Positions 1-64,000 of a stretch of DNA of 64,000 bases are shown here, in pieces. The first letter of the stretch is position 1. Every line of letters begins with the position of its first letter. Origin of the DNA: a virus. The stretch is taken from positions 62,001 through 126,000 of IMG/VR virus record IMGVR_UViG_3300031857_000015. The stretch is one strand, 5' to 3'. Position numbers and translations under genes: made by a program. The notes under the pieces were generated by a model, which had not been told where the DNA came from, did no database searches, and saw only the letters and a program-made list of their open reading frames with translations.

Positions 1-2298
1 AATGACGTCGCCAAGCATTTCAAATGCGTTGCGCAGCGAGTCTTCCAGTTCCGGCATGTCGGCTTTACCGTAACGTTCGGCAAACCGGTCACCGTGCCAG
101 TAGAACATGAACAGGATGCGGCCCAACTTGTCGAGGCCCTTGGTTAGTTCGCCCATGTACCGGTCGACGAGCGAGTCGTCGCGCACGGCGCGCAGCATGG
201 CGCCCACCATCGCGGTGTCGAACACTTCGCGCTGGCCGCTTTGCGCGGCGTCGATCACGGAGCGCACGTCCCGCTGGTCGAGGAGCGTGTTCGGGTTGTA
301 AACGCTGCGGTCGGTTTGACTGGCACTCATACCCGGTACTTGCACCGCGGTATCAATGCCGAGCTGCGTTGGGATACTTGTACCCATGATACTCTCACCG
401 CCCATCACGGGGCCCGGATCGGTCGGAGCGGAGGGTGCGCCGTTGATCATCATCGGGCCGCCGTACGGATCAGCATACTTAACGCGGCACTCAAACTTGC
501 GCTTGGCGGCCGCTTGTTTCAGGATCTCGCGAGCAGCTTGCTCGCGCAGACCGTGGTGCTCCACCAGCGTAACGAGCGCCTTGATGGGGCTCAGGTTAGC
601 CTCTTTGTTAATCGTTACCGACGAGCCGTTGTGATAAACAGTCAGAGCAGCGGTCTTTTGCATGAGCGCCAACTGGGCGTCAACAAGGTTGCCGGGCATC
701 AGGGCCGGCGGATCACTCTCACCACAACCACATGCGCCCTGATCTTCCGCGATCTCGTCATCATCTTCGCCTTTGCTCACCTTGAGCAGCTTGAAACCTT
801 CCGGCACAAAGATGTCGCCCATGCTCGCGCGCAGGCTGGCACCTTTCTTACCGTTGAGGTGAATACGGACACCGTCGCGCCACTTGTCGTAGTTCAGCGG
901 GTCGGTATAGCAGCTGCCGCAAATGCTGCCCTTGGGCGGATACTTCGAGTGATCCTCAAGGTGCACTTCATAAACAGTGCTGCCGTTGCTGTCGCCGTAT
1001 TCTTTGATCACGCGGAACGGCGCTGTTGTGTCGCCGCGCTTGCTGAGCGCAATGTAGCGGGCGTCTTTACTCGGGACGCTGTTGGCTTCCGGCAGGCCGT
1101 TAAACCACGTATCAAACTCTTCGCCCTCGATCCGGGCCAGCGCAAAGACTTGGTCGGCGCGTGTATTGAGCCAGTTGCGCGCACCGTCAACGCGCACGAC
1201 CGTGATGAAGTTTTCACGCTTAGCGGCGCCTTGCGGATGTACAGCCACGTAGCAGCGCTCAATGTTGCCCGGCTTGACCAAAATTTCATACAAACCGCTT
1301 TCGGTCGGATTGAACAGCTTCTTTTCGACCTGAATGTGATACGGGATCGAGACGTTGTCGCGGTCACGCTCGTCTTGAATCAGCACGCCGTCGCGCAGCA
1401 GCTTTTCTTGATCGTCTTCGCTGTAACCAACGGGCGCCTTGGTCTGCACCGTGACGTCGTATGTGATAATTGTCAGGCCCTTAGCGGCGGCCGGCTCTTT
1501 GGGAGCCTCAGACAGCACACTGGCAATCTTTGTGTTTGCGGCAACTTCGCGCGCAGAGGCTTCAGCAATAGCCTGCTTGACGATATCTAAACCGTGAAAC
1601 TCGTCGACGGCGGCGGCTAGTTGCGGCGCGTGTTTGCACGTGTTAATAAGCGTGCCAATCACTTCGCGCCCGGCCTGCTTCAAAAACGTCTGCAGGTCTA
1701 GCGCTTCGCCCATCTCCTTAAACGCCTGCGCTGTGTTTAACGTAGCGCTCTTGGCGAGAGCCGGCATCGCAGCCGTCATCATCTCTTTGAGTGTGGGCTG
1801 CGCAGAGCCAAACTTAGCCGGGCTGCGCGAAAGCTGCGTAAAGTCGGGCTGACGTTGGCCCATGCCCGACAGGTTGCGCTGTACGCCGCTACCCAGAATG
1901 TTGGGCTTGCGGTTGATCAGGTAGTTAATCCAGTTTTCCTTAAGCGGTACGAACATGTCCTGATTTTTGATATACAGGAGTTCGTGGCCTTTGAGGTCGC
2001 CGTTGAGGAAGAACACCGGCGCATACAGCCAGTTAGAGCCGACCTTGAACGCAAAAACACCAACCGCCTTGGTGTTTTCCCGGTTGCGGTCGAGCAGCTG
2101 GAAACCAATTTCGTGGTCGAGTAGCTTGGGCGCTGAATCGCGCAGGTAGGCGTGAGCCAGATTGCTGAACGACTGCTCGAAGGAGGTGTCGTCGCCTTTA
2201 CCGCCTAAATCGGCGTACTTGGTCTGGGTGCGGTCATACGACTGCATCACCTTCAGCCAATGCTTAACAGACGACTCTTTCGCTTTTTTGTTATACAC
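1..2298 (-). CDS. Large unrecognised protein, 3' end outside window
   Basis: A reading frame stays open from a GTG at 2298 to the left window edge, giving at least 766 codons with no stop. GTG is chosen because a GGAGG lies 6 nt upstream; no ATG fits. The N-terminal part, up to about residue 150, is globular and rich in aromatic residues (SNWLYAPVFF, ELLYIKNQDMF). The middle is Ala-rich and helical. Cys pairs CGSC and CGCG occur in the second half. I do not recognise a family. The gene directly follows the β' C-terminal gene and may share its transcript. The long plus-strand frame at 241-1590 is its antisense shadow. A virion or transcription-associated role is possible, but nothing in the sequence proves it. 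Confidence 0.85.
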   Translation of the reverse strand, partial: MYNKKAKESSVKHWLKVMQSYDRTQTKYADLGGKGDDTSFEQSFSNLAHAYLRDSAPKLLDHEIGFQLLDRNRENTKAVGVFAFKVGSNWLYAPVFFLNGDLKGHELLYIKNQDMFVPLKENWINYLINRKPNILGSGVQRNLSGMGQRQPDFTQLSRSPAKFGSAQPTLKEMMTAAMPALAKSATLNTAQAFKEMGEALDLQTFLKQAGREVIGTLINTCKHAPQLAAAVDEFHGLDIVKQAIAEASAREVAANTKIASVLSEAPKEPAAAKGLTIITYDVTVQTKAPVGYSEDDQEKLLRDGVLIQDERDRDNVSIPYHIQVEKKLFNPTESGLYEILVKPGNIERCYVAVHPQGAAKRENFITVVRVDGARNWLNTRADQVFALARIEGEEFDTWFNGLPEANSVPSKDARYIALSKRGDTTAPFRVIKEYGDSNGSTVYEVHLEDHSKYPPKGSICGSCYTDPLNYDKWRDGVRIHLNGKKGASLRASMGDIFVPEGFKLLKVSKGEDDDEIAEDQGACGCGESDPPALMPGNLVDAQLALMQKTAALTVYHNGSSVTINKEANLSPIKALVTLVEHHGLREQAAREILKQAAAKRKFECRVKYADPYGGPMMINGAPSAPTDPGPVMGGESIMGTSIPTQLGIDTAVQVPGMSASQTDRSVYNPNTLLDQRDVRSVIDAAQSGQREVFDTAMVGAMLRAVRDDSLVDRYMGELTKGLDKLGRILFMFYWHGDRFAERYGKADMPELEDSLRNAFEMLGDVI

Positions 2299-2379
2299 GG
2301 CCAGCCTCCATGCTGCGCTCAAAATTAGACACAGTATTAATTTACTGCGTCGAAGTCTCTATATCCTACAAAAACAGGC

Positions 2380-4260
2380 TCACGGCTTCCACCCGCTTGT
2401 TGTGCCTGTTACGCCGAACTGCTCGCCTTGGGCTAGAGCGGGCACATAACTGCTGCCCGCGGTATCGCTACTTAGGCCGCGTTGCACGCTATTCATAAGC
2501 CCTTTTTCTTGATACGAGCCCAGCATGCGGGTCATCCAGTCGGGGTCATTTGAGATATTCGCCATACCTCGCACCATTTCGGGCTGGAACGGCGGTGGTT
2601 CTTTGTGGGCTTGAATTGTCTTCACGCCGTATTTATTCAAATTGGTCAGCACGTTTTTACCGATCTTTGTGCCAATTGAATAGTGCAATACCGGTTTTTC
2701 AAGGTAATGCCCGGTTAATGTGTTAGGCGCGGCTGATACGCTACCTTCACGCGGCGTCCAATTACGTTCAATTGCTGAGTAGGGCACTACATCGTCTGGC
2801 GCATAATCGCCGTACTCGTCATTCAAACGCACGTGATTAACAAGACCGCGCGCAAGTAGCTCGATGTTCCGTCGGTGGGCTGTAATGCCGCTATTGCCCA
2901 TGACCTGCCGCATCGCCTGCACAAAGTAACGGCGGCCTTCTCCTACCCCTTTGTGCCGGACAATTTCAGCTGGATTTGGCATACCGTCGGATATGACGTC
3001 GCCGGCTTCAAGCTCGTCGCCTTTTTTAACAGCAAGCTTTCGCTCGGTCGGAACGTAGTGATCCTGCCCGTTAATCTGCACGTAATAACCGCCCTGCGGC
3101 GCTGGCCGAACTTCTTGTACTCGCCCGTCAAGCTGCGAATGCGCTGCGCCGTCTGGATATTTTTTCGGGACCTGTACCAGCGCGTTAAGCGCTTTAAAGC
3201 CAGAAATCGCGCCCGCGCCACCAACGCCGCCCGAGTGCTTCGAGCTGATCTGGCTTTGCGTAACCGGCTCGGACAGCGCCTGTGCGGCGGTAATGCCTAC
3301 GTAATCGCCGATGGGCGGTAGGCGCCCCTTCTCCCGGTAACCAACGTCTTTGGCGTAAACGCCGCCATCGCCCGGGCCGCCGACAATCGGACTGCGGACT
3401 AAGATATCTTTAGCGCCGCTTTCTTTCAGGTCTCGCAAGATCTTGGGCGTCAGAATTGTATTGCGTTTATACGGCCCGACAGCGCGAGCGAGTAACGCAC
3501 CTTCGTTGTCTGGATCGTCTACGTCGGTGGGGTAGCCGCGCTCTTCCGCGGTCATGCGCCGCTCTTCATCGTCGTTATCATCGTCATCTGCCGTAACGAG
3601 CAGTCGGTGCGTCATCTGCGCAAGCTGTTTACCGTAGAACCCCGCGTCGGCGGTGGCCGTCTTCAGATCGATAACGCCCTTGCGGGTACCGAACGCGCCG
3701 GCAAAGTATTCAACCGGGCGCAAACCTTGGCTGTAGCCGCGCAACACCGGAATTGGAATCGGGTCGCCGCGGTGGTCGAGATACTGCATGTCAGCGCCAA
3801 GAATCGAGTTTAACTGAAACTTGTTACCGACGCCGGCGCCAGCAATTTGATGCACCAGCGGATTATCTTGACCTTCCGCTTCTTTGTACACTTTTTCGAG
3901 AAGTTCTTGCTGCGCTGCTTGCGCAAGTTCGAGGAGCTTGATGTTGCGCTGTTTTTCGTCAAGCCGGCGATCGGCAAAGATGTCGCGCATCTGATTTTGC
4001 ACACGCAGTTGCACGTGACGTGCCGCAAGCGTCGGGCGAATGTCTTTAAGCCCGAACGATAAGCCGTTTGTCGTATACCCGGCGTCGCGGCCGATGTCGT
4101 GAAGCCGCTTCATGACTTCGCGGTATTTTTCTGGATGCGTTTTGGCTAGCTCAGTCGCGACACCGGACATTGTCTTTTTCGTCAACACACGATCGTAGTC
4201 GCGCATCTCGGGCGGCAACGCTTCGTTAATCAGGAGTTGGCCGAGCGTTGTCTTCAGCAT
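2380..4260 (-). CDS. RNA polymerase β' subunit, C-terminal half
   Basis: This 626-aa protein carries the downstream half of multisubunit RNA polymerase β'. In order it has a region matching the β' segment after the active site, a bridge-helix region (GTRKGVIDLKTATADAG, near residue 192), and a trigger-loop region (GITAAQALSEPVTQSQ followed by SKHSGG). The latter corresponds to the GVIAAQSIGEPGTQL segment of bacterial β' and keeps the trigger-loop His. An acidic insertion (DDDDNDDEE) follows the bridge helix. The DFDGD catalytic site is absent here and sits in the 5240-9643 protein, so the two chains must assemble. The ATG overlaps the end of the preceding small gene with no clear ribosome site, suggesting translational coupling. 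Confidence 0.93.
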   Translation of the reverse strand: MLKTTLGQLLINEALPPEMRDYDRVLTKKTMSGVATELAKTHPEKYREVMKRLHDIGRDAGYTTNGLSFGLKDIRPTLAARHVQLRVQNQMRDIFADRRLDEKQRNIKLLELAQAAQQELLEKVYKEAEGQDNPLVHQIAGAGVGNKFQLNSILGADMQYLDHRGDPIPIPVLRGYSQGLRPVEYFAGAFGTRKGVIDLKTATADAGFYGKQLAQMTHRLLVTADDDDNDDEERRMTAEERGYPTDVDDPDNEGALLARAVGPYKRNTILTPKILRDLKESGAKDILVRSPIVGGPGDGGVYAKDVGYREKGRLPPIGDYVGITAAQALSEPVTQSQISSKHSGGVGGAGAISGFKALNALVQVPKKYPDGAAHSQLDGRVQEVRPAPQGGYYVQINGQDHYVPTERKLAVKKGDELEAGDVISDGMPNPAEIVRHKGVGEGRRYFVQAMRQVMGNSGITAHRRNIELLARGLVNHVRLNDEYGDYAPDDVVPYSAIERNWTPREGSVSAAPNTLTGHYLEKPVLHYSIGTKIGKNVLTNLNKYGVKTIQAHKEPPPFQPEMVRGMANISNDPDWMTRMLGSYQEKGLMNSVQRGLSSDTAGSSYVPALAQGEQFGVTGTTSGWKP

Positions 4261-4261
4261 G

Positions 4262-4501
4262 TCACGGCGTCCAGACGATGTTTTGCAACGATTTCGGCTT
4301 GAAGTCGGTTACAACAACTGTTTTATTGATACCCAGCGCGCGTAACATTGGATGAAAATCTTTTTCACCCACGGTTGAATAAACAACCGCCTCGTCGACT
4401 TGAATGGCGACGAATAGCGGGTTACCTAGATCGTCCTCGACAACGACGCTGTGCGATTTCTGCTCAGCGGGTTGAAGATTGTGCTGCGTTTTAACCAGCA
4501 T
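4262..4501 (-). CDS. Small hypothetical protein between the two polymerase genes
   Basis: A 79-aa soluble protein with alternating β-strand-like segments and no recognisable motif. I start it at ATG 4501 because GGAG lies 11 nt upstream; a TTG at 4510 is too close to that site. It overlaps the end of the Pro-rich gene by 11 nt and abuts the β' C-terminal gene by 1 nt. It therefore sits in a tightly coupled cluster and could be a small polymerase-associated subunit, but that is inferred only from position. Confidence 0.75.
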   Translation of the reverse strand: MLVKTQHNLQPAEQKSHSVVVEDDLGNPLFVAIQVDEAVVYSTVGEKDFHPMLRALGINKTVVVTDFKPKSLQNIVWTP

Positions 4502-5219
4502 TGTCCGCAATACTCCGAATCATGGCGGCGATAGCATTTGCTTTGATCTGCATTGCCGTGGGCGCATTCGGATTCGAGTAGCTGGGGCCGAACGGCCGGC
4601 CGATTGACGACGCAGACTTTTCAGCGCGGTCCCACCACGCCGCCTTAGACGGATCACCCTCTGGCGGTGCGGCGTTCGGCGGCATCGGGCCGCCCGGGGG
4701 CATCGGACCACCCGGCGGTTGCATACCGGCCTGCGCGTTGGGATCTTGCGCGGGAGGCGCCATCGGGCCGCCGGGCAGCGCGGTTTCAGCCGGCGGGGCG
4801 CCGGTTGTTCCGGGCGGGAGCACAAGTGACTCTGGCGGAACTTGCACACCCATCGCGTTCATAATGGCCGTGAGCTGCTGCTGCATGTTGTACAAGCGAT
4901 AGTCGAGCATCTGCATCATCTGCTCGGGCTTTAGTTTTTGCTGCGTGCCTGCAGGGGCTGCGCCCGGAGCGGCGGGTGCGGCGGGCGCTGCGGGAGGAGC
5001 AGCGGGCGGCGCCATACCCATAGCCGCAGGATCCACTGGCGGTGCAGCTGCTGCAGCAACAGCAGACGGATCGGCCGGCGGTACAGCCCCCATGGCGGCT
5101 GGGTCAACCGGCGGAGCACCACCAGCAGCAGCGGGATCCACCGCCGCTCCGGGCACTAATGCGGATTTTTCAAAGCGCGCCTTCGCCAGCGCAATGAGTT
5201 CGGGGTTTACCGTGAACAT
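4491..5219 (-). CDS. Pro/Ala-rich low-complexity protein in polymerase cluster
   Basis: A 242-aa protein with a short helical start (MFTVNPELIALAKARF), then repeats of the type PPVDPAAMG/PPADPSA. A short helical stretch follows (EQMMQMLDYRLYNMQQQL), then a second run of GGPMPP-type repeats and a helical C-terminus. Such composition suggests an extended linker or virion-associated protein. A GGAGG site precedes the ATG. It lies between the β-β'N fusion and β'C genes. I do not recognise a family, and low-complexity composition limits inference. Confidence 0.85.
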   Translation of the reverse strand: MFTVNPELIALAKARFEKSALVPGAAVDPAAAGGAPPVDPAAMGAVPPADPSAVAAAAAPPVDPAAMGMAPPAAPPAAPAAPAAPGAAPAGTQQKLKPEQMMQMLDYRLYNMQQQLTAIMNAMGVQVPPESLVLPPGTTGAPPAETALPGGPMAPPAQDPNAQAGMQPPGGPMPPGGPMPPNAAPPEGDPSKAAWWDRAEKSASSIGRPFGPSYSNPNAPTAMQIKANAIAAMIRSIADNAG

Positions 5220-5239
5220 ACAGCCTCCATGTTTAACGA

Positions 5240-8200
5240 TTACGTATTATCTTCCACAATATGAACCGGGGTGTCCACCTCTATTTCGCCGCGCCGGTAC
5301 GCCTGCATGGCATCCTGCTTGCTGCGAAACACGCGTGGTTTAGCTTTTTTACTGATTCGACTGGACGCTAAGTATAACCCAGTCTGGTAGTCTTTGTTTG
5401 GGACGTAGTGCGCCTTGAACGTCGAAGCTGCAAACAGGTTCTTACTCGGCAGCATCTTTTCCACGGCTTCTTTAGCGGCGTCTTCGGTACTTGGGACGTG
5501 ATACTGCATCGCGTCGCCGTCGAAGTCAGCGCCGAACCCCTTCGTGATTACGGGGTTTACTTCCATGACTTTGTTCTTAGTTAACTTGGGGTAAAACGCC
5601 ATCATGCCGTAACGGTGAAGCACGGGCGCGCGGTTAATAACAATAGGCCGCGACGACATCTGCCGATCTAGCTCGGCGCCAGCTTCTTTCGTCTTGTCTT
5701 CCACGGCCTGCATCGCCTGCATGCGCGGAAGACCCCTGCGAACAAGACCGCGCACAACGAACGGCTTGTAAATATCCCACGCTTTCTCTTCCGGCAACGC
5801 AACCTCGTCCATGTCGAGATCGGGATTCGGTGTAATGACCGCGCGCCCCACGAGGTCGACCGTGGAGCTAAGAAGCTTACGCTGCACGGTGCCGTACTTT
5901 GGCGAGTTACCGAACACGTGCCGCAGAAAACCTTTCACATTGCGCTCAACGTTTTTCGGCTGCTGCGGCTCACCCAGTCCAGTGACAGCCTTCATCGAGT
6001 CATACACGCTCAGGCGTTCGTCGCCGTAATCGGCCAGCGCGCCAGACGCCTCTTTCAGTGTGTCGTTCGCATCAAGCAGTTCTTTGTACAGATAGTTTGC
6101 GTCAGCGACGAGCGGCAGCTTCTTACTGCCCATCGTGCTCACGGGGCGGAAGAGTGGCGGCAAGACGGGGACTTTACTAATCATCCAGTCTTTGGGGTGC
6201 ACGCCGGTTGTTTCCGCGCTCTTTAAGAACCCCAACCGGCGCACGGCAGCGTCGCGAAGCGTCTTGCGCCCGGATTTAATATCTAAACGCGCCTGCTCGA
6301 TAGCCTTTGGTAGGTTAATTCGTTCAAGCGCGGCCTTGATCGCCGTGGGCCCTGTTTTGTCGCCCAGCTGTTCGCGACCAGCCAGCACGCCGCGGAACTG
6401 CTTTTCCGTCATCCCCAGTACGCGTCGAATCGGGTCTTCCATGACCGGATTCGGCAGCGGCTCGTGCAGCGTGATCTTGCTCCACCTGTTACCGCCGTGG
6501 CCGCCCGTCAAAGCCTCATCAAATAAACCGCCGGCAATAGGCTTGAGGCGCCCCTTCCAGTCAACGGTCTCAGAGCTTTTCAATTCACGCGGACCGGCCA
6601 GCTCGTCGATGTCTTTGTCGGTCATGGCCATGAGGTTCGACCGCGTGCCTTTGCGCACAACGTTAATACCAGACGCCCTAAGCTGCCCGACGAACTTCTC
6701 GTATACGTGTGGCACCTTGGGTAGCGGCGGAGTGTAGCCGGCCATGAACTGCGACCAGTATTCGGGATTTGCTTGGCCGCGCACCATCTTGGCGTCGCGA
6801 ATAACCTTACCGGCGCCGTGCGAAAGCAGCGCGCCAAGATCCAGCATGCCGACGCGCTTGGCGCCTTCGCTGCCGCCCTTCGCCGGAGTGCCTTCGGCTG
6901 TATATGCACCCATCGACCGGCCCTGCGCTTTTGATTCGCTGGTATGGTGCAGCTTCATGAAAAACCGGCTGCCGGTCAGCACACCGCCGATTTTCCGCCC
7001 GGTTTCTGCGTCGATGACGTCTTCGGTATCGGACAGCCCGTGCTTTGCCAGTTCTTTCTGCGCAAACTCAATGAGGTCGTTTTTGTTATCAAAGTCCTTG
7101 AGCTTGTACGGCGAGCCGGTCTTTGCTGCGACCTTGCCTAGTGCGGCTTCAATCACCTGCGCCGGGTTAATACGGCTGATCAGACCCAGCGGCGAGACGA
7201 GCACTTCAAAAGGATTGCCGTCGCGGTCTTTGGGCATCTGGTCGTCAGGTACGATCTCTGCGACGACGCCCTTGTCGCCAAAGCGCCCGGTGAGCTTGTC
7301 GCCAACGTCCATGGGCGCTTGGTTTTTAACGACAACGCTCACACCCTTCTTGGTGTGCATAACGTCGGTCACGATACCCGGCGCATGATGCTCCCACGTG
7401 ATTGTGTCGTTTGTAAAGTTACCAGCACGCCCACGATGCACTTTGCCGTACACCGTGTCTTTCTTTTTGGCCACGAGCACGAGCGGGTCACCAAACTTGA
7501 CCTCAGTACCTTTTTTAATCGCGCCGTCGTCGTCAAAGTTGTCAAGATACTTTTTGTCGTACTCAGTCGGGAACAAACTCACGAACGCCTTCTTGCCAAC
7601 GTGAGTGTTGTCGTCCCACTCGGCTTCGTGCTGATACATGTGCTCAGACGTTAGCCGCTTGGATGCGGATTCAGAGATAACTACCGCATCTTCGTAGTTC
7701 TTGCCGCGGAACGGCAGATAGGCTGTACGCAGATTCAAGCCGAGCGCTGCGCTGCCGTTTTGATCTGTAAAGTTCGACCGGGCGAGCAGTTGTCCGGGCT
7801 CTACCGTGTCGCCGGGCTTCACAATCGGCGTCTGGTGTAAGAACGTCTTACGGTTGTACGGCATTTCGTTATACAAATCGATCGTCTTCTTATTACCATC
7901 TTTGTCGCGCAGTACGATGCCGTCAGGTGTGACATCGACGACTTGCGCGCGTTCGGTAGCCCGGGTGGCGCCAAGCTTTTCGCCCATCTCGTCTTCGTGC
8001 GACATGCTCTCGTCATCGGCCTTGGCGGATTGCAGCAACGGCGCCTCGGCGTTTACTAGCGGGAGCGCTTGCGTAAACATACGGCTACCCATGATCACGC
8101 GGTGGCCTTTGATCATGGACTTAATCGGCACCATGTTGGATAACGTCGAAAACGTTGAATCCATGTTCGGCAGGCTGAACTGCGCCTCTTTACGCGGAAC

Positions 8201-9643
8201 ATACTTGAGCTTGCCGTTGACGAGCGCTGCCACCACGGGAAGTCCGTTATCTTCTTCGCCGGGAAACACGAGCGGCGTATCGGCCAGCTCTTGCGGCGTC
8301 TTGTACACCTTATCGCCGGTTTTCATATCAACAACCGGCGTATACACCTTGCCGTCGGAGCCCTTCATAGCGCCGCGGGCAAAGCGCATGTCAACACCCA
8401 CCTTGCCGGATTCTGGCGTGCGAAGATAGTCGATAAACCCAAGGTGGCTGGGCTGCACAGAACGTGACTCGGCAGGCACGGCGTCCAGCGAGCCAATGCC
8501 GCCTTCGCCCATACGGGTCACACGCGTCTGGTGGTCAAAGATCTCCGCAGGATTAATTTCTTCTAAACTCGACCCCAGACCGCTGCCAATAAGCGCAGCT
8601 GAGATTGCCTTGTCGAATACGCCCGACGGAATGTGATCAATTGACTTCTTCGCCGTAGCTTTCCAGAGCAGCTTGTTAAGCGATTGGCGGTCTTTGGTAA
8701 AACGCTCGGCAATGAGGTCCTCCGGGCCGACGACGGACTGATACACCATGTTGTCTCGGTCGTCGCTCTCGGCCTCGCGGCGATTCACTGCGATTAATTT
8801 CTTAGTGATCGCCAGAATCGTCTCCGGCGTCATGTTCTTGTATTCAGAACCCAGTGTGCGCCGGGTGACTTCCGGGTCGAGTTCGGTCTTGGCAAACTCG
8901 GCCGCGATCGCCTGCGCTTTGGCAATAGCGTCTGCGCCGGCAACTGGTTTGTTTACAAGGCGGGCGTAGATCTTGTCCATCGTGCCAGCATCGCCCTTCT
9001 CCATGTTGACGGCGGTGATCTCATTGCCCCACGCTTTGCGGATGTCCTGATCTGACACGCCCATGGACTTGAGCAGCGGCATGAGCGGGATCTGCGCCTG
9101 ACCAATGCTGATTTTGAACACGCCGGTTTTGGGGTCGAGGAAGTACCGGTGCGAACGGCCCTTACCCGGTAGCGTGTTTACGTGCGCCTCAATCTCGCCG
9201 TTGTCTTTCTCGCGGGTAAACACGCCGGGGCGCAACCGCATCTGGTGCGCAAGGGTGTACTCGACGCCGCCGTTAACGAACGTGCCCGAGTCGGTGAGAT
9301 ACGGCACGTGGGCGATCGTGGCGCGGCGCTGGCCGACAGGCTGCCCGGTTTTGTTATCTGTAAGCGTCCACGTACCTTGCAGCCGGCGGGCAAGTGTCCC
9401 TCTGGAAAGGACAGCTTTCTTCTGATCTGACCTTGTGAAGCGCTCAGGTCCCGAATACCCGACGTCTTGCAGCTGCAACGTATACAGGTCATTCTGCAGC
9501 GGCTTGAGCCCCTGCGCGCTCGTAAGCGCCTGATTAAAAATGTTATCCCGCATCACGCCAACGTCGCCGAACGTGCGCATCGTGGGCGCGACCGGCGCGG
9601 GTGTCATCGGCGATTTTAAGTCGGGCAGTTCAGGGGTCGGCAT
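5240..9643 (-). CDS. RNA polymerase β subunit fused to β' N-terminal half
   Basis: A 1467-aa fusion. The first roughly 1130 residues are β-like: near residue 778 is GDKLTGRFGDKGVVAEI, the β active-site Lys region, followed by FEVLVSPLGLISRINPAQ, matching the β clamp segment. From VPVLPPLFRP (about residue 1158) the chain is β': LVGRAVITPNPDLD, the RPIVINRAPVLHRYG motif, and the metal-binding GADFDGDAMQYH (about 1371-1382). It stops about 90 residues later, and the rest of β' is encoded at 2380-4260. The N-terminal zinc-binding domain of β' is absent. β-β' fusions are known in Helicobacter, and split subunits in phiKZ-type phages. The combination of β fused to β' N-half with a separate β' C-half is unusual. 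Confidence 0.95.
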   Translation of the reverse strand: MPTPELPDLKSPMTPAPVAPTMRTFGDVGVMRDNIFNQALTSAQGLKPLQNDLYTLQLQDVGYSGPERFTRSDQKKAVLSRGTLARRLQGTWTLTDNKTGQPVGQRRATIAHVPYLTDSGTFVNGGVEYTLAHQMRLRPGVFTREKDNGEIEAHVNTLPGKGRSHRYFLDPKTGVFKISIGQAQIPLMPLLKSMGVSDQDIRKAWGNEITAVNMEKGDAGTMDKIYARLVNKPVAGADAIAKAQAIAAEFAKTELDPEVTRRTLGSEYKNMTPETILAITKKLIAVNRREAESDDRDNMVYQSVVGPEDLIAERFTKDRQSLNKLLWKATAKKSIDHIPSGVFDKAISAALIGSGLGSSLEEINPAEIFDHQTRVTRMGEGGIGSLDAVPAESRSVQPSHLGFIDYLRTPESGKVGVDMRFARGAMKGSDGKVYTPVVDMKTGDKVYKTPQELADTPLVFPGEEDNGLPVVAALVNGKLKYVPRKEAQFSLPNMDSTFSTLSNMVPIKSMIKGHRVIMGSRMFTQALPLVNAEAPLLQSAKADDESMSHEDEMGEKLGATRATERAQVVDVTPDGIVLRDKDGNKKTIDLYNEMPYNRKTFLHQTPIVKPGDTVEPGQLLARSNFTDQNGSAALGLNLRTAYLPFRGKNYEDAVVISESASKRLTSEHMYQHEAEWDDNTHVGKKAFVSLFPTEYDKKYLDNFDDDGAIKKGTEVKFGDPLVLVAKKKDTVYGKVHRGRAGNFTNDTITWEHHAPGIVTDVMHTKKGVSVVVKNQAPMDVGDKLTGRFGDKGVVAEIVPDDQMPKDRDGNPFEVLVSPLGLISRINPAQVIEAALGKVAAKTGSPYKLKDFDNKNDLIEFAQKELAKHGLSDTEDVIDAETGRKIGGVLTGSRFFMKLHHTSESKAQGRSMGAYTAEGTPAKGGSEGAKRVGMLDLGALLSHGAGKVIRDAKMVRGQANPEYWSQFMAGYTPPLPKVPHVYEKFVGQLRASGINVVRKGTRSNLMAMTDKDIDELAGPRELKSSETVDWKGRLKPIAGGLFDEALTGGHGGNRWSKITLHEPLPNPVMEDPIRRVLGMTEKQFRGVLAGREQLGDKTGPTAIKAALERINLPKAIEQARLDIKSGRKTLRDAAVRRLGFLKSAETTGVHPKDWMISKVPVLPPLFRPVSTMGSKKLPLVADANYLYKELLDANDTLKEASGALADYGDERLSVYDSMKAVTGLGEPQQPKNVERNVKGFLRHVFGNSPKYGTVQRKLLSSTVDLVGRAVITPNPDLDMDEVALPEEKAWDIYKPFVVRGLVRRGLPRMQAMQAVEDKTKEAGAELDRQMSSRPIVINRAPVLHRYGMMAFYPKLTKNKVMEVNPVITKGFGADFDGDAMQYHVPSTEDAAKEAVEKMLPSKNLFAASTFKAHYVPNKDYQTGLYLASSRISKKAKPRVFRSKQDAMQAYRRGEIEVDTPVHIVEDNT

Positions 9644-9646
9644 GAA

Positions 9647-10501
9647 TCACCCCGCCTGCGATTGCTCAACTTGCTGCTTCAGCGCGATGATCTCGTCGGG
9701 ATCGACGTACGTCGGCAAAATGCCGGAGATGCGCGCTTTCGACTTCGCGGCTTCTTCAACCGCTTTGGCGCGGGAACGCTCGCGCGCACGATCGTACATT
9801 AACTTGGCAGCCAGACCGCCGAGTCCCAAACCACCAGCAACGTATGTGCCGCCGAGCGCCGCCGGCACCCGTTTCGCTGTGTCGTACGCGCTGGTGAGCC
9901 AGTCGAGCAGCGCCTTCTTCTCCGCAGCTGCTTTTTCGCTCGCGGTGTCGTATGCGCTGTCGAGCGCTTTGGCCGGGCCGCCGGTCAGCGCGTCGTAGTA
10001 CTCTTTTTCAGCAGCCGCGATTTGCTCCTGCTGATCGCGCTTCTTTTTGCGCTTGTGCAGCGTCTCGATCAGTTTGTAACCGCCGAGTCCGCCCAAAGCC
10101 GCGGCGCCAAACGTCGCGCCCGTACCAAATGACGAACGAATCACGTTCGGGTCGTACGAGTTCTGGCTTTTGCTTGTGGCGGGCGTGAACGGCCGTAAAA
10201 AACTGAGCACTGAATCTGGCAGCATTTTGCCAACGCCTTCAGTGACGTTGTCGTATATGCCAGCGGCTTTTGTCTCGGTAATCTTGGGCGTTTCTTCTTC
10301 GTCTTCTTCGTACTTCGGCTTGTTTAGCGCCTGAGAAAGCCCGCGGGCCAGATAATACAAACTAGCAGCAGTAGCACCAGCGCCAAGCCCGCCAACACCA
10401 GTACGGATAATACGATTGCCCCAGAAACGCTGGTAATCTTGGGCGGTAGGTTGGCCAACAGGGGCTGCGGGTGGGATGGCATTGTTTGCTAGTTTTTCCA
10501 T
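9647..10501 (-). CDS. Gly/Ala-rich protein with three hydrophobic segments
   Basis: A 284-aa protein with hydrophobic, glycine-rich stretches near residues 30-50, 128-148 and 213-235, separated by charged helical regions (HKRKKKRDQQEQIAAAEK). An acidic patch (YEEDEEET) follows the first. The pattern resembles other Gly-zipper virion or membrane proteins in this genome. It ends 4 nt before the polymerase fusion starts, so the two are probably co-transcribed. No family recognised and no enzymatic motif seen. Confidence 0.8.
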   Translation of the reverse strand: MEKLANNAIPPAAPVGQPTAQDYQRFWGNRIIRTGVGGLGAGATAASLYYLARGLSQALNKPKYEEDEEETPKITETKAAGIYDNVTEGVGKMLPDSVLSFLRPFTPATSKSQNSYDPNVIRSSFGTGATFGAAALGGLGGYKLIETLHKRKKKRDQQEQIAAAEKEYYDALTGGPAKALDSAYDTASEKAAAEKKALLDWLTSAYDTAKRVPAALGGTYVAGGLGLGGLAAKLMYDRARERSRAKAVEEAAKSKARISGILPTYVDPDEIIALKQQVEQSQAG

Positions 10502-10513
10502 TGGTCGCGCTCA

Positions 10514-10861
10514 CTAGTGTTTGGGCGGAATCATGCCATAAACCTGTGCCCATTCAAGCCAGACACGAAAATGTTTATGTTCATCGTCCCAGTTGTCGGT
10601 TCGTTTTAATAGCCGATACCAGCCGTTGACTATCTTATCATTTATATCGTCAAATTCTGATTTTTGCGCCGTATCCCACAGCTCAAACATATGCGATTTA
10701 AAGTCGTACTGGATATCAATGTTTTCCAGTTCGTCTTGCTTTAAATCTGCCCGCTGCCCGCCATTCAGCACAGGAAACCCGTCGAGAGTTCCCGGCCAAT
10801 TTAGCTGAGCGTTGTTGTGCTGCGGACCGCCGATTTCGCCGTGATATTTGCGCAGGCTCAC
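10514..10861 (-). CDS. Small acidic soluble hypothetical protein
   Basis: 115 aa, rich in Trp, Asp and Asn, with a helical C-terminal half and no membrane segment. It begins MSLRKYHGEIGGPQH. It is packed between its neighbours with gaps of 3 and 12 nt, consistent with one operon. No recognised family. Confidence 0.75.
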   Translation of the reverse strand: MSLRKYHGEIGGPQHNNAQLNWPGTLDGFPVLNGGQRADLKQDELENIDIQYDFKSHMFELWDTAQKSEFDDINDKIVNGWYRLLKRTDNWDDEHKHFRVWLEWAQVYGMIPPKH

Positions 10862-10864
10862 AAA

Positions 10865-11224
10865 TTACCTTTCTGGCCGGTAGAGGCGTAACTTCCTGTT
10901 TGTCTTGGCCCGTGCCGCATATGCCTTGTAGGCCGCGGCGAGTTCGCGCGCTTTCAGGTCTTCTTCGTCAACATCGGGCTCCGTCATCTTGCCCGCGACG
11001 TGCCCGGCTAGTCCGCCACCAACTGTGGCCAACATGAGCGGCGTATACGCAATGTTTCCAAGCGCCTGAAACGAGTCAGACATTGTCGGCAGCTGAATAG
11101 CCGCACTTTTTACAAACGCCTCGGCGGCTTTGATGCGCGTCTCAAGCGCGGCGCCTGTTAACTGCTCTTCTGCGCAGCGGCGAAGAAACCCGAGTTTAAA
11201 AGCTTCTTTTTCGTTGACATCCAT
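10865..11224 (-). CDS. Small protein with one hydrophobic stretch and an N-terminal FKLGF motif
   Basis: 119 aa from ATG 11224, chosen because GGAGAG lies 7 nt upstream and the preceding gene ends at 11226. The start MDVNEKEAFKLGFLRRCAEE loosely recalls the N-terminal FG motif of four other proteins here (26297-28255 and neighbours), with Phe-x-x-Gly and a following basic stretch. A hydrophobic segment (TPLMLATVGGGLAGHVAG) lies mid-protein and the C-terminus is basic. Function unknown; a virion component is possible. Confidence 0.75.
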   Translation of the reverse strand: MDVNEKEAFKLGFLRRCAEEQLTGAALETRIKAAEAFVKSAAIQLPTMSDSFQALGNIAYTPLMLATVGGGLAGHVAGKMTEPDVDEEDLKARELAAAYKAYAARAKTNRKLRLYRPER

Positions 11225-11225
11225 G

Positions 11226-11720
11226 TCAAAACTCTCCGGGCAAAATAAGTTTTTTGGTTGGCGCCCCGACGGCAAAGTCGGGTGTTACGTGCTTGCCGGT
11301 ATCCTTACCAAGCGGTAACGCGCCCGGCAGCGCTGATGTAAAATTAGCGCCGCTGGCCAAAGATATCTTACTCTTTCTGCCCGGTCGGTGTCGCATAAAC
11401 CACGCATCAACGGCCGGGTCGTTCCGGTCGCCCTGTTCTTTTGCTTCGTGCGCGACAGCCACCATATTCTCGATTGCCTGCTGCAGTTCGGCGCGGTCGG
11501 CGGATAACCACGCGGCTTTTCCGGGGTTTTCGGCCGCCATGTGCCGCAGCCGCTTCGCTTCGTCGCTGATCGCCTGCGCCCGCTGTAAAAACTCTTTACG
11601 GGTCAGTACAAAAAACTCGCCGGTCTGTTCGTCGTGAAGGCAGACGAAGCCATTTTTGGCGTAAAACTTTAACCCGCGATATGAATAGCATTTACCTGTT
11701 GAACCAGCAGCAGCAGACAT
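11226..11720 (-). CDS. Hypothetical soluble protein
   Basis: 164 aa. The N-terminal 40 residues look like a small β-domain (CYSYRGLKFYAKNGFVCLHDEQTGEFFVL, quoted in parts: RGLKFYAKNGF, EFFVLTRKEF). A helical region of alternating charge and a Pro/Gly-rich tail follow. It ends 1 nt before the next start. No family recognised. Confidence 0.75.
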   Translation of the reverse strand: MSAAAGSTGKCYSYRGLKFYAKNGFVCLHDEQTGEFFVLTRKEFLQRAQAISDEAKRLRHMAAENPGKAAWLSADRAELQQAIENMVAVAHEAKEQGDRNDPAVDAWFMRHRPGRKSKISLASGANFTSALPGALPLGKDTGKHVTPDFAVGAPTKKLILPGEF

Positions 11721-11728
11721 TCAACACC

Positions 11729-12088
11729 TTACTTACGGGGGAGCGGGCAACCGTTTTCGTCGCAGTCGTTGGGCTTTACGGGCGGCAGCGGATTGGCCTG
11801 TAAACGCATCGACGGCTTGGGGCCGGTATTTTTCATTTCGCCAGCCGGGGCGCCGGTTTTAGGTTCGCAGTCCGGGCAGTCAGTCCATGGGTGATTACTG
11901 TCGCCCGTGGGGATCTTGCCGGTACGATTACACCGCGCGCAATCTTTGGTGTCAATAAGAGGTTTTACTACCGGCGTATCAGGAAGCAGAGCAGCGTAAG
12001 CAACCTCTGCAGCGACCACCCCGACAAAGTCTTTTTTGGGCGGTTCGACATGGGTCACCGGGGCTAGTGCTAAAAGCCATTCGAACAT
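11729..12088 (-). CDS. Small protein with DnaJ-like CxxCxGxG zinc motif
   Basis: 119 aa from an ATG preceded by AGGTGA. The N-terminus is hydrophobic (FEWLLALAPV) and may be a weak export or anchor signal. A CARCNRTGKIPTGD segment is followed by TDCPDC; together these four cysteines resemble a DnaJ-type zinc-finger unit. The C-terminal CDENGCPL is a second Cys pair. Probably zinc-binding; the biological role is unknown. Confidence 0.75.
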   Translation of the reverse strand: MFEWLLALAPVTHVEPPKKDFVGVVAAEVAYAALLPDTPVVKPLIDTKDCARCNRTGKIPTGDSNHPWTDCPDCEPKTGAPAGEMKNTGPKPSMRLQANPLPPVKPNDCDENGCPLPRK

Positions 12089-12113
12089 GATGTCACCTAT
12101 TAAAGTTTACCAA

Positions 12114-13139
12114 TTAGATCCGGCCGAGCGCGCCATAGCTGCGCAGCTTCTTCGGCGGCCAACCGTTAACACCGGAGATCGCCACCATGTATCGATTTTT
12201 GATATCGGACCATTTAGCCCAAAAAGCGCCAACTGGAATGTCTACAACCGTACCAAAAATACGGCGACTTCCGGCATTCCACGCGCCCCAGCTATTTTGA
12301 ATTAACACAAGCGGTTCACCATAAAGTTTTTTAATCTCGTCGCGATCGTCTACGCCAAGATAGGCGAGAGCGTGCGCCCAAGAGCCTCTACGTTTACTTA
12401 CGCCGTTTAAATCGCGCTCGGATGAAAAGCCCTCACTCCCGCAGCTACTTACGCAATACCCATTGGCAAGTAAATCGCGGAGCGCTTCAAACTCTTCGAT
12501 TTCAGTAATCGTCTGGACAAGATGTAACTTACCGACCTCGCGCCACGAATCGGGCGGCGTGCGAGAGCCGTAGATGCCGGCGTTACGCGCCGAGTACTGC
12601 GTGAAGTCAACCTCGATCTCGTCGTACTTCTTGCGCAGCCACAGGCCGCTATCGTTCAGCATGACTTGCGCAGCAGACGCGCAGCTCCAGCCGTCCCCGC
12701 CGTGCCGACGCCAATTGTAAATCGCTTCGGTCGACAACACGCCGTTGAGCCGCGCCGTGTCGCTAACTTCCGGCGCGCCTTCTAGCCGCCCGCTGTTTAC
12801 GTCCGGGAGGCCGCTGGTGATTTCGCAGCACATTGTGCCGAGCGCGGCGTTTCGGCTCGACCAACTGACGCAGTCACCGCGACCTTGTGCTCCACCCGGC
12901 AAGCAGTCCGGGTAGAGCTTCAAGATCTCTAGCACAGGAAGACTTAACTTTCCCTTGCCTGTTTCTTCCAGTGCGTAGGCCGAGCAGGCCATAGCGCCAT
13001 CGGGAATACCGCCCGCAGCTTTAATCTGATCGCGGAGCGCTTCAGCGGCTTCGGGGTCGCCGTAGGCGCCCACAAAGCCCTTTTCATACGCTGCCACGAC
13101 GTCATAAACGTCGGTAAAAAAATGTTCGGTATCGGCCAT
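12114..13139 (-). CDS. Papain-like (C1-type) cysteine protease
   Basis: 341 aa from ATG 13139 (AGGAGA 7 nt upstream; the frame extends further without a better start). The papain triad is visible: Cys90 in GRGDCVSWSSRNAA, His256 in GSWAHALAYLGVDD, and Asn282 in LIQNSWGAWN, the last followed by the family's WG. Extra cysteines in the middle may form disulfides. There is no signal peptide or obvious propeptide. It lies next to small Fn3-like and exported proteins and two genes from a matrixin protease, so an extracellular, virion-processing or entry role is possible. The catalytic assignment is firm; the substrate is unknown. Confidence 0.88.
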   Translation of the reverse strand: MADTEHFFTDVYDVVAAYEKGFVGAYGDPEAAEALRDQIKAAGGIPDGAMACSAYALEETGKGKLSLPVLEILKLYPDCLPGGAQGRGDCVSWSSRNAALGTMCCEITSGLPDVNSGRLEGAPEVSDTARLNGVLSTEAIYNWRRHGGDGWSCASAAQVMLNDSGLWLRKKYDEIEVDFTQYSARNAGIYGSRTPPDSWREVGKLHLVQTITEIEEFEALRDLLANGYCVSSCGSEGFSSERDLNGVSKRRGSWAHALAYLGVDDRDEIKKLYGEPLVLIQNSWGAWNAGSRRIFGTVVDIPVGAFWAKWSDIKNRYMVAISGVNGWPPKKLRSYGALGRI

Positions 13140-13158
13140 GGCATCTCTCCTGCGGTTA

Positions 13159-13485
13159 TCAAGCAGTCGGCTCTTCGCCCTTGGTCTCGCTGACAAGAGT
13201 GACGCCGAACGAACCCGGCTGCGCAGGCGGCAGGGTGTCTTCAGCCACAAACTCCAACACGGCCGGTTCCGACCGGTTACCGGCGTCGTCTACGTCGACG
13301 AGCGTCAGCAGTACCGACGAACCCTGCGGCACGGTCACTTCACCAAGATCGGTGGTGTCGGCCGGGAACGTCTTAAACTCGTCGACCGGCACAACGCCGT
13401 CGACGGCCACGACCAGCTGGCGCTCGACAACGTCGGCGTCAACGACCGGGCCTACAGAAACACGATACGTTAAAAGATCAGCCAT
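13159..13485 (-). CDS. Small β-sandwich (Fn3-like) protein
   Basis: 108 aa from ATG 13485 (AGGAG 11 nt upstream). It has alternating strands with a VDVDDAGNRSEPAVLEF segment typical of Fn3/Ig-like folds, and a TLPPAQPGSFGVTLVSE tail. The same frame remains open to ATG 13614, which would add a hydrophobic N-terminus (AAVLLCLVVWLLVVMA) coupled to the upstream stop. That longer 151-aa membrane-anchored form cannot be excluded. A role as a virion decoration or fibre-associated protein is inference. Confidence 0.7.
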   Translation of the reverse strand: MADLLTYRVSVGPVVDADVVERQLVVAVDGVVPVDEFKTFPADTTDLGEVTVPQGSSVLLTLVDVDDAGNRSEPAVLEFVAEDTLPPAQPGSFGVTLVSETKGEEPTA

Positions 13486-13615
13486 AGTGAGCTTGCTCCT
13501 AATTTGTAAAACACTAAACCCCTCTGGCGATGACGGGGCAGCTAAAAACTGCGCCATCACCACCAACAACCACACCACCAAACACAACAAAACGGCGGCG
13601 GTTATAGCGCCCATG

Positions 13616-14068
13616 TTACTTAGCGGCCGCGACTGAATTCGCAATGATGTCGCACGCCTCCGTAAGTTTTTTCAGCGTCTCAGGTGTGCCGGGCAGTACG
13701 TCATCGGTACCGGCGGTGGTCTTAAACACCCGCTCAATCGCTGCGTCGAGCCCCGGATACTTGTTCACCTGCTCAATGGCGAGATCCAACGTGTTCCCGT
13801 GCACTTCTTCCCACTTCTCGGTCGTGGTGATACGCGCAGGGGCCGTCGGACGCTGCAGCACCTTCTTGAGCGATGTGTATACGTCGTAGACACGCGCCCG
13901 GTCAGCAATGTCGCTGCCGGTCATAAGCTTGACAATCTCGGCGTCTGTCGGCACTGACTCCACGACCGGCCGTGTCACTTCGGGCTGCACGCTAGGAAAG
14001 CGCGGGCCGTTCGGAAACACGATCGATGTAATGAGCAGCAGACCGGCAACTAACACCAGCTTTTTCAT
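13616..14068 (-). CDS. Small exported protein with signal peptide
   Basis: 150 aa. It has a classic signal peptide (MKKLVLVAGLLLITSIVFP) and then a mainly helical, charged domain with no cysteines. The start overlaps the stop of the preceding small membrane protein by 4 nt, indicating coupled translation. No family recognised; probably periplasmic or membrane-attached. Confidence 0.8.
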   Translation of the reverse strand: MKKLVLVAGLLLITSIVFPNGPRFPSVQPEVTRPVVESVPTDAEIVKLMTGSDIADRARVYDVYTSLKKVLQRPTAPARITTTEKWEEVHGNTLDLAIEQVNKYPGLDAAIERVFKTTAGTDDVLPGTPETLKKLTEACDIIANSVAAAK

Positions 14069-14349
14069 ACAGCACCCTTTGACGGCTGTTCATACTCCAC
14101 AATCACACGCAACAGAGCGGTGCACGCATCTACGCCTTCTTTGCAGCCTTCCCCGGCGAGCTTATCGCGCAGCTTGGTCACGGCAATAATGTCGTCCACC
14201 AGCGGCACGGCGATCGACTCGTGTACGGTCTGCGTCGTAGCCGTCACGAGCGGGCGCGCAAGCTTCAGACGCGCCAGAATTTCTTTGCGATACGCGATAA
14301 CAACGAGCACCGCGAAGGCGGCGGCGCTGAATAACTGAAACGGTGTCAT
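14065..14349 (-). CDS. Small membrane-anchored protein
   Basis: 94 aa with an N-terminal membrane segment (FQLFSAAAFAVLVVIAY), a basic stretch and a helical cytoplasmic or periplasmic domain containing a CKEGVDAC pair. GGAGGG precedes the ATG. It is coupled to the exported protein downstream, and together with the matrixin gene just upstream it may form an envelope-acting group. A spanin- or lysis-accessory role is possible but not shown. Confidence 0.75.
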   Translation of the reverse strand: MTPFQLFSAAAFAVLVVIAYRKEILARLKLARPLVTATTQTVHESIAVPLVDDIIAVTKLRDKLAGEGCKEGVDACTALLRVIVEYEQPSKGAV

Positions 14350-14384
14350 AAACCCTCCAATGTGAATTGCGCTGAACTATTTTA

Positions 14385-15212
14385 TCAGGTTTGCGGCACA
14401 AGTACATACGGACGACCGTTAATTACAAGTGTGCCGTTTATCTGCAGCCCGGCATCTTTCGTAATAGGATATGCCGTAGTGCGCTTGCCATATAACTTAA
14501 TTATTTCGGCAATGTCGCCGTTTTGCGGCTTGGTGACGTTCGGGTCGTAATACGGGGCCATGAGGTTGCCGTTGGCGAGGTGCGGAAGACCGAGCGCATG
14601 ACCCAGCTCGTGGCAAATCACGGCCACAGCCATGTTGAAGCTCCAGTCTTCCGCTTCATCAAACATCTGATCGAGCTGGATATTCTCAGCGACACCGCAC
14701 GGCAGTTCGCTCCACGCGAGAGTGCCGCCTTTGTTATCTAAACCGTTTTTCTTGCCGACACCCGAGCGCGCATAAATGTTGGCTTTCTTGTGCGTGTCGA
14801 CTCGCGTCGGATCAATCGCGCACACTTCGGCCCACTGCGAGAAGGCGATGTCGTACGCTTCGGCAACCTGTGAGTTCGATAGGCCGGGCAACCGGATCTC
14901 GTGGTAGTACGAGATGTTCGGCATCGGCCACTTGCACGGGTCGCCGCCGGGAGCCGTGATATTAAAATCAGGCAGCCCGCAGCGGCGGCGATTAATCCGG
15001 TGTGCGGTCGTGGGGCCAACGGTGCCAGTCGGATTCAGGCCGTTGAACTCTTGAAACGCCCGGACTGCCTTCTGCAGTTCGGCACCCTTGATCTTCTTGA
15101 CCTGCGCCAGTGTTTTATCGCCGAAATACCCCAGCGCGTGAAGGCGCCGAAGAATTTCACTGACGGGGAGAACGTGCGGTTCAGGCGGGTGGTGGGCTGG
15201 CTTCCGTGCCAT
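14385..15212 (-). CDS. Matrixin-type zinc metalloprotease with peptidoglycan-binding domain
   Basis: 275 aa. Residues about 18-72 form a PG_binding_1-type domain (LRRLHALGYFGD, then FQEFNGLNPTGTVGPTT). RRCGLPDF at 76-83 matches the matrix-metalloprotease cysteine switch (PRCGxPD). The catalytic domain carries HELGHALGLPH at 201-211, the full HExxHxxGxxH zinc site, and a Met-turn (NLMAPYY). This is the domain order of secreted MMPs: PG-binding prodomain, cysteine switch, catalytic domain. No signal peptide is visible. The gene has AAGGATG before its ATG. It probably acts on envelope or surface proteins; the substrate is unknown. Confidence 0.92.
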   Translation of the reverse strand: MARKPAHHPPEPHVLPVSEILRRLHALGYFGDKTLAQVKKIKGAELQKAVRAFQEFNGLNPTGTVGPTTAHRINRRRCGLPDFNITAPGGDPCKWPMPNISYYHEIRLPGLSNSQVAEAYDIAFSQWAEVCAIDPTRVDTHKKANIYARSGVGKKNGLDNKGGTLAWSELPCGVAENIQLDQMFDEAEDWSFNMAVAVICHELGHALGLPHLANGNLMAPYYDPNVTKPQNGDIAEIIKLYGKRTTAYPITKDAGLQINGTLVINGRPYVLVPQT

Positions 15213-15232
15213 AAATGCGCATCCTTGTAGGT

Positions 15233-15637
15233 TTATTGCGCGGCAGCCAACTCCATAAGACCGGCGGCTGCGGCGTCATCGATTGTATCACTCAGTGTAT
15301 AGACGGCGCCAACCACTGGATTATCTCGCGTATATTCAACACCTGTCTTCGCGCAGTGCTCCCGCCACACGTTATTTAAACGCCGGCGGAGCCGCATCAG
15401 TTTACGCGGCGGAAGCGTGCGCAGTTCTCGCATGCTCTGCTGGATCGCGTCTTCCGCGTTCTTTTCTTTGCAGTGAATAATCACCTGCACAATGATCGAG
15501 ATGATCATGATGATGGTGATCGGATCAAACTGATACGAGTTGTTACCCTGAGCGACAAGCTCATCCGTGAGCCTGTCTCTCAGGGCTGCCAGCGCAGGCG
15601 ACTCGTTCACACGGCGCTGCAGTTCTTCTGTGGTCAT
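15233..15637 (-). CDS. Small protein with one membrane segment
   Basis: 134 aa with a single strongly hydrophobic stretch (PITIIMIISIIVQVIIHC), then a basic helical region (PPRKLMRLRRRLNNVW) and a mixed C-terminus. The start overlaps the preceding stop (TGATG). One membrane span plus a basic amphipathic helix would suit a lysis or membrane-remodelling protein, but no family is recognised. Confidence 0.75.
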   Translation of the reverse strand: MTTEELQRRVNESPALAALRDRLTDELVAQGNNSYQFDPITIIMIISIIVQVIIHCKEKNAEDAIQQSMRELRTLPPRKLMRLRRRLNNVWREHCAKTGVEYTRDNPVVGAVYTLSDTIDDAAAAGLMELAAAQ

Positions 15638-16008
15638 CAGTTTGCCGTCCGTTCAGCACGCATCTTCTCGACCGCGACCGCTTCCATATAGCGATACCGC
15701 GCGTCGATCATCTGCGCCCGAATCTCGGTCCTGCCGGCAATGTACTTCCAGATCAGCGCGCTATTGAGCACCACAATCTGCGACGCGCCGATGATGGCAG
15801 TAACTGCCTTCGTCAGCGTCTCGGCCTGCGACTGATCCACCCAGCCGATGAGCACGGCGACAGCGACCAGATTCGTCAGCGCGCCAACCGCCATGGTCCA
15901 AAATTCGGGTGTCAGCCAGTTGCCGGAATCGACGTTAGCGTCGTCAGCCGCGGCGTTTAAAACACGAAGCTCTTCGCGAACAGTTTCAACACTTTTTTTG
16001 GTAGCCAT
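15637..16008 (-). CDS. Two-span membrane protein, holin candidate
   Basis: 123 aa from ATG 16008 with AGGAGA 6 nt upstream. Two hydrophobic segments (AVGALTNLVAVAVLIGWV and TKAVTAIIGASQIVVLNSAL) are joined by a short polar turn, with a basic helical C-terminus. Size and topology suit a class II holin, and the next genes carry envelope-acting proteins. A σ70-like promoter is seen 30 nt upstream. Holin assignment is inference from topology only. Confidence 0.75.
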   Translation of the reverse strand: MATKKSVETVREELRVLNAAADDANVDSGNWLTPEFWTMAVGALTNLVAVAVLIGWVDQSQAETLTKAVTAIIGASQIVVLNSALIWKYIAGRTEIRAQMIDARYRYMEAVAVEKMRAERTAN

Positions 16009-16037
16009 AACTTCTCCTAGAAAAAAGACGTGTGTGT

Positions 16038-16065
16038 ATTGTACTAACCTCGAAATAGCGCGCAA
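16038..16065 (-). promoter_or_regulatory. σ70-like promoter
   Basis: On the minus strand, TTGCGC (16060-16065), a 16-nt spacer, then TACAAT (16038-16043) stand 30 nt before the start of the two-span membrane protein gene. It would be read by host σ70-type polymerase and is distinct from the 36-bp two-box elements to the right. Confidence 0.5.
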
Positions 16066-16071
16066 GACACA

Positions 16072-17082
16072 TTATCGCCCGAATAGGCTGGGCACAACTG
16101 CGTGCATCATTCCGCCCCACAGCCCCATGTCTTGTAACTTAGCCTGCCCGGCCGGAGTTAATCCAGCCATCGCCGAGAGGGCTTTTCCGGCGATCGTAGC
16201 GGTGGCCAGACCGACACCGGCAGAGGCAATACCGTTAATAACGTCCACGGGCCGAATGATCGGCGACCGCATGTTCGTGCTGATGCCGCTCATGAGTCCC
16301 GTAGTCGCCGCGGCAAACTGCGGCGGTGTGTGGTTTTGAAACCCGCGGTACATGCCCATGTTTACGTCTTGCCACGCCGCGCTGTTGAACTGCGGCACGG
16401 ATACCGTCGGCGCAAATAACGGATTATTGGCGAACGACTTTTTTGTCATCTTTTCTTGATACGGATACACAACGGGCGTTTTGTTATTTGTAAGCAGCCC
16501 GCGCAGCATGCTCGTGCGCAGGGCTTTCGCGTTGGCGTAGGAGTTCAACCCGGCCACACCGACGCCGCTCAACGCACCCATGAGACCAAGTGTGCGCCGT
16601 AGTTTGCCGCGCTCTAGATAACGCTCTGGAAAAAACTGCTCGGCAAGGGTGCCGGCGCCATAGCCAAGCCCGCCGGCCAGCAAGCCTGTCATCAATCCGT
16701 TCGACAGCGGCGTGGGTCCGCCCAGCATTGCGTTCCCTGTGTTCCAGACTGTCGGCAGTCCGGGCACCAACGAACCGACCTTGACTAAGATCTCCTCGTT
16801 CCAGTCTGGCTGAATCTGGTTATATGACACGCTTGCCAAACACCGGTCGCCGTCATAGATCTCGTGCTCGTAGATGTCGTACGCCTGCTTGTCGAGCTGT
16901 TGCGCCGAATACAGCGTGATGGCGTTAAGTTCCGGCGACCATGTAGCGGCAGTAATCGCGAGAATGCCGGCTTTAAGTGCCGCCTGCTCGTGTGCCACCT
17001 TTACCTGCACCGCGAGCGGCAGGAGCGCCGCAACGCGCTCCGGGACCGCCTGCCACTCATAGATAGTCGCTGTGGATTTCAT
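16072..17082 (-). CDS. Gly/Ala-rich virion or membrane protein
   Basis: 336 aa. The first 110 residues are globular with a strand-rich segment (LNAITLYSAQQLDKQAYDIY). The remainder alternates Gly-zipper hydrophobic stretches (LSNGLMTGLLAGGLGYGAG, ALSGVGVAGLNSYANA) with polar loops. It resembles other Ala/Gly-rich proteins in the 26-37 kb region. Function unknown. Confidence 0.8.
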   Translation of the reverse strand: MKSTATIYEWQAVPERVAALLPLAVQVKVAHEQAALKAGILAITAATWSPELNAITLYSAQQLDKQAYDIYEHEIYDGDRCLASVSYNQIQPDWNEEILVKVGSLVPGLPTVWNTGNAMLGGPTPLSNGLMTGLLAGGLGYGAGTLAEQFFPERYLERGKLRRTLGLMGALSGVGVAGLNSYANAKALRTSMLRGLLTNNKTPVVYPYQEKMTKKSFANNPLFAPTVSVPQFNSAAWQDVNMGMYRGFQNHTPPQFAAATTGLMSGISTNMRSPIIRPVDVINGIASAGVGLATATIAGKALSAMAGLTPAGQAKLQDMGLWGGMMHAVVPSLFGR

Positions 17083-17085
17083 GAA

Positions 17086-17358
17086 TTACCGGTTGAGCGT
17101 CAGAATAAATTTTACAAACACCAGCCCCCACGCGAGCACGCCGCTGATAGCAAAAAAAACAATCACGGCGCTCAGGCTGACGAGTTTGCCGAGCTTTTGA
17201 ATCTGAATGTCTTTCAACAAGCGCCACGCCTTGAGGTAATCGATCGCGCCCGGTTGGTGCGGCGGTTCCGGCGTGGGTTCCGGGGTCGGCTCTGGCGTCG
17301 CGGGCTTCTTCTTGCGCCCCAGTAGCTCATTCAGCCTGTCGAGCAGCGGATTAGCCAT
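17086..17358 (-). CDS. Small membrane protein with Pro-Glu-Thr repeat linker
   Basis: 90 aa from ATG 17358, which overlaps the end of the preceding gene by 8 nt. A short basic start (LLGRKKK) is followed by three PTPEP-type repeats and a long C-terminal hydrophobic segment (LVSLSAVIVFFAISGVLAWG). Function unknown; it is translationally coupled to the 2H-like protein gene. Confidence 0.75.
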   Translation of the reverse strand: MANPLLDRLNELLGRKKKPATPEPTPEPTPEPPHQPGAIDYLKAWRLLKDIQIQKLGKLVSLSAVIVFFAISGVLAWGLVFVKFILTLNR

Positions 17359-18937
17359 GTTTTTTGCCCCAGTTCTGGATGGTGTCAAAGACATCATTGC
17401 CGTACAGCTGCGTAGCCTTGTCGAACATATTCATCTGTGGCAGTGTTCCGGTCGCGGCTGCTTGCGCCATTTGATATCTATACTGCGGATCAAGCATCGA
17501 GCGGTACAGATGTGACTTCTGCCGCGCGGCCAAGATGAAGTCACCGCGTTGCTTTGCTTTTAACAGATGGTCAGTGACGTTAGCGAACACCGGTTTGTTG
17601 TGGTCGTACACGATCGGCGTGCGAAAGTTCAGCAGGTTACGAAACTGCTGCGCGTACACACTGTTCTCGGCCGCTTTGATCTGCGAACCGACAACGGCTG
17701 CCGGCGCATGAAACCGAAACTTCGTCGGCGTGTGCGTGACGCCCTTGTACTTCGGCTTCGGATCGTCGACGTGCCAGTCTTGCGGTGATTGCGCGATTAA
17801 TCGCCGCAGGATCTCGTGCTTGCGGTCGTATTCGCGGCGATCTGAGTGCGTTTTCGCCGCACGTAGCTCGTCGAGAATGTTGGGCTTCTTGGGTGCGGGC
17901 TCTTTTTCGGCGTCTTTTTCGATTACTTTGACTTTTTCGTAATAGGCGGGGTCTTCGGACAGATGATCTTTGGCAATTTCTTTGGCGACTTGATCATTGT
18001 TCGTGTGTTCGTGCTCATGCTGCGCTCCTTCGGCTAATGCTTTCTGAGAAATTTCCCGATCGGGAACATTGTCGGCTTTTCCACCCTGTAATAGGTCGTT
18101 CTTTCCCGAGCGGGAAAGATTTTCTTCCCGATCGGGTGTGTTGTCCCGTGCAGGCATATCGCTGGCGGCTGTTTTATGCGTTGCGGCGCAATAGCCGCTT
18201 TTTTTACACACGCACGTCGGCGGGCAAGTGCGGGCGCCGGAGCAGTTACAGTCGTAAGTCGTGTCGTCAGCCGGTGCGCTGGCGGCTTTGAGTTCTCCCC
18301 GACTGATGGGGTTACTGAACCTATGCTCTTCCGTCGTTTCGGCAGGGGTTTCGTAACCCTTTGACTTACCGTTGTCGAGCAGGACGCCTTTACGTCTGGC
18401 AGCGACCGTAATGTGAAACGGGTGGTCGTCATTGGGGAGCGCCGACAGCCCGTAGCTTTTGCGCAGCGCCGAAAGTCCCGGGCTGCTGACCTGAATAGCC
18501 CAGACCTTGCTTACGCCGTCGACATTCTTGACGTCTATCTCTTTCAGGCCGCCCAGCGTGTAGCCGAACATGTGCCCGCGCTCGTTGATCTTGTCAGCGC
18601 CGATAGATGCTACTTCAGCCGCGGTAAGGACCGATATATGCGCATTTACAAGATCGCCCTTAACGTTTGGAACGTTAAACACACCAGCCGTCGGTAATTC
18701 AGCACCGGGCTCGGTTAGGGCGTCAAACACGCCCCGAACCAGCGCGTTCGGTACAGATAACAAAAGCCAGCCCGATTTGGCGAGATACAGCCGGCCGGCG
18801 AGCGGATAACTTGTGGCCGCTTGCTTGTTGCCGCCGCGATAAAGCCAGCCGAGAGCGTTACCAGCGGCGTAGGCGGGGTGCTCGCGGAAGTACTGCTGGT
18901 CCCAAGCGAGCGGGTCGAGTGCTGAGAGGCTGTCCAT
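17351..18937 (-). CDS. Multidomain protein with 2H phosphoesterase-like and DUF5661-like segments
   Basis: 528 aa. Residues about 100-180 contain HISVL and, about 80 residues later, HPFHITVAARRKG. This pair of HxS/TxΦ motifs is the signature of the 2H phosphoesterase (LigT-like) superfamily, which acts on 2'-5' or cyclic phosphodiester bonds. A Cys-rich insert follows (CNCSGARTCPPTCVCKKSGYC), then a linker with two PDRE repeats. Next is a segment with HEHTNNDQVAKEIAKDHL and EDPAYYEKV, typical of DUF5661. The C-terminal third is unrecognised. The 2H assignment rests on the two motifs and their spacing. Confidence 0.85.
   Translation of the reverse strand: MDSLSALDPLAWDQQYFREHPAYAAGNALGWLYRGGNKQAATSYPLAGRLYLAKSGWLLLSVPNALVRGVFDALTEPGAELPTAGVFNVPNVKGDLVNAHISVLTAAEVASIGADKINERGHMFGYTLGGLKEIDVKNVDGVSKVWAIQVSSPGLSALRKSYGLSALPNDDHPFHITVAARRKGVLLDNGKSKGYETPAETTEEHRFSNPISRGELKAASAPADDTTYDCNCSGARTCPPTCVCKKSGYCAATHKTAASDMPARDNTPDREENLSRSGKNDLLQGGKADNVPDREISQKALAEGAQHEHEHTNNDQVAKEIAKDHLSEDPAYYEKVKVIEKDAEKEPAPKKPNILDELRAAKTHSDRREYDRKHEILRRLIAQSPQDWHVDDPKPKYKGVTHTPTKFRFHAPAAVVGSQIKAAENSVYAQQFRNLLNFRTPIVYDHNKPVFANVTDHLLKAKQRGDFILAARQKSHLYRSMLDPQYRYQMAQAAATGTLPQMNMFDKATQLYGNDVFDTIQNWGKKHG
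18053..18136. repeat. Three palindromes within the 17351-18937 gene
   Basis: TTCCCGATCGGGAA (18053-18066), TTTCCCGAGCGGGAAA (18102-18117) and TTCCCGATCGGG (18125-18136) lie within 84 bp inside the coding sequence of the linker. They encode the repeated PDRE/SRSG peptides, but the near-perfect dyad symmetry at DNA level is more than the protein repeat requires. Confidence 0.75.
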
Positions 18938-18951
18938 AGCGCGCTTTCAAA

Positions 18952-19023
18952 CTGCCTGAGTAGGACTCGAACCTACAACCCCAGCATTAACAGTGCCGTG
19001 CACTACCATTGTGCTATCAGGCA
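18952..19023 (-). tRNA. tRNA-Asn(GUU)
   Basis: A 72-nt cloverleaf: 7-bp acceptor (TGCCTGA/TCAGGCA), D-arm GCAC/GTGC, anticodon arm CGGCA-CTGTTAA-TGCTG with anticodon GTT, T-arm GTAGG-TTCGAGT-CCTAC, and discriminator G as usual for Asn. No encoded CCA. It stands alone, 14 nt upstream of the 2H-like gene and about 28 kb from the main tRNA cluster. Confidence 0.93.
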
Positions 19024-19030
19024 AGATATG

Positions 19031-19180
19031 TCACGGGGTCGCGCTAATACTTGGCGTGGTCATACCTCCGACCGCGTGATGTGAAACAGCCGCATAGGCC
19101 GACACGAGCAGCAAGAGGCAAAAAACGGCGGAAGCGCCCCACGCGGCTACGCTCAATTGTTTACGGACGGTCATTGTCAT
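19031..19180 (-). CDS. Very small membrane protein
   Basis: 49 aa from ATG 19180 (GGAG 7 nt upstream). One hydrophobic segment (AWGASAVFCLLLLVSAYAAV) with a short polar tail ending in a Thr/Pro/Ser-rich stretch. It overlaps the end of the three-span membrane gene by 20 nt, which resembles the embedded arrangement of holin/antiholin or spanin genes, though no family is recognised. Confidence 0.65.
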   Translation of the reverse strand: MTMTVRKQLSVAAWGASAVFCLLLLVSAYAAVSHHAVGGMTTPSISATP

Positions 19181-19517
19181 GCTCGTGCTCCAGTTCGCGA
19201 TCACGTTCGTGCACAATAGTTACTTTGATGCCCGCTCCCGCCAACAACGAGATGGCGAGATCGGTTAAAGTTGACCCGCCCATGCCTGCCAGCACGCAAA
19301 TGCCGATCAGGCCGTAGACGTTTTCGGCTTTCCGATAGTTTTGATACCAAATCAGCGCAATGGCGAGGCCGAGAAACCCGGCGTTCAGCATGGCGCTGAC
19401 CACCGCTAGTTTAGACAGTTTCTTGGCAAACCGCAAAAGCGTTGCCAGCCCGGCAAACGCAGCCGCGCCAAATGCGCTTAAAAGCACCGACAACGAATGT
19501 AATGTTTCGTCGCCCAT
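19161..19517 (-). CDS. Three-span membrane protein, holin candidate
   Basis: 118 aa with hydrophobic segments near residues 8-28, 38-57 and 68-92 (the last GLIGICVLAGMGGSTLTDLA). It ends in a highly charged tail rich in His, Glu and Asp (HERDRELEHEHDNDRP). The three spans and the Gly-rich third span resemble class I/III phage holins. It is followed by a small membrane protein overlapping its 3' end. Holin assignment is inferred from topology. Confidence 0.75.
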   Translation of the reverse strand: MGDETLHSLSVLLSAFGAAAFAGLATLLRFAKKLSKLAVVSAMLNAGFLGLAIALIWYQNYRKAENVYGLIGICVLAGMGGSTLTDLAISLLAGAGIKVTIVHERDRELEHEHDNDRP

Positions 19518-19560
19518 GATTTGTAACCGCCTGTCATTACTCGTGTTATAAATGTGTCAA

Positions 19561-19590
19561 AAGCCCCTGCGATCCCCTGTCCGCAGGACC
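19561..19590 (-). terminator. Probable intrinsic terminator
   Basis: On the minus strand a hairpin CCTGCG...CGCAGG is followed by GGCTTTT. It lies about 40 nt upstream of the three-span membrane gene and would end the transcript of the 19854-20306 gene. The T-run is short. Confidence 0.45.
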
Positions 19591-19805
19591 TACCACGGCC
19601 GAAGCCGCGGTTCTGCAGCAACTTTCAAGGACATAATTTCGTCCCGTGTGGCATTTGCTGCTCCTCCGCCCGTGAGCCCGACAAAATCTGACCACGGAAC
19701 CTGTAACCCCCGCGGCATCCCTGCCTTGGAAGATACGCCTAACCAGCCGACCACCACGGCTAACTTTTGACACACCCTCAGTTTAACATGTTCTATCCGG
19801 CGCAA
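19590..19805 (-). CDS. Possible small hypothetical protein (weak)
   Basis: An open frame of up to 71 codons starting at TTG 19805, or at a downstream GTG after CTGAGG. Translation includes KLAVVVGWLGVSSKAGMP and DFVGLTGGGAANATRDE. It fills most of a 336-nt gap, but the start is poor, it ends in the terminator stem, and a plus-strand frame covers the same bases. The stretch 19518-19853 otherwise holds only the terminator. Confidence 0.3.
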   Translation of the reverse strand: MRRIEHVKLRVCQKLAVVVGWLGVSSKAGMPRGLQVPWSDFVGLTGGGAANATRDEIMSLKVAAEPRLRPW

Positions 19806-19853
19806 GATAATGCCAGATAAAACCGCAGCGACAAATTGTCAAAGAGCGCGCTG

Positions 19854-20306
19854 CTAAATGTACCGTGCCGGAGAATTGCTGCACAGGCCAGCTGGCTCAA
19901 ACTGTTCAATCCAGCCGGGCGAAGTTTCGGGGAGAAAAGCGATCGAACGCGCTGCCAGCTCCCGCGGCGCCGGCGTCCAAATAAATTGCGCACTCGTCAG
20001 TGTTGGGGTGTCGCTGTCGAAAAACGCGTGGGCGCCGATGTTGCACAAGGCGTCGAGCGTTTCGCCGTCAAAGCAACGCGACCAGACCCGCTGCTTGGAG
20101 AAAAACCCGGGCGGCGCAATGTTAAAGCCGCCGTCAAAGGGCAGCAGAAAACTACCCTGATAAAACACGACGTTGACGCACACGTGCCAGCCTGCGCTCA
20201 GCGTCGCCTGCAAATACGCCAGCCGGTTTTCTTTCTCCGGTTGCGCGCCGTTAATGTTGCCGAGATTGGCAATTAAAATACCGTCAAACCGCGTGTTGCG
20301 CGCCAT
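19854..20306 (-). CDS. Glycerophosphodiesterase-like (PLC-fold) protein, catalytic residues changed
   Basis: 150 aa, matching in layout a small phage family related to GDPD/PI-PLC TIM barrels. Members read IxHRGNxxGPNP...EN near the start, a ...VEIDVW strand, LGHD, and a C-terminal FFHxxDxxTLTSxGYIWT with ...SIxVLPE. Here the corresponding pieces are LIANLGNINGAQPEKEN, VCVNVVF, FDSDTPTLTSAQFIWT and SIAFLPE. The first His-Arg is replaced by Asn-Leu, the strand Glu/Asp by Asn-Val, and FFH by FFD. The chain looks intact but probably lacks the phosphodiesterase active site. Family placement is from memory of the motif pattern. Confidence 0.7.
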   Translation of the reverse strand: MARNTRFDGILIANLGNINGAQPEKENRLAYLQATLSAGWHVCVNVVFYQGSFLLPFDGGFNIAPPGFFSKQRVWSRCFDGETLDALCNIGAHAFFDSDTPTLTSAQFIWTPAPRELAARSIAFLPETSPGWIEQFEPAGLCSNSPARYI

Positions 20307-20393
20307 ACCGACTTCCTTGACTTGTTAACGACGGCCACGTGTGTGTATGTGGCGTATCCTACTCGCGACCACAGAGTGTGTCCACGAGTTATG

Positions 20394-21428
20394 TCAAAGA
20401 ATCTTGGCGGCGATCAGGCATCCGCGGGCAACAGCGTGCAGCGGATCTTTTGCGTGGCGAACTTCTTTCACCGGCAACGGAAAGCCATTCTCTTCAAGCT
20501 TCTTTGTGAACATTTCCACAAAGCCTTTGGCCCGCGTCGTACCGCCGGCTACAGATATCAAAATCGGTTCTTTGAATTTGGGCAGCGCCTTGTGGTCGCG
20601 CAGTGCGGCAGCGAGCTGCTTGGTCGTGTAATCAATCAGGCGCTCGTAGTACACGCTCACAGCAGCAAGAATCGCGTTGTCGCCGCCGCCCTCGCCGATA
20701 ACAAACGTGCCATGTTCTTTTTCAGCCTGAACGACCGAGTCGGGCTCGTTCGTCGCAACAGCCGTCATACGGTCGATCCAGTCGCCAGACTTTGTCGTCG
20801 AGAACAGCACCGTAGGCTCGCCGTTGAGCATCACGCACACGTTCACCATGCCGGCGCCCCACGACAGGCCAATACCCGTATAGTCGTCGTGCTCTAACTC
20901 CGAGTAGCACAGTGCCTCGGCCTCGTTGATGGCGCGGGCGGCGTAGCCCTGTTCGGCCAGCACGGTGCGTACTACGTCTTCGTGGTACGCAACGTCAAAA
21001 TCATCGTCTTCTTGGTCGACGGGCTGCGCCGGCACGCAGAAGATCAGCTTCTCGTGGGGCGTGTTAGCTGTGCCGACCACTTCTTTGAGAATGAACGCCA
21101 GCACGCGCTTGGCCTCTTTTTCCTTGGGGCTGACAACGCCGCGGTACATTGGGCGCTTGGCAGAATCATTGCGCTCGACGGCTTTCTCGATGGCGTCTTG
21201 GCCGAGAATGATAAAACTCCCGTCGGCGTCCTTGACGAACACTTTGCCCTGCAGGCCCTTTTCGATCATCTTTGTGGCCACGGGCGTCGTCGGCTTGATG
21301 ACATAGAACGCGTCGCGAAAGTCTTTGTACTGCACGTTGCCGACCGTGTGCGGCTCGGTGGTGGAGTTGGCGGCGGCGTCTTGGGCCAGCACGATAAACG
21401 ATGTTCCAACGTCGAGTCCCTTGGCCAT
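20394..21428 (-). CDS. Actin-like ATPase (actin/ParM/Hsp70 fold)
   Basis: 344 aa. The three nucleotide-binding signatures of the fold appear in order: phosphate-1 GLDVGTSFIV at residues 4-13, phosphate-2 GIGLSWGAGMVNVCV around residue 176, and the adenosine motif ISVAGGTTRAKGF around residue 296. Length matches ParM/actin-like proteins. The usual Asp-Gly of phosphate-2 is Ser-Trp-Gly-Ala-Gly, still compatible. Phage actin-like proteins segregate DNA or position replication factories; which applies here is unknown. Confidence 0.85.
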   Translation of the reverse strand: MAKGLDVGTSFIVLAQDAAANSTTEPHTVGNVQYKDFRDAFYVIKPTTPVATKMIEKGLQGKVFVKDADGSFIILGQDAIEKAVERNDSAKRPMYRGVVSPKEKEAKRVLAFILKEVVGTANTPHEKLIFCVPAQPVDQEDDDFDVAYHEDVVRTVLAEQGYAARAINEAEALCYSELEHDDYTGIGLSWGAGMVNVCVMLNGEPTVLFSTTKSGDWIDRMTAVATNEPDSVVQAEKEHGTFVIGEGGGDNAILAAVSVYYERLIDYTTKQLAAALRDHKALPKFKEPILISVAGGTTRAKGFVEMFTKKLEENGFPLPVKEVRHAKDPLHAVARGCLIAAKIL

Positions 21429-21430
21429 GA

Positions 21431-21547
21431 TTATTTGCCTTTCTTCTTGAGTTTCTTTTCCAACTGCTTGATGTACTTTGTTTGCTTATACAGCTTCTCG
21501 CACTGCTTTTTAACCTTTTTTTTCGTCCACTTGTCCCAAAAGCTCAT
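21431..21547 (-). CDS. Very small Lys-rich protein
   Basis: 38 aa, starting MSFWDKWTKKKVKKQ and ending in a Lys-rich amphipathic helix (QLEKKLKKKGK). GGGGA lies 5 nt before the ATG and the start overlaps the stop of the preceding gene (GTGATG). It sits between a membrane protein and the actin-like gene with 2-nt spacing. Conserved reading frame, Shine-Dalgarno site and tight packing support a real gene; function unknown, perhaps nucleic-acid or filament binding. Confidence 0.65.
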   Translation of the reverse strand: MSFWDKWTKKKVKKQCEKLYKQTKYIKQLEKKLKKKGK

Positions 21548-21909
21548 CACTTCCCCTTTAGCTGCGCGAGCTTGGACACGGACGAATTAATATCATCCTG
21601 TGTCTGCGTGGTTTTGCCAAGTTCGAGTTGTTGCGTTTTTTGCAACGTCTCGGTGTTAATTGCGCCCACGTATTTACCTGTGTCGATTTCAATCTTGCCT
21701 TTGCCGGGCGCGCTCTCTTTCATGGCTGCGCGCAGAGTATTTGTCGCGGGAAGTACGGATGTTGTCGGCGCGTATGTCGGCACAATACCGGCCATGCGCG
21801 CCACTAGCCAGTCCAGCCGGCCGATTGCGTAACCCAGCGCCACGCTTCCGGCGACAATTAACGCTACAACAGAGTACGGCAGAATTAGCATGTTTCCGGC
21901 TTGCGCCAT
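21547..21909 (-). CDS. Small single-span membrane protein
   Basis: 120 aa with one N-terminal hydrophobic segment (LILPYSVVALIVAGSVALGYAIG), then a polar region ending in a Gln/Thr/Lys-rich helix. Position next to the actin-like gene could suggest a membrane partner, but no motif supports this. It overlaps the GIY-YIG gene's 3' end by 25 nt. Confidence 0.75.
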   Translation of the reverse strand: MAQAGNMLILPYSVVALIVAGSVALGYAIGRLDWLVARMAGIVPTYAPTTSVLPATNTLRAAMKESAPGKGKIEIDTGKYVGAINTETLQKTQQLELGKTTQTQDDINSSVSKLAQLKGK

Positions 21910-22589
21910 CCCCGGTGTGATTTGATGCGCCCGGCGTTCACGCTGCGCATATGGCAGGCGCTAAGTCCGTTGTGGCGACAGAAGTCTTTAAGATTGTGAA
22001 TGATAACTACGTCGCCGTCAGGATTGAGAAAGTTGTACGTCTTGGCATACTTCTCGCGAATGACGTTGCGGCCTCGTTCCCGCAGCTCTTGCATACGCTG
22101 TTCGGGTATCGCGTGCACGCCGGTTTTCATCTCCGCTGATTTCGTGCCGCCGATGCTGGCCCATTTTTGCCGTGTCTCTGCGTCCATGCCAGCAAACCCC
22201 GAGCCGTTGTCGTGCGAGCGCTGGTTGGCCAGTTTGCGCTGCGCGGGCGTGAGCAGGAACCGCCCGGCTGCGTTGCGATTTAAACAGACCTCTGGGCCCA
22301 AATGCTCGGTGTCGGCGTGCGCGGTTTTAATCAGAACTGTCTCTGCCTTGGATAGCTCCGTCGCGGCTTTCTTCGATTCGCGACGATAGTCCGCGCGCAA
22401 AATAACTTTAATAGCGTCGGCCTGAAAGTCAGCATGCGTCGGGTCGTTGTACGTTGCAAACGTAACCGGCGAACCGAAGTACTGTTGGTCTTCTTCGGGG
22501 GCGCGGTCGGTAATGCGCGAGCCGTAGTAGAACTTATACCCCAGCGACGGGTACAGGATCACGTACAGGTAGTACCAGCGTTTGCGCAT
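21885..22589 (-). CDS. GIY-YIG-type homing endonuclease
   Basis: 234 aa. The N-terminus has the GIY-YIG arrangement in variant form: YYLYVIL (6-12) and KFYYGSR (19-25), followed by a region with RRESKKAATELSKAETVLI carrying the conserved Glu. A central segment (LTPAQRKLANQRS) resembles the NUMOD3 DNA-binding modules of homing enzymes, and the C-terminus (LKDFCRHNGLSACHMRSVNAG) looks like a helix-turn-helix repeat. A free-standing mobile gene inserted among unrelated small genes. Confidence 0.85.
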   Translation of the reverse strand: MRKRWYYLYVILYPSLGYKFYYGSRITDRAPEEDQQYFGSPVTFATYNDPTHADFQADAIKVILRADYRRESKKAATELSKAETVLIKTAHADTEHLGPEVCLNRNAAGRFLLTPAQRKLANQRSHDNGSGFAGMDAETRQKWASIGGTKSAEMKTGVHAIPEQRMQELRERGRNVIREKYAKTYNFLNPDGDVVIIHNLKDFCRHNGLSACHMRSVNAGRIKSHRGWRKPETC

Positions 22590-22663
22590 ACACTGAATCC
22601 ATTCAGTGCTGGTTTTCAGCCAAATCCGTTTGGCTGCCGATAACTTACGTTACCGGGTTGCGG

Positions 22664-22876
22664 CTATTGTAACAATTTACGGATGAGAATCGGAACCGTT
22701 GTGTATGTAATGACAGCCGCAAATAACCACAAAATAGAAAACACCACGCGGCGAATGCGCATGTTGGTGTGCCAGTAGCGCGCCCGGATTTCGTCCGGGT
22801 CGTGCAGCTGTAAACACCGCGCGTCATGCTCAATGCGCGCTTCAGGCGTCATCGGCGGGGCGGGTTCCCACGGCAT
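22664..22876 (-). CDS. Small membrane protein
   Basis: 70 aa from ATG 22876 with AGGAG 8 nt upstream. An acidic/basic N-terminal half is followed by a hydrophobic segment (VVFSILWLFAAVITYTTVPIL) near the C-terminus, so it is tail-anchored. It overlaps the coiled-coil gene's end by 35 nt. Function unknown. Confidence 0.75.
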   Translation of the reverse strand: MPWEPAPPMTPEARIEHDARCLQLHDPDEIRARYWHTNMRIRRVVFSILWLFAAVITYTTVPILIRKLLQ

Positions 22877-23081
22877 GCTCTAACTCCTCGATACGGGCTT
22901 TTAACAGCGCAACCTGCCGTTTGTGCTCGCTGTAACTCGTCGAGGCTTGGGTCGTCGTGGAGATAATCAAGGTGTTGAGCCGGTCGAGTTCATCCGCCGC
23001 TTCGTCGAGCACTTTTCGATTCACCAGCCCCGACATGGTGCGGAGCGCAAAACTCAATGGATGACGCATTTCTTCGCTCAT
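22842..23081 (-). CDS. Small coiled-coil protein
   Basis: 79 aa, almost entirely helical with heptad-like spacing (LDEAADELDRLNTLI, KRQVALLKARIEELEHAV). The start overlaps the dCMP deaminase stop by 4 nt, indicating coupled translation. Function unknown. Confidence 0.75.
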   Translation of the reverse strand: MSEEMRHPLSFALRTMSGLVNRKVLDEAADELDRLNTLIISTTTQASTSYSEHKRQVALLKARIEELEHAVGTRPADDA

Positions 23082-23563
23082 ACTTCAATTTGCTTTCCGT
23101 CACGTAACACAAGAACGCCCAGTTTTTCTTCCAGCCGGCGATACACAACGCCCGCCTCGCGAAACATTTCGTCGCCGCGGTCGCAGCTCTCCTGCCACGA
23201 GCCGTGCGCCGGTGGATGCGCGAGCCCCACCACTTCGGTAATCCCGGCGCAGATGATGGCCCGCGCACAGTCGGCACAGGCAAACCACGGGCAGTACAGC
23301 GTGGCGCGCTTGGTCGGCAGCCCCTGTCGTGCCGCCGTATAAATAGCATTGCGCTCGGCGTGCTCGACATACATGTACTTCGTGGGTCGATCAAGTCGAC
23401 CGGGCGCAATCACGACACCGCGTGGCAGTTGGTTCGCCGCCGAGACGACGATGCCTTGCTCTGTGACTAGCACGGCGCCGTTTTGTGTGTGCGGGTCGTC
23501 TGACTGTGTCTGCGCGACACGGGCGGCAATGCGTAAATAAAACGAATCAAGTTCTGGGTGCAT
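23078..23563 (-). CDS. Deoxycytidylate (dCMP) deaminase-type zinc enzyme
   Basis: 161 aa. The cytidine/deoxycytidylate deaminase zinc site is clear: HAERNAI at 68-74 (His ligand and catalytic Glu) and CPWFACADCARAI with Cys96 and Cys99. It converts dCMP to dUMP, feeding dTTP synthesis, which fits with the thymidine kinase encoded at 53.2-53.8 kb. The 260-nt stretch before its start is non-coding and structured. A ComE-type or other deaminase subfamily is possible, but size and motif spacing suit the phage dCMP enzymes. Confidence 0.92.
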   Translation of the reverse strand: MHPELDSFYLRIAARVAQTQSDDPHTQNGAVLVTEQGIVVSAANQLPRGVVIAPGRLDRPTKYMYVEHAERNAIYTAARQGLPTKRATLYCPWFACADCARAIICAGITEVVGLAHPPAHGSWQESCDRGDEMFREAGVVYRRLEEKLGVLVLRDGKQIEV

Positions 23564-23823
23564 AGCTCAAAAACGCGGGCTGGATACTGGCAGCAGGACC
23601 GCTCGTGTCCCGCTTGTGCTCGTGTGACGTTGGGGCGAAGGAGGCGCTTGGAAACGTTTGAAACCCAGCAACCAGTATCCGGCACCACGGCTAACCAAGT
23701 GTGGTGCAAACGTCGGGAGGACAACCGACGTTTTGCGGCGTCACGTCCGGGCTGGCGCAGAACGGACGGGAGTGATCCGTTCGCAGCGCAGTCCGGCCAC
23801 CATGCCGCAACTCTCCCGCATGT
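23564..23823 (-). other. Structured non-coding leader or RNA candidate
   Basis: A 260-nt stretch between the ferritin-like gene and the dCMP deaminase gene with no convincing frame. It contains several inverted repeats: GGATACTGG pairing with CCAGTATCC about 80 nt away, AACGTCGG-TTGTCCTC-CCGACGTT, and ACGGA...TCCGT. It could be a 5' leader regulating the deaminase operon or a processed small RNA. No known riboswitch recognised. Confidence 0.4.
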
Positions 23824-24366
23824 TCAACTCCGTGAATCAAGGGTGTTTAACTTCCGTGCCTGCCGCTTATCGACGTCAGCCAAAATGCGCTGAATATGCC
23901 GCGCATCTTCGAAGCTATCCTGCAGCTGGTCTTCGTAGAACACTTCGAGATACGCCGCGGCAACTTTATCATCCAGCGATTTAAGCTGTTCAAGCCGCTT
24001 GGCATACGTTGTGACCACTTGGCGCTCCAACGTGTGCGCCTCGATTAAGATATCTTCGACGCGCGTATAGGCCGTGAACGGATGCCCGCCGGCGCAGGGT
24101 TGGACGAAGTCAAAGCCGTACAGGCAGTCCAGAAACTGCTGCACGTGATTCAATTCACCCTTGGCTGCGTCGGTGAGGAATTCTTTGTACTCTTCGGCAT
24201 GGAGGCCCGTGACAGCGCTCGCGTGATACAGATAGAACTGCAGGTGCGTCCATTCGTTCTGCAGGTCTTCGTTGATTAGCGTCACGAACTCAGCCAGCGT
24301 GTATTTCCCCGGTTCGCCTTCAGGGCCGGGTTCGCCGGGATGACTGGTCACTCCCTCGTCGGACAT
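23824..24366 (-). CDS. Ferritin-like di-iron protein
   Basis: 180 aa forming four helices with the ferritin-type ligand pattern: Glu38 in NEWTHLQFYLYHA, GELNH with Glu71/His74, Glu114 in HTLERQVV, and a final EDxxH-type helix (SFEDARHIQRIL). The N-terminal 20 residues are a short collagen-like GEPGPEGEPG tail, unusual for ferritins. It could be a bacterioferritin/rubrerythrin-like oxidoreductase or an iron-scavenging, Dps-like protein. Substrate unknown. The start overlaps the methyltransferase stop. Confidence 0.82.
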   Translation of the reverse strand: MSDEGVTSHPGEPGPEGEPGKYTLAEFVTLINEDLQNEWTHLQFYLYHASAVTGLHAEEYKEFLTDAAKGELNHVQQFLDCLYGFDFVQPCAGGHPFTAYTRVEDILIEAHTLERQVVTTYAKRLEQLKSLDDKVAAAYLEVFYEDQLQDSFEDARHIQRILADVDKRQARKLNTLDSRS

Positions 24367-24893
24367 AGCAACTGCTCCTTCAGGTAAGCCGCAAGGCGTT
24401 GGGCCTGCGGTGTTTCTTCACGAATGATTTGTTCAAAGCAGACCGCGCCGTACTGCCGAAAGATCTGCACATTATTAACGAACCAGCCCATATGGTAACC
24501 AGCGCGCATAAAGTTGACCAGCTTCGTTGTCGCCTCTTCGTCATACACGTAGTTCTGGCAGCCGAACTTATGCACCCAGTATTCTTTGGGCTGGCAGTTA
24601 ATGTGTCCGTGTCCGCCCTGTCCCGGAAGTGCTGCGCTGAAGATAATCGTCGGCGCAGTCTGCACTAACTTCTGCACAAACAGATCCGCGAGTTCCGGGT
24701 TAATATGCTCGGCAACTTCGAGGCACAGGCAGATGTCGTAGGCGCCGGTGCACATCTCAAACTGCGGGTCAAACACGCTGAACTTGTCGTGCGGGCAGCG
24801 CGGATCTGGGTCAATACCGTCGACGATAAAGCCAGCCGCGCGGAGGGCGTCGACATAGATTCCGGGGCCACAGCCGACATCAAGAATTTTCAT
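24348..24893 (-). CDS. Class I SAM-dependent methyltransferase
   Basis: 181 aa beginning directly with motif I (ILDVGCGPGIYV), then an acidic turn after the second strand (VDGIDPDP) and motif IV-like YDICLCLEVAEHI. The pattern is that of small-molecule or DUF-type class I methyltransferases rather than DNA adenine/cytosine enzymes, as no DPPY or PCQ motif is seen. Overlaps its neighbours at both ends, implying co-translation with the nuclease gene. Substrate unknown. Confidence 0.85.
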   Translation of the reverse strand: MKILDVGCGPGIYVDALRAAGFIVDGIDPDPRCPHDKFSVFDPQFEMCTGAYDICLCLEVAEHINPELADLFVQKLVQTAPTIIFSAALPGQGGHGHINCQPKEYWVHKFGCQNYVYDEEATTKLVNFMRAGYHMGWFVNNVQIFRQYGAVCFEQIIREETPQAQRLAAYLKEQLLCPTRE

Positions 24894-25494
24894 TTACGTG
24901 CGTCTCCGCGAGCATGTGTAACCCGGCCAGATCAACGGGCGGCCGAAGCACCTTGGACACCGGCACGTTCCAGCAGTCCCACTTGTACTTCCAGCCGTTG
25001 TGGCTCGTGGGGTCAACCTCGCCTTTGCGGCCGAACGTGGCGATATCGAAAAAAGCCTTTTTAGGCATGAATCCCAGCAACCACGCGCGCTCGCAGTCTT
25101 TGTGGATCCGCGCAAAACAATACCAGTCACAGAGCTGCCGGACATTCGCGTCGCAGACCGTGCAGTTGTAGAAGTCGCGCGGAACTTCGTCGTAGTTCTG
25201 CAGCTTAGTTTTGACGTCAATGCGCCCCAAGATCGCATCGCGCAGATCCCAGTGGTATATGTCGTCTCCAATCGACCGATCCCACTGTTGCGCGTAGAAG
25301 TCATGCACAACTTCTTCACCCAAGAGCCCCGTAAACACGCCATAGCCAGCGCGAATCGAGTCGTTTAGATGCGCGCGGCCGTACTTTTTTAGCAACCGCG
25401 CTTCCATCTCGTCCACCCGCGCTAGTGCCCGCGCTAGCTGCTCGGATGTAATAAACACTTCAATAACATGCTGCGTGAATACAGCAGAAGTCAT
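24880..25494 (-). CDS. Probable PD-(D/E)XK-type nuclease
   Basis: 204 aa from ATG 25494 (AAAGGA 6 nt upstream; the frame runs on to 25551 without a better signal). A helical N-terminus with Glu in LGEEVVHDF is followed by DIYHWDLRD, then GRIDVKTKLQNY. The run E...D...(D)xK fits the restriction-endonuclease-like core. A CTVCDANVRQLCDWYC cluster may bind zinc. It is flanked by methyltransferase and PhoH genes. Assigned from motif layout, so moderately sure. Confidence 0.7.
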   Translation of the reverse strand: MTSAVFTQHVIEVFITSEQLARALARVDEMEARLLKKYGRAHLNDSIRAGYGVFTGLLGEEVVHDFYAQQWDRSIGDDIYHWDLRDAILGRIDVKTKLQNYDEVPRDFYNCTVCDANVRQLCDWYCFARIHKDCERAWLLGFMPKKAFFDIATFGRKGEVDPTSHNGWKYKWDCWNVPVSKVLRPPVDLAGLHMLAETHVNENS

Positions 25495-25522
25495 ACGCGT
25501 CCTTTCACTTCGGGGTGGGCGA

Positions 25523-25551
25523 AGTGTAGCGCGTATATTCACAGCGTGCAA
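25523..25551 (-). promoter_or_regulatory. σ70-like promoter candidate
   Basis: Minus strand: TTGCAC (25546-25551), 17-nt spacer, TACACT (25523-25528), 29 nt before the nuclease start and in the gap after PhoH. Moderate match to the bacterial consensus. Confidence 0.4.
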
Positions 25552-25555
25552 TACG

Positions 25556-26263
25556 TTACAGCTTTTTTAGAATCGCGCCGACGAGCGGATGACGCACGAC
25601 GTCACTGTGGGCAAACTGCACAGTATCAATGCCCGAGATTCCTTTAAGCTTCGCCACGACTTCGTTCATGGGTGGCGGCGAGATCGGTAAATCAGTCTGC
25701 TGCGGGTCGCCCGTCACGATGATCTTCGAGTTCTGCCCGAAGCGGGATAAAAATAACTTAAACTGCGTGTACGTCGCGTTCTGCGCCTCGTCGAATACGC
25801 AGATCGAGTCATTGAACGTCCGGCCGCGTAGATAACATAACGGCGCCAACACCACGGCCCGATTGACAAACTCCCGCTTGGGGCCGAACTTCCCTAAGAG
25901 CGTGTCCATGGTGTCGTACAGCGGCTGCATGTACGGATTGACCTTTTCGCCAAACGAGCCCGGGAGATAGCCGAGCTTTTCCCCGGCGTCGACGATCGGC
26001 CGGGTGAGCACGATCGAACCGGCACGCTTGGCCAGTATTTCATTGATCGCAAAGGCCATGGCCAGAAACGTCTTGCCCGAACCAGCAGAGCCGAGCAAGA
26101 ACGTGATGTCGTTATCGTGCAGCGTCTTCCACGCGCGCCGCTGAGTTTCCGTGCGCCATTCGATATCGCACGGCGTCAGTAATGCTTTGGCTTTTTCCTG
26201 CTGGTCATTGCGTTTCTTCTCTTTCTTCTCGGCGCGGCGCGAGGGCCGTGATTTGGGCGCCAT
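25556..26263 (-). CDS. phoH: PhoH-like ATPase
   Basis: 235 aa. After a basic N-terminal tail, TQRRAWKTL leads into Walker A GSAGSGKT (58-65). VLTRPIVDAGEKLGYLPG is a PhoH-family hallmark, followed by Walker B CVFDEAQNAT and the sensor KIIVTGDPQQTDLP. PhoH-type ATPases are common in phages and related to RNA helicase/endoribonuclease PhoH2; this one lacks a PIN domain. Role in phage RNA or DNA metabolism is not established. Confidence 0.93.
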   Translation of the reverse strand: MAPKSRPSRRAEKKEKKRNDQQEKAKALLTPCDIEWRTETQRRAWKTLHDNDITFLLGSAGSGKTFLAMAFAINEILAKRAGSIVLTRPIVDAGEKLGYLPGSFGEKVNPYMQPLYDTMDTLLGKFGPKREFVNRAVVLAPLCYLRGRTFNDSICVFDEAQNATYTQFKLFLSRFGQNSKIIVTGDPQQTDLPISPPPMNEVVAKLKGISGIDTVQFAHSDVVRHPLVGAILKKL

Positions 26264-26296
26264 AAAGAGAGCCCTCCGTGGTGTAAAACGAGTGTG

Positions 26297-28255
26297 TTAA
26301 AACGCGCTGCGGCTCCTGCGGTGTTGCGTGGGCTGGCCAGCGCCTTGTGCCGCCTGCGGCGCAAACGGCGAACGGAACTGCATCTGCATCTGCACGGGCG
26401 ACTGCAGCTTCGGCTGGCCGGCACCGTAGTACGCAGCTGCGCCTACGGCCGGAAGCGCTAACGCCGAATGTCGTCCGGCAAGTTGACCCGCCTGACCGAC
26501 AGCGCTTGTTGCCGCACCAGCAGCCGCGCCGGCTGTGCCCATCATATTGCCAACAGCGTTCAACGTCGGCCGGTTTGGCGCGGCGTTAATAAGGCGAGTG
26601 CTTTGCTGCGCCACAGTGTCACCCACAGCCGTAGCCGCTCGACCGGCGCCGCCTACCAGCCCACGCGCACCAGCAGCCAATCCGCGCGCGCCAGCAGCAA
26701 GCCCGCGCGCAGCGAGGCCGCCAAACGCCTGTAACGCGTTTGCGTTTTTGCTGGCGCACGCTGAGCCGGCAGCCGCAGCTAGCATTGGTAGTTTTTTCTT
26801 TACAACCGGTTTTGGCGCCGACTTTGGCAGCGGTTGCTGAGCCTGAAACGGAACAGCAGCTGACTTTGCCGCCGACTGTTGACTGTTTGTGGCGTCCGTC
26901 GGAACCGGACTTGTAGCCTCGCGCTGCTTGTCGTCGATTGGCTTGCTGTTGCCGCGCGAACTCGGTGGGCAGCTCATTTCAGTCTTGCCGCGGGGCGCAC
27001 TGGAGACAGCTTTCTTTTCTTTCTTGTCTGTCTTCTTCTTGCTACCGACCGGGCGGCACGAATCATTGCTGTACGGCTTTTTGCCCGGCACTGGCTCGTA
27101 GCCGGTCCAGCATCGGCCGGCTACCTTCATGCCAAACTCCAGTGCCGAGCCCTGCTTCACACCGGTCAGGCTAGCGTTCTGCAACTGCGGCATGAGCTGT
27201 TCAATGATATTTTTATTGTGGGTCAAGAAGTCGTACATTTGTCGCCCCTGATCGCTAGACATATTAGGATCTCGGCCCATCAACATCGTGGTGCCGAACT
27301 CCGGGCTGAGCTGCCCGAGCGCATTAATTTGATCCATAGGGTTGCCGCCCTTGCCGCCGCCCATCATGCCGTAAAGAGCATTCGCGCCTTGGCCAACCAT
27401 GCGGCGTGGGCCGTCGCCGAACATGCCGGCGCCAGCTGCGCCCAGACCAGCCGCGCCCAAGCCCAGCGCGCCCATCGCTCCGCCCATACCGTAGTTGCCG
27501 CGCCCACCCATGAACGCGCCAGCTAACGCCAGCGGCACACCGGCGCCAATGGCATAGCGCGCTTCGGTCGGCATGCTGTTCCACATGCCCATCAGGCCGT
27601 CATTATTCGGCTGCTTCGCGTTCGCGGGATTTAACGGATGGTTGGGGTCTTGTGCGGCGGCCTCAAACAAATTTGGCACCGCGTTATTTTCGCCGGCTCC
27701 GCCGCCGCCGACCATGCCTGTGGCGCGCCCAGCGCCGTACATCGCGCCGGCGCCTGTAGCCACGTTCAGCGGGTTAAGCTTGTCGCCGACCGGGCTCGTG
27801 CCGAACACTTGCCCAGCCGCAGTCTGGACGGGGCGCACCACGCGGTCGCCGAGCTTGGCGCCGGTTGCCGCAGCAGCTTGGCCCGGCCCGTTCATCGCGT
27901 ACCGCGCCGCGTCATCGGCATAGTTCAGACCATGGCGGACCGCGTCTTGCGAGACTTGGCCGACGCTGCCGACAAATTTTGCGCCCTGCGTCGCCTTGTT
28001 CGCGATTGCTTGCCCGGCGCCGCTGATCCGATTCCCGACCGCGTCGTCCACTTTGTTAAAGCCTTTTGATACCGCCGAGCCAGTATTGGCGACCGTATCT
28101 TTGACCGCTTTACGTGCAGCGACGGGAATCTGCCGCCGCACACCGGCCATGGCGCCCCGGACACTCTTTACCGCGCCGTCGGCCAGTCCGCGAAAATCCA
28201 CCGCGGCTTCTTTGTCTGCGCCGCCAAGTTGTGTACCAAATTCATACGGAGTCAT
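26297..28255 (-). CDS. Large Ala/Gly-rich virion-type protein with N-terminal FG motif
   Basis: 652 aa. It begins MTPYEFGTQLGGADKEA, a motif shared in form with the proteins starting at 28981, 29687 and 32310. Much of the chain is Gly/Ala/Met-rich with Gly-zipper segments (MGALGLGAAGLGAAGAGMF) resembling membrane-active virion proteins. Near residue 380 lies EFGMKVAGRCWTGYEPVPG followed by KKPYSNDSCRP, a Cys-x-Gly-Tyr-Glu-Pro-Val-Pro-Gly module that I have seen in large-virus and phage proteins. A basic patch follows. Probably structural or injected; function unknown. Confidence 0.85.
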   Translation of the reverse strand: MTPYEFGTQLGGADKEAAVDFRGLADGAVKSVRGAMAGVRRQIPVAARKAVKDTVANTGSAVSKGFNKVDDAVGNRISGAGQAIANKATQGAKFVGSVGQVSQDAVRHGLNYADDAARYAMNGPGQAAAATGAKLGDRVVRPVQTAAGQVFGTSPVGDKLNPLNVATGAGAMYGAGRATGMVGGGGAGENNAVPNLFEAAAQDPNHPLNPANAKQPNNDGLMGMWNSMPTEARYAIGAGVPLALAGAFMGGRGNYGMGGAMGALGLGAAGLGAAGAGMFGDGPRRMVGQGANALYGMMGGGKGGNPMDQINALGQLSPEFGTTMLMGRDPNMSSDQGRQMYDFLTHNKNIIEQLMPQLQNASLTGVKQGSALEFGMKVAGRCWTGYEPVPGKKPYSNDSCRPVGSKKKTDKKEKKAVSSAPRGKTEMSCPPSSRGNSKPIDDKQREATSPVPTDATNSQQSAAKSAAVPFQAQQPLPKSAPKPVVKKKLPMLAAAAGSACASKNANALQAFGGLAARGLAAGARGLAAGARGLVGGAGRAATAVGDTVAQQSTRLINAAPNRPTLNAVGNMMGTAGAAAGAATSAVGQAGQLAGRHSALALPAVGAAAYYGAGQPKLQSPVQMQMQFRSPFAPQAAQGAGQPTQHRRSRSAF

Positions 28256-28400
28256 GGGGTCGTTCCTGTTTTGTTATTTCTGGTTGCGGCGCGTAATCGC
28301 ACCGGCCGCCTTCGCAGCAGGTTTCTAAAATAATGTGACAAAAAGGGCAGACTAACTTGCCGCGGATCTCAATCGGCGGGCTTTCGCACTGCGGGCACAT
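28242..28400 (-). CDS. Small zinc-ribbon protein
   Basis: 52 aa. CPQC near the start and CPFC about 16 residues later form a zinc ribbon, followed by ETCCEGGRC. The ATG overlaps the preceding stop (TAATG), and the end runs 14 nt into the next gene, so translation is coupled. Small CxxC/CCEGG proteins of this type are frequent in tailed phages; their role is unknown. Confidence 0.75.
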   Translation of the reverse strand: MCPQCESPPIEIRGKLVCPFCHIILETCCEGGRCDYAPQPEITKQERPHDSV

Positions 28401-28981
28401 TACCACTCCAGCTCCACCGGGCGCTGCGTCTTGTAATTAAAGTCAACGTCAATCGGCGAGCGGAACTTCACGCCGGGAAGCGGAAGCTTCGGCGCCACAG
28501 AAGCCGTACCACCAAGGAGCCCAGCCGCAACCAGCGACGGCACGCCATACGATGTGTCCGCCAGCTGCGATAAGCCGCGGCCACCAGCCTGCAGCGCCTT
28601 GCCGGCAAAATCTGTGACGTGGCCGACACCACGAGTTGCCCGACCAGCAGCCCGGCCGCCAAAGCCCAGCGCCGACATGACGTCGCCGTACATGCCGGTG
28701 TTACCCGCGCCGTGATCGATCACCGTCTTGCCGCCCTTCATGGCTTCGCGGCCGACGCCTTTGGCTAACCCAGCTGCGCCACTCGTGGCCTGCCCGAGCC
28801 CTTCGATCCCGCCGCCAAAGCCGCGCACCAGATGCTTGGCACCCTGATTGATCGTCTTGGCGCCTGTGGCAACCCCGCGGCCAGCTTGCGCCAGCCGAGC
28901 GAAAATCGAACCCATGTTAATGCTCGGGGCTGCAGATTTTTCTTGCTGCCCAACGCTGTAGCCAAACTCAAACGGCGTCAT
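28400..28981 (-). CDS. Gly/Ala-rich virion-type protein with N-terminal FG motif
   Basis: 193 aa from ATG 28981 (AAAGGA 8 nt upstream), which places MTPFEFGYSVGQQEKSA at the N-terminus exactly as in its neighbours. The rest is Gly/Ala-rich with short amphipathic repeats (GLGQATSGAAGLAKG). No enzymatic motif. Probably part of the same virion protein group. Confidence 0.8.
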   Translation of the reverse strand: MTPFEFGYSVGQQEKSAAPSINMGSIFARLAQAGRGVATGAKTINQGAKHLVRGFGGGIEGLGQATSGAAGLAKGVGREAMKGGKTVIDHGAGNTGMYGDVMSALGFGGRAAGRATRGVGHVTDFAGKALQAGGRGLSQLADTSYGVPSLVAAGLLGGTASVAPKLPLPGVKFRSPIDVDFNYKTQRPVELEW

Positions 28982-29012
28982 GTGTCGGTCCTTTGTTATG
29001 AGAACGAGTGTC

Positions 29013-29687
29013 TTACCACTTGAAAGGTCGCGGTGGTCGTGGCATAGTCGGCGCCGGAACAGGGGGCGCATTAAGCTGCTGCGCACTAATTTGCGCCGTG
29101 CTGTTTTCCAGCGGTTGCGAGCCCATCGTCATGCGCACGGTGTTAATCGGATTGCGAATCATGGCGTTCATGGTCGACTTCACCGGATTCATCGGCAGCG
29201 ACATCGGGCCCACAGACTTCCAGCTGGTCTGCGCCAACGGAATATGCCTCTGAATACCCTGCGACATCGCCGTATTAATGCCGGTAGCCGTGCGATTCGC
29301 GTTCACCATGCCGCGACTGAGCGATGCTGCGCCGTCCGCAGCGGCACCTAAGCCTTTGCCCACGGTCTGCGCCACGCGTCCGCCGCCAGCTAGTGCGCGG
29401 CTTCCACGCAGCAGGCCCTTAGCAGCGCCGCTGACAAGCCCAGCGCCCGGAATGAGACCCAGCGCCATCATGCCCGCAGAACCCAGCGAGCCGAGCACAT
29501 TGCCCTGACTGACGTTGTGATACAGGTCTTGGCCGGCTTGAATCGAGCTTAAGCCCGGCGTGAAGTAACCGAGCGTGCGGGCCATTGTGTTTTCTTGATG
29601 CAGCGGATTAAACCCGCCCCAGCTACCGCCGAGCGCTTGCTTCTCCAGCCGCGCGCCGACACTGTAGCCAAACTCGTACGGGCGCAT
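29013..29687 (-). CDS. Gly/Ala-rich virion-type protein with N-terminal FG motif
   Basis: 224 aa starting MRPYEFGYSVGARLEKQA, with GGAG 8 nt before the ATG. A Gly-rich hydrophobic central region (LGSLGSAGMMALGLIPGAG) and a polar Pro-rich C-terminus follow. The motif and composition tie it to the 26297-28255, 28400-28981 and 31462-32310 proteins. Function unknown. Confidence 0.8.
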   Translation of the reverse strand: MRPYEFGYSVGARLEKQALGGSWGGFNPLHQENTMARTLGYFTPGLSSIQAGQDLYHNVSQGNVLGSLGSAGMMALGLIPGAGLVSGAAKGLLRGSRALAGGGRVAQTVGKGLGAAADGAASLSRGMVNANRTATGINTAMSQGIQRHIPLAQTSWKSVGPMSLPMNPVKSTMNAMIRNPINTVRMTMGSQPLENSTAQISAQQLNAPPVPAPTMPRPPRPFKW

Positions 29688-29718
29688 ATGTAACTCCAGC
29701 AGTTAACAATAGTTTAGT

Positions 29719-30258
29719 TTATTGCTTTGTCGCGCATTCCCGACTGCACCGAAATACCAGCGAGTAACGTGTATCAGCGACCGGGAGGATTTCATGGTTC
29801 CAATTGTAGCGAATTTCGTCGCGCAGTTGTACAAGACTTCGCGGCGGCAACTCGACGGAAAACGCGCGCTTCTGCAGCGTAAACACCATGGTGGCCGGCG
29901 TAAGTAAGCTTAATACCGTGATTACCGCGCCGCCTTCGGGCAGATCCACGTGAGGTTTGATCACCTGTTTTTCCAGATATTGATTCAACGTAATAGAGTC
30001 TGGGCGGTGGTCTACGAGGTTTTGCGCCACAAGCCGGTCCAGCAAAAACTGAAAATGTTCTGGAATTGTGTCCGACAAAATATTATTGGGATACGGCACG
30101 GATGATCCCCAGCGCTGAATCACATTTCGGGTCTTCACGTGCCGGCGGGTGTGCCCCGTGGGAATACCGGCCTCGATGTGCGCGAGTAGTGTCTGCTCTT
30201 CCGCGGGCGACAAAAACTCGTCTTGTAGTGCAAGTGTGCTGACATCGAGTGGAATCAT
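29719..30258 (-). CDS. AlkB-like 2-oxoglutarate/Fe(II) dioxygenase
   Basis: 179 aa. The double-stranded β-helix ligands are visible: His103-x-Asp105 (KPHVDLP), His155 (YNWNHEI) and the 2-oxoglutarate Arg164 with a second Arg170 (TRYSLVFR). ITLNQYLEKQVIKPH resembles AlkB's nucleotide-binding strand region. AlkB enzymes remove alkyl groups from DNA or RNA bases. It may protect phage DNA or act on RNA; no partner gene suggests which. Confidence 0.88.
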   Translation of the reverse strand: MIPLDVSTLALQDEFLSPAEEQTLLAHIEAGIPTGHTRRHVKTRNVIQRWGSSVPYPNNILSDTIPEHFQFLLDRLVAQNLVDHRPDSITLNQYLEKQVIKPHVDLPEGGAVITVLSLLTPATMVFTLQKRAFSVELPPRSLVQLRDEIRYNWNHEILPVADTRYSLVFRCSRECATKQ

Positions 30259-30273
30259 GTCGGGCTCTGCCGT

Positions 30274-30648
30274 TTATTTATTCGGCTTGCGCGGGCACCG
30301 ACGATGGGTGCGCATTTCCCGGCGAAACGCGGCCGCCATTTTGCGCACATCGCGGTTGTAGCAATGATAATTAAAGAAGTGCCCAAACATGAAATGGCAC
30401 GATGTTTCACAGAGCGTGATGAGATTGCTTTCGGTGAGTTCCAGATCTGGTGCGACGCTGACGGGAAAAATATGATGCACAGCGAGATTCTTCGTCCGGC
30501 CGCAGACTTCACAGGCCGGATGCTTGGCTAAGTGTTCTGCCCGGACTCGTCGCCACTCTCCTGCGCGCTGTCGCTGGTCGAGGATGTATCTGGGGCGCAG
30601 CCAGAGCGGCAGCCAACTGACGACGAGGGCGCACAGTTTTGTAAACAT
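30274..30648 (-). CDS. HNH endonuclease
   Basis: 124 aa. After a short hydrophobic start (LCALVVSWLPLWL) comes ACEVCGRTKNLAVHHIFPV, the HNH core with a CxxC zinc knuckle, then ESNLITLCETSCHFMFGH supplying the Asn, a second zinc pair and the last His. The start is uncertain: the listed ATG overlaps the Cys-rich gene by 121 nt, and a later start could remove the hydrophobic part. Possibly a free-standing mobile or packaging-associated nuclease. Confidence 0.8.
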   Translation of the reverse strand: MFTKLCALVVSWLPLWLRPRYILDQRQRAGEWRRVRAEHLAKHPACEVCGRTKNLAVHHIFPVSVAPDLELTESNLITLCETSCHFMFGHFFNYHCYNRDVRKMAAAFRREMRTHRRCPRKPNK

Positions 30649-30770
30649 GGCCGGACTTTCGTGCTGCCGCGAACATACGGCGGGTCATACGGACAGTTTT
30701 TACATTTTTTGCCGCAACACTTTTGCTGCGCCAGTAGGACGTCACGGGACAAAGGCGGATACTTACTCAC
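30528..30770 (-). CDS. Small Cys-rich protein (DUF5522-like motif)
   Basis: 80 aa. The N-terminal half MSKYPPLSRDVLLAQQ then KCCGKKCKNCPYDPPY is a known small phage/bacterial motif with four cysteines, like the CCGxxCxxCPY signature of DUF5522. The C-terminal half is Ser/Asp-rich and probably disordered. It overlaps the membrane gene upstream by 8 nt and the HNH frame by 121 nt. Likely metal-binding. Confidence 0.7.
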   Translation of the reverse strand: MSKYPPLSRDVLLAQQKCCGKKCKNCPYDPPYVRGSTKVRPCLQNCAPSSSVGCRSGCAPDTSSTSDSAQESGDESGQNT

Positions 30771-31020
30771 ACTCGTTGTACTTCACGACTAAATACGTCC
30801 CGATAAAGGCGCCAATAGCCAGCGGGACCACATATAGTGGATTCTTGGAGTACGAGATCACGCCATACGCGCCCAAGCTATACAAGAACGAACTCACGAT
30901 CGCGGCGTTGATCGGCTGGCGCTTGCTGACGCAGATCACATACATGGCGTACAAGATATCAATGACCACATAGGTCACGAAGATGACGCCGGCCGTGCCC
31001 CAATGAAAGTCCTGCCACAT
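30763..31020 (-). CDS. Small three-span membrane protein
   Basis: 85 aa, mostly hydrophobic, with spans around residues 10-30, 38-56 and 60-78 (PLYVVPLAIGAFIGTYLVV). It is of a type often seen in tailed phages next to small accessory genes. Function unknown. Confidence 0.75.
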   Translation of the reverse strand: MWQDFHWGTAGVIFVTYVVIDILYAMYVICVSKRQPINAAIVSSFLYSLGAYGVISYSKNPLYVVPLAIGAFIGTYLVVKYNECE

Positions 31021-31028
31021 GGGTCACC

Positions 31029-31382
31029 TCACAGAACCGTCGAGGCTTGCGTAAACTTCTTCTCGTAATGCGAATAGATCTCCGCAAACGCCACACCCCA
31101 CGCGGCGTCATGGGCGAGCTTGTTAAACGCGGCATCGTCCACTGCTGTATCCAGACGGTGGTTCCACGCCCGCGCATGCGCCCACTCGTGGATCAAGACG
31201 TCCATGGCGCGCGATTCATCCAGACTCTTGTCAATCTGAATGTGGAACTTCTTGCCCTGTTTCCAGCAGCGGCCCTCTAATTTAGATAGCTTTACCCGGC
31301 GTACGCTCACGGGAAAAGCCGCAGGACACTCGTCTTTGAGCATCCGCAGGAGGGCTTGGTAATACTTAAAACGAGCCGCCAT
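31029..31382 (-). CDS. SprT-like HExxH metal-dependent protein
   Basis: 117 aa from ATG 31382 (AGGAGG 7 nt upstream). VLIHEWAHARAW supplies an HExxH zinc site, and a later helix (FAEIYSHYEKKF) could supply the third ligand. Size and position of the motif resemble SprT/WLM-type minimal metallopeptidases. Target unknown. Confidence 0.75.
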   Translation of the reverse strand: MAARFKYYQALLRMLKDECPAAFPVSVRRVKLSKLEGRCWKQGKKFHIQIDKSLDESRAMDVLIHEWAHARAWNHRLDTAVDDAAFNKLAHDAAWGVAFAEIYSHYEKKFTQASTVL

Positions 31383-31461
31383 GCTCCGTCCTCCTGAAGG
31401 GCGTCCTTGCCACAACAGGGTGATTATACTTGAGCTGGCGGAGTTTGGCGGCAGTGATTTA

Positions 31462-32310
31462 TTAAGCGTTTTTCTGCAGCTGCGCTAACACGGCCGCGGC
31501 GCTTTTCTTAACTTCCTCGTCACCCGAATCTTCCGACTTTTCCTCGGACTTCTCTTCTTTTTCTTCGCTTTCGGGCGCTTCTTTCTTTTTGCTAAAGCTC
31601 CGCCCGATGTCGGCGCCGATGTTGCCGCCCATGTGAGCGCCAGCGCCAAGACCAGCAGCACCGCCAGCCAGTAAGCCCAATCCAGCGCCCGGGCCGCCAC
31701 CGAGAGCACCACCGCCCAGCGCGCCCAGAATCCCGCCGCCTGCGCCGCCAGCAAGGCCGCCTAAACCACCGCCGGTCAGGCCGCCGAGCACCGACAGCAC
31801 AGACGCTTCTTTCTTTTCCCACGACGGCGCACCAAGAGCCGATTCAGTAAGCGCGCCGCCGCCGAGCCCGCCACCGATCAGGCCGGCAACACCGCCGCGC
31901 GTCGTAGCATTACGCAGCATGGCATCTGTATACGGCGATATGTGCCCACTACCGCGAATCGGAACTTTTTTGCCGCTGCGCATCATGGTTCGACCGCCGC
32001 GCGCAAGAAACCGTTTCATCGCCTCAACGAGCTGCGCCTTATTCGGTCCGAACAGCGCTTTGCCCGCACGAGGATTTAACAGTCCCAGCGCCGCAGCACC
32101 AACAGCGCCCAGCGCCCCGCCAACGCCCATGCCGGCGCTGGTACCCGCACCGATCGTGGCGCCACGGCCGGCGCCTTCCATGCGATGACCAGACGGCGAC
32201 GTAATCGCGCCAAAGCCTGCGCCAAGCCCGGCTGTGGCAGGAAGTGTAACAAACGCTTTCTTCGCTTGCTGACCGATTTGCATACCGAATTGTGCGGGCG
32301 TAACACTCAT
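31462..32310 (-). CDS. Gly/Ala-rich virion-type protein with N-terminal FG motif
   Basis: 282 aa from ATG 32310 (AGGTGA 6 nt upstream), giving MSVTPAQFGMQIGQQAKKA at the N-terminus, a variant of the motif at 28255, 28981 and 29687. The frame extends up to 32436 but then the motif would be internal. The body is Gly-zipper-rich (GGLGGLAGGAGGGILGALGG) and the C-terminus is acidic with KEE/SEE repeats. Likely a virion or ejected membrane-active protein; not an enzyme by sequence. Confidence 0.8.
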   Translation of the reverse strand: MSVTPAQFGMQIGQQAKKAFVTLPATAGLGAGFGAITSPSGHRMEGAGRGATIGAGTSAGMGVGGALGAVGAAALGLLNPRAGKALFGPNKAQLVEAMKRFLARGGRTMMRSGKKVPIRGSGHISPYTDAMLRNATTRGGVAGLIGGGLGGGALTESALGAPSWEKKEASVLSVLGGLTGGGLGGLAGGAGGGILGALGGGALGGGPGAGLGLLAGGAAGLGAGAHMGGNIGADIGRSFSKKKEAPESEEKEEKSEEKSEDSGDEEVKKSAAAVLAQLQKNA

Positions 32311-32413
32311 GCGATCACCTGTGGCTGTAATGTGGTTTTGAATCTTCCGTGTGGCAACGTGCTGCATGATCTTTTCAAACAGCTTGCGCCGGGATAGCGC
32401 CAACTCCATCAAT

Positions 32414-34546
32414 TTATTTGGCGGAATCGGCGGCATCGTCTTCGTCCAGAATGCTTTTGCTGGGCTGGGGCTTGGCGTCTGGATATTTTAACAGCCGGCG
32501 CTTCTTCTTTGAAAGCGGTCGTTTCGGTGTGCTGGTGGTGAGCGTGAGCGGCTGAAACACGCTGCTTTTTTCCTGCGGCGCTTCTTTTGTTAACTCTCCG
32601 CGCCGGCGCTTGAGATACTTCTGTAACTCCTGCTCCTGATACGCTTCCAGCATGGTCTTTACTCTGTCCGACTTGGCCGGCGAGACTAACTTTGTCGGAT
32701 CAATCGCCCAGTTGCGCAGCGCCCAGCCACGACGAGGTGTCGGTTTGGCCATGAACGGCCCACCATGACGCGCCTTGAAGCTCGCCCAGCGCTTGATCTG
32801 GCGCGTGTCTTCCTCGGGAATTCTGCGGCCAGAGTTATAGTTCTGATACCACTCCAGCCAGCCCTTTGGGTCATGCTCAGTCACCCATTCAGGCTTCCAT
32901 TCGCCCAAGCTGGCTAATCTCGGCCCTTCTTTCTCATAAAGCGATTTATACACACCCATGCGATGCAGCTGGCCGGGCGTAAAGTCAGGCTGGAACTCAG
33001 GAAGCTCCGCGCTCTGCTTCTCTTGCTCGCGCTGCTTGCGGTATTTATCTCCCTCGTCTTTGAGTATCTTGCGGAAGATCTCATTGAGCTGCTCTTTCTC
33101 AGCGGTGAGGTGTTCGAGCACTTCGTCACCTGTACGCTCGCGCTTGTACCCCATGAGCTTGCCCAAGAAGCTCGGGTCTTGGCTGGCGCTTAGATATCTT
33201 TGGACTTGGACGTTCTTGAGTTCTTCAGGGAGATCTCTGTGCGAGTCAAAACGTAAGCCACGGCCACGAGCTTGCTGGCTGCGCGACTCATGCCAGTGCG
33301 GATCTAAGAGCTGGATGAGACTGGTGCCCTTAGTCGACAAGCCCTCAGCGCCAGCAGGGCCAATTAAGAGCGCGCGCAGCTTGCCTGTGTTGTATGCGTC
33401 CACAGCGGCTTGGCGCGCCTTTGAGCTGACGCCGCCATGGAAAAACGCATGCGGGATCTTGGCTTTCTCTAGGCCAGCCGCGTAGGGCGCCAAGCCAGAG
33501 TCAATAAAGTTGGAGTAGATAATCGCCTTCTTGCGCTTGTCTTCGCCCAGTGTTTTCTGCAGGTTCTGGAACGCTGTCTGGAGCTTGGCGCTCTGCTGAA
33601 AAGCTTTGCCGGGATCTTTGTCAGCACGGAACGGCTGTGTACTGAGACTTACTTGGCGCAGGCCCGTCAAGAAGCTATTTAACTTGGCCAGCTCGTCTTT
33701 ACTTAGCGGAAACTCTTGGTCGAGCTTCCAGAGAAATCCCGGCGGAATCTTCGTGCGGATAGCCTTCTGAATCTTGTCCTGCGCTGGCGATAACGGCACA
33801 CGCACGACTTCTTCTTTGACGTCGACGCCTTCAGGAGTCTTGCTGGGCTGATAGTCAACTTTGCCCTGCAGTAACTGGCGTAGCTCTTGCTCGTTCTTGA
33901 CGACTGGTTTGACGCCGGGCTTCACGCCACGCAGCCAGCCAAACAAACCCGGGCGCACAGTCTTGTAATCTATGTAGCGCTTTTCAAACTCTTCGGGCGT
34001 GATCTGTTTATTGTTCAGCATCGACAACAAGTTCGCCAAGTCCGTGGGCGAGTTTGTGATCGGCGAGCCTGTGAGCAGCATCAGCCGTTTGGCTTGGGCA
34101 GCAGCTTCAGCAGCGCCTGTCGAGCTTGCGCTGCCGGGATTCCGTAATCTATGCGCCTCGTCCATGATGAGTGTCTTAGGCGGCGTCTGGAACTTCTTGC
34201 CCAGCGCCAGCCCCGTGTAGCTCATGATCTCAGGATTCGAGTTGCGCGTGAACTTCTTGACTTCTTTGTCGAAGTTTCCCCTGAGACTAGCCGGGACCAC
34301 CACGCCATACTCTTCGCCGTCTTGTTCTTTGGCAGCTTCGGCGGCAGCGAGCGATGAGAGCGACTTGCCCGACCCTAAGCCGTGATAGACCAGCAATCTG
34401 GGGTCAGGGCCGGCAATGCGATCGGCGATGCGTTGCTGATGCTCTTGCAGCTGGATCTCGGGCAAAAGCTCAGCGATTTTGTGCCACAGCCCAGCCGGCA
34501 ACGCAGATTTTTTCATCGGCTGGTCATCGTCGAGAATGCTGTTCAT
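32414..34546 (-). CDS. SF2 (SNF2-like) helicase with C-terminal GRR/WY domain
   Basis: 710 aa. Walker A HGLGSGKS (55-62), DEAHRLRN (129-136), LTGSPITNSP and a helicase C-terminal domain with QQARGRGLRF (motif VI) define an SF2 ATPase closest in style to SNF2/poxvirus NPH-I-type enzymes. The C-terminal third contains GWLEWYQNYNSGRRIPEEDTR then QIKRW, a module I associate with NCLDV and large-phage proteins. Such ATPases can act in transcription termination or chromatin-like remodelling. With a phage polymerase encoded 28 kb away, a transcription role is plausible but inferred. Confidence 0.9.
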   Translation of the reverse strand: MNSILDDDQPMKKSALPAGLWHKIAELLPEIQLQEHQQRIADRIAGPDPRLLVYHGLGSGKSLSSLAAAEAAKEQDGEEYGVVVPASLRGNFDKEVKKFTRNSNPEIMSYTGLALGKKFQTPPKTLIMDEAHRLRNPGSASSTGAAEAAAQAKRLMLLTGSPITNSPTDLANLLSMLNNKQITPEEFEKRYIDYKTVRPGLFGWLRGVKPGVKPVVKNEQELRQLLQGKVDYQPSKTPEGVDVKEEVVRVPLSPAQDKIQKAIRTKIPPGFLWKLDQEFPLSKDELAKLNSFLTGLRQVSLSTQPFRADKDPGKAFQQSAKLQTAFQNLQKTLGEDKRKKAIIYSNFIDSGLAPYAAGLEKAKIPHAFFHGGVSSKARQAAVDAYNTGKLRALLIGPAGAEGLSTKGTSLIQLLDPHWHESRSQQARGRGLRFDSHRDLPEELKNVQVQRYLSASQDPSFLGKLMGYKRERTGDEVLEHLTAEKEQLNEIFRKILKDEGDKYRKQREQEKQSAELPEFQPDFTPGQLHRMGVYKSLYEKEGPRLASLGEWKPEWVTEHDPKGWLEWYQNYNSGRRIPEEDTRQIKRWASFKARHGGPFMAKPTPRRGWALRNWAIDPTKLVSPAKSDRVKTMLEAYQEQELQKYLKRRRGELTKEAPQEKSSVFQPLTLTTSTPKRPLSKKKRRLLKYPDAKPQPSKSILDEDDAADSAK

Positions 34547-34560
34547 AGCGGACCGGTGAC

Positions 34561-35406
34561 CTATTTTGACGCATTAATATCTAAATCAGCCACGGGATTC
34601 GGTCCCAATGTGGCCTGCGCCGCCAACTCACGCTCGTGCTTCTGAATTTCAGATTCTACCCAATCTTTGTACAAACTCACACGGGTAAACGCGCTGTCGT
34701 CGCCGTACGTGCCGTCTGGTTTCCCGTCGGAGTGCGCTAGAAATGAGTTAATTCCCGCTAATTGATTGCCAATGAACATTCCGCCGCCAGAATCTCCGGG
34801 GGCGATCATGAACTCTAACGGCAGCCGCCCTTCTTTTCTGGGCGAGCACAAAACTGTTGCCAGATGCGCGGACAAAAGCTTGTTGTGTCCCGCCCGGCGT
34901 TGATTATCTGTTTTTGTGGCGCCCGTAATAAAGTTTCCAGTTGAGCCCCAGCCCGCAATCGTCACGGCTTGGCCTATTTCATCTGTGTTGCTGTACAGCG
35001 GCACATAGAAAGCTAGTTTGAAGTCTTCGGCTACGTAGCACAGCGCAATATCGTGCAGCCCAATTTTGTCTGCGTTGTAATCTTTGTGCTGCACTTTGTA
35101 GACAACGCGATGTTTCTTCTCGCCCACATGAATCACGTTGTTATTCGATTCGTTGATGACGTGCGCGGCGGTTAACGCCCAGTGCGGCCGGATGATCACA
35201 GCCGAGGCAAGCTGTTCGTGGTGTTCGTTGCACTTCGTGCAGTCAATGTCGTTGGTGATCCGCACGACAAAGGGAAACTGCTTGCCAAACTCGACATACT
35301 TGGCGTCTGGTGTGCTGGGGTCGATCGTGCCGGCCATCGCTGCGCGCGCGGCCAAGAGAATAATCACGAAGCGTAGCAGGCGGGCAAAGAATTCTTGCGC
35401 GTTCAT
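34561..35406 (-). CDS. Secreted trypsin-like (S1) serine protease
   Basis: 281 aa. A signal peptide (LLRFVIILLAARAAMA) precedes an S1 domain with the full triad: His82 in ALTAAHVI, Asp119 in HDIALCYV, Ser206 in APGDSGGGMF. Cys56 and Cys59 lie in DCTKCNEHH, a possible metal or disulfide pair. Active trypsin-fold proteases are rare in phages; export suggests action in the periplasm or outside the host, or in virion maturation if the leader is a membrane anchor. Confidence 0.92.
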   Translation of the reverse strand: MNAQEFFARLLRFVIILLAARAAMAGTIDPSTPDAKYVEFGKQFPFVVRITNDIDCTKCNEHHEQLASAVIIRPHWALTAAHVINESNNNVIHVGEKKHRVVYKVQHKDYNADKIGLHDIALCYVAEDFKLAFYVPLYSNTDEIGQAVTIAGWGSTGNFITGATKTDNQRRAGHNKLLSAHLATVLCSPRKEGRLPLEFMIAPGDSGGGMFIGNQLAGINSFLAHSDGKPDGTYGDDSAFTRVSLYKDWVESEIQKHERELAAQATLGPNPVADLDINASK

Positions 35407-35447
35407 GGCAAGCCCCCAATGGAAATATGTGTGTGTGTTGTGCTATC

Positions 35448-37262
35448 TCATGCTCGTTGTTGTGGCTGTAAGAGTTTCATCGCGTTGGCAAACATGTGCG
35501 GATCGAGTTTGGGCGGTAATGGTTTCGCGGGCGGCGCTTTCAGTGTGTTCCCCAGTGCGCCGGCGCCGTAGCCAGCCGCGCCCATTAAACCTGTGGCCCC
35601 CAGTCCCAAGAGCGTGCGGTTGCGGGCCATGAGCTTCAGGCCCTTCTGCACGATTGGTTTATTCGTAATACCTAATATCTTAGCGCCCGGGCGTGTGAGC
35701 AGCGTACTGGGCAGCACGTCCATGTGGGAAAGTTGCGGTTTTACGGCGCCGATATCGCTCAGTACGGCAGACGGCATCGAACCGCAATGATTGCCCCAGC
35801 ATCGCGTTCCGATGCCGCGGCCGCCAATAAACGGGATCTTCTGCAGCCACGGAAACCGCCGGCGCAGCATGTTCAGGCCCATCACCTCTTTCGTGCCGGC
35901 ACCGATGGCGGCTGAACTGGCGTAACCCTTGTTGGTTTCTACATTGAGCGACTTGGCCAGCTGCGACTCGTCGATATTGTCAGCCATGCGGGCGTAAATC
36001 GTGCCGCGCGGCTGCTCTGCGTAATAACCCTTGGGGAAGAGCTGCGACCTGTCTTTCATCGCGTCGTCGTACACATTGTCGATGCCCATGTGGGGATCGC
36101 CAGAATTAAACTTCCACGGGCGCTTCTTGGCGTCGAGCCGGCCTGCAGCCATGGCTTTTTGATTCTCACGCACACGCTGCCGCAAGATATTTAAACTCAC
36201 GCCGTTGCGCCCAGCGATTTCGCGCTGGGCGGCTTCCGGCAGCGTTTCAAACAGATGGAACAGCGGATCATGCACCTGATCGAGCATCGCGCCGCCGTGA
36301 TGCAGCGTGGGAATCAACCGCTCGAATGCTTTGGGTTTAAATAACTTTGAGCGGGCCAGATGTCCCTGCGGCATGCCCACTTCGTCAACGGCTTTGGTGA
36401 TCGCGTCAGCCAGTGCGGGCGAGGATTTGGTCCCTCTGCGCCGAAATAAATCAGCCAGCGCTTTGAGTCTTTCTTTCTTGGCTAGGCTCTCGGGCGAGGC
36501 TGGATTGTCTGCCAGTGCGCGCACATTCGTCTCGACTCGGCGCATCTTGGCCTGCGGTGTCCCCTCGAAGAACTCGCGCAGGCCGCCTTTCGCTGCATAT
36601 GTCCCGCCCGTCGGTGTCGTGCGCTCAGTGGTCAGAAAGTTCTTAAAGTTCTTGACTAACTTATCGCGCCGGGCAACTAACTTACTGGCATCTGCACCCG
36701 TGGTCTTGGCCTCTTGAATCTGCCGAGACAGCGCGTTCAGCCGGGCTTTCATCAGGCCGTATTTATCACCGCCGCCTTCGAACGCCATGTAGCGCTCGGC
36801 GTTCGGCGCATTGCTGATGAATCCCTTGCGGTTCGTGGCCAGACCCGGGCTGTAGACTTCGCCGGCGTCGTTTACCAAGAACGATAGCGGCGGTGGTTTG
36901 CCGCCTTCGGGTGTGTTTGTGAGTGCGTGCGGCGCTTGAATATACGGCCCGACCATCTGGCCGTGCATGCCCGGACCGCCAGACGCTGCACCCGAGCCCT
37001 GAATCAGAAAGTTAACGAGATTACCGTCGCGACTCTGCTGTAGCCCAGACAAACCGAGGTCGCCGGGCTTGAGGGTCTTGAGCGCCTGCGCGACGTCCAC
37101 GTTCCCGTTGGCCAGCGTCCAGTCCGGGGCGTCGTTGATGAGCTTTTTATATTTGGGCAGCGTGACGAGGAGATATTCGAGCAGGCTGGCTGCTGGAAGC
37201 GCTGCGCCCGCGGTTGCACCAATGGGGCGTAAATCTACGCCATTGTCTTCAGGTGCGGGCAT
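35448..37262 (-). CDS. Large virion-type hypothetical protein
   Basis: 604 aa. An N-terminal Ala-rich helical region (GATAGAALPAASLLEYLLV) is followed by a long mixed region with charged helices. The C-terminal part is Gly-rich and hydrophobic (LLGLGATGLMGAAGYGAGALG). A CWGNHCG motif sits near residue 495. Its composition matches the neighbouring virion-type proteins. No recognisable domain. Confidence 0.8.
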   Translation of the reverse strand: MPAPEDNGVDLRPIGATAGAALPAASLLEYLLVTLPKYKKLINDAPDWTLANGNVDVAQALKTLKPGDLGLSGLQQSRDGNLVNFLIQGSGAASGGPGMHGQMVGPYIQAPHALTNTPEGGKPPPLSFLVNDAGEVYSPGLATNRKGFISNAPNAERYMAFEGGGDKYGLMKARLNALSRQIQEAKTTGADASKLVARRDKLVKNFKNFLTTERTTPTGGTYAAKGGLREFFEGTPQAKMRRVETNVRALADNPASPESLAKKERLKALADLFRRRGTKSSPALADAITKAVDEVGMPQGHLARSKLFKPKAFERLIPTLHHGGAMLDQVHDPLFHLFETLPEAAQREIAGRNGVSLNILRQRVRENQKAMAAGRLDAKKRPWKFNSGDPHMGIDNVYDDAMKDRSQLFPKGYYAEQPRGTIYARMADNIDESQLAKSLNVETNKGYASSAAIGAGTKEVMGLNMLRRRFPWLQKIPFIGGRGIGTRCWGNHCGSMPSAVLSDIGAVKPQLSHMDVLPSTLLTRPGAKILGITNKPIVQKGLKLMARNRTLLGLGATGLMGAAGYGAGALGNTLKAPPAKPLPPKLDPHMFANAMKLLQPQQRA

Positions 37263-37366
37263 AGTCTGTCTACCGGTTTTGATAACAATGGCGCAATTTT
37301 ACCTGCTCTCATTCTAATACAAAAGCGAGGCCGGCCGAAAAACTAGTTACCAGAGCGCTGATAGTT

Positions 37367-37404
37367 AAAAAAACGCTTACGCGTGCGGAGCCGTCGCCTC
37401 CGCT
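37367..37404 (-). terminator. Intrinsic terminator
   Basis: Minus strand: GCGGAG-GCGACGG-CTCCGC immediately followed by ACGC-GTAA-GCGT and seven T. It ends the transcript of the 37416-37739 gene and separates the small-gene region on the right from the virion-type genes on the left. Confidence 0.7.
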
Positions 37405-37415
37405 GCCGATAAGTT

Positions 37416-37739
37416 TTACTCGCCGTCGTACACCTCAAACCGCTCCCAGACACCGTTGCGGCAGCAATCGACCACCCAGTACGACCGGTCTACTTCGACC
37501 GTATCGTCACTAAGGACGCAGGCGTGCCGCTCGGTGTGGTAGCAGTAATCCGCGGAGAGCGTATCCGTACCGTCGCCGATGTCCACAACGTGCGCCGTGC
37601 AGTAGTTGGGGTTGGTGATCCGGTCGCGGCGGGCCGCAAACAGCGCCGCCCGGAGATCGCACTGATTGTTGAACAGCTTGTCCACATAGCGCTCCGCATC
37701 GCCCATGTGCTCAAAGAACGTAACAGTATTCGGGGTCAT
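37416..37739 (-). CDS. Small Cys-containing hypothetical protein
   Basis: 107 aa from ATG 37739 (AAGGAG 6 nt upstream). A short helical N-terminal part (DAERYVDKLFNNQ) is followed by a strand-rich, acidic region with CYHTERHACVL and VVDCCRNGVW. Possibly metal-binding. It forms its own unit between a 36-bp two-box element 62 nt upstream and a terminator. Confidence 0.75.
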   Translation of the reverse strand: MTPNTVTFFEHMGDAERYVDKLFNNQCDLRAALFAARRDRITNPNYCTAHVVDIGDGTDTLSADYCYHTERHACVLSDDTVEVDRSYWVVDCCRNGVWERFEVYDGE

Positions 37740-37800
37740 GACAAACTCCTTCGGAAAACCAGAACCCGCAACCACGCAACACACGCAGTGCTATAGGCCC

Positions 37801-37836
37801 TCAATAGATATGACCGCTTTTTGCCCGATATTTAGC
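37801..37836 (-). promoter_or_regulatory. 36-bp two-box element, copy 1 (putative phage promoter)
   Basis: Minus strand: GCTAAATA, 12 nt, CGGTCATATCTATTGA. Copies 1-6 keep the same 12-nt spacer and 36-nt length. Starts 62 nt before the 37416-37739 gene. The boxes are placed like -35/-10 elements but do not match σ70. Confidence 0.75.
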
Positions 37837-37852
37837 TCGGGTTCTGATAGCT

Positions 37853-37890
37853 AAAAAAAGGCGCCCAAGACAACGAGTCAGGGGCGCCTT
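37853..37890 (-). terminator. Intrinsic terminator
   Basis: Minus strand hairpin GGCGCCCC...GGGCGCC followed by seven T and TAGCTATCAG. It ends the 37925-38638 transcript just before promoter copy 1. Confidence 0.85.
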
Positions 37891-37924
37891 CAAACCGTTC
37901 CGAGGAGGACGGTTTAAGACAACG

Positions 37925-38638
37925 TTAGGCGGCAGCGACCGCGGCCTTGTTGGCGCGCATCGCCTTCACCTTCGCCTCGACGGCGGGCAGGATCTTGGCC
38001 AGCGTGCTCTCCTGCACGCCGCCCTCGAACAGCCCGAACAGCGCGGCCGACGTGCAGCCACCGGAGACCGCAGCGAACAGGATCGCCGTGACCTTGGTGA
38101 TCGTCACGCCCGCGCCAGCCGCGGCAGCAAGGCCGCCGGTCGTGACGCCGACAGCGACACCGACCGTGGTGCCCACGCCAATCGCCGCGGCTGCCGCGAC
38201 CAGCTTGAGCATGCCGGCGTTCACGTCCGAGATGTTCATGGAGCTGACCAGCGCATGAACTGCGGTCAGAGCCTTCTTGGCCTGACCGTAGGCGTTGTTC
38301 GCCATCTCCTTGATCCACGCCACCACCGCCGCCGTGGCCTCCTCGATCGCGCTGTACACGCGGCCGAGGAAGGACCAGACGCCCGAGGCGATCTTCTTGA
38401 TCGCATCGGCGATGGTCTCGCAGACCGTCAACACGGCGCCACCGAGGGCGGAGACCGTGTCGACGACGAGACTGCCGGTGCGGGCCAGCAGGCTCTGCTC
38501 GGCCAGCGTCTGCTGCACGAGCTGGTCGATCTGCTCGTCGGTCAGCTCCGGCTTCGTGGCCGTGCGCGTGACCTTGCCGACCTTGACCTTCGCCTTGACG
38601 CCGCGGGTCTTCACGGGGATCTTCTTCGTTGCAGCCAT
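37925..38638 (-). CDS. Abundant-type membrane or virion protein, strongly GC-biased codons
   Basis: 237 aa. A basic N-terminus (MAATKKIPVKTRGVKAKVKV) leads into a helical region, then long Ala/Val/Gly hydrophobic segments (AAAAIGVGTTVGVAVGVTTGGLAAAAG) typical of membrane or pore-forming proteins. Third codon positions are almost all G or C, unlike neighbours, which suggests optimisation for high expression. It has its own upstream two-box element and downstream terminator. No family recognised. Confidence 0.82.
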   Translation of the reverse strand: MAATKKIPVKTRGVKAKVKVGKVTRTATKPELTDEQIDQLVQQTLAEQSLLARTGSLVVDTVSALGGAVLTVCETIADAIKKIASGVWSFLGRVYSAIEEATAAVVAWIKEMANNAYGQAKKALTAVHALVSSMNISDVNAGMLKLVAAAAAIGVGTTVGVAVGVTTGGLAAAAGAGVTITKVTAILFAAVSGGCTSAALFGLFEGGVQESTLAKILPAVEAKVKAMRANKAAVAAA

Positions 38639-38720
38639 CTGAACAGTTCCTTAAACATGAGGACATCGATTGCGCAGAAGCCCATGCAATCCGTCTGGGG
38701 ACGCCAATAACACATTGGCA

Positions 38721-38756
38721 TCATTAGATATACCCGGCTTTTCGGCTTTATTTAGC
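38721..38756 (-). promoter_or_regulatory. 36-bp two-box element, copy 2
   Basis: Minus strand: GCTAAATA, 12 nt, CGGGTATATCTAATGA. It begins within a few nt of the end of the 38759-39838 gene and lies 83 nt before the 37925-38638 start. Confidence 0.75.
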
Positions 38757-38758
38757 TA

Positions 38759-39838
38759 TCAGCCGTTATTCCGGGTTTTCACCGCCATCTGCTCCCGCGC
38801 AGGCCACAACACCATCTGTTGCATTGTGTCCTCGTCGGTTGCGTCGCCGAGTAACTGCAGAGCTGTTACTGGACGCTGCGCAATGCTTTCTTTACGCTCG
38901 TCGGTCAAGCTGTCGCGCAGCACAGCCTTGAGCGCGTCATACCGGGGATACGTCACCCATCCTTCAGCTTTGTCCGGGTTGTACTTTTCGTACTTCCTGT
39001 GGACATAGTGATTGGTTTGCACCAGTCCGTTGCGTCTGGTGCGAATGGCGTCGTCATCTCCGACATGCGTCACAACAGTGTGTTCATGGGCTTTGGTGCC
39101 AACCACGTGCGCAAAGAACGGCACGATGGTTTCATAGCTCCGTAGCCCGAGAACCAGACTGTTGTAACTCTTTGGCAGTAGGTCGCAGGCGGCTCGGACC
39201 CGCTGTAACACGGGCCACTTAAAGAGCAGCTTAGGCGCCGACAGCCAGCCAAACAAGCTATTCAGTTTATTTACAACTGGAGCTTGATTGACAGTGACAG
39301 CCCATGAATCACCCATGGCAGAGATCACGCCCACCATGCCCGCCACGCCTACAGATGTATAAGCTTGGCGACCACGATGAAAGCGAAAGATCCGCGTGTG
39401 CCGGCCAGTACTGCGCGGCACCACCCAGTCCATGTTACGGACCAGCACGGGGGACTTCTCAACATCAAAGCTGATACTGGAGCACCCACAACCGTACATC
39501 TCGGCTAAAGATGTGAAGTCGTAGATGAGGTTTCCCAGCATGAGCTTCCCCACAGGAACGTCGGCGTGCCGGGCAATGCACGCTAGTTCCTGTGTGTAAT
39601 CTTCGCCAAACATGTCCACGATTTGGCGAAGTAACCAGCCGCCACCATTGGCCAGCGTATGCACAGCCGCCATGAGCGGACCGGGCAGGCTAGGCGCCAC
39701 TGTCTCCTCGATTTCTGTTTCCACATCAGCGAGGAGCGACTGAATAGCATCTCCGTTTTGGATAGCAAAATCAGTCCAGCGCTCGTCAGCGGGGGCGTCC
39801 AGATCGATGTCCCAGACCTTGCCCGTGTAGAGCTTCAT
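38759..39838 (-). CDS. Acid ceramidase/NAAA-like N-terminal-nucleophile hydrolase
   Basis: 359 aa. Cys119 in GCGCSSISFD, followed by PVLVRNMDW, matches the C-T-S-I...RNxDW core of acid ceramidase, NAAA and choloylglycine-type Ntn hydrolases. In these, autocleavage frees the Cys as nucleophile. Later TVNQAPVV and VQTNHYVHRKY match the substrate- and Asn-containing segments. The roughly 115 residues before Cys119 correspond to the α-chain. These enzymes cleave amide bonds of lipids or bile-salt-like compounds. No signal peptide is visible. A most unusual phage enzyme; substrate unknown. Confidence 0.85.
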   Translation of the reverse strand: MKLYTGKVWDIDLDAPADERWTDFAIQNGDAIQSLLADVETEIEETVAPSLPGPLMAAVHTLANGGGWLLRQIVDMFGEDYTQELACIARHADVPVGKLMLGNLIYDFTSLAEMYGCGCSSISFDVEKSPVLVRNMDWVVPRSTGRHTRIFRFHRGRQAYTSVGVAGMVGVISAMGDSWAVTVNQAPVVNKLNSLFGWLSAPKLLFKWPVLQRVRAACDLLPKSYNSLVLGLRSYETIVPFFAHVVGTKAHEHTVVTHVGDDDAIRTRRNGLVQTNHYVHRKYEKYNPDKAEGWVTYPRYDALKAVLRDSLTDERKESIAQRPVTALQLLGDATDEDTMQQMVLWPAREQMAVKTRNNG

Positions 39839-40026
39839 GACGGGTCACGCCCTTTCTTCCGTTTAAACAAGCACACCAGCAGCGGCAATTCGTTGTGAAT
39901 TGGCACGGCTGGCTGTGCAGGGCGTTTAAATAGAAAAACCGCCGGTACCGAATAGTGGAAGCTATTCGCGGGTACGGTGCCGCAGGAACGACGATCAGCC
40001 CGGCTACGCGTTTGCATAATCGGCAT
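39835..40026 (-). CDS. Small basic hypothetical protein
   Basis: 63 aa from ATG 40026 (GGAGG 8 nt upstream). Basic and Pro-rich, ending LVCLFKRKKGRDPS. Its stop overlaps the ceramidase-like start by 4 nt, so the two are probably translated together. Function unknown. Confidence 0.6.
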   Translation of the reverse strand: MPIMQTRSRADRRSCGTVPANSFHYSVPAVFLFKRPAQPAVPIHNELPLLVCLFKRKKGRDPS

Positions 40027-40028
40027 GA

Positions 40029-40421
40029 CTAGTTCCCTCCCTTCTTCGGCTTTGGCGCCAAGCCAAAGTCGCTGTTTTGGCCCGGGAACGGCACCGGGAT
40101 GTTGAGCTTGTCGCAGCACTTGGTGACCAGATCTTCCAGTCGCTCGATGTACGCCAGCTGCAGGGCAGCCCGTGCGTCCACGATCTCTTGGAATCGCTTT
40201 TCCGTCAACTGTCTCGCAATCGCCAGCTCTTGGGCTGAGACGAGGTTGAGACGCAGCCGGTTGGTGGCTTCTTCAGCCTGCTCAATTCGCTCGAAGGCTT
40301 TGTTCAGCGTGACGGTCAAGAATCCGACCACCCTGCCCAGCTCTTCAACCCTGTCTTCCGCTGGCTTCGAAACATCGTCAGGAAGCCACTTGTTGATGTC
40401 CGTTTCAAACATCTGGCTCAT
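40029..40421 (-). CDS. Small coiled-coil protein
   Basis: 130 aa. Residues about 20-105 are continuous helix with heptad-like spacing (LTVTLNKAFERIEQAEEATN, RLEDLVTKCCDKL), ending in a basic PKPKKGGN tail. First gene of a unit that continues into the ceramidase-like enzyme; a two-box element lies 65 nt upstream. Confidence 0.78.
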   Translation of the reverse strand: MSQMFETDINKWLPDDVSKPAEDRVEELGRVVGFLTVTLNKAFERIEQAEEATNRLRLNLVSAQELAIARQLTEKRFQEIVDARAALQLAYIERLEDLVTKCCDKLNIPVPFPGQNSDFGLAPKPKKGGN

Positions 40422-40485
40422 CGGTCATTCTCCTTAGCCGCGCAGAAGCGGCAGGACACAGATCCGCCCAATACACTACTGGGCG

Positions 40486-40521
40486 TCACTGAATATGACC
40501 GGAATCGGGCTTTTATTTAGC
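40486..40521 (-). promoter_or_regulatory. 36-bp two-box element, copy 3
   Basis: Minus strand: GCTAAATA, 12 nt, CGGTCATATTCAGTGA. It overlaps the 3' end of the 40513-41718 gene, whose last codons GCT AAA TAA form the upstream box, and lies 65 nt before the coiled-coil gene start. Confidence 0.75.
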
Positions 40522-41718
40522 TATCAGCGGCTGGCTCTGCGTCGCCCGAAAGTTGCGCAACGCGGCGGCTAAAAACTTCTGATAGCTCGCGCCGACGCCG
40601 CCACGATTAGGAAGTCGGGCGCCGGTATTGAGCGCGCCGGACGTAATTCTGGGTGGGACAAAGTTGCTTAAACCGCTCACCTGCAAGCGCGGCAGGAGTT
40701 TTAATAACATGTCTCCGCGGCCCGCTTCTTTCCCAAACGCATACGCGCTGGAGCACTTGCAGTTCCATTTGCGCAGGGATTTGTTAATACGCGAGTCAGG
40801 GTCGGACTTGGTTTTACTACCTGTGTTTACACGCTTCATGCCGCACATCCGCGAGCAGAAAGAGTCCTGACGCTTCTTGGCTTTTCCCTTGGGATTCTTC
40901 TCAGTGACCGGGGCTTTTAAGTTCCCGCCCGTCTCCCGTTCGTAGCTTTTGCGCCCCTTTTCATTGAGCCCGCCTTCAGGATTCTTACCCGAAGAGCGCT
41001 GCCACGCCGGCGTACTGCCCAACTTCTCACCCCCTACCGAATTAGCCGTCCCAAACGCTGCGTTCCCTGTGATATCGCCCGTGGAAGACAGCGCGCCGTA
41101 AGAGTTAATGGGGTTGGCATTGGGAGAAGAGCCGCCGCCAACAGGGGGAAGCTGGCCAGACGGCGCCGGGGAGCCCATGTTCGCCGGTTGGGCGGCGGGA
41201 GCCTGTGGTTGAGCCTGCGGCGCCTGTGGTTGCATCCCCATCGGCAGGGGAGTACCGGCTGCAGGCATGGCGTAGCGCTTTATACCGGCGTTTGCAGGCA
41301 TGCGGGCAGCCTCTCGGGCCTCTAGCTCAGCCCTTTCGTTCTCTATCGCCTGCATTATGGGCTGCGACAAGACAGCAGAAATCTTCGCCATCAGCTTGTT
41401 TACACCATAATTTGGCTTTATTTCTGAATTACACCGTTCGCCCTTGGTCTTCACTACCTTGGGTGGATTTTCACCTGCAACCGTGGGCTTAGCACTGGCC
41501 GGCTGCTCGATATAGACCTCTTTGGTGTCCGCTTTCTTGGATAATTTTCTGTAAATATCGAGGGCTACAGAGTTTACAGCCGATTGTTTATGAGTTGTCT
41601 CTTTATTAGCGTACATAGGGAGTTTCTTTTTGGTTGGATACTCGTGTGCCCAGCGTTTGGCGATGTCTGGATGCGCTGCCCAGAGAAATCTACGCTGTTT
41701 TTCAGACTTAAACGGCAT
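40513..41718 (-). CDS. Virion-type protein with DUF6321-like domain
   Basis: 401 aa. The N-terminus MPFKSEKQRRFLWAAHPDI then AKRWAHEYP is a short motif found at the start of many phage proteins. A Pro/Gln/Ala-rich linker follows. Around residue 255 is KNPEGGLNEKGRKSYERET then GGNLKAPV, the DUF6321 pattern, with a Cys cluster (SFCSRMCGMKR) and NCKCSSA after it. Probably virion-associated. Confidence 0.78.
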   Translation of the reverse strand: MPFKSEKQRRFLWAAHPDIAKRWAHEYPTKKKLPMYANKETTHKQSAVNSVALDIYRKLSKKADTKEVYIEQPASAKPTVAGENPPKVVKTKGERCNSEIKPNYGVNKLMAKISAVLSQPIMQAIENERAELEAREAARMPANAGIKRYAMPAAGTPLPMGMQPQAPQAQPQAPAAQPANMGSPAPSGQLPPVGGGSSPNANPINSYGALSSTGDITGNAAFGTANSVGGEKLGSTPAWQRSSGKNPEGGLNEKGRKSYERETGGNLKAPVTEKNPKGKAKKRQDSFCSRMCGMKRVNTGSKTKSDPDSRINKSLRKWNCKCSSAYAFGKEAGRGDMLLKLLPRLQVSGLSNFVPPRITSGALNTGARLPNRGGVGASYQKFLAAALRNFRATQSQPLIAK

Positions 41719-41932
41719 GGCGTAGCTCGAAAGATAGTGAACTCAGAGGGATTCCCGGAGTTAGGGTGCGAACTAGTCGGAAAAACCTATAAGTTGGTCG
41801 GCGCGGCTGTTCCCAAGCTGAATACGCCTCATTTTGGCATACGGGGGCTGAGAAGAAAAGGGCGAAGAGGCGTCTGGTACACTGGAAAGATAGTTGGGGA
41901 ATGGATTCAGGCGTTTCGACAAGGAGGCCGCC

Positions 41933-42262
41933 ATGAGATCTCTAAGAATTCTAGTGTTTAGCCTGCTGTGCGTGATGGGAATGGGAAAAGTGTGCGCCGA
42001 TACGGTATTAATGTTCTCCGCTGACTGGTGTAAGTACTGCAAGATCGCTAAGGCGGACTTATTGGAGAACAAAGACGAGGTGAATGGCTGGGGGTTAGAG
42101 GTAGTGGACACCGATGTGAGCCGGGAACTGGTCAAGCAGTACGGAGTGAAGAGCCTGCCGACGTTTATCTATCTAAATGACGCCGGGGAAGAGCTGGATA
42201 GAGTGGCAGGCTATAAGGGATATAACCGGCTACGGCGTTGGGTCGAAAAGAGCGCGCGCTGA
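41933..42262 (+). CDS. Secreted thioredoxin-like protein
   Basis: 109 aa from ATG 41933 (AAGGAGG 6 nt upstream). A signal peptide (LRILVFSLLCVMGMGKVCA) precedes a thioredoxin domain with the active site DWCKYCK and the cis-Pro segment VKSLPTFIYL. It is one of only two plus-strand genes in the window, sitting divergently beside the 40513-41718 gene. The position suggests separate control or recent acquisition. Its product probably handles disulfides outside the cytoplasm, perhaps for the Cys-rich exported proteins here (inference). Confidence 0.9.
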   Translation: MRSLRILVFSLLCVMGMGKVCADTVLMFSADWCKYCKIAKADLLENKDEVNGWGLEVVDTDVSRELVKQYGVKSLPTFIYLNDAGEELDRVAGYKGYNRLRRWVEKSAR

Positions 42263-42267
42263 TAGCT

Positions 42268-42288
42268 AAAAAAAGGGGCCGAAGCCCC
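42268..42288 (-). terminator. Intrinsic terminator between converging genes
   Basis: Minus strand hairpin GGGGC-TTCG-GCCCC followed by seven T and AGCTATCAG. It ends the 42318-42641 gene; the plus-strand thioredoxin gene ends 6 nt away. Confidence 0.85.
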
Positions 42289-42317
42289 GAGAAACAACAC
42301 GAGAGAGGCGGCGTAGT

Positions 42318-42641
42318 TTACGCGCCACAGGCCGATAGCCCGCGGCAGCCGCAAGGCTGGCCCTTCTCGTCGCGCACCAGTTCGCCCGGAGCGAACACGT
42401 CAGTACGGTTGATGCGCGCAGCAACCATACCCGACACCACATACACCGTGTCGGCGGCGGGAGCCGGGAGGTCTTCCACCTCGCCAAACTCCACAGCAAA
42501 TGTGTCGATGCCGTCGACACTCGGGCCGGGAACCCGGCGGGTGGCCACGCGCGCCACCTTGCCCGACGGGGGCACTTCCCGAACAGAGCCATTGGAAGCA
42601 TGGATGTTCAGCGCGTGGGGGGTGAGGTTAACAATGGTCAT
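42318..42641 (-). CDS. Small conserved phage protein of the NLTPHxVN type
   Basis: 107 aa from ATG 42641 (AAGGAGAG 6 nt upstream). It begins MTIVNLTPHALNIH, then VPPSGKVARVAT. This is a recurrent small phage and bacterial protein with the pattern NLTPH...PSG.ARV. Its C-terminus has CGCRGLSAC. The function is not known for the family. Confidence 0.75.
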   Translation of the reverse strand: MTIVNLTPHALNIHASNGSVREVPPSGKVARVATRRVPGPSVDGIDTFAVEFGEVEDLPAPAADTVYVVSGMVAARINRTDVFAPGELVRDEKGQPCGCRGLSACGA

Positions 42642-42735
42642 GGTTGCTCTCCTTGAGGCAAAGTCCGCTACCCTTGGACTCTGGGGAGTAATGCCGGATT
42701 GACGTACAACACGCACGTCAATAACACCGGGGTTC

Positions 42736-42771
42736 TCACTAGATATGCCCGGATTTTGATAGATATTTAGC
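42736..42771 (-). promoter_or_regulatory. 36-bp two-box element, copy 4
   Basis: Minus strand: GCTAAATA, 12 nt, CGGGCATATCTAGTGA, 95 nt before the 42318-42641 start and just downstream of a terminator. Confidence 0.78.
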
Positions 42772-42786
42772 CGGGCGCTGATAGCT

Positions 42787-42821
42787 AAAAAAAGCGCCCG
42801 CACGGTTTAGATGCGGGCGCT
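42787..42821 (-). terminator. Intrinsic terminator
   Basis: Minus strand hairpin GCGCCCGCA...TGCGGGCGC followed by seven T and AGCTATCAG; ends the 42827-43048 gene. Confidence 0.85.
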
Positions 42822-42826
42822 TCTGC

Positions 42827-43048
42827 CTACGGGGCCGAGAGGGTTGTCCACTCGCCGGCGTAGGTCTGTTCCAGCGGATTGATGATCCGTGGCTTTTGCT
42901 CTGGAGCGGGGCGTGGAGCCGGGAGAGTTACGCCGGTTGGTTGCTGCCAACGCGCCGTGAACTCGTCCCAGCCTTTCGGGGCCTGAGCTTTATCCGAAAC
43001 CCACCCAATGAGCGCCAGACCACCGACAATCATAAGCAGCGTGGTCAT
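42827..43048 (-). CDS. Small membrane-anchored protein
   Basis: 73 aa with an N-terminal hydrophobic segment (TTLLMIVGGLALIGWV) and a polar Pro-rich tail (LPAPRPAPEQKP). A single-gene unit between two-box element copy 5 and the terminator. Function unknown. Confidence 0.72.
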   Translation of the reverse strand: MTTLLMIVGGLALIGWVSDKAQAPKGWDEFTARWQQPTGVTLPAPRPAPEQKPRIINPLEQTYAGEWTTLSAP

Positions 43049-43111
43049 AAGGCTATTTCCTTTCTATACATCGTGCCGGGCAAAGCGTAATTTTTGGCTT
43101 ACGCCTATCCG

Positions 43112-43147
43112 TCACTAAATATGACCGGAAATAATGGGTTATTTAGC
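43112..43147 (-). promoter_or_regulatory. 36-bp two-box element, copy 5
   Basis: Minus strand: GCTAAATA, 12 nt, CGGTCATATTTAGTGA, 64 nt before the 42827-43048 start. Its upstream box is formed by the last codons (GCT AAA TAA) of the small acidic gene at 43139-43231. Confidence 0.75.
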
Positions 43148-43231
43148 CCGTAGCCAGACCATGATATCTAAACCCATGTCCTCGTCTTCGTCGTCGTCTG
43201 TGGTAAAGATATCCATACTGTGCGCGCGCAT
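43139..43231 (-). CDS. Very small acidic protein
   Basis: 30 aa with a GGAGG site 5 nt before the ATG. The sequence contains DIFTTDDDEDEDMGLDIM, mostly Asp/Glu. Its stop codon is inside two-box element copy 5. A strong Shine-Dalgarno and clean frame support it despite its size; function unknown. Confidence 0.55.
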   Translation of the reverse strand: MRAHSMDIFTTDDDEDEDMGLDIMVWLRAK

Positions 43232-43324
43232 ATGTACCTCCAGACGACGGGTGGGTAAAACGTGGCGCAATTATACGGTTTTGATAACATGTCCCGAAGC
43301 ATAAAGAAGTCCGTATGCGTTTTT

Positions 43325-43433
43325 CTTACAGCTATTTGACGTAACATGTTGATATACAAAGACTTAGCGCGTGCGGGTTTTTCCTGCTTGGCGTAAGTCT
43401 TTGCGCGACAATATGTTACGTCTAATAGCTAAG
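43325..43433. repeat. 109-bp nested inverted repeat
   Basis: Outer arms of about 27 nt (43325-43351 and 43407-43433) pair: AGCTATTTGACGTAACAT with ATGTTACGTCTAATAGCT plus flanks CTTA/AAG. Inside, CAAAGACTTAGCGC pairs with GCGTAAGTCTTTG, and the loop GCGGGTTTTTCCTGC is itself a hairpin. There is no coding frame through it. The DNA could form a cruciform and the RNA an extended hairpin. It lies between the acidic small gene and a terminator. Confidence 0.8.
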
Positions 43434-43470
43434 AAAAAGCGCGGTCAGGGTCCGAAGACCACTGCCGCGC
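43434..43470 (-). terminator. Probable terminator
   Basis: Minus strand hairpin GCGCGGCAGTGGTC-TTCG-GACCCTGACCGCGC followed by TTTTTC and TAGCTATTAG. It ends the 43478-43705 gene directly before the nested inverted repeat. Confidence 0.75.
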
Positions 43471-43477
43471 GTAGGGG

Positions 43478-43705
43478 TTAGACAGTCTCGAACTCGGCGT
43501 CGATCACCGTGTAGCTGTCGAACTCGTCGTTCAGGATCGCTGCTTCCGCCGGGATGCACTCGCAGACGCCCAGTTCAAGGCCGCAGTGCAGGCAGTGCTC
43601 GATGTCGACGTCCGCTGGGGCGATTGCCACGGCGAACACGAACAGCATGTCCCGGTAGTCGTCCACATTGACCTTCACCGCCGGGTTGTTGCGAAGCTGA
43701 GCCAT
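43478..43705 (-). CDS. Small acidic Cys-rich protein
   Basis: 75 aa from ATG 43705 (AGGAGG 8 nt upstream). EHCLHCGLELGVCEC gives five cysteines in 13 residues, a likely zinc knuckle; the C-terminus is acidic. Codons are strongly GC-ended, like the 37925-38638 gene. A long structured leader precedes it. Function unknown. Confidence 0.72.
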   Translation of the reverse strand: MAQLRNNPAVKVNVDDYRDMLFVFAVAIAPADVDIEHCLHCGLELGVCECIPAEAAILNDEFDSYTVIDAEFETV

Positions 43706-43886
43706 TATCTCGTCCTCCTTGAAGAGAAAATAAAACAACCGCCGTCTCGTGGCGGCACAACGCTAATGGTCTCTCGCCATTAGACGGCCCCACCTATCAC
43801 CGGGCAGGGGGTACGGCGAGGAAGTGCTATAGCTTCATGCGTAAGGCCAGTGCAATACACACTGCCGCGGCAAGAGATATAGGTCC
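43706..43886 (-). other. Structured 5' leader of the small Cys-rich gene
   Basis: A 180-nt untranslated stretch between two-box element copy 6 and the gene. It holds hairpin CTAATGG-CGAGAGAC-CATTAG nested in GCCGTC...GACGGC next to the ribosome site. Much longer than the other leaders (about 60-95 nt) behind these elements, so regulation at RNA level is possible. Confidence 0.45.
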
Positions 43887-43922
43887 TCAATAGATATGCC
43901 GTGTTTTTGGCAGATATTTAGC
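43887..43922 (-). promoter_or_regulatory. 36-bp two-box element, copy 6
   Basis: Minus strand: GCTAAATA, 12 nt, then ACGGCATATCTATTGA, 182 nt before the 43478-43705 start. Confidence 0.75.
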
Positions 43923-43937
43923 TAGGCCCGAATAGCT

Positions 43938-43976
43938 AAAAAAAAGCCGGCAGGGAAGCGCATCCCCACCGGCTTT
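43938..43976 (-). terminator. Intrinsic terminator behind the structured RNA
   Basis: Minus strand: AGCCGG...CCGGCT followed by eight T and AGCTATT. It lies about 60 nt downstream of the large non-coding RNA candidate. Confidence 0.85.
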
Positions 43977-44035
43977 TACGGAGTTAACGAGATCCGCGCT
44001 CGTGCCGAAGCGACCAATCGGTCGCCAAAAGAATC

Positions 44036-44385
44036 GTTAGCACAAGAAACGCTCGTGAGGACAGGTATCACTACCCGCCTACGCCCTGCAGCCGTTTGTT
44101 AGGTCACGGACAGTCTCGCGTTGTACGGACGCAAAACTATGTTATTTAAAACTAGTCCGGCAGGTCTTTCACCTGCACCACCCGCTCCCCTAGCCATAAT
44201 GTAGTGTAGTCGAGTGGAGTCACTTGGAATAGCCAACGAGGCCCGGGCGGGGCATGCCCGCTATTCCGCCATCTACCCTAACGGTTCCTGCAAAACATTT
44301 CACGAAAGCTGCTCGCCCAGCCCTCTGCATGCACCTAGAGATAGGTTCATAACACATGCTTCTCACGAGCGCTTCTTGTGCCAAC
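44036..44385 (-). ncRNA. Large structured non-coding RNA candidate
   Basis: There is no coding frame between 43977 and 44410. A closing helix of 20 bp joins 44362-44381 to 44040-44059 (one non-identical position, G-U in RNA), and the arms extend by about four further pairs. Inside are GGAATAGC/GCTATTCC (44226-44233 with 44260-44267) enclosing GC-rich hairpins, GCAGGT-GAAAG-ACCTGC (44160-44176), and ACCTA-TCTC-TAGGT. It is followed by a terminator. It does not show RNase P, tmRNA, 6S or group I intron signatures. An unidentified structured RNA of about 350 nt. Confidence 0.65.
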
Positions 44386-44410
44386 GTACGGATTCTAGCG
44401 GCCGTGTTGG

Positions 44411-44698
44411 CTACGTCAACGTGTCAATATAGTGCTGTGTAGAGCACACATAACGCGTGACGATATCTTCGGCTTCGCTCCCGGGGCAGCGCTGGTCTAA
44501 CTCTTGGACCAGCGCGCCCATCGACCTGCGGATGTTTCCCAGAGCGCGGCGGAGCTGCTTTACTTCAACCTCCGCGTCTGTTTTATATCTCGTCCCGCTT
44601 TTCGTGTTCACTGTCGGAGCCAACGCTGCCTTCTCCTTGTGTACTACTTCGGTCCACCACTGGTTGTTCCACTTCGTCGCCGTCCTCGTCGCTGGCAT
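44411..44698 (-). CDS. Small helical hypothetical protein (start uncertain)
   Basis: Up to 95 aa. The C-terminal 55 residues form a clean helical segment (AEVEVKQLRRALGNIRRS) ending CSTQHYIDTLT. The ATG at 44698 would overlap the preceding gene by 116 nt; a TTG after ACAAGGAG is an alternative start. Function unknown. Confidence 0.55.
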   Translation of the reverse strand: MPATRTATKWNNQWWTEVVHKEKAALAPTVNTKSGTRYKTDAEVEVKQLRRALGNIRRSMGALVQELDQRCPGSEAEDIVTRYVCSTQHYIDTLT

Positions 44699-44882
44699 CT
44701 TGACTCACTACTATTAGTAGCGCTTCCTTGAGGGTGTCGATCAGGGTGTTGGCACAATCATCCACGACTTTACGCAGATGATCCATTCTGTCAATCGTTT
44801 CGCGCATCTCGTCTCTGGTTTTCACCAACGTTTCTGCAAGCTTGAGCAAAGCCTGCGCCATCGCTATCGACAAGTTATCCAC
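44583..44882 (-). CDS. Small coiled-coil protein with acidic tail
   Basis: 99 aa from a GTG with AAGGAG 5 nt upstream. The first two thirds form a helix (LLKLAETLVKTRDEMRETID) and the tail is Asp/Glu/Ser-rich. Its 3' end overlaps the next gene in another frame, so its C-terminal limit is clear but the neighbour's start is not. Function unknown. Confidence 0.68.
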   Translation of the reverse strand: MDNLSIAMAQALLKLAETLVKTRDEMRETIDRMDHLRKVVDDCANTLIDTLKEALLIVVSQDASDEDGDEVEQPVVDRSSTQGEGSVGSDSEHEKRDEI

Positions 44883-44902
44883 GGGTTCTCCTTTTTTAGA
44901 TA

Positions 44903-45190
44903 TCAGGACGCCACCTTTTCAGCGGGCTTAGCGCTATCAGCAATCTGATCGCGCAGCTGGCCCTCAGCCTCGGCCCACTTGTCGAGGATGAGGTTAGCGA
45001 GTGGGCTGTTGACCTTCAGCAAAAACTCCTCGATCTCCGGGGCCAACGCCGCCAGCGCCAGCAGCTTCGGCTCGCACTCACAGGTGTTGCCGATCTCCAG
45101 CACGAAGTGCCCAGCCTCGTCCGCGATGGAGCCGCGGATATGGTGATGCGAGGGCATTGAGCCCAGCGCGCGCAGTGCAGCAAAAAGCAT
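44903..45190 (-). CDS. Small hypothetical protein
   Basis: 95 aa from ATG 45190 (AAGGAG 6 nt upstream). A short hydrophobic start (MLFAALRALGSM), His-rich HHHIRGS, CECEP, then an amphipathic helical half. GC-rich codons. Function unknown. Confidence 0.72.
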   Translation of the reverse strand: MLFAALRALGSMPSHHHIRGSIADEAGHFVLEIGNTCECEPKLLALAALAPEIEEFLLKVNSPLANLILDKWAEAEGQLRDQIADSAKPAEKVAS

Positions 45191-45206
45191 ACTGTTCTCC
45201 TTTTCG

Positions 45207-45821
45207 TTAGTCCCACAGGGCTTGGTAGTACTTACCGAAGAGCGTCGTACCACGGCAGATACGCTCCTCGTGCGCTTTCAACCCATCAAAGTCACACTTC
45301 ACCCGCTTCATGTGCTCGGTGATGTTATCAATATCGGCCAAATCATCCCGTCCCTGCCAGAACTGATCGTCGTGATCCGGGTCGTTCAACTGCTCGAACG
45401 CCCAGATCATCTCGTTCATGATCCATTCCCAGCGCTTTTCGTGGAGCTGGTCAGGCGCGCCACAATTCTTTTCTTCTTCGGTCAACGCCGGCGCAGCGCT
45501 GGACCGAAGCTCTTCCGGGACGTCTTCGTCGTCGGTGAAGGGATACCCGTGCTGGGTTTCCTTCAACTGTTTGAGCAGCGGAAGAATAATTGGCGCGAGC
45601 GTGTCGTCCACGCTCCACGTGTCGTAATAATGAATCTTGACCGATACTTTCCGCGTACGTAACCGGCTGTGAAACCACTCGCAGAACGGGCCGAACCACG
45701 TCTTGTTCAGCCATTCTCCAATCTTCTGGCAGCGATCTTCAGATACACCAACCCATTGCAGCAGGTCGGCGATCTGATACGGACCCCACCACTTCGGCGC
45801 CTTGCCAATGTAAACCTTCAT
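45207..45821 (-). CDS. Conserved phage protein of the DTWSxDxTLAxIILPxLKQL type
   Basis: 204 aa. KIHYYDTWSVDDTLAPIILP then LLKQLKETQHGYPFTDDEDVP and WEWIMNEMIWAFEQ form a pattern I recognise from many T4-like and other environmental phages, where it is a hypothetical protein. A helical N-terminus (WWGPYQIADLLQWVG) precedes it. Soluble and acidic. Function unknown in all relatives I recall. Confidence 0.82.
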   Translation of the reverse strand: MKVYIGKAPKWWGPYQIADLLQWVGVSEDRCQKIGEWLNKTWFGPFCEWFHSRLRTRKVSVKIHYYDTWSVDDTLAPIILPLLKQLKETQHGYPFTDDEDVPEELRSSAAPALTEEEKNCGAPDQLHEKRWEWIMNEMIWAFEQLNDPDHDDQFWQGRDDLADIDNITEHMKRVKCDFDGLKAHEERICRGTTLFGKYYQALWD

Positions 45822-45831
45822 AGAATCCTTT

Positions 45832-46122
45832 CTAGTCGTTAAACCTCTGCCACTGATGCTGACAATCCGGGCACTCCCAATACGACACGCCGTCGTAGTG
45901 CTTGGGGTGGCTGTACGGCAGCTGGACGCCGATCAGCCTACTGAACTTGTACGGCGGCGAATAGCACTGCGCAATATATTCACGCAGGTCTTCGTCGCTC
46001 TTGTCTTTACACCAGTCCTGCCCGCGCAAGACCGTAAAAATATCTCCAGCACACCAATCAGCCTCACACTCCGGGCAATGCCCAAAGTGATCAAGCGTGG
46101 CTGTTTTTTCATTCAGCAACAT
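45832..46122 (-). CDS. Small zinc-ribbon protein
   Basis: 96 aa with CPEC near residue 16 and CPDC near residue 84, flanking a Trp/Tyr-rich middle. The two CxxC pairs probably bind one zinc ion. AGGAG precedes the ATG. Overlaps the next upstream gene's end by 14 nt. Confidence 0.75.
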   Translation of the reverse strand: MLLNEKTATLDHFGHCPECEADWCAGDIFTVLRGQDWCKDKSDEDLREYIAQCYSPPYKFSRLIGVQLPYSHPKHYDGVSYWECPDCQHQWQRFND

Positions 46123-46354
46123 TGGTCAACTCCTGTGGCTTACAGACGACAAATTTATCAACGCCGGGCAGAATGTTTAATGTTCTGCCGTTGTCCCACT
46201 TGACGCCAATTTGGTGCCATTCTGCCGGACCCTCCAGCGAGAGATATACGATTGTCCCTTTCAATCCTGCCGGCATACCCTCTTCAACCGGAATTATTTT
46301 CGAGTCCGGGTTTGTCATGGGCGCCAGCAATTCGATTCGATCGCCGATTTTCAA
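46109..46354 (-). CDS. DUF4314-like small protein
   Basis: 81 aa from a TTG start (AAAGG 8 nt upstream). MKIGDRIELLAP, GLKGTIVYL and VKWDNGRTLNILPGVDKFVV match the DUF4314 layout (small SH3-like barrel with KWDNGRxLxLxPGxDxF). Common in phages and mobile elements; function unknown. Confidence 0.8.
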   Translation of the reverse strand: MKIGDRIELLAPMTNPDSKIIPVEEGMPAGLKGTIVYLSLEGPAEWHQIGVKWDNGRTLNILPGVDKFVVCKPQELTNVAE

Positions 46355-46368
46355 CGGATGTGCCTTTC

Positions 46369-46412
46369 AAAAAAAAGAAAAACCGGGCGGGTCGATTTAC
46401 GCCCCCGACCCT
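46369..46412 (-). terminator. Terminator behind the tmRNA/ncRNA unit
   Basis: Minus strand hairpin GGGTCG...CGACCC (with an alternative GGGGGC/GCCC pairing) followed by CCCGGTTTTTC and a long T-run. Confidence 0.7.
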
Positions 46413-46419
46413 ATAGCCC

Positions 46420-46757
46420 AAGACTAGCTGCAGCTCTTCTTGGAACTCCCCCACGTCGGCAGCACGCCACGAGATTCCCCGCAGCGGTATCCGAAGGCAA
46501 GGAGTACCCGGTTAGACAACGGCGCGCTCAGGTATGCTAGCTGGCGCTGGATATAGGACTTTGGGCTCGGGCATACCAATCCACCCTAGTTTCCCGGAGT
46601 TCTTGGCCGGCAAGTGACGGCTGTTACTCCTTCGTCCCCGTTGTTGTTCGAGACCCGGCTGTTAATTCAGCAATCTTACCCGTTGAAAGATAAGACGCGG
46701 ACGCAATGCCGCGGTGTTAATTCACTTCACTACCCGATGAAGGATAGTTCCGGGCTA
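46420..46757 (-). ncRNA. Non-coding region downstream of tmRNA with two repeated hairpins
   Basis: 338 nt without a convincing frame, between the tmRNA 3' end and a terminator. Two similar units occur: 46711-46748 and 46656-46694. Each has a hairpin (CTATCC...GGGTAG; CTTATC...GGGTAAG) with a TTCAnC loop, then a GAATTAACA segment and CCG. It may be a separate small RNA processed from the tmRNA transcript. No known family recognised. Confidence 0.5.
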
Positions 46758-47102
46758 TGGAGGCGGCGGGAGTCGAACCCGCGTCCAGAGATATCTCCAG
46801 AAAGAACGTCTACGTGTGTAGGCAGTTGTTGTTTACACTCCTGCCAAAGTTAGCCGATTATCGGCGTCAGGTGGGCTACCACCATCTTGCCCTTTCTCGC
46901 CGGGCCAGATCAGCCGATTATCGGCGTCAACCTGATTGGGCAATAAGGCTCAGGTCGCCTCACCCACTGGCCTATTAACTAGGCAGCGAGGGCCGGAGCA
47001 AAAGCGCCAGCTAGAAACGTAATCGGCTTTTAACGTGGCCAACCGATCAACCACGACACGCAGTCCTAACCTTCCTTATCCTGTCGAAACCAGTACGCCC
47101 CC
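46758..47102 (-). ncRNA. ssrA: Transfer-messenger RNA (tmRNA), one-piece
   Basis: 345 nt. The 5' end GGGGGCG pairs with 3' CGCCTCC (7 bp, one G-U), and ACTGGTTTCGACAGG is the conserved 5' tmRNA segment. GGACGCGGGTTCGACTCCC is the 3' T-arm with discriminator A; CCA is not encoded. A short frame (stop 46979-46981) encodes a tag reading KPITFLAGAFAPALAA, ending in the typical ALAA. An in-frame TAA directly precedes AAG, so the resume codon is AAG or later. Two copies of GCCGATAATCGGC probably form pseudoknots. It would rescue stalled ribosomes and tag proteins for ClpXP-type proteolysis. Confidence 0.96.
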
Positions 47103-47214
47103 GAACTCTCGCCGCAAGGATGTGGTGATCACACGTAATATACGCTCCCACGCACATTAAGGCTCATAACTTCCCCTTGCATTTCGCAACGCTGTACACA
47201 CGCTGCCGAGAGAA

Positions 47215-54253: not shown

Positions 54254-55288
54254 TTACGCGTGTTCAAGGAGAATAGCGTCAACTAACGCCGCACCGTGCC
54301 CGCACAAAATGTAGCCAATAACGGTCGTGCCGCTGGTTAAACGCTGCCCTAATTGCGCGTCAGAGAACGCGTAAATATCACGCAACCGCCCGATAATGTT
54401 ATCGGACGATAAACTACGGTACAGAATTGGTACACGAGCAAACTGCCCAGACCGCGTTTTTAGAGTTGTAGCCGTCGGCGTGACGGCAAATTGAAACGTG
54501 GTATTCAAAAGCATAACTGTTGATGTGTTCGGCGCGAACACGGCTGCGCATGCGTTTTCGTCGTACGTGGTCGAGACGCCGTTCCAGTTACTGGATAAAA
54601 AGCGATTACAGCCGTTCACGTTATTGCATGTCGGATTGTAACCGTCGGTCCAAAACGTGTGGCTGATCGTTCGCGACCTGCCGGAGCGAATAACGCCGTA
54701 CAACTTACCGTCGGATTCTGAGTCTACAACCGTGTCGGTCGACTCCGAGTCAAGGATCGCACCGGCGATAAACCCATACGTTGTAGTACTGGTAGCGTTT
54801 GTTGCGACGACTGCGATCGCGTCTTTTGCTTCCCATAGATATACAACGCCGCTACCGTTTGCGGTCAACCACCATTTACCCCAGCCAAACACTTGCCCGC
54901 CGGCAAAAGGATCAACACTGTTCCATGTTGTACCCGTCGGTGTGCCGGCGCCAGCGTTTTTCACGAGATTTACCATCATCGTGTTTGTTGTATAGCTTTC
55001 GCCGCCTTGCATAGTAATTGACGGCGTTGAATCAGTGCCCGCAATCATAATGCGCTGATTGAGCGTGTTTGTCGGCGTTGCGCAATACAAGCACTCTGTT
55101 TGGCCGCGCGTAACTTTCGTCCATGTACCTGCCGACGCAGAGCCTGCGGTGCGTATTGTGCCGTCGTTGTATGTTGTACGCGTGGCCAGATCAAAAATAG
55201 CGTCGAGCAACTGCGCACATGTCGCCGTGCTACCGGAACCAAATCCGACAGAACCAACATAACGCCAATTGATATGTTCTACACTCAT
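54254..55288 (-). CDS. Virion-type β-rich protein
   Basis: 344 aa, Thr/Gly/Asn-rich, almost all β-strand-like with short turns and scattered cysteines. No membrane segment or enzyme motif. Overlaps the next gene by 4 nt. The stop-start overlaps across 54254-55982 suggest three co-translated virion proteins. Function unknown. Confidence 0.8.
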   Translation of the reverse strand: MSVEHINWRYVGSVGFGSGSTATCAQLLDAIFDLATRTTYNDGTIRTAGSASAGTWTKVTRGQTECLYCATPTNTLNQRIMIAGTDSTPSITMQGGESYTTNTMMVNLVKNAGAGTPTGTTWNSVDPFAGGQVFGWGKWWLTANGSGVVYLWEAKDAIAVVATNATSTTTYGFIAGAILDSESTDTVVDSESDGKLYGVIRSGRSRTISHTFWTDGYNPTCNNVNGCNRFLSSNWNGVSTTYDENACAAVFAPNTSTVMLLNTTFQFAVTPTATTLKTRSGQFARVPILYRSLSSDNIIGRLRDIYAFSDAQLGQRLTSGTTVIGYILCGHGAALVDAILLEHA

Positions 55289-55626
55289 GAGAGACTTCCT
55301 CCGCTTAGTTTGTACGAATTAAATTTTATACTTGTCCGATTAAGTTCTAGTGTAGTACCTGTTGTTGGTATTTTTACTGCCGGTTCAAATTTGATGTAAT
55401 TACACGCGTGTATCGTATGCGCACCAAACCGAATATGCGCGCCGTTTATTTCAATAATCGTGTCGGCCGGCATCAAGTTTAACGTAGATTGTCCGCCATT
55501 CAATTCCAGCGGCCATAACCGAAAACGCCGCGCGTCATACAACTCACTTAGCCGCCAAATACCGGCAGCTTTACCTTCTGTAGGGTATAGGTCTGAGCCA
55601 ATCCGGCCGCCAGTTCTGCCAAGCAT
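55285..55626 (-). CDS. Small virion-type protein
   Basis: 113 aa, strand-rich (DTIIEINGAHIRFGAHTIH), starting MLGRTGGRIGSDLYP. Overlaps both neighbours by 1-4 nt. Function unknown. Confidence 0.75.
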   Translation of the reverse strand: MLGRTGGRIGSDLYPTEGKAAGIWRLSELYDARRFRLWPLELNGGQSTLNLMPADTIIEINGAHIRFGAHTIHACNYIKFEPAVKIPTTGTTLELNRTSIKFNSYKLSGGSLS

Positions 55627-55982
55627 TAGCCGACCTCTTCAAAACTACAGACGGCGTCGAGCGCCGAATTTGCAGAAGCCGTTAATCTTAGCGCGTCGCC
55701 CTCGACGATGTAGAAGGGGTTTTCTTTCGCGATAACTACAAGTGAAGATTGCGGCGGGACTGGAATCAACCGCGCGATGTGCGCCGCCGTGCCAGAGCGA
55801 AAAATATCCGCCGTGATGTTCGCCACGTTATTTGACACGTTTGTGACGATTAGTGCGTTGATTTTTAAAACTTTGTTGCTGTTAGCGGCGTTACTGGCAA
55901 TCGCGGTAGGCGTGGTTGTCACTTGTTGCAACGTTGTGCGACCGTAAACAGACGCTGCGGTAACAATATTTGGGTTAGCCAT
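55626..55982 (-). CDS. Small conserved phage structural protein
   Basis: 118 aa. KINALIVTNVSNNVANITAD, ARLIPVPPQSSLVVIAKENP and EGDALRLTASANSALDAVCS match a recurrent phage structural family whose members read NxxxATVTVDI...PAxxTLxxI...EGDxLRLTASAxxxLEAVxSYEE. Strand-rich, about 115 aa as usual. Likely virion or neck/tail-associated. Confidence 0.82.
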   Translation of the reverse strand: MANPNIVTAASVYGRTTLQQVTTTPTAIASNAANSNKVLKINALIVTNVSNNVANITADIFRSGTAAHIARLIPVPPQSSLVVIAKENPFYIVEGDALRLTASANSALDAVCSFEEVG

Positions 55983-56002
55983 ATGACACCTACAAGTCGC
56001 TC

Positions 56003-56031
56003 ATAATAATCGGTAATGTTGAGTTACGCAA
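56003..56031 (-). promoter_or_regulatory. σ70-like promoter
   Basis: Minus strand: TTGCGT (56026-56031), 17-nt spacer, TATTAT (56003-56008), about 20 nt upstream of the 55626-55982 start and after the collagen-like fibre gene. Confidence 0.45.
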
Positions 56032-56058
56032 TACGCGATATTTGACTAATGCCGCGCA

Positions 56059-58599
56059 TTAACTAAATAAAATTGACGGCCAAATAGCCACTGGGCCTGT
56101 GGGGCCTGTAGGGCCAGATGGGCCGCCGGATGGCCCTGTTGGACCAACCGGTCCGGTTGCGCCTGTTTCACCAAACGGACCTGTTGGCCCGCTCGCGCCT
56201 GTCGGACCGGTGACGCCAGTCGGTCCAGTTGTTCCCTGCGGACCTGTTGGTCCAGTTGGGCCTTCAACACCTGTCGCGCCATCTGGTCCAATGGGCCCAG
56301 TCGCGCCCTCGGGGCCGTCTGGTCCGGTTGCGCCTTGTGCCGCTAACACCGGCACGCCACCGATTAAAATAACATCTTGGTACTCAGTCGATTCAACGGT
56401 TGGCGCTGGACCTGTCGGGCCTGTTGGGCCATCCGGGCCAGAGGCGCCCGTCGGTCCTGTTGCGCCCTGTGCCGCAGCAACAGGAACGCCGCCGATTAAA
56501 ATAACATCAGGTTCTTCTGTTGCTTCTACAGTAGGCGCGGGGCCGGTAGGTCCGCTTGGCCCGCGCGGGCCAACTTGTCCGCGAAGTCCTGTAGGTCCTT
56601 CTGGTCCTGACGGCCCGGACGGACCGACGGGCCCCGTTGGTCCGGTCGCGCCTTGTGCAGCAACAACAGGGACGCCGCCGATTAACAAAACGTCCGGCTC
56701 TTCAGTCGCTTCAACCAGCGGAGCCGGCCCTGTCGGGCCAGTTGCGCCGTCCGCGCCAGTTGGACCATCGGCACCCGTTGCGCCGGCTTCGCCGTTTGGT
56801 CCTTGTACGCCGTTTAAACCGCGCTGGCCTGTTAAACCTCTGGGGCCAGTCGAACCAGTCGCGCCCTGTACAGCGACAATCGGCACGCCGCCAATTAAAA
56901 CAACTTCAGGAAACTCTGTCGGCTCTACAAGCGGCGGCGGACCGGCCGGGCCGGTTGGACCTGACGGCCCGGATGGCCCGCTCGGGCCGAGAGGGCCTTG
57001 TATACCCTGCGGGCCTTGCAACCCAATAACACCCTGTATACCGGTCGCGCCTTGTGGTCCGGGCGTGCCTTGTATGCCTTGTATACCTGTCGCGCCCGTC
57101 GCGCCAAGCGAGCCAGTAACACCTGTCGCACCTTGCGGGCCGCTTGCGCCTGTTGGACCCTGAATACCGGTTGGGCCGGTGGGGCCTTCTGGTCCAGTAG
57201 GCCCTATTACACCAGTTGCGCCAATCTCTCCTTGCGGTCCCGTTGGTCCGGTAGCACCCGGCGGGCCGACAACACGACCAATGTTTTGCCACGTTGTTCC
57301 GGTCCACGTATACGCAACGCCTTCAGCGGCGTTCACAGGGAGATCTTCGTCTGTTAACGCGTCTACGCCGATGATCCACGTATCGCCGATCACGGGCGTC
57401 CCAGCAGGCGGCCAGCTTTGCGTCGTTCCGTAAAACCGAACACCTACACCTGTTGCGCCGGTTGTACCAACCGGACCCGTCGCGCCCGTTGCGCCCGGAT
57501 CGCCTTGCGGCCCGTCGTCGCCAACGTCGCCCTGCGGCCCTTGCGGTCCAGTCGCGCCCTGCGGACCAGTTGCGCCGTCAATACCGTTTATTCCGTTTGT
57601 GCCGGCGACGCCCGTCGCACCTTGCGGCCCGCTCGCGCCTGTAGGGCCGGCAATGCCTGTGGCGCCAAGTTCGCCTTGTGGTCCTGTCGGACCTTGCGTG
57701 CCTGTGGCACCAGTCGGGCCTGCGTCTCCAGTTAGACCGACGTTACCCTGCGGGCCAGTGGCACCTTGTATTCCTGTAGCGCCAGTCGGCCCCTCGACAC
57801 CAGTCGCTCCGACGGTGCCTTGTAAACCCTGCGGCCCTGACAGACCTTGTATACCTTGTGGCCCTTGCGGACCCGATAAACCTTGTAAGCCCTGTGGGCC
57901 TGTCGGACCCGGCAAACCCGTCGCACCAGTCGCGCCAGCGGGTCCTGTTAAACCCTGTGTGCCTGTCGGGCCGGGCTCGCCAGTCAAACCAGTCGCACCA
58001 GTCGCACCGAGCGATCCAGTCGCACCAGTAGCTCCGAAAGCGCCCGTCGGGCCTTGTATACCAGCTGAGCCGGCGAACCCGCGCGGGCCTGTCTCACCTT
58101 GCGGCCCCGTCGCGCCTGTTGCACCGCTGCTGCCTTGTGCGCCGCTAGCGCCAGTCGCGCCGGCCGGACCTGTGGCGCCAGTCGGGCCGCGAATACCAGT
58201 TGCGCCCGTCGCGCCACTGATGCCAGAGACACCAGCAGCGCCTTGCAGGCCAGTAGCGCCTGTGGGGCCTGCCGCGCCGGCTAGACCCGGCACACCAGTG
58301 GCGCCGGATTCGCCGGCAGGGCCAGCGACACCCGTTGCGCCGCGAGCCCCAGTTGGACCCATGGCGCCCACCATACCCGCGGAACCTTGCGGGCCGGTAG
58401 CGCCCGCAGGGCCGGTCACGCCGGTAGCGCCCCGAACACCAGTTGCACCTTGCGAGACGAGATTCAGCGCGGCCAGCAGATTGCCGACCGTTGTCTTTTT
58501 AGTGGTAGGAAGATCTGCCTGCTGATCAACGATTGCTATTAAATCGTCGGGGCCCGGTATTGGTTTACTGGGCAGGTCAGATATGCGCTTTTTAGCCAT
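56059..58599 (-). CDS. Collagen-like tail fibre protein
   Basis: 846 aa. The N-terminal 50 residues ([34 protein letters not shown]) form the usual phage fibre attachment segment. The rest is long runs of Gly-X-Y triplets, mostly GATGPQG/GPTGPTG, interrupted near residues 400-440 ([14 protein letters not shown]) and four times by a VILIGGVPV-type unit. Triplet repeats form trimeric collagen helices in tailed-phage fibres. The two long Pro-rich plus-strand frames inside it are antisense shadows. Confidence 0.93.
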
Positions 58600-58654
58600 C
58601 GTGCTATCCCTGCAGACAGAATGCCTGCCCTATAAAATAGCATATTTCGGCTAA

Positions 58655-58918
58655 TCAGTCGTTGTCCCGCGACTCAATCTTTTCGAACAATTTGTTTAGC
58701 CGATAATCGCTGGAATAACCCGAGTAAGTGCCGCGTAAAACACGCGACAGACTCGGGCTGCGCCGCGGATGAAACCGATAGCGACGAAACCGCAGGATCG
58801 ATTTGTGCCGATAGGGCATTTTCGGAAGTTTGTTATACCAGTAGATTTTCCGCGCCGCCCAATAACCAATAGCGCCGACAACGCAACCAGATAAAAAACA
58901 GGCAATCAGCGGAGTCAT
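58655..58918 (-). CDS. Small membrane protein with basic tail
   Basis: 87 aa with an N-terminal hydrophobic segment (MTPLIACFLSGCVVGAIGYW), then a strongly basic stretch (RHKSILRFRRYRFHPRRS) and a helical C-terminus. Function unknown. Confidence 0.72.
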   Translation of the reverse strand: MTPLIACFLSGCVVGAIGYWAARKIYWYNKLPKMPYRHKSILRFRRYRFHPRRSPSLSRVLRGTYSGYSSDYRLNKLFEKIESRDND

Positions 58919-58938
58919 GGTTTCCCTCGACGGTTTAG

Positions 58939-59085
58939 TTATTTAGCCGATAACTGGTACATAGCCACATTGCTGACGGCGTAACAGAAGAACGCCAACC
59001 CGAGCCACGGATTATTTTTCCAACACTGCTCGGCGGCGGCATATGCGTAAATCGCCGACACCACTAGAAGCAACCAGCCGCTCAT
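58939..59085 (-). CDS. Very small two-span membrane protein
   Basis: 48 aa starting MSGWLLLVVSAIYAYAAAE, with a second span (PWLGLAFFCYAVSNVAMY) and ending SAK. Two spans joined by a Trp/Asn/Lys loop; a size and layout often seen among small phage membrane proteins. It ends in codons GCT AAA TAA like two genes upstream of two-box elements, but no second box follows here. Confidence 0.6.
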   Translation of the reverse strand: MSGWLLLVVSAIYAYAAAEQCWKNNPWLGLAFFCYAVSNVAMYQLSAK

Positions 59086-59095
59086 ATCACCACTT

Positions 59096-59141
59096 AAAAA
59101 AAGACCCGCCGAGTGAGCATCGTTGAGAGGCCCGGCGGGTT
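59096..59141 (-). terminator. Intrinsic terminator
   Basis: Minus strand hairpin ACCCGCCG...CGGCGGGT followed by seven T; ends the 59165-59539 gene. Confidence 0.85.
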
Positions 59142-59164
59142 TGCTGCGTTAAATTCAAAGCAAC

Positions 59165-59539
59165 TCAGGCAGTCGGCGGTGTCGGCTGTACGGACGGGGG
59201 AATAGCCGGGGCCGGAGGCGGTGTGATTGTCACAGTACCGTCAGCGTTGTACGTGAACTGCCCAACCATAGCTGCGCCTTCTTGAATCGCTTCGGGCCGA
59301 ACTTCAGCGATTAAGGCGCCGAGCTTTGCGTGCAACTGAAACACTTCAACCGCGTCTGTACCAAGCGCGGCCGCGATTTGCGAGGGGGACGCCTGCGGGT
59401 TACGCCAAAACTGCTTGGCGCCCTGATTAAACGCCGTCACCATGCTTTGAAACGTGGTGCGCGCTTGCTGCTTGATCTGGTTCGCTTGGCGTTGAGCCGG
59501 CGTGAGTTCGTTGACGACTGGGGTATCGAGAATGCTCAT
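59165..59539 (-). CDS. Conserved phage virion-type protein
   Basis: 124 aa. QQARTTFQSMVTAFNQGAKQ then FWRNPQASPSQIAAALGTDA and VEVFQLHAKLG is a block I recognise as conserved in many environmental phages. Helical in the first two thirds, with a C-terminal Pro/Thr-rich tail. Function not known. Confidence 0.82.
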   Translation of the reverse strand: MSILDTPVVNELTPAQRQANQIKQQARTTFQSMVTAFNQGAKQFWRNPQASPSQIAAALGTDAVEVFQLHAKLGALIAEVRPEAIQEGAAMVGQFTYNADGTVTITPPPAPAIPPSVQPTPPTA

Positions 59540-59595
59540 GAGTTTGCTCCATTAGGTGTTATCAGTATACCTGCCAACACAAGTTTGCTCAACCG

Positions 59596-61869
59596 CTACA
59601 CAATGGTTGGGACGCGCCCGGCAGTAGTGCGCAAATAATTGAGATTGAAGAAATCTGGTCGAACCTTTATGGCGCGATACCACACGTTTGGTAGTTGCAT
59701 TTCAAATACAACACCCTGATTCACGCCAGTCGTCGAAAAGTTAAATTCTACGGTATTTGGGTTGTCCCCGTGTAAAAGCAACGTACCTGAATACGTTGTG
59801 TCATTCGCTTTCAAAAACGTATACGACCCGCAACAATCAGTGTTGCCGTACGGCGATGCTCCGTGCGCCCGAACAATCGCCAGAGAATTCGCAAGATCTA
59901 TTTCGTATACAACGCCCCGGTGCGGCCTACCAGAGCACGATTGGTTGTCTGAAATAGAGACAATATCGTTGCCGGGTGTCAGCGGCGGGAAATCTACGTG
60001 CCAGCGGGCGTCGTGTTGGGAATCTGTACCGTTATACGGACTACCGGAAACACTAGGCTCACCTTGCGGTGTCAGCCACTTCGTGTTCTGCGTCATATTC
60101 GCTTTGATAACTGGCGCGAGTTCGCCGCCGTAGCAATAGCCGGAACCAGATATAATCCAAATAATATCTTTTGTCTCGTAGTCAATAGCGAACACTGCGC
60201 CGTTGTGCCGGCAGCTGACCACGATATTGCCGGTCACAGGATTGACGTCTACAGAGTTGAGGTGGAAGTAGTCCGAATAAGTGGTGTTAAAGTAATCGTC
60301 GCTCCACCATTCCCATACGATCTGGCCCTGCGGGCTTTGCTCTTGGATATAAAAACCCGTGCTGTCGTAAGACTCATATATGACATTACCTTTGCGCGTG
60401 CCGGGTCCTTTTACGGCGTGAGACTCGTGAATTTCCCACGTGTGATAGCCGCCACGCGTGTCGGGATTAATCATCGTATAAGGCTTGGCCGTTAAATCGT
60501 TCAAGCCAATATTAATGTCCCAGCGTGGTGCGCTGTTTGTAGTGCCGTTGGTCATCAGTTTGTTTTTGTCCCACCCGGCGTGCAAACTGACGACCTCTTC
60601 CAGTGAACTGTCGTTGTATGTATACCAAACAGGCACGGCGTTTGAATCGTAAACTGCCATATACGCACCAACTGGCGCCGCAATGTAGTAGCCCGGAACA
60701 TGCGCGTTTGTTTTTGTGGAGATGACGGGCAAATCCGGAAAGTCGCTCGGGAGAATGCGTACGAAATAACTCTGCGCGCCAGCTTTAATCCGCAGGGCTT
60801 TGTTAACATTAGCAGAACCCGTCACCGCAGTTCCGCCGTTGATAGTCACGGAGTAATCGCGCAGTGAGGAACTGTAAAAATCTGTATCCGACCAGACCAC
60901 GTAATCGCGAATTGCGGGATTGAACGCCGGCTGCATGCTATTGCCATCTACTGTCACGGCAAGGTTCGTGACGGCGGCGTTCGACAGAATTTCAACAAAC
61001 ATGTCAGAAAACAGCGGCTCTTCAGAAATAAGCTCTGTCGAAAGAACGGTGGCCGCCCACTGCACCTGATGCGCAGCTGGACCCGTCACGGTAACGGCCA
61101 GTGCTTTGTTTACACTGTCGGCGGTAACTTCGACACCCGAATCTTCCGGCCAATCCGCCGAGATCACTTCGACAACTGGCACGCCCGAAAGGCTAATGTT
61201 GTTCGCATAGTCACGATAGATACTGCCGCGAATTGTCCACGCGCCCGACATCGTGGCGGAGATGTCATAAGCCGAAACTTTGACTTCAAACGCCCACGCC
61301 GCTCCGGGCGCTAACGTCAAATGGCTCGTCATGCCGTTAATAAACATGCGTGTCGGTGTATCAGTCTCGGTTGAGGCGCGCAGGGTGTACACAGAAAACT
61401 GCGCGTCGCCCGGAACGAAAAAACTACCAGACGCCAGCGCCAGCTGCGATTCTTTAGCCGCAACAGCGTGCTTCCCGCCAGCAACGCTATTTAAACCGCT
61501 GGCTGTGTTGTTCGTACCGCCCAGCACAACAGAATTGACGCCGCTAGCTGTGTTGTCTTGTCCGCCCACAACCGCTGACTTCGCGCCAGACGCCGTATTA
61601 TCGCCGCCGCCAAGAGTAGCCGCGTTTACGGCGCTAACGGTGTTGTTCGCGCCGCCACCAGCAAAACCGTCTGTGCCGGTGACATCGTTATTGGTGCCGG
61701 GGAGTTCGGCGCCGGTCGCGGAGTAGGCCAGTTGGTTCCACGGCGTGATACCGTCGCCATACTTGATCTTGCCCGTGTCGATCTCAAGACACGGTTCGCC
61801 CGCCGCAAGAACTTCGTTTTGACCAGCAAGATAACTTGCCGTTCCTCTTTTAATCCTTATTTCTATCAT
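59596..61869 (-). CDS. Tail-fibre-like protein with YadA-type head and arylsulfotransferase-like propeller
   Basis: 757 aa. The N-terminus (IEIRIKRGTASYLAGQNEVL then GEPCLEIDTGKIKYGDG) is a phage tail-fibre attachment module. Residues about 60-140 hold GGGDNTASG/VVGGQDNTASG repeats of the trimeric-autotransporter (Hep_Hag) type. The C-terminal half, from about residue 395, has the arylsulfate sulfotransferase (ASST) layout: HTWEIHESH near 475, HLNSVDVNPVTGNIVVSCR near 533, and QHDARWH near 617. Together these make a six-bladed propeller that, in ASST, uses a His nucleophile to move sulfate between phenols. Here it is probably a receptor-binding or surface-modifying domain. Confidence 0.82.
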   Translation of the reverse strand: MIEIRIKRGTASYLAGQNEVLAAGEPCLEIDTGKIKYGDGITPWNQLAYSATGAELPGTNNDVTGTDGFAGGGANNTVSAVNAATLGGGDNTASGAKSAVVGGQDNTASGVNSVVLGGTNNTASGLNSVAGGKHAVAAKESQLALASGSFFVPGDAQFSVYTLRASTETDTPTRMFINGMTSHLTLAPGAAWAFEVKVSAYDISATMSGAWTIRGSIYRDYANNISLSGVPVVEVISADWPEDSGVEVTADSVNKALAVTVTGPAAHQVQWAATVLSTELISEEPLFSDMFVEILSNAAVTNLAVTVDGNSMQPAFNPAIRDYVVWSDTDFYSSSLRDYSVTINGGTAVTGSANVNKALRIKAGAQSYFVRILPSDFPDLPVISTKTNAHVPGYYIAAPVGAYMAVYDSNAVPVWYTYNDSSLEEVVSLHAGWDKNKLMTNGTTNSAPRWDINIGLNDLTAKPYTMINPDTRGGYHTWEIHESHAVKGPGTRKGNVIYESYDSTGFYIQEQSPQGQIVWEWWSDDYFNTTYSDYFHLNSVDVNPVTGNIVVSCRHNGAVFAIDYETKDIIWIISGSGYCYGGELAPVIKANMTQNTKWLTPQGEPSVSGSPYNGTDSQHDARWHVDFPPLTPGNDIVSISDNQSCSGRPHRGVVYEIDLANSLAIVRAHGASPYGNTDCCGSYTFLKANDTTYSGTLLLHGDNPNTVEFNFSTTGVNQGVVFEMQLPNVWYRAIKVRPDFFNLNYLRTTAGRVPTIV

Positions 61870-61875
61870 GTTTTA

Positions 61876-64000
61876 TTATGTGTTAAAGGGTGTTGTTGGG
61901 GGTGTGAAATTTGCGGTATAGGCAGCATAACCCTTAATAATGCGCAGCTCGTCTATGTACATTTCGGATGTGAAACCGATGTTGTTGGGTTGCATGGCCC
62001 CAATCAGCAATCGGTACGGGCCTGCCTGCGGCGCAACCGCGGACGAACCAACGCTCGTGCCGTTCACGTAAATCGTGACGGTGCCGTTCGCTCTTGCCGC
62101 CGCGACATGAACCCACTGCTCTCGCGGAACCACGCCGCCTATGGCGCATTGCTGTGTCCCTTCGTCCCACCTTAAGGCATCGTCAGATCCGATCCAAAAA
62201 TGTAATCCGAAAGGAACATTGATGGCATTAGAAAGATTCAAGACCGTAGCGTTGTCAATGGATGACGGACGCCAAACCCACGCTTCAAGCGTCCAATCCC
62301 CTTCGGACATGTCCTCGAAGTCCGAAAAATCTCCGCTGTCCAGATAGCCGTTGCCCAAAGACAACGAGGAGCCGCCGAACTTGCTCTGTGCGGTTGAAAT
62401 AGCAGCACTACCGTTTGAGGCTACAGTCACCGCGTTCGGGCCGCTGTCGGTGAACGTCGTACTACCGTTAGCGCCGTCCATGTGAAGAAGCAGCGCCGGG
62501 GTCACACCAAACGGCAGCGACGGCGGAGTGAAATTACCCGTATAAACCGCCGCGCCCTTCGTGATGCGGAGTTCGTCGATGTAGCCGTTAAACGCGTACG
62601 TGTCTGTGTGCGAGTAACCGCCGATCGTCGGCAAGTATGTGAGATTGTTGAAATCAAAATCGCTATTTACAGGGTCTCCGCCAACACCGTCCAGATACAA
62701 CCGCATGACGCCGTTGTGCCGACACAGCGCAAAGTGCTGCCAAGTATTATTCGATACGGCCGGTCCCCACACATATGTGCCGGGATTTGTCAGACCGTGA
62801 TCGAGAAACAGATTGCCGTCAGAGATTTGCAACGCCAGATAGTTAAAACCGCTTTCGGTTTGGCTGTAAATTGTGGTGCCCGGGTCTGGAGCAGTAGGGT
62901 AAATCCAACCCTCGATTGTAAAATCTCCCGTACCATACGCGAACATTTCAGGATCTGTCGGTGTCACTTGAACGTTGTCGCCGTAACCCGTGAAATCGCC
63001 GCTTGCGCCGCCAAACTTGCTTTCCGTCGTGCTGATGGCTGCGTTGCCGTTTGACGTTACCGTGTGCTCGTTCGCGCTGCTGTCGGTAAACGTAGTACTA
63101 CCGTTCGCGCCATCCATGTGAAGAAGCAGCACTGTGTCGCCGGCCGGTACGGGTGAAAGCCCGGCGCCACTGTTATACAGCGCTGAAATTTCCGCGCCTG
63201 TAAGCGCGCGACTCCAAATACCGGCCTCGTCGATCGTACCGTAGAACGGCGAGTTCCAAAGACCTTCGCGGTACCCGACAGTCATCTTGGCGTACTGGCC
63301 GCCAACGTCAGAAAACGCAATTTCGCCCTTTTTCACTCCGTCGACCCAGAGCGCGCTCGTATTGTTATCTTTGTCAATAACGAGCGTGACCATATGCCAC
63401 TGCCCGTCGGTATAGTTATTGTTTGAAGAAATCCACAGACCGTTCGAGGCGCCGCGAACATCTGCGTAAAGGCAGCCGGGGTTCTCTGGCGGCCAACCAC
63501 CGTCAGCCCAACAAATAGTCCAGCCGTAATATGGGCCAACTTCGGGTGTGGTGCTCATCAGGTGCGGACGGCCGGTGACAGGGCCGTACGCGGCGTCAGT
63601 CTTAAACCATAGATTTACCGTGACCGAGTAATCGTTTCCGGCCGGGTTAAACGCGGAGTTGCTCGGATAATAGTAACCGCCGCCAGAACACACGAGGCCG
63701 CCGCTGATTTTGCCCGCGTCAAAACTCGACGAGCCTTCGGCGGTCAGGTCGTAGTTGTTGGCAGTAAAATCATTTGAGTTACCGTTGAGTGTCCAGTAAC
63801 CCAACAGGCCGTCGAGCAGGTTGAATGGCGGCGGCGGCAAGCAGCGATTGATCAGACCACGCTCTAACGCAATTAGCGCAGCATCGCCGAGCGCGTGGTC
63901 AAAGATAACTATTTCTGCGATGTCGCCGCGAAGCGCTGACGCTTGAGTAAAATCGCCGCCAAAACCAAGTAAAAGTTCGGCGCCGGCTTTGTTTGCCAGC
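61876..64000 (-). CDS. LamG/concanavalin-like lectin repeat protein, 5' end outside window
   Basis: The frame is open through the right window edge, so the N-terminus is missing; at least 708 codons. Three LamG-type (concanavalin A-like) units follow one another. Each ends in a module of the form IDELRITKGAAVYTGNFTPP or IDEAGIWSRAL, with LLHMDGANGSTTFTDSS in between. The part beyond 63840 contains GDIAEIVIFDHALGD, the end of a further LamG unit. Such proteins bind polysaccharide or host surface glycans. Likely part of the adhesion apparatus. Confidence 0.88.
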   Translation of the reverse strand, partial: LANKAGAELLLGFGGDFTQASALRGDIAEIVIFDHALGDAALIALERGLINRCLPPPPFNLLDGLLGYWTLNGNSNDFTANNYDLTAEGSSSFDAGKISGGLVCSGGGYYYPSNSAFNPAGNDYSVTVNLWFKTDAAYGPVTGRPHLMSTTPEVGPYYGWTICWADGGWPPENPGCLYADVRGASNGLWISSNNNYTDGQWHMVTLVIDKDNNTSALWVDGVKKGEIAFSDVGGQYAKMTVGYREGLWNSPFYGTIDEAGIWSRALTGAEISALYNSGAGLSPVPAGDTVLLLHMDGANGSTTFTDSSANEHTVTSNGNAAISTTESKFGGASGDFTGYGDNVQVTPTDPEMFAYGTGDFTIEGWIYPTAPDPGTTIYSQTESGFNYLALQISDGNLFLDHGLTNPGTYVWGPAVSNNTWQHFALCRHNGVMRLYLDGVGGDPVNSDFDFNNLTYLPTIGGYSHTDTYAFNGYIDELRITKGAAVYTGNFTPPSLPFGVTPALLLHMDGANGSTTFTDSGPNAVTVASNGSAAISTAQSKFGGSSLSLGNGYLDSGDFSDFEDMSEGDWTLEAWVWRPSSIDNATVLNLSNAINVPFGLHFWIGSDDALRWDEGTQQCAIGGVVPREQWVHVAAARANGTVTIYVNGTSVGSSAVAPQAGPYRLLIGAMQPNNIGFTSEMYIDELRIIKGYAAYTANFTPPTTPFNT

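Follow-up and report, generated by a model that had tools for sequence, protein, structure and literature searches.

A putative removable capsid-targeting peptide and a candidate K-x-A maturation site in the head proteins of a phage clade

Why do four otherwise different proteins of an uncultured virus begin with the same short peptide? The genes are encoded on the minus strand, between positions 26297 and 32310 of a stretch of 64,000 nucleotides (the window; bases 62001-126000 of a contig of 198,101 bases), and the initial annotation ascribed a common N-terminal FG motif to their products, here named P1 to P4. We analysed this motif, the genes around it and their relatives in other viral genomes.

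Four proteins with a common N-terminus

All four N-termini are present, with starts at 28255, 28981, 29687 and 32310 (Table 1). They have the form M-x-P-[YF]-E-F-G or TPAQFG, and plausible ribosome-binding sites (CAGGAACG, AAGGACCG, TGGAGTTA, CAGGTGATC) back each of the starts, as had been claimed. The proteins are indeed different otherwise, since the mature parts form four separate families in BLASTP comparisons. The mature parts have predicted pI values of 9.7-11.8, compared with a median of 6.1 for the phage. No matches of P1-P4 above the cut-off were found in Pfam and PHROGs. The AlphaFold model of P2, built with five orthologs, has very low confidence (mean pLDDT 39) and lends no support.

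The genome-wide search proposed in the initial annotation was done on the whole contig, and the strict form of the motif was observed at gene starts only in these four proteins. The chance expectation per genome, from shuffling of 170 gene N-termini, is 0.0 with the strict motif and 0.08 with a loose one. Besides the gene starts, the contig contains two internal FG..KxA copies, one in P1 and one in a DUF6321 protein (40513-41718). The latter protein opens with MPFKSEKQRRFLWAAHPDIAKRW, and its internal YAFGKEAG corresponds to YEFGKQAG in the related contig G007. The protein at 10865-11224, initially described as a looser variant of the motif, belongs to a separate ortholog family with the pattern FK[LMY]GFLxRC[AS]EEGLT; as this is a single family, its motif was rejected as a second tag. 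This protein also bears an N-terminal K-x-A (EKEA).

Table 1. Features discussed in the text. Coordinates are those of the window unless stated otherwise.
Feature	Coordinates	Strand	Description
RNA polymerase beta-type subunit	5240..9643	-	Homolog of Arash gp206
FKLGF protein	10865..11224	-	MDVNEKEAFKLGFLRRCAEEQLT; not an FG tag
P1	26297..28255	-	652 aa, basic, Ala/Gly-rich, predicted pI ~10; N-terminal FG tag
CW cassette in P1	27008..27118	-	GRCWTGYEPVPGKKPYSNDSCRPVGSKKKTDKKEKKA; preceded by KVA, ends in Lys-rich KKA
P1 internal FG..KxA site	27119..27142	-	LEFGMKVA, residues 372-379
P1 FG tag	28205..28255	-	MTPYEFGTQLGGADKEA; putative cleavage after KEA
P2	28400..28981	-	193 aa, basic, Ala/Gly-rich; N-terminal FG tag
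P2 FG tag	28931..28981	-	MTPFEFGYSVGQQEKSA
P3	29013..29687	-	224 aa, basic; N-terminal FG tag
P3 FG tag	29634..29687	-	MRPYEFGYSVGARLEKQA
P4	31462..32310	-	282 aa, Gly-rich; N-terminal TPAQFG tag
P4 FG tag	32254..32310	-	MSVTPAQFGMQIGQQAKKA
SNF2-type helicase	32414..34546	-	Adjoins P4; homolog of Arash gp217
Internal site in DUF6321 protein	40723..40743	-	YAFGKEA, residues 326-332 of 401 aa
Prohead protease	56774-58231 (contig, just outside the window)		Sequence match to Stormageddon gp13 and phage G gp19

The short basic stretch noted behind the motif can be specified as K-x-A, situated 9 or 10 residues past FG. FG-type starts were gathered from this phage and its relatives by protein search, capsid search and DNA patterns applied to the whole collection, and K-x-[AS] follows FG in 40 of the 43 distinct N-termini. 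The spacing is +9 in 24 of them, +10 in 11, and +7 to +13 in the remaining five. The three starts without K-x-[AS] are a likely chance ORF, an N-terminus with K-Q-G (contig L185), and MSITPFQFG with no such site (L031). Some further matches of the FG-pattern scan were discarded as short chance ORFs without K-x-A. In the tag of P2, positions M1, P3, E5, F6, G7, G11, E14, K15 and A17 are invariant in five orthologs.

The mature parts behind the 43 starts fall into many unrelated clusters. At the same time, synonymous codons at the [YF]-E-F-G positions vary freely; thus selection acts on the peptide and not on the DNA, and a DNA-level repeat is ruled out. One might still suppose that the common N-terminus reflects common descent or recombination at gene starts, that is, a duplicated leader that itself has no function. 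The tagged genes are close together, and some have the same neighbours in relatives, which speaks for this. On the other hand, the mature parts are unrelated and diverging, whereas the key residues of the tag persist through many synonymous changes, and we regard such an origin as very improbable.

The FG peptide is probably a removable N-terminal capsid-targeting propeptide that is cut at K-x-A by the prohead protease. The propeptide, of approximately 17-19 residues, would consist of two parts. The first, x-P-[YF]-E-F-G-x-x-[LVI]-G, would bind some component of the growing prohead core, and this binding would carry unrelated, mostly basic Ala/Gly-rich proteins inside the prohead. The second, the K-x-A at the end of the tag, would be the recognition site of a prohead protease of the T4/herpesvirus type. 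The protease would cut after the alanine during head maturation, and the mature basic proteins would stay with the DNA inside the virion. The removal of the tag, suspected in the initial annotation, gains support from the fact that each tag ends in K-x-A, which appears to behave as the prohead-protease site of the clade.

The K-x-A motif in head genes and the prohead protease

Approximately 1,200-1,600 residue-pair/gap patterns were ranked by observed versus expected counts, for each phage alone and on unbiased sets of head genes. In the portal-to-MCP module K-x-A ranks first in this phage (55 seen, 26.9 expected), in Salmonella phage Arash (46 and 21.1) and in Vibrio phage D69 (51 and 22.4). 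Of 22 diverse relatives, 19 have it at rank 1, two at rank 2 and one, L124, at rank 56, counted over the MCP gene and the genes upstream of it; these relatives, with MCP identity down to 34%, share ancestry and do not represent independent events. In the genes downstream of the MCP gene the motif is unenriched or weakly enriched. No enrichment was observed in the tail and RNA polymerase genes of D69, nor in the tail set of this phage, where a different pattern leads. In the head modules of other phages, K-x-A is weak in phage G (rank 3) and absent in Stormageddon (rank 93), and thus it is not claimed beyond the clade.

Two groups of sites are absolutely conserved. In the N-arm of the MCP, K30 and A32 are invariant in all 35 aligned sequences, with Q, E, T, R, D or K at position 31. 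In the prohead protease, K39-x-A41 and K247-x-A249 are invariant in 35 sequences and lie just before and just after the catalytic domain. The latter site falls within residues 235-251, the only stretch of the protease model with pLDDT below 50 (disordered).

The gene product identified as the protease matches Stormageddon gp13, named "capsid maturation protease" in the RefSeq copy. Its structural model (mean pLDDT 82) has T4 gp21 as the best match (5jbl; Z 10.8, rmsd 3.7, 153 residues aligned), followed by herpesvirus proteases (Z ~4); the modelled fold is thus of the T4 gp21/herpesvirus type. His103 and Ser164 are invariant in the 35 protease sequences and are candidates for the catalytic pair. 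No match over the curated cut-off to Pfam Peptidase_S77 (PF03420, the T4 gp21 family) was found in this phage, nor a match to the T4-type MCP (PF07068). In one relative (L065:6058-7515) the protease gene is split into two ORFs of 202 and 278 aa, due to a frameshift or an assembly error.

In T4 the prohead protease recognises the P3-x-P1 site [LI]-x-E, and in SPN3US it recognises A-x-E; both enzymes remove N-terminal propeptides of head proteins and also cleave themselves (PMC9026906, PMC10052503). By analogy, the placement of K-x-A matches the positions where prohead-protease sites should be, and its conservation and enrichment suggest that it is the site of this clade. In Arash, the predicted cuts would include GLVKEA|GAAM in the MCP (gp226) and GLTKQA|AAAE in the protease (gp222). 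No description of K-x-A as a prohead-protease code was found in the literature searched.

Alternatively, K-x-A may be a scaffold- or core-binding motif that is never cut, in which case the mature protein would retain FG-KxA for contacts in assembly. The case for K-x-A rests on sequence statistics and position, and to that extent is compatible with such a role. However, the motif flanks the protease domain on either side, the disordered linker included, and occurs in the N-arm of the MCP, where the T4 and SPN3US proteases cut (PMC9026906, PMC10052503); moreover, it replaces [LIVMF]-x-E before one and the same cassette (see below). Hence we find an uncut contact improbable, if somewhat less so than a duplicated leader.

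The role of FG itself can also be read differently: its main task may be to let the prohead protease dock on or recognise the protein, so that K-x-A is positioned for cutting, with the proteins reaching the core by other means. The tight spacing between FG and K-x-A would fit this, as would the internal FG..KxA copies before the cassette of P1 and in the DUF6321 protein; it is also in its favour that most K-x-A sites elsewhere have no FG. However, FG is overwhelmingly N-terminal, and the K-x-A sites of the MCP and the protease are conserved without it, so FG is not required for cutting. In T4, targeting is done by the N-terminal part of the tag (PMC9026906). This makes docking as the main role rather unlikely, although it is the most serious of the three alternatives, and removable targeting is the reading retained below.

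A Cys-Trp cassette behind two kinds of tags

Directly behind its internal FG..KVA, P1 contains a Cys-Trp (CW) cassette with the consensus (G)RCWxGYEPVPGKxPYSxxSCRPxGSKKKK...KKA. Several different proteins of the clade carry this cassette, always directly behind K-x-A or K-x-S (27 clade-type cases among the matches listed). A Lys-rich tail usually follows and ends in another K-x-A or K-x-S site.

In less strict form the cassette occurs widely among viral contigs (at least 119 stretches), some of them T4-like. Outside the clade [LIVMF]-x-E precedes 40 of 78 cassettes among the matches listed. Often the cassette stands directly behind an N-terminal MKxF..F[IL]xE, which resembles the tag MKTYQEFIAE that opens both IPII and IPIII of T4. 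Four of these contigs encode T4 gp23 together with a protease of the gp21 family, whereas this phage has neither. Approximately half of the non-clade cases among the matches listed have neither type of site, and thus the rule does not hold generally outside the clade.

A direct comparison is provided by two contigs. In L190 the N-terminal FG tag MNPYEFGYVIGEKTA is immediately followed by RCWAGYEPVPG, whereas in L242 MKSFKNFIAE is immediately followed by RCWPGYKPAPG. As the same cassette stands behind either tag, the FG tag replaces the T4-like tag, and K-x-A replaces the T4 cut site. The cassette swap is the strongest comparative argument for the targeting and cleavage model. More tentatively, the clade might combine a K-x-A code with modular head cargo: FG tags would import basic proteins, the CW cassette flanked by K-x-A sites would be excised as a peptide, and cargo modules would move between unrelated head systems, swapping their labels. 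This broader scheme seems to us possible, but clearly less secure than the removable tag itself.

Distribution of the tag and relation to known systems

A search of IMG/VR with the MCP yielded 281 relatives, and hence the phage belongs to a large lineage. The RNA polymerase subunits, SNF2 helicase, tail sheath, portal, prohead protease and MCP have distant homologs in Arash, and several of these proteins also have homologs in D69. Both phages share with this one the K-x-A enrichment in the head module as well as homologous head, tail, helicase and polymerase proteins. The FG tag was not found in positions 1-30000 and 130001-180000 of Arash, nor in 137001-186708 of D69.

With the pattern used, the tag was observed only in close relatives (MCP identity of ~90% and above) and in one contig fragment without the capsid region. 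The initial annotation had named absence of the motif from relatives as an argument against a tag, and this holds in part, as the motif is present in close relatives and was not found, with this pattern, in members whose MCP identity is 79% or below. Its suggestion that the peptide marks internal proteins for packaging or assembly is still the best reading of the evidence, but for a tag confined to close relatives. The L190 ortholog of P4, encoded at the same locus, has no FG and keeps the N-terminal K-x-A. Together with the limited distribution of FG, this suggests that K-x-A is older and more general, FG being a label specific to one subclade; targeting elsewhere in the clade must then work otherwise. 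The P1 ortholog of the same contig (L190:1368-3410) opens with MTPQEFIAVLDQQYSEKTA, having FI instead of FG, and is even closer to the T4 tag.

Some other proteins encoded in the window have homologs in virions. The beta and beta' subunits of the Arash RNA polymerase and the helicase (gp217) were found in particles by mass spectrometry, gp206 being the most detected virion protein (PMC10585845). The multi-subunit, Arash-type RNA polymerase encoded here (2380-4260 and 5240-9643) has no FG tag, although it is packaged in Arash. In this phage the helicase C-terminal domain (RLASLGEWKPEW...), for which Vibrio phage pVa-21 also has a match, forms one protein with the helicase. In L031 (2111-5193) the domain resides on a separate FG-tagged protein, and the helicase C-terminus is Gly-rich instead. 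This arrangement looks like a domain swap linking the helicase and the tagged proteins. Adjoining the helicase, positions 34561-35406 encode a serine protease of the trypsin family (PF00089, E 1e-19) that seems to carry an N-terminal signal peptide; the protease is also found in the distant relative L031. To our knowledge, such proteases are unusual in phages, and this one possibly acts outside the cytoplasm or in the virion.

Capsid-targeting tags have been established experimentally mainly in T4, where the CTS of IPI, IPII and IPIII is, like the FG tag, a short N-terminal peptide on otherwise different basic proteins. Two hallmarks of a CTS are seen here: a short peptide (10-19 aa) common to otherwise unrelated N-termini, and an end at what would be a prohead-protease motif, in all but three of the starts. 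Both tags have an aromatic residue at position 4 with a phenylalanine nearby, both end at a (here putative) prohead-protease site with fixed P3 and P1, and both may precede the CW cassette, the CTS-like one in T4-like phages. In the CTS, residues 4 and 7 are responsible for targeting and residues 8 and 10 for processing (PMC9026906). However, xP[YF]EFGxx[LVI]G...KxA and the T4 sequence are not homologous and show only a loose aromatic-E-F likeness, and the cut site would be K-x-A instead of [LI]-x-E. Proof of packaging and cleavage exists for T4 only, whereas the FG system is known here from sequence. By this analogy, the FG tag seems to work like a CTS without being a member of the CTS sequence family.

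Head maturation in SPN3US/phiKZ, as would be the case in this clade, involves a P3-x-P1 site and N-terminal propeptides. In SPN3US these have 20 residues in gp45 and 24 in gp225, and the protease loses its own terminal part (PMC10052503). The site there is A-x-E, whereas here P3 would be Lys and P1 Ala. We know of no common tag among the SPN3US propeptides.

If the proposed mechanism is correct, the FG peptide would be a second tag, unrelated in sequence to that of T4 and with a cut site of its own, and delivery into the head by a removable label would be a recurrent solution. It would also add a second candidate to the peptides with which proteins may be loaded into capsids. The putative K-x-A rule also predicts testable cleavages in the culturable phages Arash and D69, and internal head proteins of uncultured phages would become predictable from sequence.

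Follow-up and report, generated by a model that had tools for sequence, protein, structure and literature searches.

Gene content at the cer locus

The window, as we call the whole stretch of 64,000 nucleotides analysed here, covers positions 62001-126000 of a virus record 198,101 bp long. The initial annotation had placed an enzyme gene at positions 38759-39838, and this frame is indeed complete, with an ATG start and a product of 359 amino acids; its strand, which had been left out, is the minus strand. We refer to the gene as cer. The features discussed below are the following.

35448-37262, minus strand: p604, of about 604 amino acids, co-occurring with cer; PGD, His100 and C-x-G-x-H-C-G (488-494) are invariant, and a glycine zipper lies at the C-terminus.
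37925-38638, minus strand: mem237, co-occurring with cer; basic N-terminus, Ala/Gly-rich membrane segments and a glycine zipper.
38759-39838, minus strand: cer, acid-ceramidase/NAAA-like Ntn hydrolase precursor.
39011-39013, minus strand: codon of Asn276 (QTNH), the predicted oxyanion-hole Asn, invariant in all aligned rows.
39428-39439, minus strand: Arg134-Asn135-Met136-Asp137, supplying Arg and Asp to the catalytic site, invariant in the viral rows.
39482-39484, minus strand: codon of Cys119, invariant in 21 rows and predicted both to be the nucleophile and to start the mature beta subunit; the family suggests cleavage between Gly118 and Cys119.
39653-39811, minus strand: NAAA-beta domain (Pfam; residues 10-62), the N-terminal part of the predicted alpha subunit.
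39835-40026, minus strand: orf63, an open frame whose sequence is not conserved.
40029-40421, minus strand: cc130, a small coiled-coil protein beginning with MSQMFETDI, the partner upstream of cer in part of the clade.

Upstream of cer lies a gene for a DUF6321 protein, and downstream of it follow mem237, p604, a trypsin-like protease and an SNF2-like helicase. The protease (34561-35406, minus strand; Pfam E 1e-19) is of the serine type and has an apparent signal peptide. Matches of the p604 profile to PDB and Pfam stayed at chance level and pointed to no known family. It is therefore from its motifs that we read p604 as possibly a circularly permuted papain-like enzyme.

The record encodes RNA polymerase beta/beta'-like proteins, a portal and tail fibres, which bears out the attribution of cer to a phage, as well as seven tRNAs (Rfam) and one tmRNA. 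The two RNA polymerase genes (2380-9643, minus strand) are 24-32% identical to the polymerase that Salmonella phage Arash has in its virion, and identity to the polymerase of Vibrio phage D181 is about 32%. The record represents a tailed phage of 198 kb with Arash as a distant relative. Some further elements of the window were noted in passing. The tmRNA (46758-47102, minus strand; Rfam 129 bits) was given an unlikely tag by ARAGORN, probably a miscall: the usual ALAA end appears in the +1 frame, ...AGAFAPALAA*. At 41894-42262 (plus strand), on the strand opposite to its neighbours, lies the gene of a thioredoxin-like protein that has a WCKYC motif and an apparent signal peptide and is conserved in L002, L003, L005 and L006. 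An abiF RNA match (59104-59139, minus strand; Rfam 44.6 bits, above the gathering score) belongs to a type of RNA linked to an abortive-infection system and is located here inside a phage genome.

Family assignment of cer

The Pfam NAAA-beta domain (PF15508) is found in cer with a score of 27.5 bits, just above the cut-off of 27 (E 4.3e-6); it is also matched by 9 of 10 viral relatives (best E 7.8e-7). Beyond this domain, the Pfam AAT model scores 18.4 bits with the window gene, below its cut-off of 23.2, and is matched by all 10 viral members. The NCBIfam model C45_proenzyme (NF040521) matches cer with E 3e-18 and likewise all 10 members; since the score of 66.2 bits is under the curated cut-off of 85, cer is related to this family and is not filed as a member. 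In searches against the PDB, the single sequence retrieved acid ceramidase at E 4.5e-4, while a profile of 10 relatives retrieved acid ceramidase 5u84 at E 2.5e-9 and NAAA at E 4.5e-4.

Structure prediction gave an AlphaFold model of low confidence (mean pLDDT 44.8, and 38 in an earlier run on 7 sequences) because the alignment is shallow. With this low-confidence model, Foldseek placed acid ceramidase precursors first (E 8e-8 and 1.6e-7), followed by the NAAA precursor (1.3e-6) and then isopenicillin N acyltransferase. In VIA-align, the same model superposed on acid ceramidase with Z 13.2 and an rmsd of 4.0 over 233 residues, whereas the fold match to the acyl-homoserine lactone (AHL) acylase MacQ was weak (Z 6.9). 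For the alpha-beta-beta-alpha Ntn fold with its helical alpha subunit, this modelled match to acid ceramidase and NAAA is taken as supportive evidence only. Together, the NAAA-beta domain above its cut-off, the PDB profile match and the top Foldseek matches uphold the assignment to the acid-ceramidase/NAAA-like Ntn family, whose enzymes release fatty acids from lipids with an amide link. A choloylglycine or bile salt hydrolase type was rejected: in those enzymes removal of the Met alone uncovers the Cys at residue 2, while the Cys of cer is residue 119, behind the NAAA-beta domain.

Acid ceramidase, NAAA and isopenicillin N acyltransferase are made as precursors that cleave themselves; the Cys thereby exposed at the N-terminus then hydrolyses an amide. 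Across 21 aligned rows, 10 of them viral and 11 planctomycete, Cys119, Arg134, Asp137, Asn276, Thr338 and Gln340 do not vary. The catalytic core proposed at first is present as described, with Cys119 in GCGCSSISFD, RNMDW at residues 134-138 and Asn276 in VQTNHYV. Loss of Cys119 in homologues had been named as counting against the assignment; the residue is kept in 10/10 viral and 11/11 cellular rows. The Cys-to-Arg spacing in cer is 15 residues, one fewer than in human acid ceramidase (C143/R159). The family and catalytic design of cer are well supported.

The dN/dS values between the window gene and its viral relatives are 0.10-0.27, and cer is under purifying selection. Combined with the invariant catalytic residues, these values argue for a functional gene. 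The gene is real, conserved and, in broad terms, correctly assigned, and its enzyme class is an ordinary one.

Distribution among viruses and cells

Another 10 viral contigs contain relatives of cer with 55-93% identity; five of these contigs are about 190-205 kb and one is 158 kb long. No match to cer was obtained among the 50,697 phage records of INPHARED or, at E 0.01, in PHROGs. The predicted viral structures of BFVD yielded three significant matches, namely Yasminevirus, Fadolivirus and one nameless entry; the named ones include no phage. The open-access library searched yielded no paper on a phage acid ceramidase. The suggestion that such an enzyme would be new for a phage is therefore in keeping with INPHARED, PHROGs and the named BFVD matches, but it does not extend to viruses in general, given Yasminevirus and Fadolivirus. 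Within the collections searched, an acid ceramidase/NAAA-type gene in a tailed phage looks new.

The nearest cellular copy (43-46% identity) sits in a metagenome-assembled genome (MAG) titled Kuenenia, where the flanking genes are planctomycete-like. Close copies of cer occur in only 2 of 294 planctomycete genomes, while the wider C45 family is common in planctomycetes (66 of 99). A planctomycete homologue used as the query retrieved no additional viral contigs, and a plasmid search with cer gave a single weak match, to an Aureibacter C45 protein. A planctomycete as nearest relative of cer is alone no proof of the phage's host.

Linkage to neighbouring genes

For a survey of the locus, relatives were fetched by their helicase regardless of the presence of cer, which was found in 10 contigs and in none of the remainder. 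In all 10 cer-positive loci cer and p604 occur together, and mem237 tracks them among the fetched loci. Both cer and p604 are missing from the whole records of 14 cer-negative relatives, several of which are fragments. On the helicase tree, the cer-positive phages form one side of a branch with support 98/97; the linkage may therefore trace to a single gain or loss. The co-occurrence of cer, mem237 and p604 partly reflects a common ancestor and is no independent evidence of joint function.

In sister phages, other genes separate the DUF6321 gene from that of the helicase. The cer-negative sisters L060, L061 and L068 carry a different gene set from the DUF6321 gene to the protease, including a glycine-zipper protein of 780-900 amino acids, and in L061 and L068 this stretch also encodes an additional protein with a GSGKT P-loop motif.

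The window and L046, L047, L050/L051, L058 and L069 encode a coiled-coil protein starting with MSQMFETDI or a closely similar sequence; L053 has a fragment. The coiled-coil partner named in the initial annotation thus lies upstream of cer in the window and in some clade members, but mem237 and p604 downstream, which were not mentioned there, are the more constant neighbours.

Transcription of cer

The gene had also been described as driven by its own promoter unit, which the evidence does not support. No sigma-70-like site was found in 37200-41000. In L046, L050 and L058 the stop of the coiled-coil frame overlaps the start of cer (ATGA); in the window, cc130 ends 2 bp ahead of orf63, which in turn overlaps the cer ATG. 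Given the overlapping stop and start and the lack of a promoter-like site, cer is probably transcribed within an operon. Two candidate signals were discarded: an upstream hairpin is no more stable than shuffled sequences (z -0.96), and TTTAAAC is present on both strands, mostly within genes.

Proposed function and alternatives

We consider it fairly likely that cer encodes an active, self-activating Ntn amidase of the acid ceramidase/NAAA type, which belongs to a fixed gene set of one clade of uncultured tailed phages of about 200 kb. In this set, the order is often the coiled-coil gene, cer, the glycine-zipper membrane protein and p604. The product would be a precursor of about 40 kDa; no signal peptide or other export signal was seen in it. 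Cys119 is predicted to attack the Gly118-Cys119 bond, giving an alpha part (residues 1-118, with the NAAA-beta helices) and a beta part (residues 119-359). Once freed, Cys119 would hydrolyse a linear amide bond in a site completed by Arg134, Asp137 and Asn276.

We favour as substrate a host N-acyl compound, which could be a ceramide-like or other N-acyl lipid or an N-acyl amino acid, for two reasons: lipid amidases are the closest characterised relatives, and the linkage to a membrane protein is constant. The enzyme would meet this compound in the cytoplasm or on the inner side of the membrane, and mem237 might provide the membrane contact. Autocleavage, activity, substrate, place of action and benefit to the phage are all properties that we infer for cer.

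One alternative is that cer is packaged in the virion and injected with the DNA, to act during entry along with mem237 and p604. The gene shares a same-strand block with the RNA polymerase genes and lies near the SNF2-like helicase, and mem237 and p604 both contain glycine-zipper segments. Distant homologues of the beta, beta' and helicase proteins, Gp206, Gp216 and Gp217, are present in the Arash particle according to mass spectrometry (PMC10585845). However, Arash has no homologues of cer, mem237 and p604, so the particle data do not extend to these products, and gene neighbourhood alone is weak evidence. We regard packaging as a minority possibility, rather unlikely on balance.

Similarly unlikely, to about the same degree, is that small N-acyl metabolites are the substrates of cer, which would act on them as acyltransferase or hydrolase, for instance in the detoxification of an antibiotic of the host or a competitor, or of an acyl-homoserine lactone signal. 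The rank of isopenicillin N acyltransferase as the next fold match and the C45_proenzyme match speak for such a role. In isopenicillin N acyltransferase, Gly precedes the nucleophilic Cys, as it does in cer. The sequence of cer is nevertheless closer to acid ceramidase and NAAA than to isopenicillin acyltransferase, and the weakness of the MacQ match argues against an AHL acylase. Between a lipid and a small-metabolite substrate, the evidence favours neither.

A more far-reaching proposal, which we think doubtful, combines the preferred enzyme with its neighbours into a module for lipid attack: the self-activating amidase, the membrane-inserting mem237 and p604 as a second cysteine enzyme, possibly carried in the virion, would remodel or break N-acyl lipids of the host membrane in the course of infection. 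Less probable still is that the Ntn fold of cer was kept for a non-enzymatic role, such as an autocleaving structural or regulatory protein; the restriction of cer to one phage clade would fit this, but every predicted catalytic residue is invariant and not the cleavage Cys alone. The idea that cer is host DNA in a chimeric contig, as the nearest cellular relative in a planctomycete-like MAG contig might suggest, has practically no probability left: it is ruled out by synteny, since place, neighbours and order are identical across independent contigs from several metagenomes, and the cellular copy, at 43-46% identity, is much too divergent for recent host DNA.

With the amidase reading, cer would add an enzyme of the N-acyl-lipid amidase type to phage gene content, maintained by selection in one clade with its neighbours fixed. 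Should ceramides or other N-acyl lipids of the host be its substrates, the phage would possess an enzyme that targets the lipids of the bacterial membrane and not the wall, and the lipid type of the host could be read from the phage.

Comparison with known systems

Arash is related to this phage beyond the polymerase: its portal, helicase and other genes are distant homologues of those described here. Arash and Vibrio phage D181 differ in that neither cer nor p604 occurs across their whole records, and a search for mem237 found no homologue in Arash.

In comparison with acid ceramidase (ASAH1; 5u84, 5u81 and 5u7z), cer has in common the N-terminal NAAA-beta domain, the nucleophilic Cys, the RNMD motif and, going by the low-confidence model, an overall fold match. 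Identity amounts to about 15-20% in the aligned parts. The characterised acid ceramidases are lysosomal, while cer has no visible signal peptide. The helical domain of the NAAA alpha subunit (6dxw and 6dy3) aligns with cer in the profile search described above; NAAA, too, is a lysosomal enzyme, of animals, whereas cer is a phage protein.

The planctomycete homologues L007 (G005) and L022 (G176) possess all catalytic residues as in cer, and RNMDWVVPRSTG is common to cer and L007, at 43-46% identity. These homologues have a chromosomal context, and L007 is not accompanied by the other phage genes of the cer block. Finally, the acid ceramidases of the giant viruses Yasminevirus (A0A5K0U9N5) and Fadolivirus (A0A7D3URR8) belong to the same fold family as cer at 17-19% identity; they come from viruses of eukaryotes, whereas cer is a gene of a bacterial virus.

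Follow-up and report, generated by a model that had tools for sequence, protein, structure and literature searches.

A candidate stand-alone gene for a large structured RNA of a new class in ~200-kb phages

The window analyzed here, a 64,000-nucleotide stretch covering part of a 198-kb virus record, encodes a 350-nt structured RNA on its minus strand (44385→44036). Comparison of homologues shows that its multi-helix core, 24-bp terminal helix, pseudoknot, and T-loop-like hairpin have mostly been kept by compensatory change. We consider it probable that this non-coding RNA has an independent gene in a clade of ~200-kb phages, that its type is new at the level of class, and that its folded core serves as a scaffold or decoy in trans. 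An earlier note on this DNA, which gave no strand, had described a structured RNA without a family assignment, and that reading is upheld by covariation, by the lack of a conserved reading frame, and by the lack of a matching Rfam family.

The genes around the RNA lie mostly on the minus strand, where they run in the order tRNA genes, tmRNA (47102-46755), small genes, a 95-aa gene, the RNA, a terminator, and a gene at 43738-43478. The tmRNA and tRNAs are 2.4-6 kb upstream of the RNA, and likewise in relatives; the order Lys-Leu-Val-Glu-Leu-tmRNA is largely kept across the phage clade. The tmRNA is a separate gene (46755-47102) whose tag peptide, as called by ARAGORN, varies among relatives (an odd 25-aa tag in some, GAYAPALAA or GASAPALAA in others). 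The phage encodes a multisubunit-type RNA polymerase, and by this protein its nearest named relatives are Salmonella phage Arash and Vibrio phages D69, D181, and D148 (23-26% identity). Elsewhere in the window, a match to the abiF RNA family (59104-59139, minus strand; 44.6 bits, gathering score 37) lies downstream of a 124-aa gene (59165-59539) for which PHROGs gave no match.

The minus-strand segment folds at -161.6 kcal/mol (z -7.55), and none of 100 shuffles folded as well. An RNA on the plus strand was rejected, as the fold is weaker there (z -5.0) and G-U pairs turn into mismatches. Among inverted repeats in the window that span 240-650 nt, none is longer than the closing helix P1, with two G-U pairs among its 24 (25 in the scan; the next is 21). 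The earlier note saw a 20-bp helix with one G-U at the ends of a 342-nt segment; this helix lies at 44040-44381 and forms part of these 24 bp. Within P1 lies a core with a pseudoknot and roughly twelve other helices (Table 1); the 8-bp helix of that note corresponds to P6 (44260-44267/44226-44233), and its 6-bp GAAAG hairpin to P8, listed here with a 5-bp stem.

Table 1. Features of the structured RNA and its transcription unit, with positions in the window and the evidence for each
Feature	Position	Strand	Evidence or remark
95-aa gene, upstream of RNA	44411..44698	-	3' end overlaps -35 element; accompanies RNA in genomes compared
Promoter -35 element TTGACG	44414..44419	-	sigma-70-like, 16-nt spacer; TTGAC(G/A/C) in all 8 close homologues
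Promoter -10 element TAGAAT	44392..44397	-	TAGAAT/TACAAT/TAAACT in close homologues; expected start ~44385
350-nt structured RNA domain	44036..44385	-	fold z-score, covariation, homologues
P1 5' strand, 24 bp, partner 44036-44059	44362..44385	-	double changes in 8/24 pairs (8 sequences), 12/24 including distant homologue
P1 3' strand	44036..44059	-	same double changes as 5' strand
P2/P2b hairpin, conserved AUGAAC..AUCUCU..GGUGCA	44327..44359	-	1 double-change pair; sequence kept to distant homologue
P3 hairpin	44304..44325	-	double changes in 4/8 pairs
P4 5' strand, partner 44081-44091	44288..44298	-	near-invariant in 8; two double-change pairs vs distant homologue
P4 3' strand	44081..44091	-	as 5' strand
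P5 5' strand GUUAGG, partner 44098-44103	44277..44282	-	kept to distant homologue (GUUAAGGC/GCCUAAU); no double change
P5 3' strand CCUAAC	44098..44103	-	as 5' strand
P6 arm, GC-rich apical part, palindrome GCCCGGGC	44226..44267	-	double changes in 3/8 pairs; apical pairing ambiguous
Pseudoknot 5' strand AGUG, partner 44203-44206, crosses P7	44221..44224	-	U-A to C-G in two sequences
Pseudoknot 3' strand CACU	44203..44206	-	as 5' strand
P7 5' strand CCACUCG, partner 44178-44184	44211..44217	-	one pair A-U / G-C / C-G; others one-sided changes
P7 3' strand CGGGUGG	44178..44184	-	as 5' strand
P8 hairpin GCAGG-UGAAAGN-CCUGC, 5-bp stem, 7-nt T-loop-like loop	44160..44176	-	kept to distant homologue
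P9/P9b arm, loop CCGUACA	44107..44159	-	loop kept in close homologues; double changes in 7/15 pairs (8 close), 11/15 with distant
P10 hairpin GGCGGGUA-GUGA-UACCUGUC	44060..44079	-	kept to distant homologue (GGCGGGUA-GUAG-UACCUGC)
Tail hairpin H11, then UUCGGCAC	44009..44026	-	kept in all 8 and in core-less relative
Tail hairpin H12, loop CUCGUUAA	43979..43996	-	in-step stem changes CGGA/UCCG, GGCGA/UCGCC, GUGGG/CCCAC
Intrinsic terminator with U-run	43935..43977	-	sequence, downstream of RNA

Close homologues were gathered from IMG/VR contigs with a 20-nt probe from the P1 helix and two core probes; a third probe added none. Seven more distinct close homologues were found, 82-95% identical to the RNA of the window, five of them on contigs 194-205 kb long; contigs 3300012000_000039 and 3300014050_000074, with identical match score and coordinates, were counted once. 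Related genomes were gathered via the phage helicase gene, and one of them (G016, 203 kb) holds a distant homologue, matched by model R1 at 33.8 bits and by blastn: a 409-nt RNA (L173:1864-2272) with its own 27-bp closing helix (z -8.5). The other helicase-bearing relatives gave no match to model R1 or R2, and neither Salmonella phage Arash nor Vibrio phage D69 matched R2. Short blastn pieces in G024, G029, and G030 were discarded as coding-like DNA or as devoid of any closing helix. A scan of the syntenic stretch of G001, G017, G026, G028, G031, and G032 for long closing helices found no 350-nt analogue; folding z-scores alone are not decisive in such stretches, where many windows, coding ones included, score low. 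The core pattern had no match among prokaryote genomes, and in named phages and plasmids the only similarity was a chance match of 31 bases. All homologues found fall in one clade of ~200-kb phages, with a single copy of the RNA per genome.

Covariation was counted over a hand-listed structure of 112 pairs, pseudoknot included. Among the eight close sequences, 99.1% of cells pair and 25 of the 112 pairs carry double changes; with G016 added, 96.1% of 1007 cells are standard pairs and 35 pairs carry double changes, counts that overstate independence, since eight of the nine sequences are close kin and a few events account for many of the double changes. None of 500 shuffles attained the observed value in paired fraction, in double-change pairs, or in covariation score, and pairing fell from 96-99% to 32-44% when partners were shifted by one to three columns. 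RNAalifold, run on the eight sequences, gave 132 pairs, 26 with double changes. By this comparison P1, P3, P6, P9, and P9b are strongly backed by covariation, P7 and the pseudoknot moderately so, and P4 by two double-change pairs, both relative to G016. P5, P8, and P10 are near-invariant, and their support is therefore conservation rather than covariation. In two sequences the AGUG/CACU pseudoknot has changed to AGCG/CGCU; in G016 it reads GAGC/GCUC by inspection, the automatic alignment setting it off register there.

No reading frame is conserved, since the stretches free of stop codons, 37-77 codons at their longest, change frame and strand from one homologue to the next, and loops of the homologous RNAs carry 1-nt indels, all in keeping with the earlier observation that the segment has no coding frame. 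Absent covariation and a conserved coding frame had been named in advance as grounds for abandoning a structured RNA; both were looked for, and neither turned up. Compensatory changes beyond controls, together with the lack of a conserved frame, are what is generally expected of a structured non-coding RNA.

The RNA is preceded by a sigma-70-like site (TTGACG-16-TAGAAT) whose end, at 44392, lies six bases from it. Close homologues keep both hexamers (TTGACG, TTGACA, or TTGACC at -35) with a variable spacer, and in G016 a promoter is not obvious. A single site of this kind is no more than chance would give in the region overall, and the argument for this promoter is one of position and conservation. 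The terminator noted earlier after the RNA was confirmed, downstream on the minus strand at 43977-43942. With a promoter before it and two small hairpins and a terminator after it, the RNA looks like an independent gene, and the arrangement strongly suggests transcription from its own sigma-70-like promoter to an end at ~43942, which would give a transcript of about 450 nt; a promoter of this type makes the host polymerase the probable enzyme.

The order of promoter, structured RNA, terminator, and gene is also that of an attenuation leader, and the 350-nt domain could be a cis-acting, riboswitch-like element controlling termination at 43942 and hence the gene at 43478-43738. We think this quite unlikely. 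The gene that follows the terminator occurs in the close group alone, being absent in G016 and G017, a relative described below, so the conserved association expected of a leader is not seen; the terminator is followed by a separate promoter-like motif (GCTAAATA...GGCATAT) that is repeated before other genes; and the conserved fold shows no antiterminator pairing of the core with the terminator. The upstream gene is linked to the RNA in the carriers compared, whereas G016 and G017 differ from the others in the gene downstream, and this favors a stand-alone gene over a leader. The intergenic motif itself (GCTAAATA, about 12 nt, then CGG(G/T)CATATYTA(A/G)TGA) recurs on the minus strand at 43923, 43148, 42772, 40522, 38757, and 37837, often directly after a terminator ending in TTTTTTTAGCTAT, and is found in relatives as well; it is probably a phage-specific promoter.

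On the upstream side, the 95-aa gene adjoins the RNA in those close homologues whose loci cover the place and is near it in G016; it is also present in G017 and was not found in the syntenic stretches of the RNA-less G001, G021, G026, G028, G031, and G032. Its product is modeled as helical, with no significant PDB fold match. The linkage of gene and RNA, which starts 25 nt past the stop codon, would fit a 3' untranslated or stability element processed from the mRNA of the 95-aa gene operon and serving only to protect its 3' end, as would the strong hairpin that is all G017 retains at the RNA site. However, a conserved promoter sits at the end of the 95-aa gene, ahead of the RNA, about 390 nt separate gene and RNA in the distant homologue, and a hairpin that protects an end needs neither sequence-invariant loops nor a pseudoknot. 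We therefore regard an end-protecting role as decidedly improbable and retain an independent RNA gene as the preferred reading.

G017 (IMGVR_UViG_3300033978_000480) carries, at L228:4564-4610, a 47-nt hairpin (GUUAGCACAAGCGGCG...UGCUUGUGCUAAC, -30 kcal/mol) where the others have the 350-nt RNA. The upstream 95-aa gene, the tail, and the terminator are as in carriers, and the tail is closely similar over 104 nt. G017 thus represents a natural core-less allele, arisen through loss or gain, so the core is dispensable and accessory. Because the stem of this hairpin matches and its flanks are closely similar to those around the full domain, the core might be what is left of a mobile RNA element that entered a hairpin loop, or else a ribozyme. 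This is very improbable in our view: carriers share the same site in a vertical pattern, there is no similarity to group I or II introns or known ribozymes, no protein is encoded inside the RNA, which is present once per genome, and the state of G017 is explained equally well by loss or gain of the core.

None of the families of Rfam 15 reached its gathering score in the RNA region, and none fell below E = 1 in a relaxed search; the sole match, to group-II-D1D4-4 (13.5 bits, E = 2, gathering 49), is at chance level. ARAGORN found no tRNA or tmRNA within the RNA. With their covariance models unmatched, tmRNA, tRNA, RNase P, 6S RNA, and group I and II introns were rejected as memberships, which confirms against all Rfam 15 families the earlier remark that signatures of RNase P, 6S, tmRNA, and group I introns are missing. 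Of the retron msr-msd features, the closing repeat is present, and a comparison of ten neighboring proteins with PHROGs found no reverse transcriptase among those ten.

GOLLD and ROOL had also been offered for comparison, and this proved apt as context (phage RNAs near tRNA or tmRNA genes) and not as membership, for want of an Rfam match. GOLLD is likewise phage-encoded, large, highly structured, and near tRNA genes, but differs in sequence and fold and is often more than 800 nt long (PMC12286853), with a conserved 3' region, against a 350-nt domain in a ~450-nt transcript here; its model had no gathering-score match in the window and none at E ≤ 10 in 43740-44600. ROOL, encoded by phages and prophages, often near tRNA islands, and intricate with pseudoknots, likewise differs in sequence and fold, and its Rfam covariance model was not matched. 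Both are described as lying near phage tRNA genes, as this RNA does. Large phage RNAs also provide a precedent for RNA-only oligomers (PMC12286853). Oligomers like those of GOLLD, ROOL, and OLE could form here via the P6 palindrome GCCCGGGC, an 8-nt sequence invariant in the eight close homologues, or via the loops of P2 and P9b, which are highly conserved. The distant homologue keeps neither the palindrome nor the P6 apex, and we rate such assembly as unlikely. Measured against known families, the RNA is new at the level of class, not of mechanism, and precedents exist for large structured RNAs that phages encode near tRNA genes.

The same genomic area of the related phage G021 holds a non-coding RNA of 456 nt (L193:16614-17069) with a 25-bp closing helix (z -8.1). 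It has no detectable sequence homology to the RNA studied here and lacks P8; it is either a replacement or a very diverged relative. The same RNA (~456 nt) also occurs at L231:6729-7182, and G021 is without the RNA studied here. A long non-coding stretch with several hairpins follows a copy of the promoter-like motif at L231:2240-2620 (G019/G021) and is possibly a further structured RNA; the nearby scan window 1801-2160 gave z -14. In G028, an element of about 160 nt closed by AAAGGTGCGCTGGA/TCCAGCGCACCTTT lies between tRNA-like sequences and a terminator (L227:935-1095).

P8 is shaped like the T-arm of a tRNA (5-bp stem, 7-nt loop UGAAAGN), and we take its loop to fit the T-loop pattern. In contrast to tRNA and tmRNA, the RNA has no acceptor stem, CCA end, D-arm, tag frame, or tRNA model match. 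A search with GTGCAGGTGAAAGNCCTGC returned the RNA family itself and eight unrelated phage contigs, in which the hairpin seems to be the last one of a short unannotated RNA (the outline is weak for L233, L235, and L239). Several of these short RNAs have an acceptor-like closing helix with CCA or ACC after it, and neither Rfam nor ARAGORN had a name for them. Those in L236, L238, L240, L241, L242, and probably L235 carry the P8 hairpin letter for letter (GUGCAGGUGAAAGNCCUGC) but are otherwise unrelated to the structured RNA, at 71-128 nt with an acceptor-like closing helix of 7 bp or longer; the P8 hairpin is all that the two have in common. RNAs with GUGCAGGUGAAAGNCCUGC occur in diverse phages and one Ruminococcus genome, often with CCA (minus strand at L242:2764-2883, L238:4124-4247, and L241:856-983; also near L235 3495, L240 2346, and L236 1610, and at L244:6812).

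We think that the structured RNA functions in trans as a folded binding scaffold. In the mechanism we propose, the host polymerase would transcribe it from its own sigma-70-like promoter. Long perfect duplexes are substrates of RNase III, and the long terminal helix may insulate the fold and protect or mature the RNA. The folded core would then act in trans as a binding scaffold or decoy, whose most likely target may be a component of the translation or tRNA-handling machinery. That step, suggested by the T-arm-like P8 (a 17-nt hairpin) and by the location beside the conserved tRNA-tmRNA cluster, we hold as possible rather than probable. A fuller version, in which an RNA made by the host polymerase is a large clamped scaffold whose T-arm-like elbow captures a host factor of translation or tRNA handling, and belongs to a modular set sharing the hairpin, is speculative, and we would not expect it to hold in full.

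With a defined gene, a protein gene linked to it, a fold pinned down by a distant homologue, and a natural core-less allele, this RNA lends itself to experimental tests of its role. That one T-arm-like hairpin recurs in otherwise unrelated tRNA-like RNAs of phages hints that an RNA part has been reused. It is rare to find large non-coding RNAs whose folds are both intricate and conserved, and function has been a lasting question for each class known so far; GOLLD and ROOL provide the structural precedent that such RNAs can form unexpected assemblies.
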